Origin: Asterochloris sp. CNOR1
Lineage: Eukaryota > Chlorophyta > Trebouxiophyceae > Trebouxiales > Trebouxiaceae
Assembly (NCBI GenBank): GCA_963969365.1
Contig: OZ017758.1
Coordinates: forward strand, 1,674,001 to 1,738,000
DNA length: 64,000 nt
Direction: 5' to 3'
Under the pieces are notes generated by a model, which saw only the letters and a program-made list of their open reading frames with translations, was not told the DNA's origin and made no database searches. Numbering within the stretch: position 1 is the first letter of the stretch; each line of letters begins with the position of its first letter. Shown here piece after piece: positions 1-64,000 of this stretch. The translations under genes were made by a program, and so were the position numbers.

Positions 1-306
1 GCATCACGGAGCAGGAGAGATGTCCCTCATGCCTCCAGGCAGCGCCACGGCCAGCAGATCGCTGATCCCCCTCTGATCTAGGCATCTGCATTACCTCAGT
101 GAGAGGAGCTGGCGGCGTCATGAACCACCAGCGATTGCATGACCAACCAACCCTCCTCTTAGCAGCTGCTTCCTTGCCGACACAACTGCCCTGGCTGCTC
201 ACATGAAGCCTCACAAAATTATGAACATTGAGTTGACCCTTTCCTGGGTTTAACTTGTGCAGTCCATCGCTGTAGCTGCCCAGGACGATCCAAGCCGGCA
301 CCGGCG
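1..306. other. Upstream region without a recognised gene
   Basis: No convincing reading frame, RNA gene or repeat is seen here. It lies directly upstream of the phosphate carrier start at 307, so it presumably holds that gene's promoter and 5' untranslated region. I could not pick out a TATA-like element with any confidence. Confidence 0.4.
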
Positions 307-3300
307 ATGGCCCCCATCGCCAGCATGCTGCCTAGCAGCCTGTACTTCCAGGGAGGGCTGCCAACCTCTTTTGCATCAGGGGCGTTCGGGCAATGCACCG
401 ATGTGCACGCCGGCCCCAGCAGCAGCTTGCTAAGCGCCTCAGCCAGCACCTTGGCCCAGAAGTTCAGGCAGGGCTGTGGCATCAGTGCCCCTGCAGCGGG
501 CGGTGGAAACAGCATCACCATCCCTGCTCCTGCTGAGGGCAAGAAGAAGATTGCCCTCTACTCTCCAGAGTTTTACAGGGCCTGCACAATTGGTAAGCAC
601 TGGCATGAGGATCGCTCTGATGCACGCCGGATACCTTTCAGGCACAGTTCTTGGAAAGTCGGCGCCTCTGACCTGCCGGCAATCTCCTGGGCCTCTGCAT
701 GCTTCCAGGCTCTGCCTAGTCTGAGGTGCCCGCATGCTGCGCCAGCCTCCCACCTGCATGACATGTGCGCTTGGTGCCCAGGCCGTCACAGTGCAGTCCA
801 TCATGCCGTCATGCAGCTGAGCGCCTCTCTGCTCCCCACCTGCAGGCGGCATTTTGTCATGTGGATTGACACACACAGCGGTGGGGCATCTGCGCATCCT
901 GCTTCAGCATGCTAGTCTGGCTGCTGCTCGGCATGTGAGTATGGGGGACCCCACCCCAAGTCTGAATGCTGACAGCTAGCCTCTCTGTGCTGCAGGTGAC
1001 GCCCATGGATGTTGTGAAGTGCAACATGCAGGTAAGTCTTGGCCTGCCTGTGCTGGCTGGGCTTCTGTGTTGAACCTGCAGCGACTTAGAGGTGCCAGCC
1101 AGAGAGCTGCTGCTTGCTGTTGGCCCAGAAGCTGGCAGTGGGCCTGTCCAGCTTGCCGGCACGTCCCTGCCATTGAGGTCCCAGCCAGGTGCAGTGAGTC
1201 CAGATGGGCTGTGTCAGCTTGCCTTGTGCAGCAGGCCAGCTTGCAGCAGCCCTATCCACTGCACGGCAGCACTCTCCACAGTGATGTGGGTCACCTGGGA
1301 CAGCCTGGAGCAGGTCCCTCCATGGCAGGCTCGCCACCAGACAGGAGGCAGCTGCACCCTGCTGCTGAGTCGCCCGCTCCTCCTGCAGACCAACCCCGGC
1401 AAGTACAAGAGCATTGCCACAGGGTTTGGCATCACCTACAGCGAGGGTGGCCTCAAAGGGCTGGTGCGTGGCTGGGCGCCCACGCTGTGTGGCTACTCCA
1501 TCCAGGGCGCGGGCAAGTTTGGGCTGTACGAGTACTTCAAGCAGTAAGTGCCCCTCTGCACAGCAACAAGCAGTGTTGCATGCATGTGCAGGGGTCAGGG
1601 GTTCTGCGTCCCACATCGTGGGCCACCCTGGGAAATGGAAGCCTTGCAGTGAGCCCCCTTTGTGTGCACAGCACCAAGCTCCTGCTGGCTGCATGGCCTG
1701 TGGGCTGTCTGACTTTGGCAGCCTTCTGCACATGCTCGCCCTACCTTCAGGGTCCGAGGGTCTGGCTGCACGCCCTGTGGGCTGTCTGCAAATTATGCAG
1801 CAAGCGCTCTGCTGCTCAGCAGCCTGGCTATCCAGTCACAGATGGGCTGTGCATGCAACGACTGCCCTTTGCCAAGACCAAGTCTGGTGCCCATGGTGCC
1901 CACTGATGCCTACAGGTTGCTTCATCAAAGTGAGCTGCTGCCGCTCGTCACCTTGTGACCTGGCGCTGCCTAGACGGCACTAAACGCAGCTTTCCCCTTT
2001 TAGCTGGTCGCTGATGCCACTATTTGCTGTGCAGCTTGTATGCAGAGAAGGGGGGCGCTGGAGGTGATGACCATGCAGAGCCTCTGTCACTGAATCTGCA
2101 GGGTTAAATATCCCTGCCAACACACAATATTGGTGCTTTGCAGCTTGTGCACACTCTGTGCACAGCAACTACCTTCATGATCTGCCCATCACAGCCTGCA
2201 GATGCCTCTCCTGAAAGTTAGATCTTGTTCTGTAGGCCGACCTCAGCCAGAAGGTACTGCTCACACCAGCCTGACTGCTCACAAGTGACAAGCCGTTGTT
2301 GCATGCAGCTTGTACGCTGAGAAGGCAGGCCCTGAGATTGCGGCCAAGTACCAGACCATCCTCTTCCTGGCTGGCTCAGCCTCAGCAGAGTTCTTTGCTG
2401 ACATTGGGCTCTGCCCCTTTGAGGCTGTCAAGGTTCGTGCCAGATCAGCCCCATCTGGGGCCTCCACTGGGGATGCTGCGCGGTGCCTGCCCCAGGAAGG
2501 GCAGCTCGATGCCAACCTGTGTGTGTGATTTCAGCTGAGGAGGCTGTGCCTCCAGGCAGTTGTCAAGATGCAGGCCAGCTGGCCCCAGATGCACCAAGAG
2601 GTCACAGCCTTATGCACATGCTGTGAAGCAAGTGACAGCCCGCCCATCTGCCATTGCAAGCTAACATGGACCCTGCGCTGGACAGTCACTGGGCTGTCCT
2701 GGGCACCTCTGCATCCCCCCAGACAGCGTGCCACATGCTGCTTTGTGGAGCCTGCAGGTCAAGGTGCAGACTTCACCTGGCTTTGCCAACGGGTTGCTGG
2801 ATGGGATGCCCAAGTTCGTCCAACAGGAGGGCATTGGCGGGTGAGTACGCTGTCTGCCACCTCTTGCGTGGGGCCTCTGATCTCCCTTCACCCAATTGCA
2901 AGCTGCCTTTGCTTGGCACCCTGGGGGGGGACCATGTAGCCGTCTGGCGCTGCCAGGCACCATTCCGGCAAGACTTGAGGCCACCAGAGCACAGCATGCA
3001 GGCATCACAGGAGCAGATGCACTTTGGCGGTGATGGGATCTGAGCCCTCCTGCTGAGGTGCTTCATCTGTCACTGTCTAGAGTTGCTGCCCCATCAAGCA
3101 CCCTCAGACTGTGTGCTGACCTGTGGTGCTCATGTCGGCCTAACCAGTATTGTCACTACTAAGCCCCTGCCTGCAGGCTCTGGAAGGGGTTGACTCCTCT
3201 GTGGGGCAGGCAGATCCCCTACACCATGATGAAGTTTGGTGAGCACTGCAGGTCACGAGCACAGGCCAGTGCCCAGCATGCACTGAGCCTGTGGCCAATC

Positions 3301-4574
3301 GTTGAATGCGTCTGAGCATGCATCCCTGTCTGTATCGCGCCTGGACAGTGCATGTCATACCTGGCCATGCTGCTCTCCTCCTTTGCCACACCCCGGATCC
3401 ATTTCTCACTTTGTCTGGTTGCTGCGACCTTCTCTCTGCACGTAGCCTGCAGGGAAAGGCTGACCGCTGCGCCCTTGTTGTTGCCTGCAGCCTGCTTTGA
3501 GAATTGCGTGGTGGCTCTGTACAAGTATGTGGTGCCCAAGCCCAAGAGCGAGTGCAGCAAGACCGAGCAGCTGGGCGTGTCCTTTGCTGCTGGCTACATT
3601 GCCGGCGTGTTCTGCGCTGTGGTGTCGCAGCCTGCCGACAACCTGGTGTCCAAGCTGAACAGTGTCAAGGTGAGGCACAGGAGCTGGTGGCGGGGCAGAG
3701 CCTGCTGTGCTCTCTGCTGTTGCAGTGTCAGCCCGTGACAAAGTATGAAGAGTGGCAGGAGCTGCCTTGGCTGCTCTTTGACTGCACAGAGCCCACATTG
3801 CCAGTCTAGCTGAGGATGTGAGGTACACCAGGAGCTGGCGGCGTACAGTCCGTCCTGCAGCGCTCGGCAGCCGGGAGTGCAGCAGTCCCTGCAGGAAACC
3901 CTTGCTGTGGCAGTGAGTGCCTCCTGGGTACAGCCTGCTGGCAGTTGGCCCAGGCGTGCAGCAGGCCTGAGAGCCATCACCACAGCTGCCCCACAGGCTT
4001 GCTTCAGAGTAGAGTTGCCACAGCGTGGCCAGCAGCCAATCTGAGTTCAGCCTGAGTAACCACTTGGGAAGAATTGCTGATAGCTCAACACCTCCAGTGC
4101 AGGCTGTGACGGCGGCTGTTGTCTGTGCTGCAGGGCTCCACCATGGGCAGCATTATCTCTGAGATGGGGTGGCTGCAGCTGTGCACTCGTGGGCTGCCCC
4201 TGCGTATTGCCATGGTCGGCACCCTCACTGGGCTCCAGGTGACGTGCATAAGCTGCCTGTGCAGTCATCCAGCACTACAAGCTTCTGAGTCATTGCTGAG
4301 CAGCTGTGGTCCTCATTGTGGCTTCCTGCAGTGTCACTTTGCACTGGTGTTGCCTGCATCGTTCCAGACACATTCGTCCAGGCCTCGGCAAATATATTCA
4401 GGCATACACCATACACTGACATCCTGCCCAGTTATCATCTTCATCGGGTGGGCTTGCACTTCAACAATCCTGACCCTGCCCCTGCCCGTTGTGCAGTGGG
4501 GCATCTATGATGCATACAAGGTGTACGTCGGCCTGCCCACCACTGGCGCAGCACCACCACCAAAGCAGGACTGA
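307..4574 (+). CDS. PHT3: Mitochondrial phosphate carrier (SLC25A3/PHT3 type)
   Basis: Imports inorganic phosphate into the mitochondrial matrix for ATP synthesis. About ten exons join in compatible phases into a protein of roughly 375 residues. The first exon (307-591) holds a long N-terminal extension, probably the presequence, ending at ALYSPEFYRACTIG. All three carrier repeats are visible: THTAVTPMDVVKCNMQ with the first P-x-D-x-x-K signature near 990-1030, CPFEAVK plus KVQTSPGF for the second (2410-2430 and 2758-2830), and VSQPADNLVSK for the third (3625-3660). Segments RQIPYTMMKF and GLPLRIAMVG are typical of phosphate carriers rather than ADP/ATP carriers. The last exon (4497-4574) ends in PPPKQD before the stop. 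Codon phases agree at each junction I checked, for example the Gly split at 591 and the Ala split near 3238. Intron 2000-2304 carries a partial copy of the following exon. Family assignment is secure; minor exon edges may shift. Confidence 0.93.
1697..1788 (+). repeat. Intronic imperfect tandem repeat
   Basis: CCTGTGGGCTGTCTG occurs at 1697-1711 and again at 1774-1788, with partly similar flanks (GGCTGCATG versus GGCTGCACGC upstream). Both copies are in one intron of the phosphate carrier. This is one of many short intronic duplications in the window. Confidence 0.6.
2031..2051 (+). repeat. Partial copy of the next phosphate carrier exon inside the intron
   Basis: Positions 2031-2051 match the acceptor and exon start at 2305-2325 in 19 of 21 bases. 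Both encode LYAEK directly after a CAG, and the two differing bases are synonymous (TAT/TAC and GCA/GCT). The copy diverges after this and meets GGTGATG, a possible donor. It may be a decaying duplicate or a minor alternative exon. Confidence 0.65.
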
Positions 4575-4849
4575 AGCAAGTCCTCCGTGGCAGTCTCAGT
4601 ACAGAACAAGGTTGACACTCGTTCACGAGCGTGACATGCTACCTTTTGATCGTCAGTCCCCTGCGCACTGCTGCCAGGCGACTCAATACTTTTGCCTGAA
4701 ATAGACATGAACGCTGTGCTGACTCCATGAGTTTACAGCAGCAAGTTCTTCATCTCAGGCTGGCGGCAGATGTGCAGCAGGGATGATCGACTTGTGGTGG
4801 GCAGAGAGCAGGGCCAGCCTTACATTGTGATGATGTCTGAAGGAGTCGT

Positions 4850-6725
4850 TTATGTGATACAGGCTTGGCAGTACACGCCCCGCCTGCCTGAGCCCTCAGT
4901 TACATCAGCCTGCAACCCCGCAGCAAACTTATGCATCATCTGGGGCACACTGTTCTCCTCCACCAGCTGCCAGTTGCCATGTCCTTTGAGGTAGGCCTGT
5001 ATGTCCTCAGGCACCCAGCTCTTGAAGCTGTTCTTCAGGTCATGCATCATCTTGGCCTCCTGGCTGTAGTCGTGCATGACTCCATGCTTGAAAGCTGCTC
5101 GCAGGAACATGACCAGCATAATGCTGCCAGAGGCTGATAGTTCTGCAAAGACATTGGAATGTATTCAGGATGTTCAACAGCAGGCAACTACAAAGCCAGC
5201 AGTGTTGTTAGCTGCAGAGCTGGCACACTGCCAGCACTGCTGAAGCCTCACCTCCCATCTCCTTCAGCAGCAGTTCTGAAGCTTCCTGATCTAGGTACAT
5301 CAGCAGGCCTGCAGTGAGTGTGGCGCTGGAGTTTGGTGCTTAAAAGAGCGTTTGGCTAGCCCCCAGGACCATATTTGGCAGGAGGAGGCATCAGGTTCAT
5401 TACATGAGGCTGACCTTCAAGAACCCACATGGTTGGCTCTTCTCTCTTCCACCCTTCAGCTGCCAGCGTTTCATGCCAGCCACTGCAACAGATGAAACCT
5501 GAGGACTGCAAGGCATCAGCTCCAGCCACTTGCAGGCTGTAACAAATAGGAGTTCTGCTGCTTACCGCTGAGACAGGTCACACACGAAGGGATGCCACTG
5601 GGCGACCTGCAGAGGATGGCGTGGTGGCTTGTTGCCAGCTGCAGGCACCTCCACCTGGGCGCCAGCACCCTCCAGCTGTGCACGCTTGGCTGCGATGACA
5701 TCCGCCATGTCACACTCATACCAGTGCACACCTGCATGCCAGACGAGGAGGGTGTCAGCAGGCAGAGAACGAGTCTGTGTGGCAGAATCAGCGAGTGGAT
5801 GGGCTATCTTATGGATTTGGAGAAGCTAATGGACAGCAGTGCCAGGCGCTGCTGAAGGCATGTCAGCAGATGCAGCCGTGTCGAGAGCTGCTGCTTGACA
5901 CCAAGTGCAGGGGATTCAGCACGAGCCAACTAACCTTTGCCGACCTTCAGCCTCCAGGGGCGAGCATCCTGCAGTGCAGTGTACACACGTGAAAAGCAGC
6001 CCTCAGCATGGAGTGCAGCTTGCTGTGCTCAGTCTGTGCGCACCTGCCCAGACCCCAGCACCACAACCTGTTTCACTTGCCCTACAGTGGTGGCGTCCTC
6101 AATTTTGGTGTCAATCCACCTGCATAAGGGCAGCACCATTCTCCAGCGAACGACTGCAGTGCACTGCAACAGGCAGGCAGCACTCGGCCTTACTTGGTTC
6201 GCAGGCCCATGCGTGTGACCTTGAACTTCCGGTTGTTGGCATGCGCAGGCTGGGCTCCATCATTGCCATTGTTTTCACATCTCTGCAGCCAGAGGGAGGG
6301 CAAGTAGGATGGGCGGCAGCATTCCAGCTTTACCAGGTAGCATGCAGCCGGGACTGAGCGCAGGTGGTGGGCCAGACTTGCCCTGGCAGCACTGCGCGCC
6401 TCTGCCATAGCGATTTTCCCTGCCAAAACTTCTGCCAGTGCATCAACAAACAGAGGCTGCTCCTCCTCAGACTCCAATGCCCTATAAGCTGCAGTGGATC
6501 AACAAAAGGCTATTCTCTAGCATGCCTACTGGTGGTGTTAGGTTGACTATATCGAGCAGCACCACCTGCTACTAGTCTGGATGAGAAGGAAACAGGTCCT
6601 GCCAGATTCTCATATCGGCTTTCCTCTGTCCTGCACCTTTTACTCCTCCAGACCCATGCAGCTGCTGCAGCAATGACCACAGTTGCTGCTGCAGCGAGAT
6701 TCTGCTTGTCTACGTATGAATGCAT
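4850..6725 (-). CDS. S-adenosylmethionine-dependent methyltransferase, leucine carboxyl methyltransferase family, membrane-anchored
   Basis: Predicted to transfer a methyl group from S-adenosylmethionine to a carboxyl or hydroxyl group; the substrate is unknown. Read from the high-coordinate end, the start at 6725 gives MHSYVDKQN followed by a hydrophobic Ala/Val-rich segment (about residues 9-25), a likely membrane anchor. Next comes VAAYRALESEEEQPLF (joined across the 6510-6490 intron, phase 1), then GQVKQVVVLGSG, the glycine loop that binds the cofactor (about 6070-6120), DARPWRLKVGK (5930-5965), WYECDMADVIAAKRAQLE (5680-5730), EGLLMYLDQEASELLLKEMG (5250-5310) and LSASGSIMLVMFLRAAFK (5090-5140). 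This order matches the LCM fold of small-molecule methyltransferases such as plant and mycobacterial relatives, rather than the protein phosphatase 2A methylase specifically. It converges on the phosphate carrier and lies 204 bases downstream of the DCN1-like gene. Confidence 0.82.
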
Positions 6726-6928
6726 GTTGAAGATTTGCGAATGGTCCAAAGGTGGCTGGCAGTCTTTGACTGTCAGTCAACTTGATGACATATTTTGGCA
6801 ATGTCAGGTCTTGACAATAGGTGTCAGGAGTACATTGCGCGCTCTGAGCACCAAACAGTCTGGCTGAATCAGATTGTCATGACTTTCAGGGGTCAGACAC
6901 AGCATGCATTTTCAGCCAGCACCCGATT

Positions 6929-9145
6929 TTAGACTGCCGTCTTCCCGCGCTTCCAGTCCACAAATTCATCAATGAGGTAGGGCCATGCACTGTTGTCCTG
7001 CTCCTCAAAATTGCTCAGGTCAGGTCTGACCACCTGTGCACAGTGGCTAGATTCTGTGAGAGCACAGGTTGCTGGTGCCTATGTGCCCTGCATACTTGGC
7101 GTCACAATGCTGGTCATCAGTCCAGCGCCATCAGCACCAGGCAGCAGTGAGTGGTGGCTGCCTATGCGGCAAAGACGTCATGCCTCAATCACTCCTGTTG
7201 GGGCCTCACCTTGGCAAAGTCGAGCAGCTGCATCCACGTGTCCCTGCTGACTGCCCGCCCGTGACGCTTCTGAACAAAGTCAATCCAGTCACCGCCTAGG
7301 GGCCACTGCATTTGGCGGAACAGCAGCTGCCAGACTGCCAGCGCTGTGTCAAGCTGCACACACTTCTGGCCCTTCTCCCGACTGCACGGCAGGCACAGAT
7401 CAGTCTGGCCTCAGCACCATGCAGCAGGCAGCACATGGGCACCTGTGCGTCACAGTCTGCAGACTGAGCGCACACCCATTGTTCCCCAGAGGCAGGCACC
7501 CATCAATGTAGCACTGCATGGGACTGTCCAACTGCAGGCCACCAGAAGCATTGCAGGCTGCTGCCCATTGGCAAACAATCAGCAAGTAGCAGGGGTGTTC
7601 AGCGCACTAAGGCTGATCCCGCACATGGTTCTGATTGTCACCAGAGGCGCCCACCTCCACATGTAAGCAAAGTTGTACACATCCCTGAACGTTGCTTCCA
7701 GTTGTAGCTGGCTCCTGAGGCTGGGCAGCTTGTGCCGGAGCTGGTCTGCAGAGCTGCATTTCAGTTCCTCCATGCCGTTGAAGAACTCTGCAGACGGGCG
7801 GCAGGCCTCATGCTGCAGTGAACAGCCTGGAAGCTGCACATCAGCGAGCCCCATCATGTAGCAGACTAATATCTGGTTGCCGCAGAGCAGTCCAGCAGAC
7901 CCTAGACAGCAGCAGCTGCCGGAGAGGCTGCACCATGCAGTAGACCTCAGGCAGCAGCAGGAGCCCTACATGAAGCCATGGAACAAGCCTCTCACAGCAG
8001 CCAAGGGACCGTGCAAGTTGCTTGCAGTGCCGCCAGCAGCCCAGCATGCAGCAGCTTCACACAGCTCCACCAGCAAGACTTGCCTTCCTTTGTCCACTCA
8101 TACATGCTGCCCGCCTGCAACGCAGCAACCACCTTGCACAGCTGCAGCTCGCAGTGCAACAAACTTGCCAACAACCCTTACTCTGCAGCTGTGAAGCGGC
8201 TTACATGCAGCTGCGGCAGGCCGGGATGCAGCATTGCAGCAGAGTTTGCACAGCAGCAGTTGGGCTGCTCACCTCACAATGAAAGCTAATGACCAGCATG
8301 ACAATGTCTGCGGGATCCACACCCAGGTCCTGGCAGAGCTTTGAGAGCCCTGCATCAGTGCTATCTAATTTACAGCTCCATCAGCGCACAGCAAGAGAGC
8401 AAAGTCCACTGCATCAGCAGCCAATGCCAGTCTGCGATGCAGAGACAGAATGGACAGCGGGGCCCTTTGCCGCACAGCTCCAAGCATGACTGAGTTGCAG
8501 CCAGTCCTGTCTTTATTGCAGGCTTCAGAGAGGGGATCACAATTAAGTGCTGAAAGCCCAAGGCGGAGCCTTGACACTGCAGAGAGCGGCTTTGTGGCAC
8601 ACTGCTTGCCAGGATGCAGCCCCCACCTTCTGCTGAGATTACATCGTCCTCAGGATCCTTGTAGCGCTGCCACATGCTTTGCAAGGCGTTGGTATCAGGC
8701 GCTGAGGTGCTTGCTGTGCTGCCCTCAAATCCCTGCACGGTGGCAACCTCAGCTTGTCAGGCAAGGCTGGAAAAGGCATTGCCTGCACCAGTAACAGAGG
8801 TGCAAAGCATGTGAGCTGCCAGACTTCAATATCCTGCCGGGCCTGCCTGCTGGAAAAAGAAATTGCATGCGGCCTCCACATTCCACTCTGCAGCCTGAAG
8901 ACATTTTGCTGCCTGATCCTGTGAGCCTCCTGCAGTTGAGATGAGAAGTTTCAGTTCTCAGTATTGCAATAAGCAAGTTTTGCCTCGTGAAATAGCAGGT
9001 TCCATGGTCTTCCTTCCAATACACAATCAAGGCAGGATAAATCAGGAACCTGATCAACTACACCGTCCTTATATTGTGCACCTGTAAAGTCTCTAAATTG
9101 CCGGCATGCATCCTTTTGAGTCTTGGTAAGGCGAGCTTTGCCCAT
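6929..9145 (-). CDS. DCN1: DCN1-like protein (cullin neddylation scaffold, E3 for NEDD8)
   Basis: DCN1 proteins bind cullins and the NEDD8-conjugating enzyme UBC12 and promote cullin neddylation, so this should regulate SCF-type ubiquitin ligases. The start at 9145 gives MGKARLTKTQKDACRQFRDF, an N-terminal UBA-like helix. It joins in phase to KCLQAAEWNVEAACNFFFQQ (8840-8910). The PONY domain follows as separate exons: MWQRYKDPEDDVISAEG (8625-8690), GLSKLCQDLGVDPADIVMLV (8290-8350), EFFNGMEELKCSSADQLRHK (7730-7790), FRDVYNFAYMW (7655-7690), LDTALAVWQLLFRQMQWPLG (7295-7355), RHGRAVSRDTWMQLLDFAK (7210-7270) and NSAWPYLIDEFVDWKR (6945-7000) before the stop at 6929. Domain order and the C-terminal Trp-Pro-x-Leu-Ile-Asp-Glu-Phe-Val motif are diagnostic. 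It is divergent from the LamG gene, with 147 bases between start codons. Confidence 0.93.
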
Positions 9146-9292
9146 GCTTTGCAATATCAGCAGTGATGGATTTCGCAAGAAGAGAAGTGATACACAGTTT
9201 GGCACTAGACTATTGTCCAGGCAGGCTGCAGACACCAGTTGATCGCCCTGGGGTGCAATATAAGTCAGTCAGAGCCACAGATCCAACTTCAT
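9146..9292. promoter_or_regulatory. Probable shared promoter of a divergent gene pair
   Basis: Only 147 bases separate the DCN1-like start (9145, minus) from the predicted signal-peptide start of the LamG receptor (9293, plus). Both promoters and 5' untranslated regions must fit here unless one gene has an unseen upstream exon. No specific element was identified. Confidence 0.45.
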
Positions 9293-12200
9293 ATGCCCAA
9301 CTTCATGAGTTTGTCATCACTGGCTCTTCTGGTGTGCATGGCATGTGAGCCACAATGACGTGCTGCCTCCCATCTGAAGCAATGAGAGATCTCACTTGGG
9401 CTTTTGGTCAGTCCGAGACATGCAAGGCTGTACATGAACATGTGCTGGTTGAACCTGCCTGCTGCCGCAGTGCTCCTGGCAGCCCAGCATGGCAGCAGCC
9501 TGCAGAAAGGTGTTGCCAGCGCGATAAGCGTGCCAGCACATGCATGCCAACTCCGCGCCTGCATAGTTGCAGGCAGTGCTGGAGCAGAGCCCCTGCAGCA
9601 TACCAACACTGGAGCAGGCCATGCGCTGCTGTTCCGAGACCAGCCTGTCGTGCTGCAAAACTTCAAGGTGATGCCAAGACAATCTCGCTAATGTTCTGCC
9701 ACAGCCCAAAGACGAGATTGCCTAACCTGGATGGCACCCTGGCCTACTAAGAGCAACCAGGCAAGCTGTGTGGCTGCCACATGCGTGCGCAGAACTTCCC
9801 CACAGATGCCATCACAATTGAGGCGTGGCTGAGCACATCAGACGACTGCCACCTCGGTGAGTTTCTGTCCCTACAAGCGCTGTAACTTTTTGCTGGAGCT
9901 GTGCTGCCCTGAGCTGACAGAGAGCCTGCAGCAGCAGGCATGCCAGCACCCGAGGCCAGCTTTCAGCTGCATAGCAACAACAGCCTGCTGCTGCAGGCAC
10001 CATCCTGTCCTATGCTTTGGACTCCAACAGCAGCAACCCTCACGTGGCCACCCGGGAGTTCAACCACCTTGTTCTTTGGAACCAGGCAAGACTGCTGCTG
10101 CCATTGAACATGACAAGATCACTCATCGCAACAGCTCATCCCCCGTGCATCCTAGAGTGCCTCTCAGCTGCCTCATCGTTGATGCTGTGATGTTGCAGTG
10201 AACATCACAGCACGCGTAGCAGCAGCAGTGGCAAGCAACCCGGTCCCACAGCGCCACTTGTGAGGCTGTGGCAATACGAACATGCCTTTTTCTGCCTGCA
10301 GCTAGACTTGCTGGCATGCCATGGGTATGAGTTCCTCGACCTGTGGCCCGACCCCCAGCGCTCCAGCTGCCGCGCTGCCTTTGGGGGGCAGAGGGGCACG
10401 GCCAACTTCATGGGAGACGAGTCCCACTGGCATCATCTGGCCGTCACCTGGACAGCAGCCAGCAATGGCACTGTCAAGGTCTACCGTGATGGGCTGCTCA
10501 TGGTGGAGGTAAGCTTCTGCAGCTGCTGCACTCCCAGACAGCCGTCCCTTTTCCAAGCTGGGCAAGTTCAGCAGGCAGGGTGTGCAGCTTGGTCGAAACG
10601 CCTCAGCTCTGAGCGCTGCAGCCCGCAGCTGCACATGCAGCTGCGCCTCAAGCTGTCTGTTGGCCCACAAGACTCATGTTCAAGGCTTGAAGCGTTGCAC
10701 CAGCCAGTCTGCCTGCAGCTGGGCGCACAAATGGCCCCTAGCTGGTGCCAAAAACGAGTCCTTGAAAATCCCAAGAGGTGATGCGCTGCGCTGCGCGGTG
10801 CAGGTTCAGACCAACAAGACATCTCCCTTGGAGCCCAGTGGTGCCCTGATGCTTGGCGGCGAGCAGGTGACAGGCTGCCCCTTGTTCACTTTTCAATGCC
10901 TCAGCCTGCCTGATTGGCCTTTGGCTGAGGTACAGCTGCCTGCTTGCGTGCTTTCTGTTGAGCTCAGGCAGGTTTGCTGTGCCGTATGCAGGACTGCTAT
11001 GGAGGCTGTGTAGACGCTGAGCAGGCTTACTATGGGATGATGGATGAGGTGGGGCTTGCACAACGTGGTTGTTGGCGTTCAGTGTCATGTTGTCTAGGCT
11101 CTGCTCTGCCTGAGGCTGGCGACATCTCTGGCCTGGGTATGTCGCTGCTGCCCCAGGTCGCTGGCTGCAGTGGTCAGCAGATGTCTTGCCTGGCTTATGC
11201 AACTGAAACTGCACCTCACTGCAGGTGCGCATCTGGGGTGTGGCTCGTTCCCAGTCTGACATCATCACTGGCATGCGCAATAGCACCAGCATAGCCAGTG
11301 CTGATGGCTTGGTGGCCTATTGGAAATTTGATGAGCCTGAGGGGTGAGCTTTGCCGCCAGTCTGGGTGACAGAGCCTTGGCAACTCGGCTTGACCAGAAC
11401 ATAGACGGGCATGCCCTGAGCTGCAAGAGCTGGACCTCACCTGGCCGACAACTAGGCATGAGGATGTGCATCTCAAGTTGCCAGCATAACTTTGGTGCTC
11501 GCCTGGTAGCCTGGCCAGGCTACGGGGCGCCTGCTGTGTACAGTTGTTTGAAGTGTACACTTACTGCAGGCTGACAGCAGCATCGGGGTACCTTAAGGCC
11601 AAGGACCACAGCGGCTGCGGGAATGACCTGCCTCTGATTTCACCCCCGATCTATAGCAAAGCCACCATTACCTCTGGGGAGGTGGGCGAGATCTGCCTCT
11701 TGCTGTCAAATGCCTGCTGTCCCACATCCAGCCGCCGTGCTGGATGCATGTGATTCACAGGTGCCAGTGCACCAGGCTTCCTGTCATGCTAAGGGTGCCA
11801 GTGCACCAGACTCTGCCATGAACAAGGCACCATCACACTTCCGCCATGCTGAGGATGCTATGCCCAGCACATGGAGGAGCTGCGCATGCCGCTGGTCCGC
11901 AACTGTGGTGCCCTGCAAAAGGAGACGGGCCGGCTGATACTAGATTGGAAAACCATGGTAAGGTGACCTGTTGTGGCTGATGATCAGTGCCCATGCTAAT
12001 GCTGCAGGGCCACCTCTCCACTGGCATGCTATCCTTTCAGAACAACTACGCCATCGCCACTGGAGCCACAGCAATGCCAGCAAGGGACTTTACTGTGGAG
12101 TTCTGGGCCCGCACACCCCCTGTGACTGCCACGCACCACCACGACATCCCCAGGACCGAGCTCTTCTCTTATGCCACCCTGTTGGTCAAGGACAGTGCTG

Positions 12201-15200
12201 CAGGTACAAGGGGTTGTCTGCACACAGCTGAGCACACTTTCCCGGCCAACAGGCCCTGGGTCAAACCTAGAGCTGCAGGTAGCAGGGGCAGCGCGTCCTG
12301 GGCTACCTTGAGTGAGGCAAGGTGATGCATGGGGTGAGCACTCTGACTCTGCACACCTGCACACATGCAGTTGCTTGGGTACCACTGCTGGCAAATGAAG
12401 CCCATCCCGCCAGCCAGCAGTGGGCAGATGGCACTGACCTGAAAGACAACTACATCCGTCTCGCTCACAACCTGTAGTCAAGCAGCTGTGCTTTGCAGTC
12501 AAGCACGCACATGCCTGGGGAGTCAGCCACCATCAGCCAGCCCTTTTGGCTGCGACCTGCACAAAGTGCACGGCAGCCAAGGTACTGCCTGCATTGGAAG
12601 AATTGGGCAATGGGGTCGTCGATCTCTGCAGAGGCTTGTCTGGGACCAGCCCACTGCATGCGGAGCTGGCCCCCATCAGTCAGACAACACTCAGCCGTGT
12701 GTCGTCCAGGTCTCTTCAGAGCCTGAAGGCCATCTGCGCTGTGTGCCTAGCAGCTCAAATTATTCCTGCCTGCCTGCAGTTGGTCAATCGGCGCTTGCCT
12801 TCGCCGAGAGTGGCATTTCCATTGCCAAGGACACCACTGAACGCAACCAGACCTGGGTGTCCGGCCAGAGGCTGAACGCGAGCACCAGGGGAGCCCTCAC
12901 TGTACACATCAACACGCATGACACAGCGGCTGGTGTGCGTGTGGCCATGGTTCCTGCTTCTGTGGGACATCACCAGCTGGACTTTGCTGTCGGCTGGTAA
13001 GCCTGCCAGCTGCCGCTGCTCAGCTAGCGCTGCTTGGCACAGCTGCATGGGGCACACCTGCTGCAGTCCACCACTGGCTGCACCCTGCTGCAAATCGGAC
13101 ACCAAGTCTGCAGCAGGTAATGTGCTTTGCTGTTGTGTTCCCTTGATATGCACATCCTCACTGACATTCATGCATCCTGCCCATCCTGTGTGCTGCGTCC
13201 TGAGCCCAGATCTGCTGGTGGCCAGCACACAATGGGGTGGTGATACGCAGCTCCACAGGTTGTGCTGCTGAGTAATATTCTGTGGGGACACACCTGCTTC
13301 CGGTCACACCAGCGGGACTCTGCTGTGGGCTCGTGAGTCTGCAACTGAGCTGGCATGCTGCCATCAGAGAGCTGAGGGCTAGACCCACAGCCCTGTACTA
13401 GCACTAGACCAAACTGCCTTGGCTGCTGTGCCACATTGGCTGCAGTCTGAAGCTGTCACTGTGTAGACACACCCGCGCAGCCTGTCGTGCCAGCATGAGC
13501 CAATCCTGACATGGAGCAGTGGGCTGCCCCTTCACGGCGTGACCTGTCCCACCACCCTCTGCCTGCTTGGCCTGCAGGATGGACGCAGAGTGGCATCACA
13601 TTGCAGTCAGCTGGGTGCAGAGCAACGGCGAGACCAGGCTCTACTTTGATGGCAACCCAGTCAAGCCCTACATGCGCCAGGATGGGCTAGTCCTGGAGAT
13701 CAAGTCCCCTAGCGTGGGCGGCGCCGACCCACACATCGCTGCAGGCACACTGCGGAGACGCGAAGGTGTGCTTGTGTAGCATGTCGGCAGTCATGCCAGC
13801 ATGTTCTACAAAACCATCTGCTTCGCGTGCCCACCAATCCCCTATAGAGGATGCCAGGGTGGGCAAATCCCTGCACAACACTGCCGCAGCATTACTGCAG
13901 CACTTCCTGCCCAGGGGAGCTTATCATGGCATTGTTCCAGGCTACAGGTGGCAGCTACATGCTCTTCTGGGTCATTTGCAGTATCAGCAACATGAAAACA
14001 GCAGGGCAGGCTTGTGCTCCCTTCAGCATTGAACTGTGCCCTTGGCTGCTCTCAGCTCAAGTACATGGGAACATCGCTCAGATGGGGCCAACATGTTGCC
14101 AAGCTGGTCAAGTCGTTTCTCATGCATGCAGGCTTGCTGGCCCCTTATCTTTGCTTGCTGGGCCAAGAGCAGCCTGTCTACTTGGGGACTGGGTCGTGAC
14201 TTGTGCTGCAGGCAGGCTCACTGGCGCTTGCTGAGGTGGAGATTGCGCTGCCTGCAGGTTCACTGGTGCTGGGCCAGAGACAGGCCTGCCTGGGTGGCTG
14301 CTTCTCTCCAGATGCCAGCCTGACGGGTGACCTGGCAGACGTCCGCATCTGGAGCGTTGCTCGCAGCCAGGTGGGGATACTGCCTTGTATCCAGCTGGAG
14401 GCCAGTGCAGCATGCATCTGAGCTTGAGGGCAACAGGCACCAGCCTGACCCCACAGCATGTAGCAAACAACATCATACCCTGCAGCTTGTGCTGCCCCTG
14501 CACATCAGCTGGCCCTCCAAAGACTTGCAGTGCTGTATGCTTCTGAACAGAGGGTCCTGCAGTGGGCTGAAGCTGAGTGAGAGAGCCTTGAGGCAACCAT
14601 CTGTGTCGTGGCTGACTGCAGGTGTGCAGTGCTCACAGCACCCAGCGGTGCTGCATGCATGCAGAGCTGAGCGGCAAAGTGGCAGCCTGCATCCTGTGCA
14701 AAAGGGTGATGACCTGCAGACTACTGGCTCAGGAGCTGAGACTCACTAATGCATGCATGCTCTGTTGGCTGCAGGCGCTGGTGAGGGAGGGCATGTGGCA
14801 GAGCAGGCCCACCCCACCAGCAGTGATGGCCTCGCAGCCAACTTTCTGTTCTTGGAGGACAACATGCAGGACGTGGACACATTCACGGGAGTGAAAACTG
14901 CGGTGAGGCAGGGGACTGTCACTGCCAATATGATTTGGATGCTACGTCTCCTGCCTACACAGCGCTTGCTGCCTGCTGCACTCCAGAGACCTGCTTGTGC
15001 TTAGGTGACTTTAGGACACTGCAGTTGCCAAAGGTGAAGTTGCTGCTCGCTGTGCTGTGCAACATGCACTGGCAGGCCCTCCCAGAGACCACAGGGGCGC
15101 CCAGAGATGGTTGTCAGACATTGTTGGCTGCCAGGCCAAAGAATTCAATATGGGGACGCATGGCCTGTTCACAGCCCAAAACAGAGCCAACTCTGAAGAG

Positions 15201-18200
15201 CTGAATAGGGCATGCTGCTTGCCGTCGCAGCTGATATCTTGCCTGCCTGTAGTCATATCTACTGTGGCTAACAGTAGACAGGGCTGTCTGCAGCTCAAGC
15301 CCCAACACTTCAAACCTGCAGACTGTGAAGGACGCAAGCGGTGGAGCCAATGGCACGCACCTGTTCTTGTGGGCAGATGCACCGCGCTTGAGGTCAGCTC
15401 AGCCCCCTTTGTGAATGTGGACTCTCAGGCCCTGGTCACACCTGCGGGGCACGCATTGCACCTATCCAACCGACAGGTGCGCTGATGCTTGACAAGCCAA
15501 GTATTGCACTATTGCTGTTCTGCCTTGCAGATGTGCGCCGCCTTGCAGCAACCAGCAGGGGTGCAGCAGTCTCTGAGCCATGCTTACAAGAGTTTGGTTG
15601 CCGCCCTGAAGCTGTTTGGGCAGAAGCGTCACCTCAGTGGGCGCCTGTACTGCCTGCTCGCTTCCTGATCTTGTATGCATAGTCAGATGGACCCACTCGT
15701 GCCAGCTAAAGCTTGTGGGGCATGTGCAACTGATGCATGAGCATAATAGATGGGCACTGGATGTGGAGCGTGGATGCATGCAGTATGGGCACGCCATTCT
15801 CTTATGCCACAGGTGAGGGGTGCACAATGGTGCCAAAGACTGTCATCCTGCCATGTGCCACATGTACAAATGCCTGGCTTGATCTGCACAACAGTGTACA
15901 GACTAAGCCACCGTCTCTGCATTTGCACTGCTGCACCCCCCTTTGCCAATCCCGTATTGTGCTGCTGCAGCTCTTGTGGTGCTGGCTGCAGGATGGTACA
16001 ATGAGGCTGACAACAGCTTGCTTGTCTTCAATTACCAGGTGAGCAGCACAATCTGCTGTGCAGAGCACAGCTCCGCAACGTCTTGATGCGCATGCTCTCA
16101 AGTTGCTCAGTACTCCAGCTCATCATCAGTACTCTCAGGACTGGGGCATCAGCGTGATGGAGCAGGAAGGGCATTGGGCCGATCACTCAGCTGGGCAGGG
16201 CTCCTCAGGTGGGCCTGCAGCATTCCCACAAGTATGCTCCCAGTCTCAAGCATCAGCATTGCCACCACAGCTGCCTTGGCTGCTGCACCACGCCTCAGCA
16301 AGCGGTCATCAGCATGCAGCCAAAATCAGAGGGCTCCATCATCTGGCTGCTTGCACTGCGCAGACTAGCCTTGTTGTGGCTTTGTCTGCAGCAGCCGCTG
16401 CCCATCAACACTGCATGGCAAGCTGCCTGCAGCTCTGAGATTAGGTGCTGCATGCTGCAGATGGACGGTGGCACCATGTGGCATTCACTTGGGAAAGCAG
16501 CTCAGGCAAGACGCTGCTGTATCTGGACGGGAAGCTGGTGAGTGTGCCCCAGTGCGAGCAGGCAGCCCTCTGCGACCTTCACATGTGCTCTTGAGGCGCC
16601 TGCCAGGCAAGCAAAACATTTTCCAGGCCTGTTCACAAGCCCACTGGAATGCAGAGCTGGTCCGTCATCCGTGGGAAGGGCATGACCATCCCCTCTGGAG
16701 GCACCCTCATCATTGGCAGGGAGCAGGTGAGCCTGTCACCTGTTCCATGCTGGCTTCTCTCCTCTTTGAGGATGAAAACCTGGTACCACGCAGCGCTGCA
16801 TGATGTGTCACATGCACCAGGGCGCTGCGTCGCACTCTGGTGCGGGACCACTGAGGGCTTCGAGCTGGCTGCAGGACTGTATTGGAGGCTGCTGCTGCGA
16901 CTCAGGGCAAGGCGCTGTTGGCAGCATTGACGCCAGGAGAGATCAGGAGTATGGTGCTCAGGTCAGTCATCTCTCATCATAAGCTGACTGTGTCCTCATT
17001 GCTGCAGCTGCTGGCTCCTGGCCAGTAGCTGCGCAACAGGAGCCCTTTTCACCTTGGTGACGCGGTGCCTGTGCTGTCCGCTGGCACCTCTGCCTCTGCC
17101 TGTGCTGCCTGAGCTGCCTGTGCTGCCTGCGCCTTGCACCTAGTGCCTTGCACCTTCACCTTCTGCTACATTGCCACTCTGTCCTGCATGCAGGACTTTG
17201 TTGGTACCATCGATGAGATGCGTGTCTGGAGCATGGTGCGCACCCCTGACCAGATCCGAGAGGTGTGCATCTCTGTTGCCGTGTCAGCCTGCATCTGCAC
17301 TGCGGCTGTGGCTGTGCAAATGTCTGGGGGGCAAGCAAGTTCAGCCACGGCTCCCAACTTGACAATTCAGCTGGGTGCAAGGCACCAGGGCTCGCAGCAG
17401 GCTGTGCCCAGCAGGCTGGTCAGTGTCAGCAAGACGCAGGGTCATCAGGGCACGCCTCACATGAGGCACCATCTGCATGCAGCATCACTCCCCAAGGCAG
17501 ACTGGCATGGCTGCAAAACGCCTCCCTGCCCATCTGGCCTGCAGGGCATGAAGACAGCGCTGCACGCCGATGGCGCAGCAGAGGTCAAGCAGCAGCAGGA
17601 GGCAGTCAGCAAAGATGACCGCAACCTGGTGGCCTGGTGGGACTTTGAGGAGGGGGAGGGCTACCTGGTAAAGGACATTACTGGCCACGGCCATGACCTG
17701 CACCTACTGCAGGAGCCTCGCTGGCAGGTTGGTGTGGCCAAGAGGTCCTGTTTTCTGCACTTGAATTCTGTGCCTGGTCACGGGCTGGAGCTGTATGTCC
17801 TTAAGAGGAGCCCTGTGGGCAGGTGTCTGGGGCCTGGGTGTGCAGGCCCTGCGGAGCAGGTGTGCCAGAGGCACAGCAGCGCTGGCAGGGACCCGCAACT
17901 GAGCATGCAACATTGCCCTTAATCATCCTCTCCTGGGGATCCATGTCTGCTATGCCAGCCTGCAGCTGCCTGGAAGGGCCATGCCTTCCGGCCACCAACT
18001 TCTCATTGGCCTGCCCACTTGCAAGCAGTCCGCCTTTGCGGCCATTTGATATCATGTTGCTGAGCTCTGATGGCAATGGACTGGCGGCTGCCTGGTACGG
18101 TGGCGCCTACATGTTGCAGCCTACCATCAGAGTTGCCTGCACCTTGCCTGCACCTTGCCTCAGCCGCTGCACAGCATGGAACCCCTATGGTACGGGACTC

Positions 18201-19598
18201 TGCACACAGCAGGATGCCGCTCCTAAGAGACAGATGCCTGCACCTACCTGCAGCCACTGTACAGCAGGGAGACCTGTGGCAATGGCATTGTGGAGGGGCT
18301 GGAGGAGTGCGATGATGGCAACACACGGTCTGGAAACGGGTGCACCTCAGACTGCAAGGTGAAGAGGTCCTTGGCCTTGCTCAAGCAGGGGCTGCCTGGC
18401 CTGGAGTGTGCATTTAGCTTGCTGTGCCCAACATCTGAGACATGAGCCTCAAAAGCTGGTCTTGGCAATGTGGAGTGCTGGGAATATCATACTATGCAGG
18501 TCGAGGATGGCTGGATCTGTGTGAGCACAAAACCCTCCACCTGTTACCCGGCACCAGGCCACAAGTCCTCCAAGGCCGCAGCTTCAGGCACCTCAAGCAA
18601 CACCACCACAGCTGGAGGAGGGCCAGATATGCCCTCAGACCGCCTCCAGTACTTTCCAGACTGCCTGCCCCAGCCAGCTCCTCTTTTGCTTCACTCCTTT
18701 ACAGGTCATGCACCACTGTGATGCACACTAGACTGACACATGCAGCTACCCTTTGCCTTGCAGACTGTGCCATCCAGCTGCCGGCCACACAACGCAAAAA
18801 GCATTCACACGGCAAAGCCCACCACCTCCTCGACAGCATTCAGCTTGGGCTTCAGAGGTGGCATCATACTCTGCAGCCAGCAGCTTGGGAGGCGGCATCA
18901 GCCACCAGCAAACTGCATGATGCCCGATAATGTTGCAGCCCGCAATACAGGCCAGGATCATGCAGTGTGCTGGTGGCTGATGCCACTTCTGGGCCACTTG
19001 CTTGCTAGCTTCCTTGCATCAACAGAGTCGCCAGCCTGCAGACTCCTTTCACTTGAACTCCATCGCAGCAACAGGACAGCTGTCCCCCTCATTGTGTGTT
19101 CCTATTGGTGTGCAGGCAGCACGGCAAGCAGCGGTGAGAGCCACGCTGCAGTGGTCACTTCGCTGGCCTTCTGTACAATTGTGGCCTCCATCATTGCAGG
19201 CAAGTCTGCAGGGACATCAGCACAGCCTGCAGGCATGCAGCTCTGGCAGCCCGTGGCTGTGCATGTTCTCTTCTTGCGGACACGTGCAGAGACCTTGCGC
19301 ACGTGTGCAGAGACCTGGGCAATGACCTCTGGCATCTGCAGGCTACATGGTGGCTCGCAACAGGGGCGCAACCATTCCCTGGGTAGAGCGACTATGTTAT
19401 GACCTGCAAGTGCGCTTTGGCAGGCACCATGATTACTCAATGCTCCACCACTTTGACCCCGAGTCGTCCGTGAGCGTGCACCCGGCCTTCACAAACCCTT
19501 CAAGCGGCCCTGAGTCTCATGCAGTCAAGGGCACTTCAGCAGGGCCTCATAAACCACCAGCAGCTGATCAGCCCCCAAGTGGGTACACAGATGGCTGA
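9293..19598 (+). CDS. Large type I membrane protein with three LamG/concanavalin-like modules and a DUF4215-type Cys repeat
   Basis: Probably a surface or secreted adhesion/receptor protein. Exon 1 (9293-9344) encodes MPNFMSLSSLALLVCMA, a signal peptide. Three LamG-like modules follow: about 9771-11700, 12003-14380 and 15740-17730. Each has an entry strand (TDAITIEAWLSTSD; ARDFTVEFWART), a core (HWHHLAVTW; EWHHIAVSW; WHHVAFTW), a Cys-Gly-Gly-Cys segment (YGGCVDAEQAYYG; CLGGCFSPDASLTG; CIGGCCDSGQG) and an exit strand (EVRIWGVARSQSD; DVRIWSVARSQ; EMRVWSMVRTPDQI), then a phrase like LVAYWKFDEPEG or LVAWWDFEEGEG. After these come CGNGIVEGLEECDDGN (about 18270-18320), the six-Cys DUF4215/myxobacterial disulfide repeat, then one transmembrane segment (TSLAFCTIVASIIAGYMVAR, spliced at 19199) and a tail of about 80 residues ending at 19598. 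Region 15300-15480 has a frame change at a run of five Cs. Some inner exons are uncertain, but the architecture is clear. Confidence 0.8.
11761..11815 (+). repeat. Short intronic direct repeat
   Basis: GTGCCAGTGCACCAG is present at 11761-11775 and again at 11795-11809, a spacing of 34 bases, in an intron of the LamG gene. The core contains the palindrome GTGCAC. Confidence 0.6.
13293..13352 (+). repeat. Degenerate copy of a LamG exon end, inside the following intron
   Basis: This stretch resembles 12953-13012, the end of the exon encoding PASVGHHQLDFAVGW plus its donor. Shared landmarks in order are CCTGCTTC, CACCAGC, GGACT, TGCTGT, GGCT and a donor-like GTAAG/GTGAGT. The real exon joins in phase to MDAEWHHIAVSW at 13579, so the copy is not needed for the frame. 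Confidence 0.6.
17041..17162 (+). repeat. Low-complexity TGCCTG/CTGTGC repeat tract
   Basis: An intron of the LamG gene is made largely of repeated units such as GCCTGTGCTGCCTG and CCTTGCACCT. A shorter similar tract (TTGCCTGCACC repeats) lies near 18134-18160. No coding potential is apparent. Confidence 0.6.
18894..18984. repeat. Near-perfect intronic inverted repeat (hairpin of about 30 bp)
   Basis: The left arm 18894-18924 begins GGCATCAGCCACCAGCA and the right arm 18955-18984 is almost its exact reverse complement (GTGCTGGTGGCTGATGCC at its end). About 28 of 30 positions pair, around a loop of about 30 bases. It sits in a late intron of the LamG gene, between the Cys-repeat exons and the transmembrane exon. 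It could be a small RNA precursor, a miniature inverted-repeat element or a remnant of a palindromic duplication. Confidence 0.7.
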
Positions 19599-19920
19599 GG
19601 CAATGTTTGAGACCTTCTCTCTGTTGCATGTTCCTGCTTCCACGCTTGATGTCCTCGCAGACTAGCTCAACAATTGCTGTGTGGGTTTGATGCACCCTGC
19701 TTTAGACCAGTGCCAGATGTTGTGTTAGCTCCACAGGCTCGTCCACAAACCACTGCCAGCTGGCTGGGAAGTAGTTCACAACCAGATTTTCTTCCAGCAA
19801 CTCAATGTGGGCGAAGCATTGGGACATATGATTTGTGTACATCAGGAGTGCGGTCGGACCTGGGCGTTGCAGCCATTGACCATGAGGAGTTGACTTGATT
19901 GCTCCCCACGCCCCTGTCTT
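19599..19920. other. Intergenic region between the LamG and coiled-coil genes
   Basis: About 320 bases between the LamG stop and the next ATG at 19921. Short frames on both strands show no recognisable domain. It presumably contains the 3' end of the LamG gene and the promoter of the coiled-coil gene. Confidence 0.4.
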
Positions 19921-22900
19921 ATGGCAGAGCACTCAGGCGCTGGCGAGCTGGTGAGCCAAGCAATAAAAGACCGAGATCAGCAGGAGCCGGCTGAATATGA
20001 TGAGGTCTGTTCAATCACAGCACAGTTGGAGGCTAGTTGGGCAGCCTACTAAGTGCTGCCTGGCTGGTTGCAGAACAACTTAGCCACAGCAGGACAGAGA
20101 CAGCAGCGCCAATGTGAAGGAGACGTGCAGGCACTGCTGCATGAGGCCAGCTCTGGCTCTGAGCAGGAACACCTGGAGTATATGGAAGACACAGATCATG
20201 AGAGGGATGACACCGATCAACAGGATGAGCAGCAGCAGACTGCTGCACAGCAGGCTACAGCAGACCCTGACCCAGAGCAGAGCAGGGAGCAGGAGGGTGG
20301 GGCAGCCAGCACATCTGGCCATCATTGGCAGCGAACAGGGGAGCGGCAGTCCACTCCGTCAGAGGCAAGCAGCTGGCACGCAGCTGATGCCGAGCCGGGC
20401 AGCAGCAAGGAGCCTGATATGGATGACCTGGCCACCAGCTCTGAATTTGTGGAGCCTGGGACAGATGTTTTCAATGGTAGGCAGTCAGGCAGGTGAGCAG
20501 ATGCTGTCTGGGGTCCAGTGTGACGTGGTTTGAAGCAGTACTAGCAAGGCACTGGCAGACAGACTGATACCTGAAGCAACCTTACCTCACCCCCTGCCCG
20601 CCACCTGCAAGACCAACTCTAAATTGCGCAACATCTGAAAGCAAGATTTCCTGACATCTCTCCTTCGTCAATTGCAGGGCTCTCCAGGCCGCTTCAGACG
20701 TGCAGGATCTTCTGAGGATGCTTGGCACCGAGCCAGCGCACGACGTTTTGTATGGCAGGTCAGCACATTGCCCAGTTGCCTGTGTGCTGCATATCTTCCT
20801 GGCATGCCAGCATTCATGGCTGAGCCCCAAGCGTGTTGCACAGTCAGTGCTGGTGCTCGGCAGCCCACACGTCTGCTGACTTAGTTGCTGTATTGCAGGC
20901 CACAGCTAGATGCCGGGCGCTTTGCACAGTCGCTGCAGCAGGTGAGCCACTCAAGCTGGCAACCGTCAGCAGGCAGCCTGCCCCACACCTGGTCAGCTGC
21001 GCAGGCAGCGAGGATGCCAGTGGAGCAAGCAGAGCGGGCTCCTCAGCCTCCTGACAAGATTGGCCAGCTGCCCACCAAGCGCAAGCTTGGCCTGATGCCA
21101 GCAGATGAGCAGAAGGGGCATGGACATGGCCATGGGCAGCACCAGAGCAGCCTTCATGGCATGCAGGCCCGGCAATGGGAGCAGGTCAGCCTGTTGTTCA
21201 GCGACCCAATCGATACTTTGGCCTGCAGCCTATGCACATAAAGCAGGTGCATGCTCAGACTTCATTACAGTTGCACCAGGTTTAGGTTTGAACCATGCAA
21301 GGACAGCCATGCAGGCTGGGCACAGAGAGACAGCCACACTCCCGCTTGCCCCATGCAGGTGCCCCTCAACCTGGTCGCAGCTCGCCCCCAGGCTGCAGAG
21401 TCCACCTCTGCCCCTGTGAGCCCCCGCAGGCCAGCAGGCCAGGTCCAGCCTGGCCACAATACCTGGCCCCAGCCCGCAGGCATGCCAGACAGCAGGCCAG
21501 GCACCGCACCTGCACTGACGGCGCTGCAGCCTCAGGCGCTGAGCACAAGCAGGAGCTGGGGGGCCAGTCCCTTGCAGGCCAGCTGGGCGGAGGAGCATGC
21601 GCTTCAGCAACTGCAGGCCGAGCAGGTGCTGTCACAGCAGCAGGTGCGCTGGCTCGTGAGCTCAGTCTTTCTGCGTGTGCGTTCATGGCATCCGTGTTCA
21701 GTGTATCTGGGGTCCTGTTGATCCGTGTTCTAGATGATGCTGGGCAGACTCGTTGCTTTGCATTTGAACTTTGCATGCAGCACAAAAGTTGCTGAGACCC
21801 ATTCCGCCTGACCAGCTACAGCAGAGTGCATGCAGATCTCAGCCACCCCTTCTTCATCCCTGCAGTCAGACCTGGTGGCTCAGCAGCTTGAGCACCGGCA
21901 CCGCGCTGAGCAGGAGCAGCTGCGCTCGGAGCTGCAGCGCCTGCAGGGGCAGCTGCGCCTGCAAGAGCAGCAGGCTGCTCTTCAGCAGCAGCGCCAGCAG
22001 GGGGAGCTGCAGAGGCTGGCGGCCGACTTTGACCTAGTCAAGGCGCAGCAGATGGCAACTCAGGGAGTGCAGGCGGAGGTGGCTCAGCTGCGGAGAGAGC
22101 ATGTGCAGGCACAGGTGGGTGACCTTCAGCACAGGACTTTGTGTTGCTGGTGGGACGTGCCACTGTACATGCCATTGTACATGGGACTATAAGAGGAAAC
22201 AAGCGGTGGTGGCGGCAGGAAGGCGCCCTATCGATTTGTGTGCCTGCTAGTGTGCTGTGGATGAAGTTCCAGCTTCCAGCATGAGCTGCCCTCAGGGCTT
22301 CTTCAGGGCCATGGCTTTCTTTGGAGGGAATCTTACCCAGCACAGGCTATAGCCCGAGCTGTGCTGGGGAATGGCAGGGACAACAAGAAAGGCCTCCCGC
22401 TGACAGCCTGGTGTGCCCATTGCAGAGCAGCCTGCAGCTCCAGGCTGCGCAGCTTGCAACAGCAGAGCAGCGTGCAGGTCAGCTGCAGCGGCAGGTGCAG
22501 CAGGCGGACGCGCAGGCGGCAGAGGCGCTCAGGGACAGCAGCAATGCCCAGCGCAGCCTGACCAAGGCGCAGGCCACCATCAGCAGCCTGCAGCAGGAGG
22601 TGGATGCCCAGCAGGCAGACATCAATGGGCTGCACAGGTGCAATGGCTGCTTTGCCACTGCTCTGCGGCGTGTCAGACTGTAGCTGGCACCTAAAGCTGT
22701 GCACTCACTGGATGACATTGCTAACGTCGTCAAACTGCGCCAGCAGACGCCTTGGGCACGGATGCAATCTGGCATGGACATTGTTGGCTTTTCAGCATGC
22801 GATGCTGACTGCCAATGCCTGTGCAGGCAACTGGACTCCGCCAGGCACCAGCTCAGCCTGCAGGCGCAGCAGCAGGAACAGCAGGCAGCCAGCAGCAGCG

Positions 22901-25900
22901 AGCAGGCAGCTGCCCTGCAGCAGCAGGTGTCCCTGTGGCAGCGGCGGGCCGAGCACATGCGGGAGCGAGCCGCAGAGGAGCGCTCCAAGTGAGCCCCGTC
23001 TAGTCAACCTGGGCATGTCTGCTTTGAGCACAGCACGCTGCCAAATGATGTCTGGGAGGCAGCCATCTCCTGCAGCAGGTCTGGGACCTCATCAGGCGCC
23101 ACAATTCACCTGACGCACTGACCACAGATCCCCCGGCCTGGTCACCGCAACCTCTGGAATGCAGGCTGTCATTGCAAGCTCCCATGAGGGCCACAGCAGG
23201 CAAGCCTGCTGTCCCAAGCAGCCTGGCACATGACTGCACGCTAGACAGCATCAAGACTGAGCAATGAGAGTTCCCTTGCATGGCAGCCGGGGTGCCAGCG
23301 CTGCAGTGCGCCAGCTTCGTGGCCAGTCATGCGGGCGTGCAGGCTGGAGAGCACCCTGGCTTCCTGCTGCCCATTGGCATGGTGCCTTGCACTACATTGA
23401 TTGCTGTCTGCGTTGCGCCTGCAGGCTAGACAGCACCCTGGCTGAGCAGCGTGTGCTGGACACTCTGGTGGCCAAGTACCGTGGGGAGGTGGAGCGCTTA
23501 CAGAGAGAATGCGCCCAGGCAGAGGACCAGGTGGTGCACCTCAGGGACCAGCTACAGGTGCGGAGCCCAATTTTGGGAGGGGCTCAGGCTGCAGCAACCC
23601 CTCCCTTGTGCAGCTTGCAGCCTGCAACTCATCAATTGTTGGCGTCTTCAGAAGTCCTGCTGTGGTGCTCATGGTGCTGGGCACTGAGCACTGCACGTTG
23701 TGGGTGGGCATTGAAGTTGCTGCTCTACCACAGACACGAAAGCAAATACCTGTATGCTCCTGGCCGTCACACGGCAAATCCACCTCAGACCAGAACTGGT
23801 GCTGTGCAGGACACCCAGCGGCGCGAGGAGGCAGCTGCAAGCAGCCTGAGCTACGTAGCTGCCGATGCAGAGGCGCTGCGGCGGGAGACAGACCTGCTGC
23901 GGCAGCATCTGCGGGCAGTGGGCGACAACAACACCCAGCTGCAGAGGGCGCTGCAGCAGGCCTCGACAGAGCTCAGGGTGCTGCAGACGAGCAGGTGGCC
24001 ATCTAGCACATAAGGAGCGTGTAGAGTGGTGTGTAGCAGATGGTTTACCTGACGACTGTGGAGCTTGCGTGACGCTGCAGATAGCGGATGGGGGACCCAA
24101 CTGGTGTTTAAAGGAACTCTCTGAACAAAGCTGTGCTGTGCAGCACGCTGCCTTGCGAGGTGCATTGATAGCTGCCAGCTGGGGGTATTGTCGAATGCAA
24201 AGGTGGTGCCGCTGCGCAGCACCAGCCTGCACTGCAGGGTGCACACAAGCCCGTGTTGCTGTTGGCAAAACCCCTGGTTGGCTGAGTGCGGTTTGCTCTG
24301 CAGGGCTGGTCCGCTCAGCAGCACAGGAGAGCTTCCCTTGGCGCAGTCCAGGCCACCTACGTTTGTCAGCCCCAGTGGGTACTCCAGCAACAACCACCCT
24401 ACTGCTGGTGAGCTTTGAGGCTGGCACAAAGCGCCTGCTAGCTCATCTCTGAACACATGCCATCAGGGCGCCAGCACTGACACTAAAGCGACAATGCTGC
24501 CAGCAGTGCTCTTGGCTTGACATGTTGTGCCAACCAGCCTGGAGTCTCATCCCTAAGTGATGCAGAGTCCCACTGCTGCAGGAGTGCTGCCAGGAGTTGC
24601 TCCGCTGCCTCTGAGTCCCCGGGGCACAGCTGGCACACGACCGCAGCTGCATGAGCCGCTGAACCTCTTCGGTGGGATCTCTGCGGACGCACCACACCTC
24701 AGGGGCAGCAGCAGCAGCAGAGCCACTCTGCCTACCTCCGCTGCCGCCCCTGCAGGGCTGCAGCCGTCAGCTGGCAGGCCTGCCCACCGTCCCTGGCCTG
24801 AGGAGCCTGCTGCTGCTGGGCAGCTGCAGTCAGGGAGGCATCAGCCAGTGGCTGCTGCACCAGCTGCAACCCAGCAGCAAGATGCCTGGCCTGCTGACTG
24901 GCAGAATGCTGCTGCTGCGACGGAGACTTGGGATGCCGTGGATGACATGAGGCGCAGTGGGCAATATGGGGCTGCGCAAGACTGGCAGCAGGAGCCCCTG
25001 CCGCACCAGGCAAGTGTGCAGATGCTGGACTGAGGCAGCCTCAGGTGTTCATTGGGCTGTGCCAAGCTGATGGAGCATGTCACTGTGCAGATTGGCATTG
25101 TGTCGCCGTGTGCTGCTCCATGTCCTTGCTTCTGTCAGGTTGCAACCTGCTGATCCATTGCTGAGGAGCCAACCGCCACCAGGCCCCGCCATGCACACCA
25201 CCTGCATGACCCTCAAAGTTGGCTGTAGACTCTTGCTGCTGTTGCCTCGCGCTCCACATGTCTGTGCCAGCTCCACATGTCTGCACAAGACACACACACA
25301 CATCATTGTGCAGGTCTACCATGAGGGCAGAGCAGCATACAGGCACCAGCTGCTGCAGCGCCAGCAGCAGGACGCCTATGACCCAGCGCGCTACAGCACA
25401 TCCCCTCCCCTAACCCCTCAGCCATCATGGCAGCAGCAGCGTGCCCTCGCCCCACCTGCCTCTCCAGGCCAGACTGCTGCACCCTTGCCGCATCAGCAGG
25501 CTTGGCAAGAGCCTGCTGCTCGCAAAGCAGATATGAGGCAGAGCAGGGACTGGGACGACCCCTCTGGCCCTCCTTCAAGAGCCAGGAGGCAGGGAGGCTC
25601 TGCTCAGGCGGAGCGGGCAGGGTCAGTAGAAGCCCCTCAGACTGTGCCAGGCGGCCCCAGGCCTCGTGAGGCTACAAATGGTGCGGAGCAGCACCCCAAG
25701 GGTGCAGTGCCGGGGAGCAGGACCCCTCAGTCTGCTCAGAGTCGTGCCAGCACGCCTGAGGCGGACCAGGACAGGGGGCCCGGGGTGAGGAGTCGGCTTG
25801 GCAGCGCAGAGCCTGACGGCCGGCCCCAGCACTACAGGGGCCAGCCGCAAGCACTGGTGACTCCCAAGCCCTATGCCACAGACCAGTCGCTACAGGCAAG

Positions 25901-26271
25901 AATCTCACCCCCTTTCGATTCTGTCAGGGATCTGCAGCCACTGCCCTTGAACTTTGAGGTTGTCTGACTTTGTCTTACCACGAGCAGGACTGAGACCTGT
26001 ACCTGCAAAGCATGGCCTGCAAGCCACAATTTGCCTTGCATACACATCTGTGCAGGAGCTGCTGAAGCTGAGCCAAACTCTGGAGGGGCAGCTCATGCAG
26101 CACAACCAGGAGAAGGCCATGTTGGAGGCAGAGTATGCCAAGATGCCTACCCATGCGGGGCGCACGCTGAAGGAGCGGCGGCGCAAGGCAGAGATTGAGG
26201 GGCGCCTGGAGCAGCTGCACCACGACATCAGCGCTGCCCGGCTACAGCTGAAGCAGCTTGGAGTCAAGTAG
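19921..26271 (+). CDS. Coiled-coil protein with a conserved-looking basic C-terminal helix
   Basis: Function not recognised. The start at 19921 gives MAEHSGAGELVSQAIKDRDQ, followed by an acidic Gln/Glu/Asp-rich low-complexity exon (about 20076-20470). Short exons follow (ALQAASDVQDLLRMLGTEPA near 20690-20750), then a Pro/Ala-rich linker. A long set of coiled-coil exons rich in Gln, Leu, Glu and Arg runs from about 21580 to 23995 (for example QQLEHRHRAEQEQLRSELQR and VLDTLVAKYRGEVERLQREC). A disordered Pro/Gln/Ser stretch occupies 24557-25895. The final exon, about 26055-26271, encodes a helical segment with EYAKMPTHAGRTLKERRRK and ends QLKQLGVK; it looks like the most conserved part. GC donors at 25010 and 25896 are needed to stay in frame. 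The layout resembles centrosomal, basal-body or cytoskeletal scaffold proteins, but I could not name the family. Confidence 0.68.
25251..25283 (+). repeat. Short intronic direct repeat
   Basis: GCTCCACATGTCTG occurs at 25251-25264 and 25270-25283, five bases apart, just before a short CA run and the acceptor near 25315. Confidence 0.6.
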
Positions 26272-27241
26272 TTGACAGCCCCTGTTTATCAGATGCATCA
26301 ATGACAGCCAGCTCATAGAGAAACTTTCAGCGAACTTAGTATTGATCATTGCATCTAGTGAGGCAGATGTTGCTCCATCATGTTGACTGCATAGGCTTTG
26401 CAACCTGTTTGGGCATGGAAGCAACTGCTGAAGGTAAGCTCAGGCAAACACAAGGTATCATGTTTGAGTATGTCAGCGCAGCATCTGCAAATGACTGGTC
26501 CGTAGGCTGCGCAGATGCTGCAAGTTGCCGAAAGCAATTCATTCTTCAGCAGGCCTTGTGAAGACTTTGAGCCCATCACAAAGGAGGAATTCAGGTCCTG
26601 AAGTAGTGCACCCTCAAAAGTGCAAACTCCTTCTGCTGTCATTGGCATCAAGGTTCCTATGCAATGCATAGTCTGTACACATACACGAGCATGGCGTGTC
26701 AGGCCTTCACACTCTGCCACTTGCTCCAGCAGATGACAATGCTGATGTGTTTGGAACATGCCTCAGACACTCAGTGCAGGAGCAAGCAACAAAACATGCA
26801 CAGCTGACAGCTAGACCAACCAGTGGTTGCACTGGGGACTTCCTGGACGGCTATGGATTTACTGGAGCCATGGCCGCTGCAGAGTACATTGCGCAAGGAG
26901 AGGTAGCAAAACTCTGCATGGCAGCTCTGTGGTGCATTACTTGTAGCGCGTTGTGGAATGCAAGCAACTCCTTGATGGGGTCTGTACATCTCTTCCCTTG
27001 TGATCTGCTGTTGTCCTTGATGTGGCCGTCGCCATTTGACGGAGTCTGCATGGAAGTCGAGGTCAACCCCTCACCCCAACTGCCTCAGTTGAGCTGCGAG
27101 TTCACTACCTCAGCTGTGATCCGTTGGTCACTCTCACAATTGGAGGCCCCAGACGATTGAGTTGACAGTTGAAACAGACGTATCGTCGAACCCACCCCAT
27201 CTGATCTACATCAACAATATCTTGCAAAACATGTCCACAGC
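26272..27241. other. Intergenic region, possibly holding the first exon(s) of NUP160
   Basis: Base composition is noticeably less GC-rich than the surrounding exons over about 26280-26800. Open frames here (for example plus 26696-27160 and minus 26355-26759) show no recognisable family features. The beta-propeller of NUP160 normally begins well before the segment recognised from 27242, so one or more short N-terminal exons may lie near 27030-27170, where the plus strand has open frames with no clear start. Confidence 0.4.
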
Positions 27242-30200
27242 ATGCTGATCGAGACACCCCATCCGCAGAGGGGTCCTAGGCAACATGGCCGTGCTCACGC
27301 AGATGGAGCCCTCCTCACAGATCAGCATGGCATTCTGTGGAGCTTTGGCAGCCAGCCCAATCAGATCATCTTGCAGGATTTTGATCTGCATGCAAGGCAG
27401 GAGCCGACAATCACAGAGTTGTCTCTCACAGGCTCCAGTCTCGTGCCGACAGCGGCAGTGTCACAGCAGTCCTCATCGCACTGCTGCCTGTGGCTGCTGA
27501 CCTCTTCCAGCACTCTGCTGGCTGTGCAGCTGCCTACCGCTCAGGCAGCGCTGCCCGGGGCGCTCCTCAACACCAACCTGCTGCAGCAGGCAGAGCTTTA
27601 TGACCTGGCAAGCCACATACCGACAGGCACCGGCCAGCCGCACCGCCTGGTGGCAGTGGCACCGGGAGCGGCCCAGCAGCAGGCCTCATCAGGCGCTGCT
27701 GGCCACCTTTGCATCCAGACAAGTACCGGAGCAGTGCTCGCGGTGGTGCTGGATAGCCTGAGCAGCGGCGGACCTCCGCAAGTGCACCAGCTGCAGGCGC
27801 CACCATCAGCAGCAGCGGCGCAGGGCTCTCGGCCAAGCTCTGCACGGCCGGGCTCGGCTGGCAGCAGGCTGTGGCCCTTTGGGCAGGCTAGGCAGCCCCT
27901 GAGTGCTGTGAGCCTTGGCGCTGTGCAGCATCAGAAGGGGCCACTGCTGTGGAGTGTGAACACTGAGCACAAACTGCAGCTGTGGGACCTGACCAGGCAG
28001 CCTGGGGCACTGCAGGCCTCTGAGGCCTTCCAGCTGGCCAGCACAGAGCACGCCGACCTGAAGGTGAGCAGCTTGCCCCCATGGCAATGCATATCTGCTC
28101 TCCATGGGTTTGCAGAAGCAGCAAATGCAATGTCGCTCTTCACATAGGCAATAGGGATTGCTGCGCGGGCCTGTGTGGATGTCAGAGCACACGCAGCAAT
28201 TGACACGTGATTGCCTGATCATGTGCAGGTCGCTGCAGTGCTGCCTGCTGCTGAAGGCGCATGGGATGTCTGGCTGCTGTCGAGACAGGGCCAGCTGCAA
28301 TGCTGGGCAGCAGGCGCAATGCCTGAGAATGTACGCCTGCTGGAGGCCCAGCATGAGCACATGCTTCAAGGCAACGCCGGCTTGCAGGTGAGGCATCGCT
28401 TGAGACAGCCCTGCACAGATACTGAGAGGTCCATGTACGGCAGCATGTCCTTGGGCTGGGCGTCCTCATGACGTTCTGTCTACCTGCCCAGTCACATGGA
28501 TGGACTCCTTCATTAAGCTACCGTTAGCCTGCCTCTGACCAGCCCCTGCAGGAGGGCCACTGCCCTGCTGGTGCTTGATCTGCCCTCCAGCTGAATTGGT
28601 AGACCTGTTTGGCGCACTGTCTACCCCTCCCCTGGACCCTCCTGGGGTTGTCCAAGTACTGCCCCATTCAAGCCACTGCTGCTCTGGCAATCCTGTGTAT
28701 GGTCAGCCTGCAGTCCCAGCAGCCTGCAGTCCCCAAATCTCATCCAGCCTGCCTGCCTGCCTGCAGCAAGCCCTCTGGGACGTCATTGCGGGCAGCCTGG
28801 TGCAGTCTGGAGTGAGCATTGGAGACCTGGACACTGCTGTAGACCAACGCTTCATGCGCATGCTGCTCAGGCCAGGCTCACTCTGTCGGCCAGCACTGAG
28901 GCAGGCGCTTCTGGACATGGGACAGCAGGAGCACAGCGTCAGGAGCCTGGAGTACTGCAGCCTGCAGGAGGCTGGGCAGCTGGTGCAGCAGGCTCTGCAG
29001 GTGCGAGAGTCCTGTTGTGTCATCTGCAGTTGCACAGGTCTGAAGCAGTGCCTTGGCACCTATGCTGGCACCTGCTGGGCTTCTGCAGCCTCTGCGGCTG
29101 TATTCGGCAGGCCTGCAAGCTGCCTGTATGTGCTCACCTCCCACAAAGCCCTTTGTGGCTCACAGGTGGTGGAGCAGCAGCAGCCCGCTCTTCGCTGCCT
29201 GCAGCGTTGGCACCTGCTATTCACTCACTACTGGAAGGTCTGGCAGGCAGACCACCACCCAGCTGCCCTGATCGTCTGCCCTGCCAGCAGCACACCTGTC
29301 CTTGTACGTGGCGGGGGGCAGCTCAGCCACCTGCGGCCTCCGGTTTCGGTGGAAGTTCTGCAGCACATGACTGGCCAGCCAGAGCTGGGGGCTGCACTGT
29401 CCAGCCACAGCAGCCTGAGGAGCCCGACTGACGCCTCCAGCATTGCGGGCCTCGTGGGCTGCACCCAGCAGCTCCAGCATCTGCTGGGGCCCCTGGTGAC
29501 TGAGGCCCTGGCAGGAGCTGCCTCCTGTGCAGGCTCCTCTGCTGATGCTGTGCGCAACGCTGTGTCCGGCCTGCTGGCTGGAACAGGACCCAGGTTGCAG
29601 CCGGCAGGCGGGGGCTTCGAGGGTCAGCTGACACCAGCAGAGGTGGAGTCATGGCAGGCAGCTCGCAACCAGCTGGTGCTGCAGACGGGGTGGGCCCTGG
29701 CAGGCATGCCAAACAGCACGCCCCTGCCGGCCTGCAATGCCCTGCTGGTCCTGCTGCACCCTGCTGCGCTGGCTGTTGGCACTCAAGGGCAGGGTGAGGC
29801 CCCAGTCTCAGCTGCTGGGGCAGTGGTCTGGGCCCTGCACCAGGTCGTGGCTGCCCAGGGACGCTTGACTCAGTCTCTGGGCCTGCTGCTGGGCTGGATG
29901 ATCTCCCTTCAGACACTGGCTTCCTGGCAAGGCCAGGCCAGCACTTTGAGCAGCCTCCAGTGTTCCACAATGCCCCAGCTGGATCGCACCGCGAGCATGG
30001 CACGCGCCGTCGATTTTGCAGCTTCTGCGGCGGCTGCCTCAGGTGGCTCTGCAGCAGGGCGCCCTGTCGCTGTGGGGCCGCTGCAGCAGGGCATGCAGTG
30101 GCTGGCTCTGGGGCAGGGCGGCGGCCTGCACAGGGGGCCTCCACGGGAGGCCACCGTCCTGGAGAAGTGCTTGGACAGGAGTCGCCGCATTGGTGAGGGG

Positions 30201-33200
30201 TTCCCAGGGTGTGTGTGCTGGCAGCTGCACAGGCGAGTGGCTGGCGCAACCTCCTGACCAGCTGTACTGACTTGCGGCTGCTTGCGCAACGCCGAGGGGG
30301 GTGTTGCCGGAGGCTGCCTGAGCAAAGGCTATAACCGCTTTGTTGCCTGGCAGGCACTTAGCCAGTGCATCTGCCAGTCTGTGTGCTGCACACCGGAACG
30401 GTGCGTGCCAGCCCCTTCTGCTTGCCTGTTGTGGGTCAGGGTTCTCAACCCTCAGTGCCCCATCAGGAGCATTGCATCCCATGCTGCAGGCACTCCGCCC
30501 TCCAGCAGCAGCTTGCGGCAGCATGTTGCCGCCGCGCTGAGGGACCTGCTGGGTGTGACCGGCCCTGCAGACCTGCCCCTCACTGGGGCTCAGATGCTGC
30601 GGCAGCTGCAGCGCTGCGGGCACATCGCCTACAGGGCCGGCCTGGGGTCCCACCTACCAGGACTGATGCAGGCAGCGTCAGCTGCATGGCACAGCCACAG
30701 CGTCATGTTCCTGCAGGTGAGACTCTGGTGCAAGCTCATTGTGCCTGAAGTAGCTCCTCCTGTTGCCTGGCCAGCTACCTCCTGCCTCAAATTGACAGTC
30801 TGCACTGCTGTTTCTGGCTGTAGGGCATTGGCCTGCTGTCCTGCCTGCAGCACGCAGTGGCTGCAGCTGACACCGAGGCACTGCTGGGAGCGGCGCACAG
30901 CCTTCTGCTTAGAGCAGCTGCTGGCCTGAGTGCGCAGGTGAGCAGTCGACTCACGTTATCCTGTGTGGAACATGGGCATGTACTGCCATGTGCAAGGCTG
31001 TGTGCAATCACCATCCTGCCTGGCAGCGCACTTGCACATAAGGAAAATTTGTGCTTGTGTAGGTAGCTGGTGCAGCGACATTAGAGGAGCAGCTGAGGCA
31101 GGTGGATGCCGAGTTCCTCCAGCAAGTACTGCAGGAGCTTGTGGCAGACCAGACAGGTGCTGCTGTGGCTGGGCCCCAGGTGATGTATATAGTCGTCAGT
31201 GCTCATGCTGCAGGCGAGCTCCCTAGTTGCTGCAGCCCAAGCGGGCATGAGTTGACATACAAACTCAGTGTACGCGAGGCAGTGGACAATGTTTGTTATC
31301 TGCGTCTAGGTGGGCATATGCATGTTGCTGCTGCAAGCTGTGGGCCCTGTGCGTCTGCCCTCAGCACCTTCACCATGCAGGCATGCACAGCCATAACCAG
31401 GATACGTGAGGGCTGCCCTGCCTTCACTCAGGCAGAGGCTCTTGGGGCCATCGTGTGTGTGTTGTGCACAGTCAGATCACGGGGGCAGAGGTGTCCCCTT
31501 GCAGGAATCCACTGACAAATGAGGATCTGCAATGACCTGAGCTCGGCTGCCACCAAGCTTGCTTACCCCGTGAAGCGAGGCAGAGATCACATGGATCACG
31601 TGTCTCTCGCTCTGCAGGCAGCCCCTCTGCAGTACTTCACTGCTCTGATGGGCATCTGCGAGGAGCTGGGCTCAGCCGACGGCAGTGCCCGTTTTGCCCA
31701 GACAGCCCTGCAGCATATTGAAGCTGCCTTCCCTGGGGGTGCTGCCCCAGAGCAGCGCTCCCAGCAGGCGTCTCGCCTGTGGGCTGCCATCTTTGTGCAG
31801 CGCCTGGAGGCAGACCGCCCCCAGGTCAGGCATGTTGCACAGCCTGGGGCTTGCTGGTGGCAGATGTTGCACCCTGTCATGGCCTGCTTTGGCTCCTGGA
31901 ACAGTATTGTATCTAATGGGCATTGATTACTTTGATGACCGTGTCGTGGCACAGCCAGAATGGCCCACAGCTTGTTTAGCTTATAGCGGAAGATCAAGTG
32001 CCTGCGCTGCCCCTGCAGGAGGCCTATCTGGCTCTGCAGTCTATCACTGTCCCTGAGCGCCAGAGGGACTGCCTGCAGCAGCTGGTGACGCGCCTGTGCA
32101 GCCGGGGCGAGGTCGCAATGCTGTGCTCGCTGCCCTTTGCCGATGCCTGCGTGCGCCGGGAGCACGGCAGGTCAGGCCGTGCGCAGTGTCGCTTGCCAGC
32201 ACTCTGCAAGCCCTGTCTCCTGCAAGCTTTCCTGCAGTGCCAGTGGTCACATGCTGCGGAAGACGCCTCAAACATTGCATGACATGTTGCATCATGTGCA
32301 TGGCCTGCACCCGTACCAAGCATGACAGGGTAGCCTGTGCAGCAGGCAGGGCTTCAGGTCCTCCTCTGCGCCACAACCGGTAGCCATCAAGCCTGTAAAA
32401 GTCTTTCTGTCATGGCTGCGCTGGGATTGATCTGAGCTCAGGGGCGTGATCTGCGTTCCACACTGGCACATGAGGAAGGATCTGAAGCCAAGTGAGATGA
32501 TGCTGAAGCAGCGCCTGTGCGCCTGCAGGGATGCGCCCAGCTCCCTCCTATGTGAGGTGGTGGCCATGCTGACCGACAGGGCCGACTCTGCCCCTGTTCC
32601 CCAAGCACAGCAGGAGTGGCAGGTGGGGCTGTGCTGAAACTTTGCATGCTTCCTGTGTTCAGTCAGCCAGCTGCAACAAGGTATCGCAGATGCTGCACTT
32701 TGCAGCGCTTTAGGCCAAGCTGTCATTGGGGCCACTGTTTCAGGTGCCATCGCATGACCTGATGCTGATAGCACTGACATTGCAAACTCCAACCTGCTCA
32801 GGATCCTGTCTGCTGCAGCAAATACTCAGAAACACATGCAGCTCTTTAGCGCAGGTGGCCTGCCGTAGCCACCAATGTCCAACAAAGCTGTGATGACCCT
32901 GGAACAGACGCATCATGCCACACTGCCTGCAGCTTGTCTATGACTTCCACGCCTGCCGCGGCAGCTGGAAGGCGGCGGCTGAGGCTCAGTACCGGCTGGC
33001 AGAGCTTCTCCGAGGGCAGCAGGACAAGCACCGCAGCAGCGCAGAGCTGCTGCAGCAGAGGGCCGCTGCACTAGGTAAGGGGCTGCCTGGGAGGACTGGA
33101 GGCGACCTGAATGGCCCAAGCCAGATGGGGGCTTCCCAAATACTGCCACGACGCAAGCAGCCCTGCATGGTGGCTGCAGGCAGTGCCCTCAACGCCTTGA

Positions 33201-35574
33201 GCTTGGTGGAGCCCTCGGAGCAGTGGCTGCTGGTCAAAGAGGCGCCTGCGGGGCACCCTTATGTGCGCACCAGTGCCACTGGCTTCACCGGCGGCAGGGC
33301 TTCCCCCGACAGCACGCTGGCGGGCCCCGCGGACTCTGCTGCTGGCGATGGCAGTGGCGTGCCGCACATGGTCCCGGGCCTGGCTGTGATCGGGAACAGC
33401 ACTGCAGCCCACCGTGCTGCGGTGCAGGAGGGCAGCTGCCGGGAGCTGAGGGCCGAGTACGCAGTGGCACAGGTCAGTCGCCTGACCGCGCGGAAGGCTG
33501 GCCTGCGCAGGCACTGGTCAGCAGGCAGCCTGGCAGCGCAAGAGATGCTTTGGGGACGTGACAGCATCTGGTGCGCTCCCATGGCCAGCAGTTTGGCAGC
33601 CTGTGGACCGGTTTGGCAGTGTGCAAGATTGTGTTGACTGGGGCATGTGTTGCGGCCAGGCAGGGGCAGGGGTATGGAGTGGCATCAGTGTCTGGGCACC
33701 ATGTGTGGCAAAGGCAGTGCAGGCCCTGTAGGGAAGTCGAGCCTGTTGTGCCCGCTGTGGTGGTGCTGAGCCTGGGCAGCGCGGGCGGCATGGCGCCTTG
33801 AGCTGGCACCAGCCTGCCATCAGCTGTGCAGCTGTCACTGGTGCGTGTTGCTCCCCACTGGAAACCCCTGCGGCAACAGGGCTGACAAATGGCGTCAATG
33901 CTCAAAAAACTTGAACCTCTTTTGCTACCTGCAGGCCCATGTTCAGCTGGTCGCTGTGGATCCTGCTATGGGCCAGCAACCTTCACGCGCCCAGGCCATC
34001 TTCACACAGCTGGTCGGCCATGGTGAGGACATGCGCACTGCACTGTGGCAGTGCCTGGCTTTCAGCGCTTCAGGGACCAGTATGAGTTGGCCGATTGCCA
34101 CAGACATGTGCAGACTGAACCCCGTACTGCCCCTGGCCAGTCAGTCATGTGTTGCAATGCCTCAGGAGGCTGCAGCAACCCAGAGCTCTGGCTGTGGTCA
34201 CCACAGGTGCACGAGAGACACTGTGCATTTGCAGGCTTGTACTCAGCAGCGCTGGATCTGGCTGCTGTGCTGTCCCCGCTGCCACAGCAGGCAGGACCCA
34301 AGGTGCTAGGAGGGCGTCACCTGAAGCAGCTGCTGCAGGTCTTCCGCAGCATGGCCACAGATTGTGTGGAGCGTCAGCTGCAGGGACAGTCAGAACCCCA
34401 GCCTTTCAGGCAGCCATCAGCCAGTGAGGCTGGCATTTCTCAGGCAGCGCAGTCTGTCTGCCTGGGGCAGGTCACTGTCTTTGGACCTGCATCAGGCAGC
34501 ATTCGTGCTCATTTGGGTGTTGCCTGTGAGCACCCACCATGCCGCTCCCTCCTTGCCCGCGATGTGGTCGTGTATTCCTTTGTGCCTACAAATGGCTATA
34601 GGCTGGGCGCCTGACGTGCAGGTGGGCAAGTCCCAGACTTGCAGGGCCTGTCTGCACCTGCAGCCTGGGGCCGCCTGCAGGAGCTGCTTCAGCAGGCCGG
34701 CCGGCAGGGCGGCGCTCCAGAGCTGCGGCTTGCAGTCGTCGAGGCCGCCCTGGCCAGGGACCCCACCATCAAGCTGCCCCCCTGGCTGCTGGCAGCACGC
34801 CAGGTCAGCCCACAGAAGGGGCAGCTCAGGGTCTGGTGCCTGGTCTCACCAACCATGTTTGATGTACCTTCGAACAGGTCTGTGCAGCGCCCGACTTGGT
34901 CAACAAGGTCTGGACACTGACCACCTACTTCTGCCTGTCACGCCGGAGTTGGGCAGCCCCTCATGCTGACATGCACCCCCCCCACTGATTGCGGTGCAGG
35001 GGACTGATCAGGCGGACGGCATGGCAGCTGCTGGGGCCAGGCCTGCAGACCTTCTCAGGATCCTCGTCAGCCACAGGGCACTGGAGAGTGCAGCAGAGCT
35101 GGCTGTGCATCACCTTGACTTGTGGTCACAGGTGGGGGGCCTGCAGCAGCTGCACTGCTTACGGTGCCACACCTTCTCCAACTTCCCTGGCATGGCACAC
35201 AGTGGAGGCCCCTTGCCGTTGCCATGAGGTCAGGCTAGCCACTGCAGCAGCTGCAACTGTTGGACACAGCACCTGCTGTGGTGCTCCCAGCAAGGCACAG
35301 TTCAGGCTATCCCTGTTGCTGCTTGCAGGTAAATCCCATTGACAAGCAGCACATTGGTCGTACCTGGTTCCCTCATGAGCTGCTGGCTCAGCTGCAGAAC
35401 CAGATGCAGCAGAAAGCAATGGCAGGCACAGAGCTGGAGCGGCAGCTCAAGCTGCTGCAGGCTGCTCTGCAGATGCACCAGAAGGATGTCCTGAATCCCA
35501 TTATCCGCAGTCCTGTGGGTAAACGAGCTATGCATGACATCAACACTGAGGACATGTATATGTCTGACTTCTGA
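27242..35574 (+). CDS. NUP160: Nucleoporin NUP160 (Y-complex/NUP107-160 subcomplex)
   Basis: A structural subunit of the Y-shaped coat of the nuclear pore. The first recognised exon (27242-28063) holds beta-propeller sequence, including HGILWSFGSQPNQIILQDFD and WSVNTEHKLQLWDLTRQPG. A second WD-like strand (DVWLLSRQGQLQCWAAGA) is near 28260-28315. The helical part follows: QALWDVIAGSLVQSGVSIGD (28765-28830), then RWHLLFTHYWKVWQADHHPA and the phrase ALIVCPASSTPVLVRGGGQL (29205-29325), typical of the plant NUP160 middle domain. Later exons give LQYFTALMGICEELGSADGS (31630), QLVYDFHACRGSWKAAAEAQ (32935), ALNALSLVEPSEQWLLVKE (33190), WGRLQELLQQAGRQ and PTIKLPPWLLAARQ (34670-34800), and LLRILVSHRALESAAELAVH (35055). 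The last exon ends at 35574. Order and motifs match NUP160 throughout. The N-terminal exon(s) and some small inner exons are unresolved. Confidence 0.85.
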
Positions 35575-35737
35575 CTGCTAGTACTGGGACAGGTCCAAAT
35601 GTTTGATGAGTGGCCCATTGGCAAGCATGGAGCCACGAGTTGATGTCGTCCTGCCTTTGCTTCTGCCTCTGACACGAACAGGAGGTAGGGCATCGAGCTT
35701 TATATGGCCAGGCAAGGCCGTGTAGTAGCAGACAAAG

Positions 35738-38700
35738 TCAGGCTTGCGAGTCGGCTGTCTCTGCCCCCGCCTTGTCCAGCGCTGGCACCTGTCCAGCAGA
35801 CGGGATGTGCTTCAGGGTCTTTATGGTTACCTGGCGCTTGTAGCTGCGGGCAACCTCAGCTTGGCTGATGGTGACAACTGCTGCCTCCTGTAGAGTGTCC
35901 TTCAAATCAATGCCCAGTGCCTGCACCCTCAGCTGCAGTCTGTGCTGGACAGCTGCCTGGGCTGCCTTCTCCTCTTCCGTCATCCCAAAGTCATCAGCCC
36001 AGTTGCCAGACAGCAGGTCCTTAAGGCTGATGCGCATGGGCTGGTAGGTGCCCAGCTCGTCCTCCTCTGCTGGCTGTTTCTTGACCTGCGCTGTAATCAC
36101 CAAGTCACACACCCCAGCACTGCATCTGTGTTCAGTAAGAGCAGGAGCTGTGTTGGATGAGCAGGTACGCTGCAACAAAATGACAGGAGCAGGCCCAACC
36201 AGTGAGTTTAGGTCATGAAGGGATGCAGAACTCCAGCCTGTTACCTCTTGCGCCGCTTCTGCAGCATGCCCAGCGGGTGCCTCCTGAGAAGCAGCAGGAG
36301 CCTCCGCCTTGGGCTTCCCAGCCTCCAAAAGCTTCTCCCTGGCTGCAGCCCTGATGACCTCCTGTGGTCAAGGAGCTGGCTGTGAAGAGCAACAATCGAT
36401 CCCTAGTTCAAACACTTGAACACCAGCAACCTGTAGTGCGCTGCGATGACTGCAATGTGGGTGCACACTTTCACAGGTTGACTGCAGACACACAGCATAA
36501 GCAAGCCAGCAAGGCTCACCGTCTTCTGCAGGCGGGTGATGCCTGTCTCAAACACCATGTGCTGCAGAAGTGCCTGCATCTCTGCCGGCGAGATCATGGG
36601 CCGGAAACGGGGCTTGCCTGGCAGCTGCAGCCAGGGAGGCAGAAGTTGTACTCACTGCCTGTTGGGTGGCCCCAGCATGCTGCCAGCAGTGGCCACCGCC
36701 TGCCACCAAGCAACACAAGGAGGCAGGGGACGGCCATGCCTGCAGTGCAATGCTGCAGTGTCTGTCAGCACCACCCTGGCAAAGCCTCTTGTGTAAGCTG
36801 CATACACTTTCCTTGACACAGCCACACCTTCAGACACCCACCTGGTGTTGCCGTGGCACCTCATACCCCTCGTTCACGATCTTCTTGGCCAGCTGCAGCT
36901 CGTGCTGGCGCCTCAACTCGCACATGGCCTGCGTTTTGAGGCGCCAGTAGCGCGCCAGCAGGGTCACAAAGGCCCTACGCTTGAGTTTGAGGAAGGCCCG
37001 TGCCACCAGAGTCCTCACGGCCCTGGCAGCAAGAGGTGGGCAGCTGCTGAGAGGGCTCATGGGGACCCGGCATGGCTGAGAACAAGCTGAGGGGTTCTGG
37101 ATTGCCAAGGTGTGCCTCTGAGGCTGCAGCTCAGATCTGGCCTTCCTCCAGCAAGGGGGCTCAGGGTGAACCCCAGTCAGAGGTGCAGGTGCAGTACTCA
37201 TGGGATGCAAAACACAACCCTCAGAGTGTCACCGCTCACGAATCTACAAGATGCCATGACAAGAAGCGCCAGGTCACGCCCTCTAGACCACAGCACAGCT
37301 GCCTTCAAGCATGTTGATGACTGCCGGCCATGCAAGTTCCCGCCGGCAGCCCCGACCTGGGGGCTCGCCGCCCGTCCTCAAGAACCACAGCGTCGTCTGC
37401 GTCAGGCTCCAGGGCAGCAAAGTCCTTGCTGCTCATCTCCAGGGCCTTGGCCAGGGGGGTCACGTCTTTCTCCTTTGGCTGGGGCTTGGCAGGCTTGAAC
37501 TCACGATGCAGCGTCGCCCCGGGAGATGATGACTCAGCCGGAAGAGGAGCCCCGAGCCGACCTGTCCCTGTTGCCACCGCCCCCTGCTTGCCTGCAGCAG
37601 CGTCTGCAGGGCTGGGCCGGCCTGCAGTGCTGCCCAGCCTGCCGGTGCCTGCTGGGCCGCCCGGCAGCATGCCACCGGCACCGGCCTGGCTGGCGGCTGC
37701 AGCAGGCTGCCCCTTGCCCGCCCTGCCCTCCCCTGCGCCCTTGCTGGGTCCTGGAGCAGCGCCTGGCTTTGTAGCGGCAGCTGCAGGCTGCAGCTGGTCT
37801 GGCGGCAGTGCCTGACTGCGGGACATCGTTCCACCTGCCACCAAGCCCCGCTTGTTGTATTGCCATCGCCTGCTCTCCTGCTCTGCCAGAGCCTTGCGCT
37901 CTCCAGCCTGCAGGCAAACACGCCAACACTTGCTCATGGGAGGGTGGCTGTGGCAAGGGGACTGAGCCCTACCAAGAGGGGATGGACGTCGGGGGAGGTT
38001 TCTGCAATGTTGTGCAAGTCCACACCAGGCAAGTGGCGCAAAGGACCTAGCGGAGCTGTGCCTTACAGCTCAAGTACCATCTGCATCTAAGGCAGCGCCA
38101 GCTTGCCTGCTGAGTCTGGTGCCATCAGCTCTCACCATCAGCTGCGCGGCAACAGCGGACAGCTGTGCGAAGCGAGCCAGCTGCAGCGCTGTCGCAGCCT
38201 CCCTCGCCTGCAGCACCTTGATGCGCACGTCCTTCATGGCCAGTGTGAATCGATTGGAGCGTTCCAGGTCACCCAGGAAGCGCAGCGTCAGGGCAGCTCC
38301 CCTGCGCCGCCTGGAGGCACATGCAGCTCATTTCAGGCCTTTTGATCAGCGCTCTGCGGCAAGCATGGGATGGGTACATGCAGCAGCAGGGCTCCAATTC
38401 CTGCACCACTTGCAGGCGGGAATCTTTTTCCTTGCTCAGTGCAGTCCCCCTGAAGCCAGCCTGCCAGGTAAGTGCCTGCAGGAAGCAGGACAGCCATGCT
38501 TGTCAAAGTGTGCACCTCATGTGCTGCATGTTGGGCCCTGCGTGGATAGACTGTGAGGCACTGTGCGCAGATGCAGGGCAGCCTCCCCACGCTGCCTGCA
38601 GGCACAATGGCCACAATGTCCAGCGTGAGTGCTGTGGTCTGGGAGTGGAGGCATCATCTTCAGCTGCGCTGCGCTTCTGCTCTGGCTGCAGACAACAGCT

Positions 38701-41650
38701 TGAGGCTCCACCATTGAGCACAGATAACAGAAGCAGCAACGTCAGGATACATGGGCGCTTACATTGAGAACTGGTGAAAGCCAGACAGTGCTCCAGCCCT
38801 GAGCAGGACTGCTGGAGCATGGGAGTCAATGAGATCGCAGTCCTCCAGCTGCACGTGCAGGCCAGCATGTGTGAATAGCACAAGAGCAGGCTTGGCAGCT
38901 CACCGCACGTGACACCGCGGCCAGACATTGTGGCGGAACAGCCTCTGCAGCACGCCTGTGGCCTTGCGGAGGCTCCTGAATTGTTTGCGGGCGGAGTAAC
39001 CCCGCCAGTGTCGCTGCACCAAGACGCAGGCTGTGTACAAACTGGCTTCGCGCTGCAGCAGCAGGACACTGTATATCATTGATCTGGATCATGCTCAAAC
39101 TGCCGCAGTGTCCTGAAAGACAGCACAAAAGCCAGGAAGAGGCGCCAAGACAGACAGGCTGGTCGAGCCTGGCTGCACCCTTTACCAGAGCACAGCACCA
39201 CCAGGGGCCATCTCGCTGCTGCAGAGGGGAGCAGGATCATGAGAGTTCTGGTGTAGCAGTGGACACTGTTCACGTGGGCCAGACAATCTAAGGCTTTTCG
39301 GGGAGGGCATGTTGGGCCTCTCCGCTGTGCGGGCTAGGTGTAAGAAGGCCCCTTACAGACGGCCTCCCCGCTGAAAGTTGTCCCCCTTTTCTTCTCCATC
39401 TTGAAGTGAGGCCGGCCAGCCTGACAAGATGCTGGTCAGCCGTGGATACTACTGCAGGCAGCCCAGGCCCACCTGCCGCTGCTTCCGCCTCCGCAGCAGC
39501 ACCTCCCGCAGGTGCGCCACCCGTGAGGCCACCGCCACCACCTTGCCCAGCTCAGCGGCTCGCCAGCGCAGGGCCTCGCGCTCCCGGGCAGTCTCCCGTG
39601 CGGCCTGCAGCTCAGCCTTGAGCAGCTCGGGGCGCTGCGCACTGCAGCGCATCTGCTCCAGGCGCTGCTGCTCCCGGGCAGCGTGCTGCCTGCGCACCCT
39701 ACAGGGGGGCAAACGCTGGTGGCAGAGAGATGTTGAGTGCAGCAGCATCGAGCAGTGCAGGGACGGCAACAAATGCTGCTCGTGGGCAGCGCACTGCTGG
39801 AACGCACAGCAGGGGCACTGAAATTTTGGTCTACAAGGGGAGCACCGAAGCGCTCACAGGCTCTGCTCAAGCAATGGCAGCAGGGGGCCCTGGGCAGCGC
39901 AACCAGTACCGATAGAGGAGGACTTGATAGCCACTTCAGGCCAAAGCCATGCCCTTTCTCTGGAACGTGAGACCGTGCGGCAACTCAAAAGTATTGCAGT
40001 CCTTAGTGCATTGCGCCTGGCAGTTGCCCAGCCAGACCACTGTGAGCCACATGTTCCCAGCCAAGTAGGGCACTCCTCCAAAACAGACTAACCTCTTCAT
40101 GCGCTGGGTCTGCTCTGTGAACCACTGCTCACGGTGCTCCTGGAGCAGCTTGGGCTTCCAGAGTGCAGCCAACCTGGCATTGGCTGCCACAAGGTCCAGG
40201 TGCTGCTGCTTATCTGCAGGCAGCCGGGTGTGCTGAAACCTCTGCTGCTGCAGCATATCTAGTGAGTTGCACAGCTGCCACCATATCCACATGCTGCTGC
40301 TTGACTGCACAAGGACACGCTGGGCTGCGACTCCCGCTGCTGCAAGCGATAAGGAGTCTAGATTGAGGAGACAGGCAGCTTGGCTTGACATACTCTGGCA
40401 CTGCATCTGATCAGGCATCTTGCTCCCCTGCACCCGACGTGCGTACCCTGGACTTGGCGGGAGTGATTGGAAAGCATCAAGACTGGGCCTGACCAGACAC
40501 ACGCATGTGTCCGTCTTGGTCCACAGCAGCCCCACCGTCAGCTGCAAGACCCCTGCTGCAGTGTTCACACCCTGGTCTGAACTGCTGAGCTTGGAGCTGT
40601 GCTTCTGGATCAGGGCTGGATGCAGCATGCATCACATGCCTCTTGTGGCCTGCACCAGGGCCCCCTGCTTGGCATGCATCAGGCAACCCCAAGGATTGCC
40701 CTACTCAGAGTGACTCCTGCTGGGTGGCCTTCCACCAGAAGGGATCTGAGGGACTGCTGTCATGCATCGTGTGTCTGTGCATGCTGACTTCTGGCTGCAG
40801 ATGAGATGCGCACCTGGTGAGGCAGCAGTGCTGCTGTCACCAGGGTTCATGCAATCCAGAGCACTGTGGTCCCGGCTGGTGGATGCACTGCAGGTCTGAC
40901 AGGCCACATGCACGCCTCGGCCAGCAGAGTTGCTGCTCTCAGCAGCAAGCCCCTCTAGTGTGGTGTGCGCACTGTGGTTCTGGCTGGTGTACTTGGAGAT
41001 GCGCTCGTGCAGCAGGGCCTGCGCGTTGGCGTCCATGCGCAGCACGCGCAGCTTCTGATCCACCAGCCTCTGCGTGCGGCCCCGCCCCTGGCCTCCCTGC
41101 AACAGGGCAGACACACACTGCAGTGTCGCCAAGCCAGAATGCATTTTGCCAGCAGCACAGCATCGCCACTGCGTTTGCACCCACCCCTGGGCCAACCCCA
41201 GTGGTGGGCCATCGACGCGCACAGCGAACCCAGGACTGTCAGTGCCCTGCCCACTCAGCCTCTCCTGTTGCAGCAGCTAGCCAGCGGTGCACTGCCTGAC
41301 CATCACCCACAATGCAAGTGAAGCTCTATGCAGACCAGAGCCATTCATGGCACCTGACTTGACCTGCTGGGCCCCGACGGCAGCTGCTGCATGGATGGCA
41401 AGCACCCAGCTGCTCACAGCCCCAATGCCTAACACTGTCGCGGTGAAGACATGTCCAAGGAACTTTCACAGGCAACTGATGTCACAATCATATGCAACCA
41501 CCATCATGCAGGCGCACCTGTGGGTGGAATCCGGCGCCCTGCATCAACAGGCGCCGTGCCCGCACACACTGCTGCAGGGGATGCCGGTGCTGGCTGAGCA
41601 GGGAGAGCCGCGAGGGGCTGCCTCTCAGGTGGTCCTCAGCCTGGGGACGG
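35738..41650 (-). CDS. IQ-motif, coiled-coil protein (5' end unresolved)
   Basis: Probably binds calmodulin or centrin through IQ motifs; the exact family was not recognised. Reading from high to low coordinates, exons include HPLQQCVRARRLLMQGAGF (41525-41640), then in phase QRLVDQKLRVLRMDANAQ (about 40990-41095), LVAANARLAALWKPKLLQEH (40095-40250), and a charged helix with LKAELQAARETAREREALRW (39450-39700). VQRHWRGYSARKQFRSLR (about 38975-39030) is a good IQ motif. DLERSNRFTLAMKDVRIKVL follows at 38130-38310, then a Pro/Gly/Ala-rich disordered exon (37330-37920), a second basic IQ-like helix (ARAFLKLKRRAFVTLLARYW, about 36930-37010), EVIRAAAREKLLEAGKPKAE (36300-36360) and an acidic C-terminus ending at 35738 after TYQPMRISLKDLLSGNWADD. 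Basic helices spaced by coiled coil recall Sfi1-like or ciliary IQ proteins. It converges on NUP160, with 163 bases between stops. Confidence 0.66.
39292..39379. repeat. Imperfect inverted repeat enclosing smaller hairpins
   Basis: The left arm, about 39292-39308 (GGCTTTTCGGGGAGGGC), pairs imperfectly with the right arm 39361-39379 (GGCCTCCCCGCTGAAAGTT). Inside are TGTAAG (39339-39344) facing CTTACA (39352-39357) and CCGC-TGT-GCGG (39322-39332). On the plus strand the right arm is followed by a C run and TTTT. It lies in an intron of the IQ-motif gene. It may be a small structured RNA or a miniature inverted-repeat element; I cannot tell which. Confidence 0.5.
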
Positions 41651-43137
41651 TCCTCGTGGCCCCGCAGCAGAGGCGCGCTGGTGCGCCCATGCAAGGGCCC
41701 ATGCAGCGCTCCTGCATGTGGTGTGGTATGCATGCTGTGCAGCACAGCATGTAGCGCAGGATGCAAAGGTGCGCCGCCAGGCCTGTGCCAGGGCCCATGC
41801 AAAGCGCCTGCTCTGCAGCGTGGCACACTGTTTGGAGACTGGGAAGCCCGGGACCATGTGCAGTCTTTGTATGCAATGTGGCCCGCCCTGTGACATTGGT
41901 GGCAGACAGGTCCGCCACAGGTTCAAGGGCCCGCTGCAGCATGCTCACATGCGTGTGGGGTGGCATGGCGCACTGCTGGCATGCAGGACATGCATGCAGC
42001 TCAGGCCAGCATGTACCCCTTGCAGAGGATCACCATTGTGTGCGTGACCAGCAGGGTCGTGCAGGCGCTGCGCATGGTCAGGCTGGGGGCTGAGGTGCTG
42101 CTGCGAGGCTTCAGTGCTCTGAGCCAGCCCAATGGCAATCTGTGCGGGGCTGTGGTCTTGGCTGGAGCTGGCATGGAGCGGTGGCAGGGGTGTCGTGCTG
42201 TAGAATGCTGCACTCGTGTGGCGGCTGGAGGCGTGCTGCGGCTGATGCTGGCATGCAGGGAGCTGGCTGGCCGCCTGCTGAGGCCCCCAAGGCTGCATTG
42301 CAAGGACCCATTATGGGTGCCAGCATTGAGGAGGTGCGGCTCTTCCAACACAACAAGGGGCCTTACTCACACCACAAGCAACACCTGCTGCAGTGCACAG
42401 TGCACGCAGCTACCTGGGCAGGTGACTCAGTGTTGATCACATCTGCATGATCAATAAGTTCTGCAGGCATAAGAGTTCCAGATGCTTAGCTGGTCTGGGC
42501 ACTGTCTGTGATGCAACAAACATCTCAGCACCCACTGGGCTTCTGGGTGCCTCGGTTTAGCCAACTGACAGGTTGCCTTGTCTGTTCTGGCTGAGCGGAT
42601 TGGAACTGAAAGACAGCTTCCAGGGCCTGTGAGCCCTGAAACATGCTGAGCATGGCCCCTGTTCCCAACACCATCTACAACCTATCCTGCGTGTGTCTCC
42701 CCATCAAGCTTTATTCCATTGCAGTGCCTGCACAGAACGTGCAGAAAGTCTGACGAAAGCGTCTCGACTCCTCTTCTTTCATCACAGACTTCAGTAGACG
42801 TCTTTCGGGCGCAGCAGTCCTGACCTGTCTGAGAAGCATGGCAGACAGCCCAATGGAAAGGCTTTAGAGACAGTATTCAGCAGTAGCCGGCTGGCCCACA
42901 CATAGCAGTGCGCCCCTCTGCCGTTTGCAAGGGAGCACACCAGGATTCCGGATCGCGGTGTGAGTCTTCAGGAATTTTCTGGTCAGGGGCAGATTATGGC
43001 TAAGTGCCAGACAGTGGACTGACACCTGACAGACACTGCCCACCAAGTGATGAGTCGCGTGAAGCACCATATGCAGCTGGTCAAGCCTAACAGAGTGAGC
43101 TGAGCACTGCCTGACTTCCTGCAGGAGTTGAGAGGTC
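41651..43137. other. Region between the IQ-motif gene and topoisomerase I
   Basis: It holds no gene I can name. Minus-strand frames around 41950-42350 could contain further 5' exons of the IQ-motif gene, but none has a clear start or splice pair. The part from about 42450 to 43137 is less GC-rich, has no long frame, and probably holds the divergent promoters and the topoisomerase 5' untranslated region. Confidence 0.4.
41680..41813. repeat. Imperfect tandem duplication, spacing about 96 bases
   Basis: GGGCCCATGCAGCGCTCCTG (from 41695) and GGGCCCATGCAAAGCGCCTG (from 41791) are near copies. Each is preceded by GGTGCGCC (41680 and 41768). The segment also has many ATGCA and GCATGC palindromes, so frames through it on both strands are rich in Met, His and Cys without looking like real protein. 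Confidence 0.6.
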
Positions 43138-46100
43138 ATGGAGACAGTTGCCAAACCCAATAGGAATGCCGCTCTGGAAAGCGATTCAGACGATGACATG
43201 CCACTCTCCGACAGGCTGCAGTCTCCCTCTAAGCCCCTGAACGGGGCCAGGGAAGGTGCCGCCTCGCCAGACAGGGCTGCTCCAGTGCAACCCAAGGTAC
43301 CAGGGGGGCAGCCAGTTCAGGCGGGCGGCGCTGCAGAACCCAGCGGCAATGCAGCTGGTGCCAAGGCCAAGTCTGCTGAGGCTTCAGGGAAGGCTCCGTC
43401 CGAGCCCATCTCAAAGGCAGAGTCGCATGCTGCGGCTGCCAAGCATGCAGGAGCTGCACACGCGGGTCCGAGCAAGGCCAGCGATGGTGCAAAGGCGGGG
43501 CCAAGCAAAGCCATGGAGACCGGGCGAAGCAACACGATTGGTGCCCAGAAGGCTGGCCTCAGCAAGCAAGCTGCAACAGCAGGGCGACCCAGCTCTGCAG
43601 GGGCCAACGGCAAGGCCGCTGGGGCCGCACTTGCAGCCAACGGATCGCTGAAGCGAAAGGCGTCCCCTGTGTCGGACAGCTCAGACTCAGAAGATGATCA
43701 GCCCCTAGGTATGATGCCTGCACCTCTGATTGACGACTGAGCCCTGCTGCTTGCGAGTGGACACGCCTTGCTGCCTGCACATTAGCACGCTGCGGCCTGC
43801 CCCTTGTCTGCCAGACATTCTCACCTCAACAGGTCTGCCCCTGGTTTGCCCGCTGCAAAGCCTTGCTGCCTGCACAATCGCACAGTCGCATGCTGTTATG
43901 CTGACGGCCTTTCTGTCAAGCGATTTGTGACGGAACAGGCCAGGCACAGTCATGACTGTGCTTGACCACTGGCTCTAGCAGACATTTGAGGCTGACTTCC
44001 CTGGCATGCAGCTGCTCGCAAGGCTGCGATGAAGACTCCTGCAAAGAAGCCGCCGGCGAAAAGGCCTCAACCTGCGCAGCCTGCCAAAAAGGGGGCCGGC
44101 GAGGCGCCCAAGCGCAAGCCGCCGGCCAAGAAGCCTGCCAAGCGCAAGCGCAGCTCAGGCAAGTCTGCATGGAGATTCATATTGATTAGCTGGTTTCTGC
44201 CCTCAAAGTTCTCGTGTGCTGGCAGGGGGGCCTGCCAGTCAGCCATGTGCTGGTTCTGACTGTCTGGCAGGGGGGCGGTGTGCCTCTCACTGTCGGCACT
44301 GTAGCCTCTGCCATGCTGGGCCCTTCAGACTGCTGTGGACCAGGGCAGTACAGCTCTTGTGCTTGCTGCAGGCTGGAGCATTGTGGCACTGTGTAGTCAC
44401 AAGTCTAGCGTGCTGCTGGTATGCCTTATTGTTGGTGCGTGCTGCCTGTGGCCGATGGCTGCTGCCCACTGTCTCTGAACTCAGCTGCAGCTTCTCTGAC
44501 TGCAGATGACAGTGAAGATGAGGAGTCCAGTGAAGATGAGGGGCCCAGCAGGGCGGCTGGGGGGGGCCGCCGCAGCAGCACGGCGGGAACACGGAGCAAG
44601 AAGGTGGGCATTGTTCTGAGACCTGCATGGCTGCAGCTGCAGCCACTGGTGTGGTGCAGCAGTCAGCTCAAGCAGCACTATGGGAGCGGCGCAGCAAGGG
44701 GGCGACGGGCAAGCAGCTCTGCCTCAATGCACATCTGCCATCGCATCTAAGGAGACTGTGCAGGAAGTGCATGCCCTAGCGCTTTGGCTAAGGCTGCCCT
44801 GAAGCTGGGGTGAGAGCCCTGCACCAAAATGGCTTGGGCCAAGCAGCACCCTCTGCCGCCTAGTCCCTGACTCCTAGCAGCAGGACATTGATGGCAACAA
44901 TCTGCCTCTGCAACCTAGCCAAGCATACACACGAGCAAGCATTGAGCACCATCTCCACTGGTTCCTGACTTGTGTGCAGGACGTTGATGGCAAGGAGCTA
45001 AAGTGGTTAACGTTGCAGCACTCAGGGGTCCTGTTCCCGCCCGAGTACAAGACCCATGGGGTCAAAATGTTGTATGATGGTGCTCCCGTGGACTTGAATG
45101 TGGCTCAAGAGGAGGTGGCCACCATGGCTGCCAGCATGGTGGAGACTGACTACTTCTCCAAGGACACCTTCCTTAAAAACTTCTGGGAGGGCTTCAAGAA
45201 GGTGGGCGCATCGTGTGGTGCGGCAGTGCGTGTGCCTTGGGGGGCGCTGGCACTGTCTGGGAGCAGGTGGACACTGTCTGGGAGAAGGGAGGCTGTGCCT
45301 TGCTGGGCAAGGGCTGCTTGCTGAGGGCCTGCTGACACAAAATCTGCGGGTCAGAGGAAGGAGGCGCTCACAGCTAATGGCTCTCAGCGCTACTCTTCAG
45401 GACATCCCTGGGACGCTGACTGTCCTTTCCATTGCCTCTCAGGGACAGTGGCTGTGTCATTGCCTGTTGGCGCACCCTTCTATCTGGAGTGCACAGGCTA
45501 TCAAGCCGCGGCTTTGCCCCCTGTGGTGTCCAGTGCGCTGAGGTCACCAGCAAGCAGGTGCTGGGGCCTGGCCACAGATTGAAGTTGCGCAGCACTCTGC
45601 TTTGCCATGCAGGTACTGGGCCCCAGCCACAAGATCAAGTTGCTGGAAAAGTGCGACTTCCGCCCCATCTACGAGCACCTCATGGCTGAGCGGGAAGCCA
45701 AGAAATCTCTGTCCAAGGAGGTGGGCTTTGCAGCAATGTGTTGGCAGTCTTGAAAAGCAGATGTGCAGCTCTGTATCTGGCCTGGGTAGGTTACTAAAGA
45801 AGCCTGGAAGTCTCTGTCCCAGGAGTTGATCTCCAAAAGCTCTGCATCAAATGGGGGCAAACCCCTGACTGAACGCAGTGATTGGCTAAGCTTGACGCTG
45901 GGGAGAAGTTGCCAACCAAGGAGGTGGGCACTGGATGGATACACCTGCACAGCCTCTAGAGGGCGGCAGGCAACTGCCACGATTGCATCCAAGGCGCCGC
46001 GAGCTAAATGTCAGACTGCTGCCTTGCAGCAGCTCATGCCCTTATGTGCCCTGCTACAGGCCTTGCCTTTCTGGTATGCAGTTCAGCAACCCCTCCTGTA

Positions 46101-49100
46101 TCATCCGGCCGGCCTAGTCATCAAAGTGCCCCTGCTGGCTGCTGCAGGACAAGGCGGCGCAGAAGGCAGATAAGGACGCTATGGAGGCAAAATACAAATT
46201 TGCAATGGTGGACGGGCGAAAGGAGCAGGTTTGTGGAGCCAATATTTGCAGTCCTGGGTCTGCCGGCAAGAGTGTCGGCACAGACGCAAGGCTGTGCAGC
46301 AGTGTCATGGGCCAGGCTAAAGATGGTCGAAGGTTTAAGCCATGCAACGGCGGTCGGTAGTATGTGCGCTGCACTGTCATACAGGCTTACTACAGCAGGG
46401 TCCTTGTGAAGCAGGGTACTATGGCCCCAAAGTGCAGGTGCATGGTTCCAGCTGCCTTTGCCTGCCGCTGCAATGATCAGGGGCCCTTTCAAGGCCCCGG
46501 AAATGCGACCTCCTGGCACAGGTGGTCACCTTTCGCACTTGACCATACAGCCTTTGAGGAGTGGGCACTGCCTATCAGTGCCTGTTGTCAGGAGGTGGAG
46601 GTCAAAGCTACCAGTTGCTGATGCCCATTGCTGTGTGTCCAGGTGGGCAACTTTAGGGTAGAGCCGCCAGGCCTGTTCCGGGGGCGGGGAGAGCACCCGA
46701 AGATGGGACGTATCAAACGCCGCATCTACCCCCGGGACATTACTATCAACATCGGTGAGCCAGCCATGCATGATGCTGTTAGCATGACTGGCTGCTGTCT
46801 GGCATTGAGATGTGCTGTGTTCTGGGAGGCCCTGTGTCCAGCGGCCATATAGCCAGCTGTCTGGACTTGTTTGTGTCCCTTCCAGAGGCTATAGGGCCCT
46901 GCATCATGCTGCCTGTCCAATGCTGCAGGTGCTGGGGTCCCCGTTCCAGAACACCCGTATGAGGGCCAGAAGTGGAAGGAGGTCCGCCACGACCGCACGG
47001 TCACCTGGCTGGCCTTCTGGAAGGACCCCATCAGCGACAACCAGTACAAGTATGTATGGCTGGCCGCCAACTCTGCCTTCAAGGCCAGCGCTGATCAGGA
47101 GAAGTACGAGAAGGCGCGCAAGCTCAAGGTTAGCTGAAATCTCTATTTCAGCCATTCCATTGTTGGCATCCGGGGTTGTCTGGAACAGCTTAGTTTGCTC
47201 CAATGCTCAAGGAGGCCTGTGGTGCTGCTGCATGCTTGCTCCAGCGCCAGGTGGCACTTTGTTGTTGCTGTGTTGGCCCCTATCGGCGTGCCATATGACA
47301 CGGCGTGCAGGCCTGAGGTTAGTTGCGGATTCAACAGGGTTTGTTCTCGGCTGGCTGCGGTACATTGCAAGATGCTATGTGTGGGGCATGTTCATGCTTT
47401 GCACAAGGGCTTCCCTGTGTGAGCAGTGCTCTCTGGTGTCCAACATGTCTGGCTCAGTAGTAGCAGAGTGTGTTCCCTGCTGCCGGCCATGCTGCTGTGC
47501 AGCCGTCTCTCAGGCAGCCTGCTCCCTTGACTGGCTGGCACTGCCGCATGATGCTGACCCCTGTGGCTTGGCCTGCTGCAGGGCTTGATTGACAAGATCC
47601 GCAGGGTCTACGAGTCGGACTGGGACAGCAGTGACTACCAGGCTCAGCAGATGGGGGTGGCCATGTACTTTATTGACAAGCTGGCACTCCGTGCGGGGCA
47701 CGAGAAGGAGGAGGATGAAGCTGACACTGTGGGGTGCTGCAACCTCAAGGTGGGCACCCATGTTGCCATGTGCTGCAATACAGACAAATGTAACAGGCGC
47801 AACACTTCTGCACCTACACGTGACATGGGTGGCAGGCTCCAGATCCGGTGGTAGGCTTCTGATGTCTGCTTGCGTGTTACGAGCGCCTTCTGGTGTTGGA
47901 CTCTAAAGCTTGGCGCTGCGCGATACACACTTGCTCAGTGCCACTACATACAATTGCACCAGTGTTTGCAGGAGAGCCGCGGCTGTATGTCACCAGCACT
48001 CGCTGCGCCTGTCCCAGTCAGTCATGCCTGCAGGGTCTGCCCCTGCGGGCCCTGCGTCATCTGAATGCTGAGAGGTGCACAGGCTCACCTCAAGCTTGTT
48101 CTGACCTCGGATCCGTGCTGGGCTGTGCAGGTCAGCAACGTGGAGTGCTTGGAGGGGGATCATATCAGATTTGACTTCCTGGGGAAGGACAGCATCAGAT
48201 ATGAGAACGAGGTGAAGGCCCACCCCAAGGTCTGGAGGCTGGTTGAGAAGTTCTGCAGAAAGGACGGCGGCAACAAAGGTGAGCCCGGGGCGGGAGGCGT
48301 GCGCAGCTGATCAAGGGGCCCACTCTGCAGCAGCGGGGCTTGAGATCTGTTCACTGTCAGCACTCCCAAGACATCCTTGCGGGACAGGCGGTGTTGATGT
48401 GGAGCACTAATCTGTCCAGCGTGGGATAGGAAGTTATGTGCTGGATAGGGGTTTTCATTCTTTTGCTGAGCACTGCTCACGCTGTCCTTGTGTCAACCAG
48501 TGATGACAGTTGTGCCTGCCTGTCTGCAGCGCACTGCTCTGGCATGCTGACTTTGACGCTTGCTCTTGCCAGCTGGTGTGCCTGCCTGCCTACAGATAAG
48601 GAGGAGAACGACCAGCTTTTTGAGACTATGGACGCCAACGATCTGAACAAGCGCATGAAGGACTTCATGCCTGACCTCAGCGTCAAGGTGTTTAGGTGGG
48701 TCTGGGCTGCATGCGGTGCCTAAGTGAGCGGCAGCAAGCACGCGGCACAAGGGCCCTGGGCAAGGCTGTCCTGCATGGACTGGGGAGTAGATCAGCTGCC
48801 CTTGGGCAAACTGCATCTTCATGGTGTTCATAACTGTCTCACCTGATTGCTTCCTGGGGTTGGCTGCCGGCGTGTACAGCAGTATGTCATGTCTAGACTC
48901 GGTGTAAGAGTCTTCAGGCAGCCCTGGGCTGCTATGCCCTGGCAAGCACCAAGAGCAGCAGCCTCCTGTGGACGTCTTTCCTGCACAGCCCAGAACACTG
49001 CTCTTGCTGGCCTGAAATGCCCCCACAATCTGACAAGGTCCCCTCACCTGCCTGTTGGCAGTCTCTTTGTCCTGCCAGTGGTGTCTGTGACGCAAATCAG

Positions 49101-50980
49101 TGCTAGGTTGTCTGTTGGGGGTGCTGTCTGCAATGTGCAGGCCATAACCCAAGCCACTCCCACGGTCCTCTGTTGCAGCACAAGCTCCAGCACATGCACG
49201 ACTGGCTCTGCTCTCCGCAACATGGCAGCACCAGCAGTAACCTTATGGACATGGTGGACCCAAGGGCTGGCTCTGCTGTCCACGCCCTCCGTGCTGGGCG
49301 CACACGCAACAGCTGATGGCCTGGTGTCCACGCCTTTCCAGTATTTGGTGCCCCATTGCCTGCAGGACATACAATGCATCCATTGTCTTGGACAAGCTGC
49401 TGTACGTCCCCAGCGAGAGTGATGTTCTGGATGCCAAGAAGGCAGACTACGACCGGGCCAACAAGGAGGTGGGGGCAGCCACACCAGGGTTTCAGCGGTG
49501 CATGGCCCCCTCATGGGGCTGCACTGAGCACGAAGCCGTCTGCACCAGTCTGTGGCATCGACACTATGTGGGCCAGTACGCAGTCAGCCAGAGCTGTTCA
49601 TTTCAGTCACCTCCTGTATTGTAAGACGCAAATGGTTGGCACCCCTGCTGCGTCCAGCAAGCAGGCGGTAGACAGCAGCAGCACAGCCAACAGCAACGCA
49701 TACAGCTGCCACGTGGCGAACGCCTTGCTTGCCTTGTTGAGGTGGCCATCCACCAGCACAGCTTGCGTGCACCAGGAGCTCCTGCTGAGGCTTCTCACCC
49801 CTGTGTGCAGGTGGCCATCTTGTGCACTCCCCAAGGCAGCGTGCCCATAACCACGCAGTCCAGCTGATCCTGCTGAGCTGGGCTCCCAGTGTGTGCAGGG
49901 GGGCATGCCGTGCCATCAGCATTGGCTCAGGTGGGAGCAAACCCCTGCCTCTCTGCAGGTGGCCATCCTGTGTAATCACCAGCGCAGCGTGCCAAAGGGT
50001 CACGCCAACCAGATGGTCAAGCTGACTGAGAAGATGGAAAAGATGACAGGTGAACTGGAGGACCTGGAGAGGGAACTGGAGGCAGCCAAGAAGGGGAAGA
50101 CGCACACGGCCAGCAAAGTGCAGAATCCTGACAGGTGCGGGGGTATCATCAATCGGTCAGAAAAGGGGAAGTTTCTGGCTGCATGTCCAGCAAGATGGGC
50201 CAAAGTGCCTGCTGTGCAGGCCGACAGTGAGTCTGGCATGGCCTGCATGGCGGCGATAGGGGGCAAGACACCCATGGCCAGCAAGGTGGCCATTGGAGTG
50301 TGCCATCGTTGCTGCCAGCAGCTGCACACCTGGCAGCTTTGTGATGGGGGCCGTGTTGTGCTGCCAGCAACAGTTGGCAGCCTGTGTTGCGTGGCATATC
50401 TTCAGCTGTTGCTGCTGCTCTCTGTATGAACTACCTCCAGGCGTACTGCGCGGACCTGCCAAGCACAGCGTTGCACAGCAGGCTGGCTGCTGGTCCCTGT
50501 CTCCAATCCTGTGCATTTGTGCAGCTTGCATCCACAGAAGGCACCTGCTGACCCCTGTGCCTGCAGCCTCTGCAACAACAGGCACCCTGCCCTGTGCCAA
50601 AGATGCTGGCTGTGCTACAGTCTGCAAATTATGCAATCGGCTGATGTCTAGCATGTCTGCTGTAGCCTTGTGTTTTGCTGCCCTAATCACATCCCCACAC
50701 GGCACTGCTCAAAGCTCACCCCTTTCTGCCTCTTTGCTGCAGCCTGCGCAACAAAATCAGCAGGAAGAAGGAGCAGATATCCAAGGCGGAGATCAATGCA
50801 CAGGTGAAGGACGACCTGAAGACCGTCGCCTTGGGAACGAGTAAGATTAACTATCTGGACCCCCGCATCACAGTGGCCTGGTGCAAGCGCCACGAGGTGC
50901 CCATTGAAAAGGTGTTCAACAAGAGCCTGCTGTCCAAGTTCTTCTGGGCCATGGACTGCGATCCTGAGTTCAAATTCTGA
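43138..50980 (+). CDS. TOP1: DNA topoisomerase I (type IB)
   Basis: Relaxes supercoils in the nucleus by transient single-strand cleavage through a 3'-phosphotyrosine. The start at 43138 gives [20 protein letters not shown]. The N-terminal region is disordered and highly charged, with histone H1-like Lys/Pro/Ala runs ([19 protein letters not shown], 44040-44095) that serve nuclear and DNA localisation. The core starts at 44981 with [20 protein letters not shown] and includes [20 protein letters not shown] (46660-46720). All catalytic residues are present: Arg in [13 protein letters not shown] (codon 47690-47692), Lys in [10 protein letters not shown] (48185-48187), Arg before TYNAS (codon split by the intron 48696-49365), His in [14 protein letters not shown] (49977-49979) and the nucleophile Tyr in [14 protein letters not shown] (50852-50854). 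The linker coiled coil is at 50020-50130. The stop is at 50978-50980. A GC donor at 44159 is required by frame. Introns carry several partial exon copies. Confidence 0.95.
43766..43895 (+). repeat. Imperfect tandem duplication in TOP1 intron 1
   Basis: CCTTGCTGCCTGCACA occurs at 43766 and 43861, 95 bases apart, followed in both by a GCAC and by CTG/GCATGCTG-like sequence. Both copies are intronic, between the exon ending at 43708 and the Lys-rich exon beginning near 44009. Confidence 0.6.
45554..45588 (+). repeat. Degenerate copy of a TOP1 exon start, 55 bases upstream of the real one
   Basis: The acceptor and first codons of the exon at 45609-45643 (GCAG then [10 protein letters not shown]) are mirrored here as GCAG then [10 protein letters not shown]. 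About 80 percent of bases agree by eye. The 55-base offset would shift the frame, so use of this acceptor would not give a normal protein. Confidence 0.68.
45799..45928 (+). repeat. Two degenerate copies of the end of the same TOP1 exon
   Basis: The exon end at 45694-45723 (EAKKSLSKE plus donor) is repeated at 45799-45828 with 25 of 30 bases identical, reading [10 protein letters not shown] second partial copy at 45903-45928 keeps an exact 14-base match across the splice junction (CCAAGGAGGTGGGC). Spacing is about 105 bases each time, as expected from successive tandem duplication. Confidence 0.7.
49740..49855 (+). repeat. Two degenerate copies of the catalytic-His exon of TOP1
   Basis: The exon beginning at 49955 (GCAG then [14 protein letters not shown]) is echoed at 49807-49855 (GCAG then [12 protein letters not shown]), about 80 percent identical over roughly 48 bases including the acceptor. 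A more damaged copy at 49740-49772 keeps GGTGGCCATC and CACCAGCACAGC, with an internal gap of about nine bases. The His codon is lost from the 49807 copy, so it could not encode an active enzyme. Confidence 0.68.
50259..50292 (+). repeat. Degenerate copy of the TOP1 linker exon end
   Basis: The stretch resembles 50093-50125 ([10 protein letters not shown]). Shared landmarks are GGGG, AAGAC, GGCCAGCAA and GTG. It lies in the intron downstream of that exon, about 167 bases away. Confidence 0.55.
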
Positions 50981-51448
50981 ACACTTACACTTGTAGTGGA
51001 ACGTGCCCATCCCTGTGTGCATTGCGATGCACGGCAGGGATTGAAAATGCAATTGTATGTCGTGTTGACACTAATCAAATTGAATGATCTGGCAGGAAGG
51101 TGGCACTGCAGCCATGCCAGGCCAAATGCTGGGACTGACATGGAAGCATGCAGGTCCTCTGCTGCTCAAGGAGGCTTTCGACCGATCCGTGTATTTGTCT
51201 CATAGATGTTCCAGGGGGCAGCCTGACTTCAGATTTGACATCTTCAACACAAGTACAATTTATTTAAGCAACATATTTACTGTCAATCGGGCATCTCAGA
51301 ATCTGATGCGTGGTTCAGCTCTTTGCTAGAGGGCGGCATGGCCACACCATACAGGTGCTGCCCCCTCTTCGATCTTCAGACGATCAGCAAGGAAGTTGGG
51401 TCTCGAGGTCCCTCTCCCCTGGCTGACCTCACTGGGTGCTAGTCCCAC
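50981..51448. other. Intergenic region after topoisomerase I
   Basis: About 470 bases, less GC-rich than the exons, with AT-rich stretches around 51050-51080 and 51240-51300. No gene-like frame is seen. It should hold the TOP1 3' untranslated region and the promoter of the next gene. Confidence 0.4.
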
Positions 51449-54400
51449 ATGGCAGGACCCAGACTGCAGAAGACTGACAGTTTCAAGAGGGGGTTTGCTC
51501 ACAGCCCAAGCTTCAGTAATCATTTTGCCAGCAACCTGCAGAGCTCAGCATCAGCAGACAGCCTTGGCGACGACAGGTGGGTCTCCTGCTGGCATGCTAG
51601 CATTGGTCAGCATTCTCAGAGCGCTGAATGGCCATTTCAACACACTTTGTTGAGGGCTCCAGTCACACGTGCTGCAGCAAGGAGACCAGGGAAAGCAGAC
51701 CCAGCATCTACAGGCGACTATGTCAGATGCTATGGTGAACCAGCCTTGGTGCTTATGCCAATAGTTGCTGTGACAATGCCTGCCTGTCGTTCCAGTTGCT
51801 TGAGGGGCCCCAGCAGCACCACTTACAGGAGCTGCTCATCACAGCCTGCCTTGCGTGAACCCTGCCTGGTCATGCATGCTGGTGCGGCTTGCCTGTCTCC
51901 CTGGATGCCTGTGTGCGTCCTACTTCTCTCTGCAGGTCAAGCGCCTGTGTCACCATCTGCCTAGGCTGCCCCACAGAAGCGACTTGGCTGCGTCATGTTC
52001 CTCAGCATGCTGCTGCACTGGCTCAACATGCCCTCCAGCAGGCTTTGGACCCCGAACAAGGACAGACCACAACTGCCCACGCCCTGCAGGTGGATGTTCC
52101 TGGGCCTGGCCGTGGTCTGCCCAGCCACGCTGGCTCTGGCTGCCGGCCTCCCTGGGGAGCTGCGTGGCATGAGCAGCAACATCGTAAAGCTGCTTGACTT
52201 TGGCAGCCAGCATCCGATCTATGTCCCTTCAAAGGCAAGCGTTTCATGGCATTGGGCGCTTTGTGCAGTTTGCTACTTCACATTTGGAGAGCTACAGGGT
52301 ATGGATAGTGTTCTGGTGAAGCTGCTGGACAGATGGGGTGGCAAGCACCCCTTTTGTGTCCCTAGCCAACAGCCAACACCTTTGTTGCCTGTCTGCATTT
52401 CATTAAGCACTTCGCCAAATTTCCGACACGCGGGGCAGGCAGCATCCCTCCTGAGTCTGCTGGCATCTATCTCTGCTGTCAGTGTCTCGCTGCATGCCTA
52501 TCACAGACAGCACCCTTGTGTGGTCCTCCCTAAGCACGCGCTCCGCTGCATACATCCAGTGCACGCCAGCCATCCGTTGACTGGTGCCGGCGGCAGATCC
52601 GGACCAGGCCAGCAAAAATCTAAAGTTGGATGCATGCTCCGGGTCAACTTGCTTTTCGGTAGCTGGTCTTGAGAATGAGTCAATTGGTGCAGGAGCCTCC
52701 CCCCTGATATAAAAAAGCTGACACTTGAGATGCAAGGGAAGCAGCAATATTCTGCCAGCCATGCTGACAGCCTCAGTGCTGCTTGCCTGCAGGTTGAGAC
52801 CCACCGCAATTACACCCGCTCAGACTACAGCTTGATAAGCTGGCAGCAGGTGCGGTTCAGGTCGTGCCACTGGTCTTGGCAATGCTCCCTATAGTGCGTC
52901 GCAGCTTCTGCCTGCAACCTGCATTTGCAGGCATGCTGATTACACATCTTGTGTGCCCACCCGCAACCCTGGCGTGCGGGGAGCCAGCTCTTAATGGTGC
53001 GCAGCACCCCTCTTGCAGCAGATGACAGCCTCCCACACCTGAGAACCCCTCTTTGGGGAGGCAGCTGGCAGTCTGGCAGCCACCTGCACCCCTGGTGATG
53101 GGTGGCAGTCAACACCTTGTGACAACCACCATGTTGCTGCAGGGCATGCAGAGCCTGTACGAGCACATCATCCGCACCAGCCCGGTTGGCGACATGAGCG
53201 ACCAGACCCTGCAGGTGAGGCTCCCTGAGGGCCCTGTGAGCTGTTGCAAAGGCCCTGTGAGGTTCTCAGAAGAGAGCCCTGTGAGGCACAGCGTCAGCAC
53301 GCTGTCCACTATTGGCCAGTGAAGGCGGGCGGCTGCCCATCATGAGGTGCCTGCATTCCCAGGCGCACACCAGGCTGGCAGGTCATGAAAAAGTGACAGG
53401 TGTGAGGTTGGCGGATACCACAGGGCCAGTGCTTTGCCGCCCCTTCACAAATCTCTGGTGCGGGCTAAGCAGGAGGTGCTCACCCTACAGCTCCCTATGC
53501 CTCCCTGCAGTCCTGACACCTGTTGCTCTGCCCGCAGTTCCATTTTGACGCCGATGTGCGCCGGCGAATGAAGCGTGAGCCATTGCTGCATGAGCAACAT
53601 CAATGCAGCCTGCGTCCCCTCCCAGCTGCGGTTCTGTTGAGTAGGCACAGCATGCCATCATTTGACCCAGTGTCTTGTCCGGTGTTGCAGCTGCTTCCAC
53701 GACAGGTCCTGGCCTGCCTGCCTCCAGGCAGCAGAGCCCCTGACCCCTGCCTGCAGGTTCGCTGGCCAAGAAATTTCGCGCCTGGGCAGTGACCTTCTAC
53801 TTTGCGCTGGCAGGCACACTTTACTTCTTTGACAGCGTGCCGCTGGCACTGGCCATGCTGCAGCTGAACTTGCTCGAATTCTTCATTGCGCTCAGAATAA
53901 AGGCGACGCGGGACGCCCTGGCCCGGACGGTGCAAGCTCTGTCTGCCGCCCAACTGGAGCTGGCTCTTCTGGTGAGCACGACACAGACATGCTTCCAGAC
54001 TCGTGCAGCTGCAGTGGTGCTCTGGGCGTCCTCAGGGTGCTGCTGTCTGCTGTTCGACAGGAGGTGGGTCTCCTGTTGGAGGTCCTTGGGTGTGCCAACC
54101 TCACATGCAGGGCTGCAATGCCCCCGCCAGGGCGCTCTCATCTTTGAGCCACCTGCATCACTGCATCACTGGGATGCAGTGCAGAGCCATGAGCTGGTGC
54201 TGCCCTGTCACATAACAGGCTGCTGCACAGCCAAGACTGTGCTGTGCATGCCTTGGCAGACATCCAACTCCTGGTGAGCCTGGGCTGTGAAGCTGCAGCG
54301 CAGTCCCTCACATCGACACCAGCAAAGTGTCTGCAAACCAGTGTTGTTCTCATTTGATGCTGAGATGCAGCCAAAGGAGCTTCCCTGCCTGGCATGCCAT

Positions 54401-56141
54401 GCAGCACTCACCGCCCAGGGAGCTGTCCTGAGCTCACCAGGAGTTGGGTATCTGCCAAGGCAGGACTGAGGGGTTGCAGGCTCATGGCATGCCCTTTCAC
54501 CACGGGGTGACATCTACTGCTGGCTGCCTGCAGCCTGTCTCCCCATCCCCAAATGATGCCGTCCAGCACCAGCTGTGCCTCCTGAAGATGGACTTCCTCC
54601 GCGAGAGCTGGTGGGTCTGCCTCTTCACATGGTGTGCCATCAAATCAAACTGCAATGCAGGGCTGTGCCCCTGATATGCCATCAGGGATGCACCCCATCC
54701 TACAGTGGCCTCTGCCCTGAGCTCTCAGGGGGCAGCGCTGCTTGGTGTGATAGTATAGGGTGCCCAGAGTTGCCACTCAACTTCTGCTGTGCTAAGGCTT
54801 TACGCTATAGGTCATGATTGCAAGTATTGGCCTGCAGGGAGGATACTCATCTGGGCCAGTCACTGCAGGTGAGCTGCTGAGAGACTTGCTGCCACCGAGT
54901 GGCTTGCAGCACTACACATCCAATCTGACGGATAAGTGCTGTGGCTGCCAGGTTCCTTTCCGTGATGATTTTGCAACCTTGAATCTAAGTGAGGCGCACT
55001 CGTTCTTTTGCTTGAGCTACAGCAGGGCACCTCATTGCTTGCCGCAGTTCCTCAGAGACACGCACAGCTGGAAATTCCCACCTCTTGGCTCTTGGTGCAG
55101 GTCTAGTCCTCAGTCTTGTTGGAGCTGTCTTCTTGAGATCAGTCGAGGTGTTGATGATTGGCGTCTGGCCTGAGCTGCCCAGATTCTGGGTGAGCTGAGC
55201 AGGGGAAGGTCCAAGCTGGCCCCTCCAGCCACACAGTCTAGGGCTTTCAACAGCATGTCTTGTGTGCAGGGGCCTAGGTGCCTGGCACATACTGTCACAC
55301 AGCAAGCCCCGCCGGGTGCTAATCCAGCCAAAAACTTGTGCATCAAAGCACCACCAGCCTGCAGACACCACGTCCCTCTCAGAGCTGCCTGCAATGCTGT
55401 GCTGGGTGCACCCTCAGTCAAAGGATTTTCCTATCCTGTATATAGGTCCCCTGTCTCTGGCGGAGGCACTCCCACCATTGAGCACTCACTCTGCCATGCT
55501 CTGGTGGTTGCCAGGTGGCGCGGTCCTTGGCGGGCAAGGTCAAGCTGCCCAGCTTCAGCAAGCTGTCCATAGCTCGGCGGTGGAGGCGCAGCCCTGCCGA
55601 CGGTGAGGGGCCGCCACCTCCCAGCACAGGGCAGAGTGGCAGTCGGGGCCTCATAACTCAGCGCCTGAGGGAGCACGCAGCTGCAGCAGCAGTGGCTGCA
55701 GTGGCAGCCGCCAATGAGGTCAGGCAGGCTCCCTCCTCCACACCCCCCGACCAGCCCACTGTGCCGGAGCACGAGCCCTTGCTGCCTGACAAGGTGTGGC
55801 CCTGACTTGCCAGGCTGACGCTGCAGGCCGCTCTGAAAGTGGGCAGCTCGGCTGGAGTGCCAGTTGTGGGAGCTGCAGTGCTGTGCTGGGTGCCTGAAGG
55901 AGTGAGTCTCTGCTGGTAGTAGGCATGAGCCCGTGCTGACTGACAAGACCAGGCTGGACAAAGGTCAGCTGTGAAAGCTGCTGGCAGCATCATGTCTGTG
56001 CTGCAGCATCACTTCCCACGCCAAAACAACATTTTATGATTGCAGGACGACTTGGCTGGATCAACACTGAGCAGGAGAAAACCTTACAGCACCGACGCGT
56101 CCATCACCACAGATGACGCCCATTTCGGTCTTGAGCTTTGA
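51449..56141 (+). CDS. Unrecognised membrane protein with a C-terminal dileucine signal
   Basis: Function not recognised. The start at 51449 gives MAGPRLQKTDSFKRGFAHSP, a Ser-rich, probably phosphorylated N-terminus ending at a phase-2 donor near 51577. Further exons I can support are AQHALQQALDPEQGQTTTAH (about 52010-52090), VKLLDFGSQHPIYVPSK (to 52234), THRNYTRSDYSLISWQQ (52795-52850), GMQSLYEHIIRTSPVGDMSD (53143-53215), FHFDADVRRRMK (53538-53574), and AKKFRAWAVTFYFALAGTLY joined to a hydrophobic stretch then EFFIALRIKATRDALARTVQ (53758-53970). A basic exon (AGKVKLPSFSKLSIARRWRR, about 55516-55790) ends in EHEPLLPDK, an acidic dileucine sorting motif. The final exon 56047-56141 ends in DDAHFGLEL. 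The hydrophobic stretch suggests one or two membrane passes and the dileucine suggests vacuolar or endosomal sorting. Exons between 54100 and 55500 are uncertain. Confidence 0.55.
52154..52369 (+). repeat. Tandem duplication of a coding segment, spacing 132 bases, same frame
   Basis: Copy 1 (52154-52234) reads GELRGMSSNIVKLLDF then HPIYVPSK. Copy 2 (from 52286) reads GELQGMDSVLVKLLDR then HPFCVPSQ. About 17 of 27 residues are identical, and the 132-base spacing is exactly 44 codons with no stop between. Copy 1 is followed by a GC donor (AAAG then GCAAGC at 52235). No good donor is visible after copy 2. Confidence 0.66.
53224..53295 (+). repeat. Three copies of GCCCTGTGAG in an intron
   Basis: GCCCTGTGAG recurs three times shortly after the donor at about 53216, with 10-20 bases between copies. 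The unit resembles the donor region (GTGAGGCTCCCTGAGG), so it may derive from it by slippage. Confidence 0.55.
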
Positions 56142-56617
56142 TGGAGGCATTCAGCAGCCCAAGGACTGGAAGCACTCTGCCTTGTCTCAAACTGATGCAC
56201 TAGCTGCTAACTGAGAAATGTGAGCAACACAACTAATTGGATGAAAAGGATACTGTCAGCATGAATAAAAGTCGTTGAGCATGCATAGCAAGAGAAGGCA
56301 GGTGAGACCAAGGGGAGCTCAGACTGACTGGTACACAGGCTGGGCCACAGGGAAGCCGGCATGCTGTGCTGTGGCGCCTGGGCTTCCAAAGACTGGCCGC
56401 TGGCAGGAAGCCCGGCACTCTGGCATGCAGCACGGTATGCAAGCACAAGGCCAAAACCCGAAAATGAACAGGATGATCACAAAGAGCCACCTGCAGGCAG
56501 CATGTAGCATGTGTCAGGACTTTGTGAAGTAAGTAACAATGGTGATCAGTGGGGCTGAATGTTACTCATTGAGGCATGAGCAGCACTGCAGTACTGAGAT
56601 GCCTTGCAGCGACCATC
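56142..56617. other. Convergent intergenic region
   Basis: Lies between the stop of the unrecognised membrane protein (plus) and the stop of the small Pro-rich gene (minus). Short frames on both strands have no protein-like features. I see nothing else in it. Confidence 0.45.
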
Positions 56618-57715
56618 TCATGCAGTGAGGCAGCTTGAGCGTGAGAGCACATTGAGATGTTGCCATTCAGGACAGATGTGTTTGCAGAAGACAGCGCACC
56701 CTTGGACGGACAGGTCACAGGAATTGGGGTTGTTTTCTGGGGTTATGTACTCGTAGCCCACAACCACTTGGCCTGGCTTGGGCGGGTAGAAGGGAGGCCT
56801 CATGGGCACGCCCGGCAGAGGCTGAGCATACAGGCCAGCAGGAGCTGCAGGCAAGAGTATATGTGAGGATGTGTTGCTGCTGGAAGAGGGGCCTTGCCTG
56901 CTGTGTGAGCTGCAGTCGTCCAGCACTGCCAAGCAACAGCAACACATGCAGGCCGACAGGGGCAGGAGGATGTCCCATGCAAGACTGCAGGGTGGGCACC
57001 AGCAAGCTGCCCATGTTGGTGAATTCCCAAGCGACATTTATATGTGCAGGGCTGCAAGGCAATGGGAGTCACCCTGTGTCCCTGCTCTGCGGCGGATTAG
57101 GGGAAAGATGACAATGTGCAGAGACAAGAGGAGGCACTAAGGCACCGTTGGTGCTCAGCCGCTAAGCCCCTGCTTGAGATGGAGCTGCATTGACAGGCAG
57201 AGCAATCCATTGCCCCAAACCCACCTTGCTGCGCATACTGGGGCTGCGGCTGCTGCCGCTCCATGGTTGTGGCCTGCGGGGGGGCCTCAGCGTAGCGATG
57301 CTGCTGAGCCTGCAGTGCATGGCACTTTGAAAAATGTGTGAGTCAAGCCACAATGTCGTGCAAGCAAAGCCCAGACGCAGCTGTCGCTGTGTTAAGTGTG
57401 GCCTGTGCGATGTCAGCAGGTGATACTTGAAGCCAACAGTAATACATGAGGACATGTGAACAACTTCACGCAGGCCTCCTCATGGCTTCATGTGGCTGCA
57501 TCTCATCTTTTGCAGTCTCAGCAGCTCCTCCACCTGGCTGCCTTTACCTGTCCATCAAAGCTAGGTGCAACATTGCTGTTTGGGGGGTAGCCAGTCTGCT
57601 GAAATGTCATGCCAACAGGCTGTCCAGATGAAGTCTGCCCTTGGCCCGTATACTTCTCCTCTGCCCCTCGCTGCGAATTGAGGTCAGACCCCTCAGGCCC
57701 ACTTGCAGCACCCAT
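56618..57715 (-). CDS. Small proline/glutamine-rich protein of unknown function
   Basis: Three exons, 57548-57715, 57225-57309 and 56618-56844, join in phase (168, 85 and 227 bases) to give 159 residues and a stop. The N-terminal half is Gly/Ser/Gln-rich (SDLNSQRGAEEKYTGQGQ, TFQQTGYPPNSNVAPSFDGQ). Exon 2 is Gln/Pro-rich (TTMERQQPQPQYAQQ). Exon 3 has a Pro-rich run ending MRPPFYPPKPGQVVVGYEYI, then a C-terminus with five Cys residues (CDLSVQGCAVFCKHICPEW is the core). There is no signal peptide or transmembrane segment. A disordered Pro/Tyr/Gln front with a Cys-rich end is loosely reminiscent of plant CYSTM-type stress proteins, but the Cys spacing and the lack of a hydrophobic core do not fit, so I leave it unnamed. 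It is divergent from the SDR gene. Confidence 0.66.
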
Positions 57716-57946
57716 GCCGGTAGCCTCGTCAATATCAAAATGTACAGTGAGCCACTACCAGCCCTCTGATGCAGCTTGTGATTGATCCTTGAGTCCGGAT
57801 GGAATCGGAGAAGGCTCAGCAAGTAAATGTATCATTATAATCATCTGCTTTTGACCTGGTGAGTGCTTGTTCGGATTGGGTCAAACACTGCCTGCGAATC
57901 ACCTTTAGCTACCAGGTGATGATCGTGGTTACCTCGCAGGATCAAC
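57716..57946. promoter_or_regulatory. Probable shared promoter of a divergent gene pair
   Basis: 231 bases separate the start codons of the small Pro-rich gene (57715, minus) and the SDR gene (57947, plus). It contains an AT-rich patch around 57820-57850. No specific element is identified. Confidence 0.4.
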
Positions 57947-59988
57947 ATGTTGTCTTCCATCCTGATGTCCATCTCATTGGTGATCGGTGGAGCTGTGACA
58001 GTTGTGAGTGTGCTGCCATATGTTCTGCACCTTGGAGCACTACGCTGCCTCAAGCCTCAGGATCTGAAGAAGAAGTATGGTGCCCAGTGGGCATTGGTCA
58101 CAGGTGCCAGCAGCGGTGAGCAGCAATTGCTCCATTGCCTACGACCTTACGCAACTACTTCACGTGCCCTGATGCTGAGCTTGGCACCTGTCTTTGCTGC
58201 CATCTCGCAATATGCAGCTTTGATGGCTTGCAGGCATTGGCAAGGCCATCGCCAAGCAGCTGGCTGCCCAAAATCTGAATGTGGTGCTGGTGGCGCTGCC
58301 TGGACAGGAGCTGGATGGGACTATGGTAGAGCTGCAGAAGCAGCACCACACACAGCAATTCCGCAAGGTCAGCGGCCTACATGGCACTGGCGGCCGGTCC
58401 ACCCTTGGCAGCTAGGTTGTCTGTGATAGCTGCATTCAGCTATTCTGTCTGAGTCCAGTCCAGCCAGTCAGTGCCCCATGCCTCAGGCATGGATGATACA
58501 GAGGCTTGATGGAGCCAAAGCAGCCACAGCATTGCTGGCCAGCAGCCACCCTGTGGGCTGCATGCAGCCATATGATGGCCCTCAGCCAAGCACTGGCCTG
58601 CTGGCTGATTTGCAGTGGCGCGTGCAGGTGGGGGTCAACCTGGGGGCAACTGGCTACCTGAAAGACATCGCAGCTGCCACCAGTGACATCAGTGTGCAGG
58701 TCGTCTTCTGCAACGCGGGCTACATGTGCACAGGCTTCTTTGAGCGCAGGTGAGCTGACAAGCAAAGGCCCTGGCTTGTCCTGGGGGCTGCCAGCCCAAG
58801 CTAGTCCCGCATTGGCTGCTATCCTAAAGCCTAGTGCCTGGGGGAGCTGAGTGAGCCGGCAGGTGACCCAGCGGCCAGGCTCTGGCTCATGCTCAGGAAA
58901 ATCAACCTCTGTAGCAGACTGCACAGTCCTGCTTGAAGTCTACATGCAGCTGCCTGCAGCACAGGCGCCTGGATCCGCCAAAGGGCATGGGGCCCTAGTC
59001 TGTCACTGCTGAGTGCTATTAACTTCATGCTCTGAAGAGCGTTGGGACTGCTGTCGTGCTGACCTTGAGGACCTCTGTTGCAGGCCGCTGGAGAGTCACC
59101 TGGCAAATTTAGAGTGTAACTCAACCAGTGCAGTGCAGATAACACATCACCTCTTGGAACTCATGGTGACTTGGGTTGCATGAACAGGGGCTGTTGCTTT
59201 GTTGCTTACACTGCTGCTGCATACAGACACAAGATATTAATGATTTGCTGCTTACACACCTGGGCTGCCTGTGCCACCTGCCACGCAACCCCGCTGGCAC
59301 TTATTACCGCAGCACCTGACTGTGTTCTGCTCACAGGTACAGAAGGGTCTCAAGGGCTGCTTTGTCTTTACGTCCTCAGCTGCAGCAGCCATGCCCTCCC
59401 CTTTCACTGTCCTGTACGCTGCCACCAAGAGCTTCTTGTCAGCCTTTGGCGCAAGCCTGGCAGCTGAGGTCAGGCATCACGGCATTGATGTGCTTGTGGT
59501 GCACCCTTCCCCAGTTCGCTCCAAGTAAGCTTTCATTATATGGGCCACACGGCTGTGTCCGGTCAGCTGCTGCGTCCTGAGCCAGCACAGCATTCCCATT
59601 TTGCTTGCGCACCTGAAGCTGTGCCGCCCCCTGCTTCAGCACTCCTACCTGCCTTTGGCTGGCAGGCTGGCACTTGTGATGACAGAGGTTTTGTGAAGGC
59701 CACTTGGGGACTCTGTCTGCCTGCAGCTTCTACGACAATGCACACAAGCTAGGCATCCTGGAGTTTTTCAAGAGCCAGGCTGTGTCGCCAGACCTGCTGC
59801 CCAGCCAGATCTTTGCAGCTGTTGGGCGCACGGTTTGGGTGGACCTGGGCAGCACTGCTGTTCTGTTCAGACTTGCCATGAAAATCATTGATTACAACCT
59901 GCTTGCCACACTTTCTGCTCTTTTTGCCACTTGGCTGCCCGACTTTCAGCAACAAATGCGTGCCAATGGTACCAAGAAGGTTGCATGA
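57947..59988 (+). CDS. Membrane-anchored short-chain dehydrogenase/reductase, 3-ketoacyl-CoA reductase-like
   Basis: Expected to reduce a carbonyl using NADPH. Similarity in layout to very-long-chain 3-oxoacyl-CoA reductases (KCR/HSD17B12) suggests lipid or fatty-acid elongation at the endoplasmic reticulum, but substrate is unproven. Six exons join in phase to about 318 residues. The start at 57947 gives a hydrophobic anchor (SISLVIGGAVTVVSVLPYVL). The cofactor loop TGASSGIGKAIAK is split by an intron after 58115. CNAGYMCTGFF (about 58712-58743) is the NAG motif. NLECNSTSAVQITHHLLELM (59100-59163) holds the structural Asn. VFTSSAAAAMPSPFTVLYAA then TKSF (59366-59440) provides the catalytic Ser and the Y-x-x-x-K pair. 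HGIDVLVVHPSPVRSK ends exon 5. The last exon (59728-59988) carries a C-terminal extension with a second hydrophobic stretch (LLATLSALFATWLPDF). It is convergent with the next gene, 114 bases between stops. Confidence 0.87.
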
Positions 59989-60102
59989 GATGCAGTGCGC
60001 TTAATCAAAGATTTCAGCAATCAAATCCCAGTACTATTGCATGGGGGATAACTCAAAAGTGGGTATATGTATCGACCAGAACATGTGCATGTTGCAGCAC
60101 TG

Positions 60103-63100
60103 TCAGGACGCAGTCGGCTTCCCAAATGAGTTCAGCACGCTGCTTGTGGCTTTGTGCAGCTGCTCTAGCAGCGCAAGATGCTGCACTGCTCTCCCAGTGT
60201 GGCTGGTGTCCCATGTGAATGCATGATGCGCTTGCAGGTGGTGAAGCATTTGCGTCACTTTCACGACAGCAGGTGCCAGGCGGTCCCAGAGGGCAGCTGC
60301 AGCAGGCTCTGCTGCTGGCACCTCTGCTTGCAGCACGGAGGGACCAGGCGCCCTGCACGCAGCAGGGGGGATTGCCTGCAGGTCCAGAATGAGCCATGCA
60401 GATGGACAAAAATGGTTGCCTGTGGCTTCAGAACGACCACGCAATCACACAGCAGCATGGCGCGAGCCTGTGCAGCATTGCCTGTGCCGGCCGCATACAT
60501 ATGCTCATGCCTTACTAAGACAGTTTTGAAGCTTTGCAAAGTTGTAAGCAGCTGTAAATCCTTCACCTGTTGCCCTCCTGTGCCAAAGGTGTCGGCGTGC
60601 CTGTTGGCGCCGTGTTAAGGTCACTGCCAGCTGCACGCACGCGGACAGGGGGAAGGGCAGCATCCTGCATTACAGGTAAGGGGCTGGCTGTCAAATGCGC
60701 TGCCCATCCAGGTTTAGTGTGACAGGTCTTGCTGCTGGAGCCCGAGCTCATCTCAGGCACTGCATGTACATTGGCGTCCTGCAATGCTGTCACAAAGATA
60801 TTGTCGCCTACAAGCACTGCCAGGCCTTTGATACTGCCAGGGTCACCTGCATGAGGGGTGGCCCCTGTGCTGCAGCCTCCTGTGAGGCAGATACAGGCAG
60901 CTGGGGTGCCTGTGCCTTCATCATGCTGCCTGCCGCAGCGGCAACCTGCTCCTCTGACTCCTCCGCCTCAGACTGGGATCCAGCCACCCAATGTGCCTCA
61001 GGTGCCCTGTCAGCTGGCAAGGCAGCAGACTCCTGCTGCTGTGCTAGACCCTGCGCAGTGCTCTCAAACTGCTGTGCCAGGCCTGGAGGAGCCTGCCCTG
61101 TCTGGTGCATATGGCTTTGAGCCAGGTGCAGCTCATGCAGCAGATTGCTCAAGCCTGGGTGCTGGGGCTGCCCATCAAGGGCACCACTGCCTGCAGGAGC
61201 GGCCCCTGCCCGCTGATGCCCGTGCTGCAGCCCAGCGCTGCCCAGCTGCTGCGGTGGGCACAGGCGGCTGCTGGCTGGCAGCTGACACTGGAGCCCAGCA
61301 TCTGCGCCGAGCCGGGCAGGCGCAAGCTCCATGCCGGGGCTGTCAAGCAGCACTGGCACTCCCTGGCTATTGCATACCAGCATGGGGAGGTGCAGTGGGG
61401 CATCGCCAGTGTGCTCCGGCCGGGACAGGCTGCACAGCGGCATCTGCCAAAGCTGCAGCCCAGTGGAAGTATGCACCTGACTTGCCAAGTGAGCCTGCAA
61501 AGTGAATCACACAGTGTCATTGAGTGCACGATACTGACAATGACATGCGCTCAGCTATGTGACCCAAGAAGCAAGCATGCCGTGCATGGCAGCATAGTGA
61601 CACACCACACATCTGAGCCCATGGGCGGCCACTGCCACCTTGCAAGCAGCAGACATTGAGCGTCAAGGTCAAACCCCAGCAAAGCAGCCGCACAAGTCTG
61701 AGCACGAGAAGGCCCAGAGAGATTGATGCTCTCTGAGAGCGTCCGCACACAATGGCATCGTGCCATATGATTCTGTGCACGTCAAGCTATGTACCTGCTG
61801 GAGCTGGTGCCATTCGCTGGGAGCAGCCGTGCCCGCCATGCCTGCTGATCCAGAAGACCGTGGCGTGCTCAGCATCTGCAGGCAGGCTGCAGCTGCCCCC
61901 AGCCGCGGGCGGCCCGCCGCCGATGGCAGGCTGTTGAGTGGCAGGTTCTGCGACCGCTGCTGCAGCACTGCGTGCTGCTGGCGCTGCCCCAGGGCATCCT
62001 TGTTGGGCGGCCAGCCTGCCAAGGGGCAGCTGCTGCCGGCGCCTGCCGGTGCTGGGCCTGGGTTGTGAGGCACCTTGACTGGGGAATTGGTCCCTGGCAG
62101 CTGCAGTTCGCAAACAGAAGTCAAATACTGCCTGCACCGTCCTTGCAGCATGACGGGACCAAGCAGAGAGTCAAGCAGTCAGCATTGGCTGCAGTGAGCC
62201 CACAAAGGCAGTCACGCCTTCATAGCATGTCAGCAGCATGACCCACATCACCCAGCACGGGGGTTGCCAGGTGTCAGCTGTGGCCAAGCGCACAGCACTG
62301 GCTGCACCCACATGATCAACCCACACCTGGTCTTCAGCCTGGCCCATCTCAACTGAGGGCGCCTGTCCCTCACTGCCGTCTGCCTGACACCCGCCTGCTG
62401 CTCCTGCTGCCCCGTGCCCTGCTGCGGGACCCACCCTGGGCCGCTTGGCAGGCGACCCATCTACATCCCTGCAGCAATGCATGGTCAGCATCAGCCTTGC
62501 GTACACACACATTGCAGCAGAGGCGGCATGGCATCATTGCAGCAATTGCAGTGATGGGCGGCCGCCCAGACATGCAGTCAGGCAAGCCTAAGGGCAGCAG
62601 GCCAGACAGTACACAGCAATGCTGATTGGGTGTATGCAAGTTGAAATGTAGGCTGAACGCAGAGGCGAAGCTGCTCACATCTCGATGGCGGACAGCAGCT
62701 CGTCTAGCCGCCCCTCGTTGCCTCCTCCATTGCACCGCCGCTTCTGTAGTGAACAGTAGGCAGGTGCTGTCAGAGGCCCTTGGCTTTGCTAGTCACATTG
62801 TCTGGCAAGCATGCAAGCAGGGATGCCTGAAGCCCGTTTGGGTCAGTCTGAAGCTGATGTTCAGCTGTCCCTCAGCTGACGCACCCACGGTTGAGACTAT
62901 GTAGGGCTGTGCCTTCTGTGTCAATCAGCTGCACCAGTACTGCAGCCTTTCCACATGCCACTTCCATCCAAGTTTGTAGGAGGCATCAGCCCACCTTGCT
63001 CTGCCTGGGCCTCTGCCTCTCAGGGCGCCAATCGCTGTCGCTGAGGGCTCCTGTATTGACTGCCTCACGGGAAGGTTCTGCTGAGGGCATCACGTCTGTC

Positions 63101-64000
63101 CCAGTGTCCTCTACCATGCCAGGTAGAGGCTGCCACCCTCGAGAGGCACATGCTGCAAGCAAGGGCAATGGTGGCTTAGCTGCATAGCTTGCAGTGCTCA
63201 AGCTAGTCAGGCAGGGGGCTGGACTGCAGTGGCAAGCCGGCATAATGCGCTTGAGCATCAGATGGCCAAGCAGACTGCAGCAGTGCTGTGGTGCAGACGG
63301 CGCCCATCCAAACGCAGTCAGGCCCTCACCCCGCAGCGCCATCCCGTTGGAGGCCAGGCTTGTCACAGAGCTCTGTGCCAGCAGGGCCTGGTGGGAGGTC
63401 TGCACGCTGCCAGCAGTCTCGGTGGTCAGTGTGGCTGCCAGACCGTCAGCTGCATGGGCCGCCGCTGCAAGCACACGCTACAGGCTGTCAGGTGCATTGC
63501 TCGTGGACATGCAGAACGCAGTAGACACGCGTCCACTGTTTGTGGGAAGACTGCAGCTTGTATTGCAGGACTGAGCAAAGCAGTCAGCAATGGGGGAGCC
63601 AATGGCAGAAGGGCCAGTGGCCACCTGCTGCCTTGGCAACAGTGTGCTGTGCATTGTAGGTTCAGTGCCTCACTGTATTCATGCTGGGTTCAAGCCAAGC
63701 TGATATTGCTAGCCGCCTTCCTCCGCTCAGATGGTTCCAAATTTGGCTCAGGCCTGAGAAACACCACATCGAAGCCTGACATGACAAATGCAGCTCAAGG
63801 CCAGCTGCCGCTTGCGAGTGCTCCCCTTGGCTCACCTTCAAGCTCACCCTGCATCCCTGCAGTGCCCTCCGGCGCCTGCCCACCCGAGCCAGCACCCTCA
63901 TCGCCTCCCAAGCTGCAGCCGTCGAGGCTGGGCGCCGCCTGCTGCGCCTCTGCCAGAGCCTCCAGCCATACTGCAGAGGTCAGAGGCAGCCCTGCAGGTC
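60103..64000 (-). CDS. Unrecognised multi-exon protein, 5' partial
   Basis: The 5' end is outside the window. Exons read from high to low coordinates include SAVWLEALAEAQQAAPSLDG (63850-64000), HAADGLAATLTTETAGSVQT (63350-63470), EPSREAVNTGALSDSDWRPE (62995-63155), NGGGNEGRLDELLSAIEM (62680-62740), and DVDGSPAKRPRVG (62335-62465), which contains a likely nuclear localisation signal. A Pro/Gln-rich exon (61795-62115) is followed by a Gln/His/Pro-rich exon with an acidic end (HWVAGSQSEAEESEEQ, 60850-61490). GLAVLVGDNIFVTALQDANV then appears (60560-60840), and a helical C-terminus with AALWDRLAPAVVKVTQMLHH and LALLEQLHKATSSVLNSFGK ends at 60103. Mostly disordered, probably nuclear. The GDNIFVTALQDANVHAVPE phrase recalls a beta-propeller blade, but no family could be named. 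The strand choice is supported by consistent splice phases on the minus strand; exon edges are provisional. Confidence 0.5.

Follow-up and report, generated by a model that had tools for sequence, protein, structure and literature searches.

The closest published phenomenon that we found to the one described here is the exon 'sequence stuttering' of chicken dot chromosomes (PMC12954441). In the available parts of that report, the source of the repeated sequence lies at most one base from an exon border in over 90% of cases, and the phenomenon is concentrated on the dot chromosomes, 3.4% of whose introns are affected. The chicken expansions have a median of 4 and up to 44 copies, vary between individuals and are described there as recent. 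A related case is the potato RdRp gene, in which a tandem genomic duplication crosses an intron-exon boundary; the accessible portions of the same paper also mention an 83-bp duplication inside an intron (PMC4974935). On the side of intron length, the available text of a third study presents border-induced selection in an indel-bias model (PMC9748784).

In a 64-kb stretch of DNA, which was analyzed at its full length and is called the window below, an exon of a TOP1 gene had been seen by the first-pass annotation to be surrounded by decaying copies of its own two ends, and these had been read as local duplication of an exon-intron block followed by decay. That reading is the best supported one and generalizes beyond the exon in question. 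Small tandem duplications across splice junctions, followed by decay, have very probably lengthened introns in many genes of the sampled genome. We hold this proposal with high confidence for the scope that it has: one genome, seen through home-made gene models.

As far as the available parts of PMC12954441 describe it, stuttering resembles the present case in consisting of local direct copies of exon edges, together with splice sites, in the adjacent intron; in both, the coding sequence is intact, the introns are lengthened and the context is GC-rich. What sets it apart from known stuttering is the spread over chromosomes, the apparently low copy number and the decay. Like the duplication in the potato gene, in the portions of PMC4974935 that describe it, the duplicated block here appears to span an acceptor and an exon start, with splice signals inherited from the parental intron; whereas a new intron and added exon sequence arose there, in one gene, an existing intron appears to have become longer here, with the exon unchanged and in many genes. 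Intron gain at AGGT belongs to the same class of mutation, in which duplicated splice motifs leave exon-derived sequence intronic, but it takes place inside an exon at AGGT and not, like the lengthening here, at an existing junction. Border-induced selection shares with our case neutral sequence between conserved segments and the persistence of its length, but the parts of PMC9748784 that were available describe no exon-edge copies. Among the open-licence literature matches listed, none described copies of exon edges in the introns of green algae.

Copies of Exon Edges in the TOP1 Gene

The assembled TOP1 core protein, its exon ends being provisional, matches human TOP1 structures with an E-value of about 1e-142. 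The trained gene finder placed the borders of exon B (Table 1), the exon from which the copies derive, exactly. A copy of its start had been placed 55 bases upstream and two copies of its end downstream, at coordinates that proved correct within a few bases. The start copy is borne out: it takes in the acceptor flank, agrees with 45606-45643 at 29 of 38 positions at an offset of 55 bp, and was matched in score by none of 5000 random draws from 90 introns of other genes. The first end copy likewise stood (25 of 30 positions identical to 45694-45723, offset 105 bp; 0 of 5000 draws from 282 introns of other genes). The second end copy, aligned with gaps to 45683-45726 (score 33), is supported, yet it is weaker than the other two exon B copies, with 35 of 5000 draws from 150 introns of other genes scoring as high; the 14 exact bases that had been noticed across its donor are confirmed (Table 1). 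The shuffled control that had been suggested as a check was also passed, as the whole window holds 15 ungapped local direct repeats with a score of at least 20, against 0 in each of four dinucleotide shuffles.

Two other sources of the copies were considered and rejected. A dispersed repeat family does not account for them: searched against all 56.4 Mb of the genome, with very common words skipped, the 651-base region had no match apart from itself. A second TOP1 gene as donor is rejected because all four PF01028 matches (E ≤0.001) fall at the present TOP1 locus. A search for relatives with a 272-aa TOP1 query in viral and genome contig collections found none.

Other edges of TOP1 have copies as well. 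At the start of exon J the pair reaches into the acceptor flank (49800-49845 with 49948-49993, 83%), and by way of this first copy a possible second one becomes visible inside the pair 49772-49825 and 49860-49913 (score 18). The copy of the end region of exon J halts 14 nt before the junction. The start of exon A belongs to an ungapped pair, 44880-44897 with 44976-44993. Altogether, 5 of 22 adjacent edges of TOP1 have a p value of at most 0.03, exon A start being weakly among them. Two results within the gene count against the duplication reading: one of 22 tests with the wrong polarity reaches p 0.043 (the end of exon F, upstream), and the lowest p among the inverted tests is 0.023, all of these p values being uncorrected for the number of tests. 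A candidate copy of the end of exon H (48887-48932), taken from the ungapped repeats, failed the edge test (p 0.647).

Table 1. Exons, edge copies and a decoy splice site in the TOP1 gene (positions in the window).
Feature	Position	Strand	Remarks
Weak copy of exon A start, in the upstream intron	44884..44897	+	p 0.027, uncorrected for the number of edges tested
Start copy of exon B with acceptor flank, decayed	45551..45588	+	AG intact at 45556-45557
Exon B, 36 codons, source of copies	45613..45720	+	AG/GT borders, phase 0
End copy 1 of exon B, decayed	45799..45828	+	donor GT changed to TT
End copy 2 of exon B, weaker	45883..45929	+	14 exact bases, 45916-45929, over intact donor 45924
Intact decoy donor GTGGGC	45924..45929	+	PWM score 6.67, equal to that of the real donor
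Copy of exon J start (exon J, 49959-50134), 148 bp upstream	49811..49845	+	score 46, 0/300 controls
Possible second copy of exon J start, weak, visible via the first copy	49888..49913	+	
Copy of exon J end region, 168 bp downstream	50261..50288	+	score 36, 0/300 controls

Edge Copies in Many Genes

Is this a peculiarity of one gene? The sample consisted of the window and of 10 kb from each of contigs C1-C18, each sampled at one place, which makes 244 kb in 19 stretches with a sampled GC of 52-59%. Gene models are predictions from sequence, made by a Viterbi gene finder trained on these 244 kb; two of its penalties were set after a first run had yielded 912 mostly short exons. It predicts 10 of the 11 TOP1 exons exactly, a score that is non-independent because of these penalties and because TOP1 sites seeded the splice profiles. 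It also fuses some neighboring genes: the TOP1 model spans 41581-55905, and one predicted protein of stretch L016 carries two unrelated Pfam families, a sign of two joined genes.

The edge test covered 361 introns, contributed by 44 of the 48 genes that passed a length filter. Exon edges of up to 45 nt were used as probes and aligned to introns, with a threshold score of at least 32. In the adjacent introns, copies of exon ends were found downstream in 19 of 361 tests and copies of exon starts upstream in 25 of 361, where random introns of other genes predict 0.7 per column. With the wrong polarity the counts fall to 2 of 260 and 1 of 270, and with inverted probes to 1 of 361 and 2 of 361. The polarity contrast, 44/722 against 3/530 (Fisher p 3e-8), may partly reflect distance, because the wrong-polarity probes are more distant from the intron by one exon. 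Another comparison is with non-adjacent introns of the same gene, and here too copies are far commoner in the adjacent introns, as in stuttering (44/722 edges against 14/7608).

Edge copies are peculiar neither to exon B nor to TOP1: they are present in 43 of the 361 introns, 23 of the 44 genes and 14 of the 19 sampled stretches. This spread over stretches with the GC range given above shows no restriction to small GC-rich chromosomes and sets the present case apart from the chicken one in the available parts of PMC12954441, although the two were scored differently and their percentages are not directly comparable. Copy number appears to be a further difference from that account, a second copy (score of at least 30) being found at only 9 of 44 edges and the copies being decayed.

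Ten predicted proteins were picked from the 23 genes that carry edge copies, and all of them match Pfam families, namely TIP49, JAB, HSP70, AMP-binding, ABC membrane, Plus-3, squalene/phytoene synthase, mitochondrial carrier, amino-acid transporter and beta-galactosidase small chain. The TIP49/RuvB-like match (Pfam E 2e-164) comes from a full-length minus-strand gene at 3317-9289 of stretch L015, which has edge copies in five introns, the most among the 23 genes.

Anatomy and Decay of the Copies

Whole-exon probes (exons of at least 120 nt, 428 exon-intron pairs, score 34) locate the source of the copies. Of 92 matches, 39 lie within 4 nt of a junction, an exon-border source such as stuttering has; the remaining 53 roughly equal the whole yield of the random-intron control (60), and the excess is therefore junction-anchored. 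Likewise, 43 of the 55 copies with a score of at least 30 come within 3 nt of the junction. Among these junction-reaching copies, GT is retained in 9 of 17 ends and AG in 13 of 26 starts, counts that do not separate selection against decoys from copies that never crossed the junction.

Do the copies continue into the intron? Similarity extends at least 15 nt beyond the junction in 22 of 43 copies, compared with 26% when flanks of foreign genes are used (p 4e-4), and it reaches 6 nt beyond it in 31 of 43, compared with 50% for control flanks; the test is a modest one, as control flanks often extend by chance. For the intronic remainder of the unit, residual similarity (p ≤0.025) was recognized in 13 of the 53 cases open to the test. 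This fits a decay in which both intron halves drift while the exon is held, and not every copy is thereby proven tandem: some, such as an L015 copy at a spacing of 529 bp and end copy 1 of TOP1, have no visible continuation past the junction.

The identity between copy and exon is about 80%, and 28 of 55 copies are spaced 80-130 bp from their source, the median being 110. Differences amount to 15.5, 13.9 and 21.5% at codon positions 1, 2 and 3, respectively, a pattern that fits a neutral copy together with synonymous drift of a constrained exon, not a coding copy. The distance between copy and source is divisible by 3 in 15 of 55 junction copies as against 12 of 14 exon-exon pairs, which indicates that duplications within exons are frame-filtered and that junction copies need no frame. 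Neither the frame nor the coding constraint that mutually exclusive or alternative exons should keep is kept here.

Introns with copies are also longer (median 490 bp for 43 introns) than those without (251.5 bp for 318), and the number of copies per kb of intron peaks in the classes of 400-700 bp; both are as expected if duplication lengthened introns. A copy that fills its intron to within 25 bp was seen in just 2 of 44 cases, and the copies sit a median of 349.5 bp from the far intron end, which favors growth of existing introns over intron gain.

Local Direct Repeats in the Sampled Genome

The edge copies belong to a wider population of local direct repeats. In the 244 kb there are 156 ungapped direct pairs 20-500 bp apart with a score of at least 18, compared with 1.6 in dinucleotide shuffles and with 3 at control offsets of 2000-2480 bp. 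Only 7 local pairs are inverted, and an origin by inverted copying or foldback is rejected on this count. No direct pairs at this score were found in 2 of 18 stretches (L002 and L014). Spacings of non-redundant repeats cluster mainly at 80-129 bp (55 of 145); a further 15 of 145 form a minor group at 260-289 bp.

Direct orientation and short spacing are thus what the repeats display, and a head-to-tail arrangement is seen for some pairs only. In these less decayed pairs the repeat length is near or above the spacing, as in one of L008 (spacing 119 bp, length 121, 88%) and one of L013 (spacing 68 bp, length 108, 99%). Bases in detectable local pairs make up 7.4% of intron and 7.6% of exon sequence, compared with 0.8 and 0.6%, respectively, after shuffling. 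The intron figure is below most of the chicken range in the available parts of PMC12954441, but it was measured differently and the copies here are decayed.

Two places stand out among the sampled stretches. At 545-720 of L013, almost perfect repeats of a 68-bp unit lie at a predicted exon-intron border, with 108 bases at 99% at a distance of one unit and 40 bases at 100% two units apart; this is apparently among the youngest sampled events. At 6198-6987 of L012, in and beside a predicted coding region, there are long duplications that are spaced 387-403 bp apart and share 78-91% identity.

Proposed Mechanism and Alternative Explanations

From the properties of the copies we infer a tandem-duplication event, a filter at splicing and neutral decay, in the following order. 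Small direct tandem duplications, with a spacing mostly of about 80-130 bp, would arise genome-wide. One that happened to span a splice junction would leave the gene with two acceptors or two donors. The spliceosome would keep the site beside the intact exon, so that the mRNA would be unaltered and the spare exon edge would turn intronic. The result would be a start copy upstream or an end copy downstream, in an intron longer by one unit, and the spare copy would then decay neutrally while the exon stays constant. That starts are copied upstream and ends downstream would follow from blocks that appear to span splice junctions, and the exon side would be recognizable longest because selection fixes one of its two partners, whereas in the intron part both drift. 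As a guess, the duplications themselves could come from staggered breaks or nicks that are filled in and joined.

Several other explanations deserve weighing. Could the copies be functional, as alternative exon ends or as decoys under selection to regulate splicing, in TOP1 and in other genes? The TOP1 copies look exon-like when translated and one decoy donor is intact and equals the real donor in strength (Table 1), but the divergence at codon positions 1 and 2, the distances that ignore frame and the lack of GT or AG in 21 of 43 junction-reaching copies are at odds with such a role, and use of either TOP1 decoy with a surviving dinucleotide would lead to an early stop. We therefore consider a function unlikely.

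Slightly less probable still is that the copies are scars of intron birth, that is, that the introns arose when exonic AGGT segments were duplicated in tandem (Rogers model). By reasoning, this model likewise places copies of starts upstream or copies of ends downstream, and the available parts of PMC3443670 treat tandem genomic duplication as a recognized route of intron gain. However, an intron gained in this way should be made up of the copy, and neither the length of the host introns nor the distance of the copies from the far intron end agrees with this, only the two copies mentioned above nearly filling their intron. We place at the same low level the idea that exon edges were copied without tandem duplication, by short-jump template switching or RNA-templated repair. 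Several copies do stop at the junction and many intron parts have no residual similarity, as such copying would produce; against it stand the direct orientation, the survival of splice dinucleotides in 22 of the 43 copies that reach the junction, the flank similarity above control and those pairs whose repeat length equals or exceeds their spacing. Hardly credible at all is chance in a genome rich in TGCAG-like words, which would make exon edges resemble nearby intron: the whole-exon probes at score 34 do have a control rate of 14% and end copy 2 of TOP1 is sometimes equalled by random draws, but the random-intron and non-adjacent-intron comparisons, with inverted and wrong-polarity columns near zero, refute it as a general account.

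If junction-spanning duplication followed by decay is accepted, what does it tell us about introns? Intron lengthening in transposon-poor genomes is difficult to follow, since intron sequence decays until it can no longer be recognized. Duplications that span a junction outlast purely intronic ones in visibility, since exon edges serve as fixed references, and similar scars in many genes look like a general record of intron growth in the sampled genome. How fast introns grew, in what unit size and how long ago could in this way become measurable from a single genome. A bolder claim, which we advance tentatively as a real possibility, is that junction-spanning duplication with a preferred unit near 100 bp is a main engine of intron growth across the whole of this GC-rich, algal-looking genome and that stuttering is one end of a general process, not a peculiarity of birds. 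Fossils of exon edges would then be an internal clock of intron growth, with the exon fixed, the copy neutral and an outgroup unnecessary.

Decoy Splice Sites

The copies had also been said to leave decoy splice sites beside the TOP1 gene. This holds clearly for the donor at 45924 only, whose score (Table 1) lies above the 99th percentile of intronic GT donors (5.99); splicing there would add 203 nt and run into a stop after 10 codons. At 45558 the acceptor copy still has an AG, yet it is weak (score 3.2, with 9.5 for the real acceptor), and its use would add 55 nt and shift the frame to a stop within the exon. The donor copy at 45826 is dead, having lost its GT.

Edge copies leave decoy splice sites that are able to mislead gene annotation. 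At its first training, the gene finder ended exon J (predicted as 49959-50285) not at 50134 but at a donor at 50285, inside a decayed copy.
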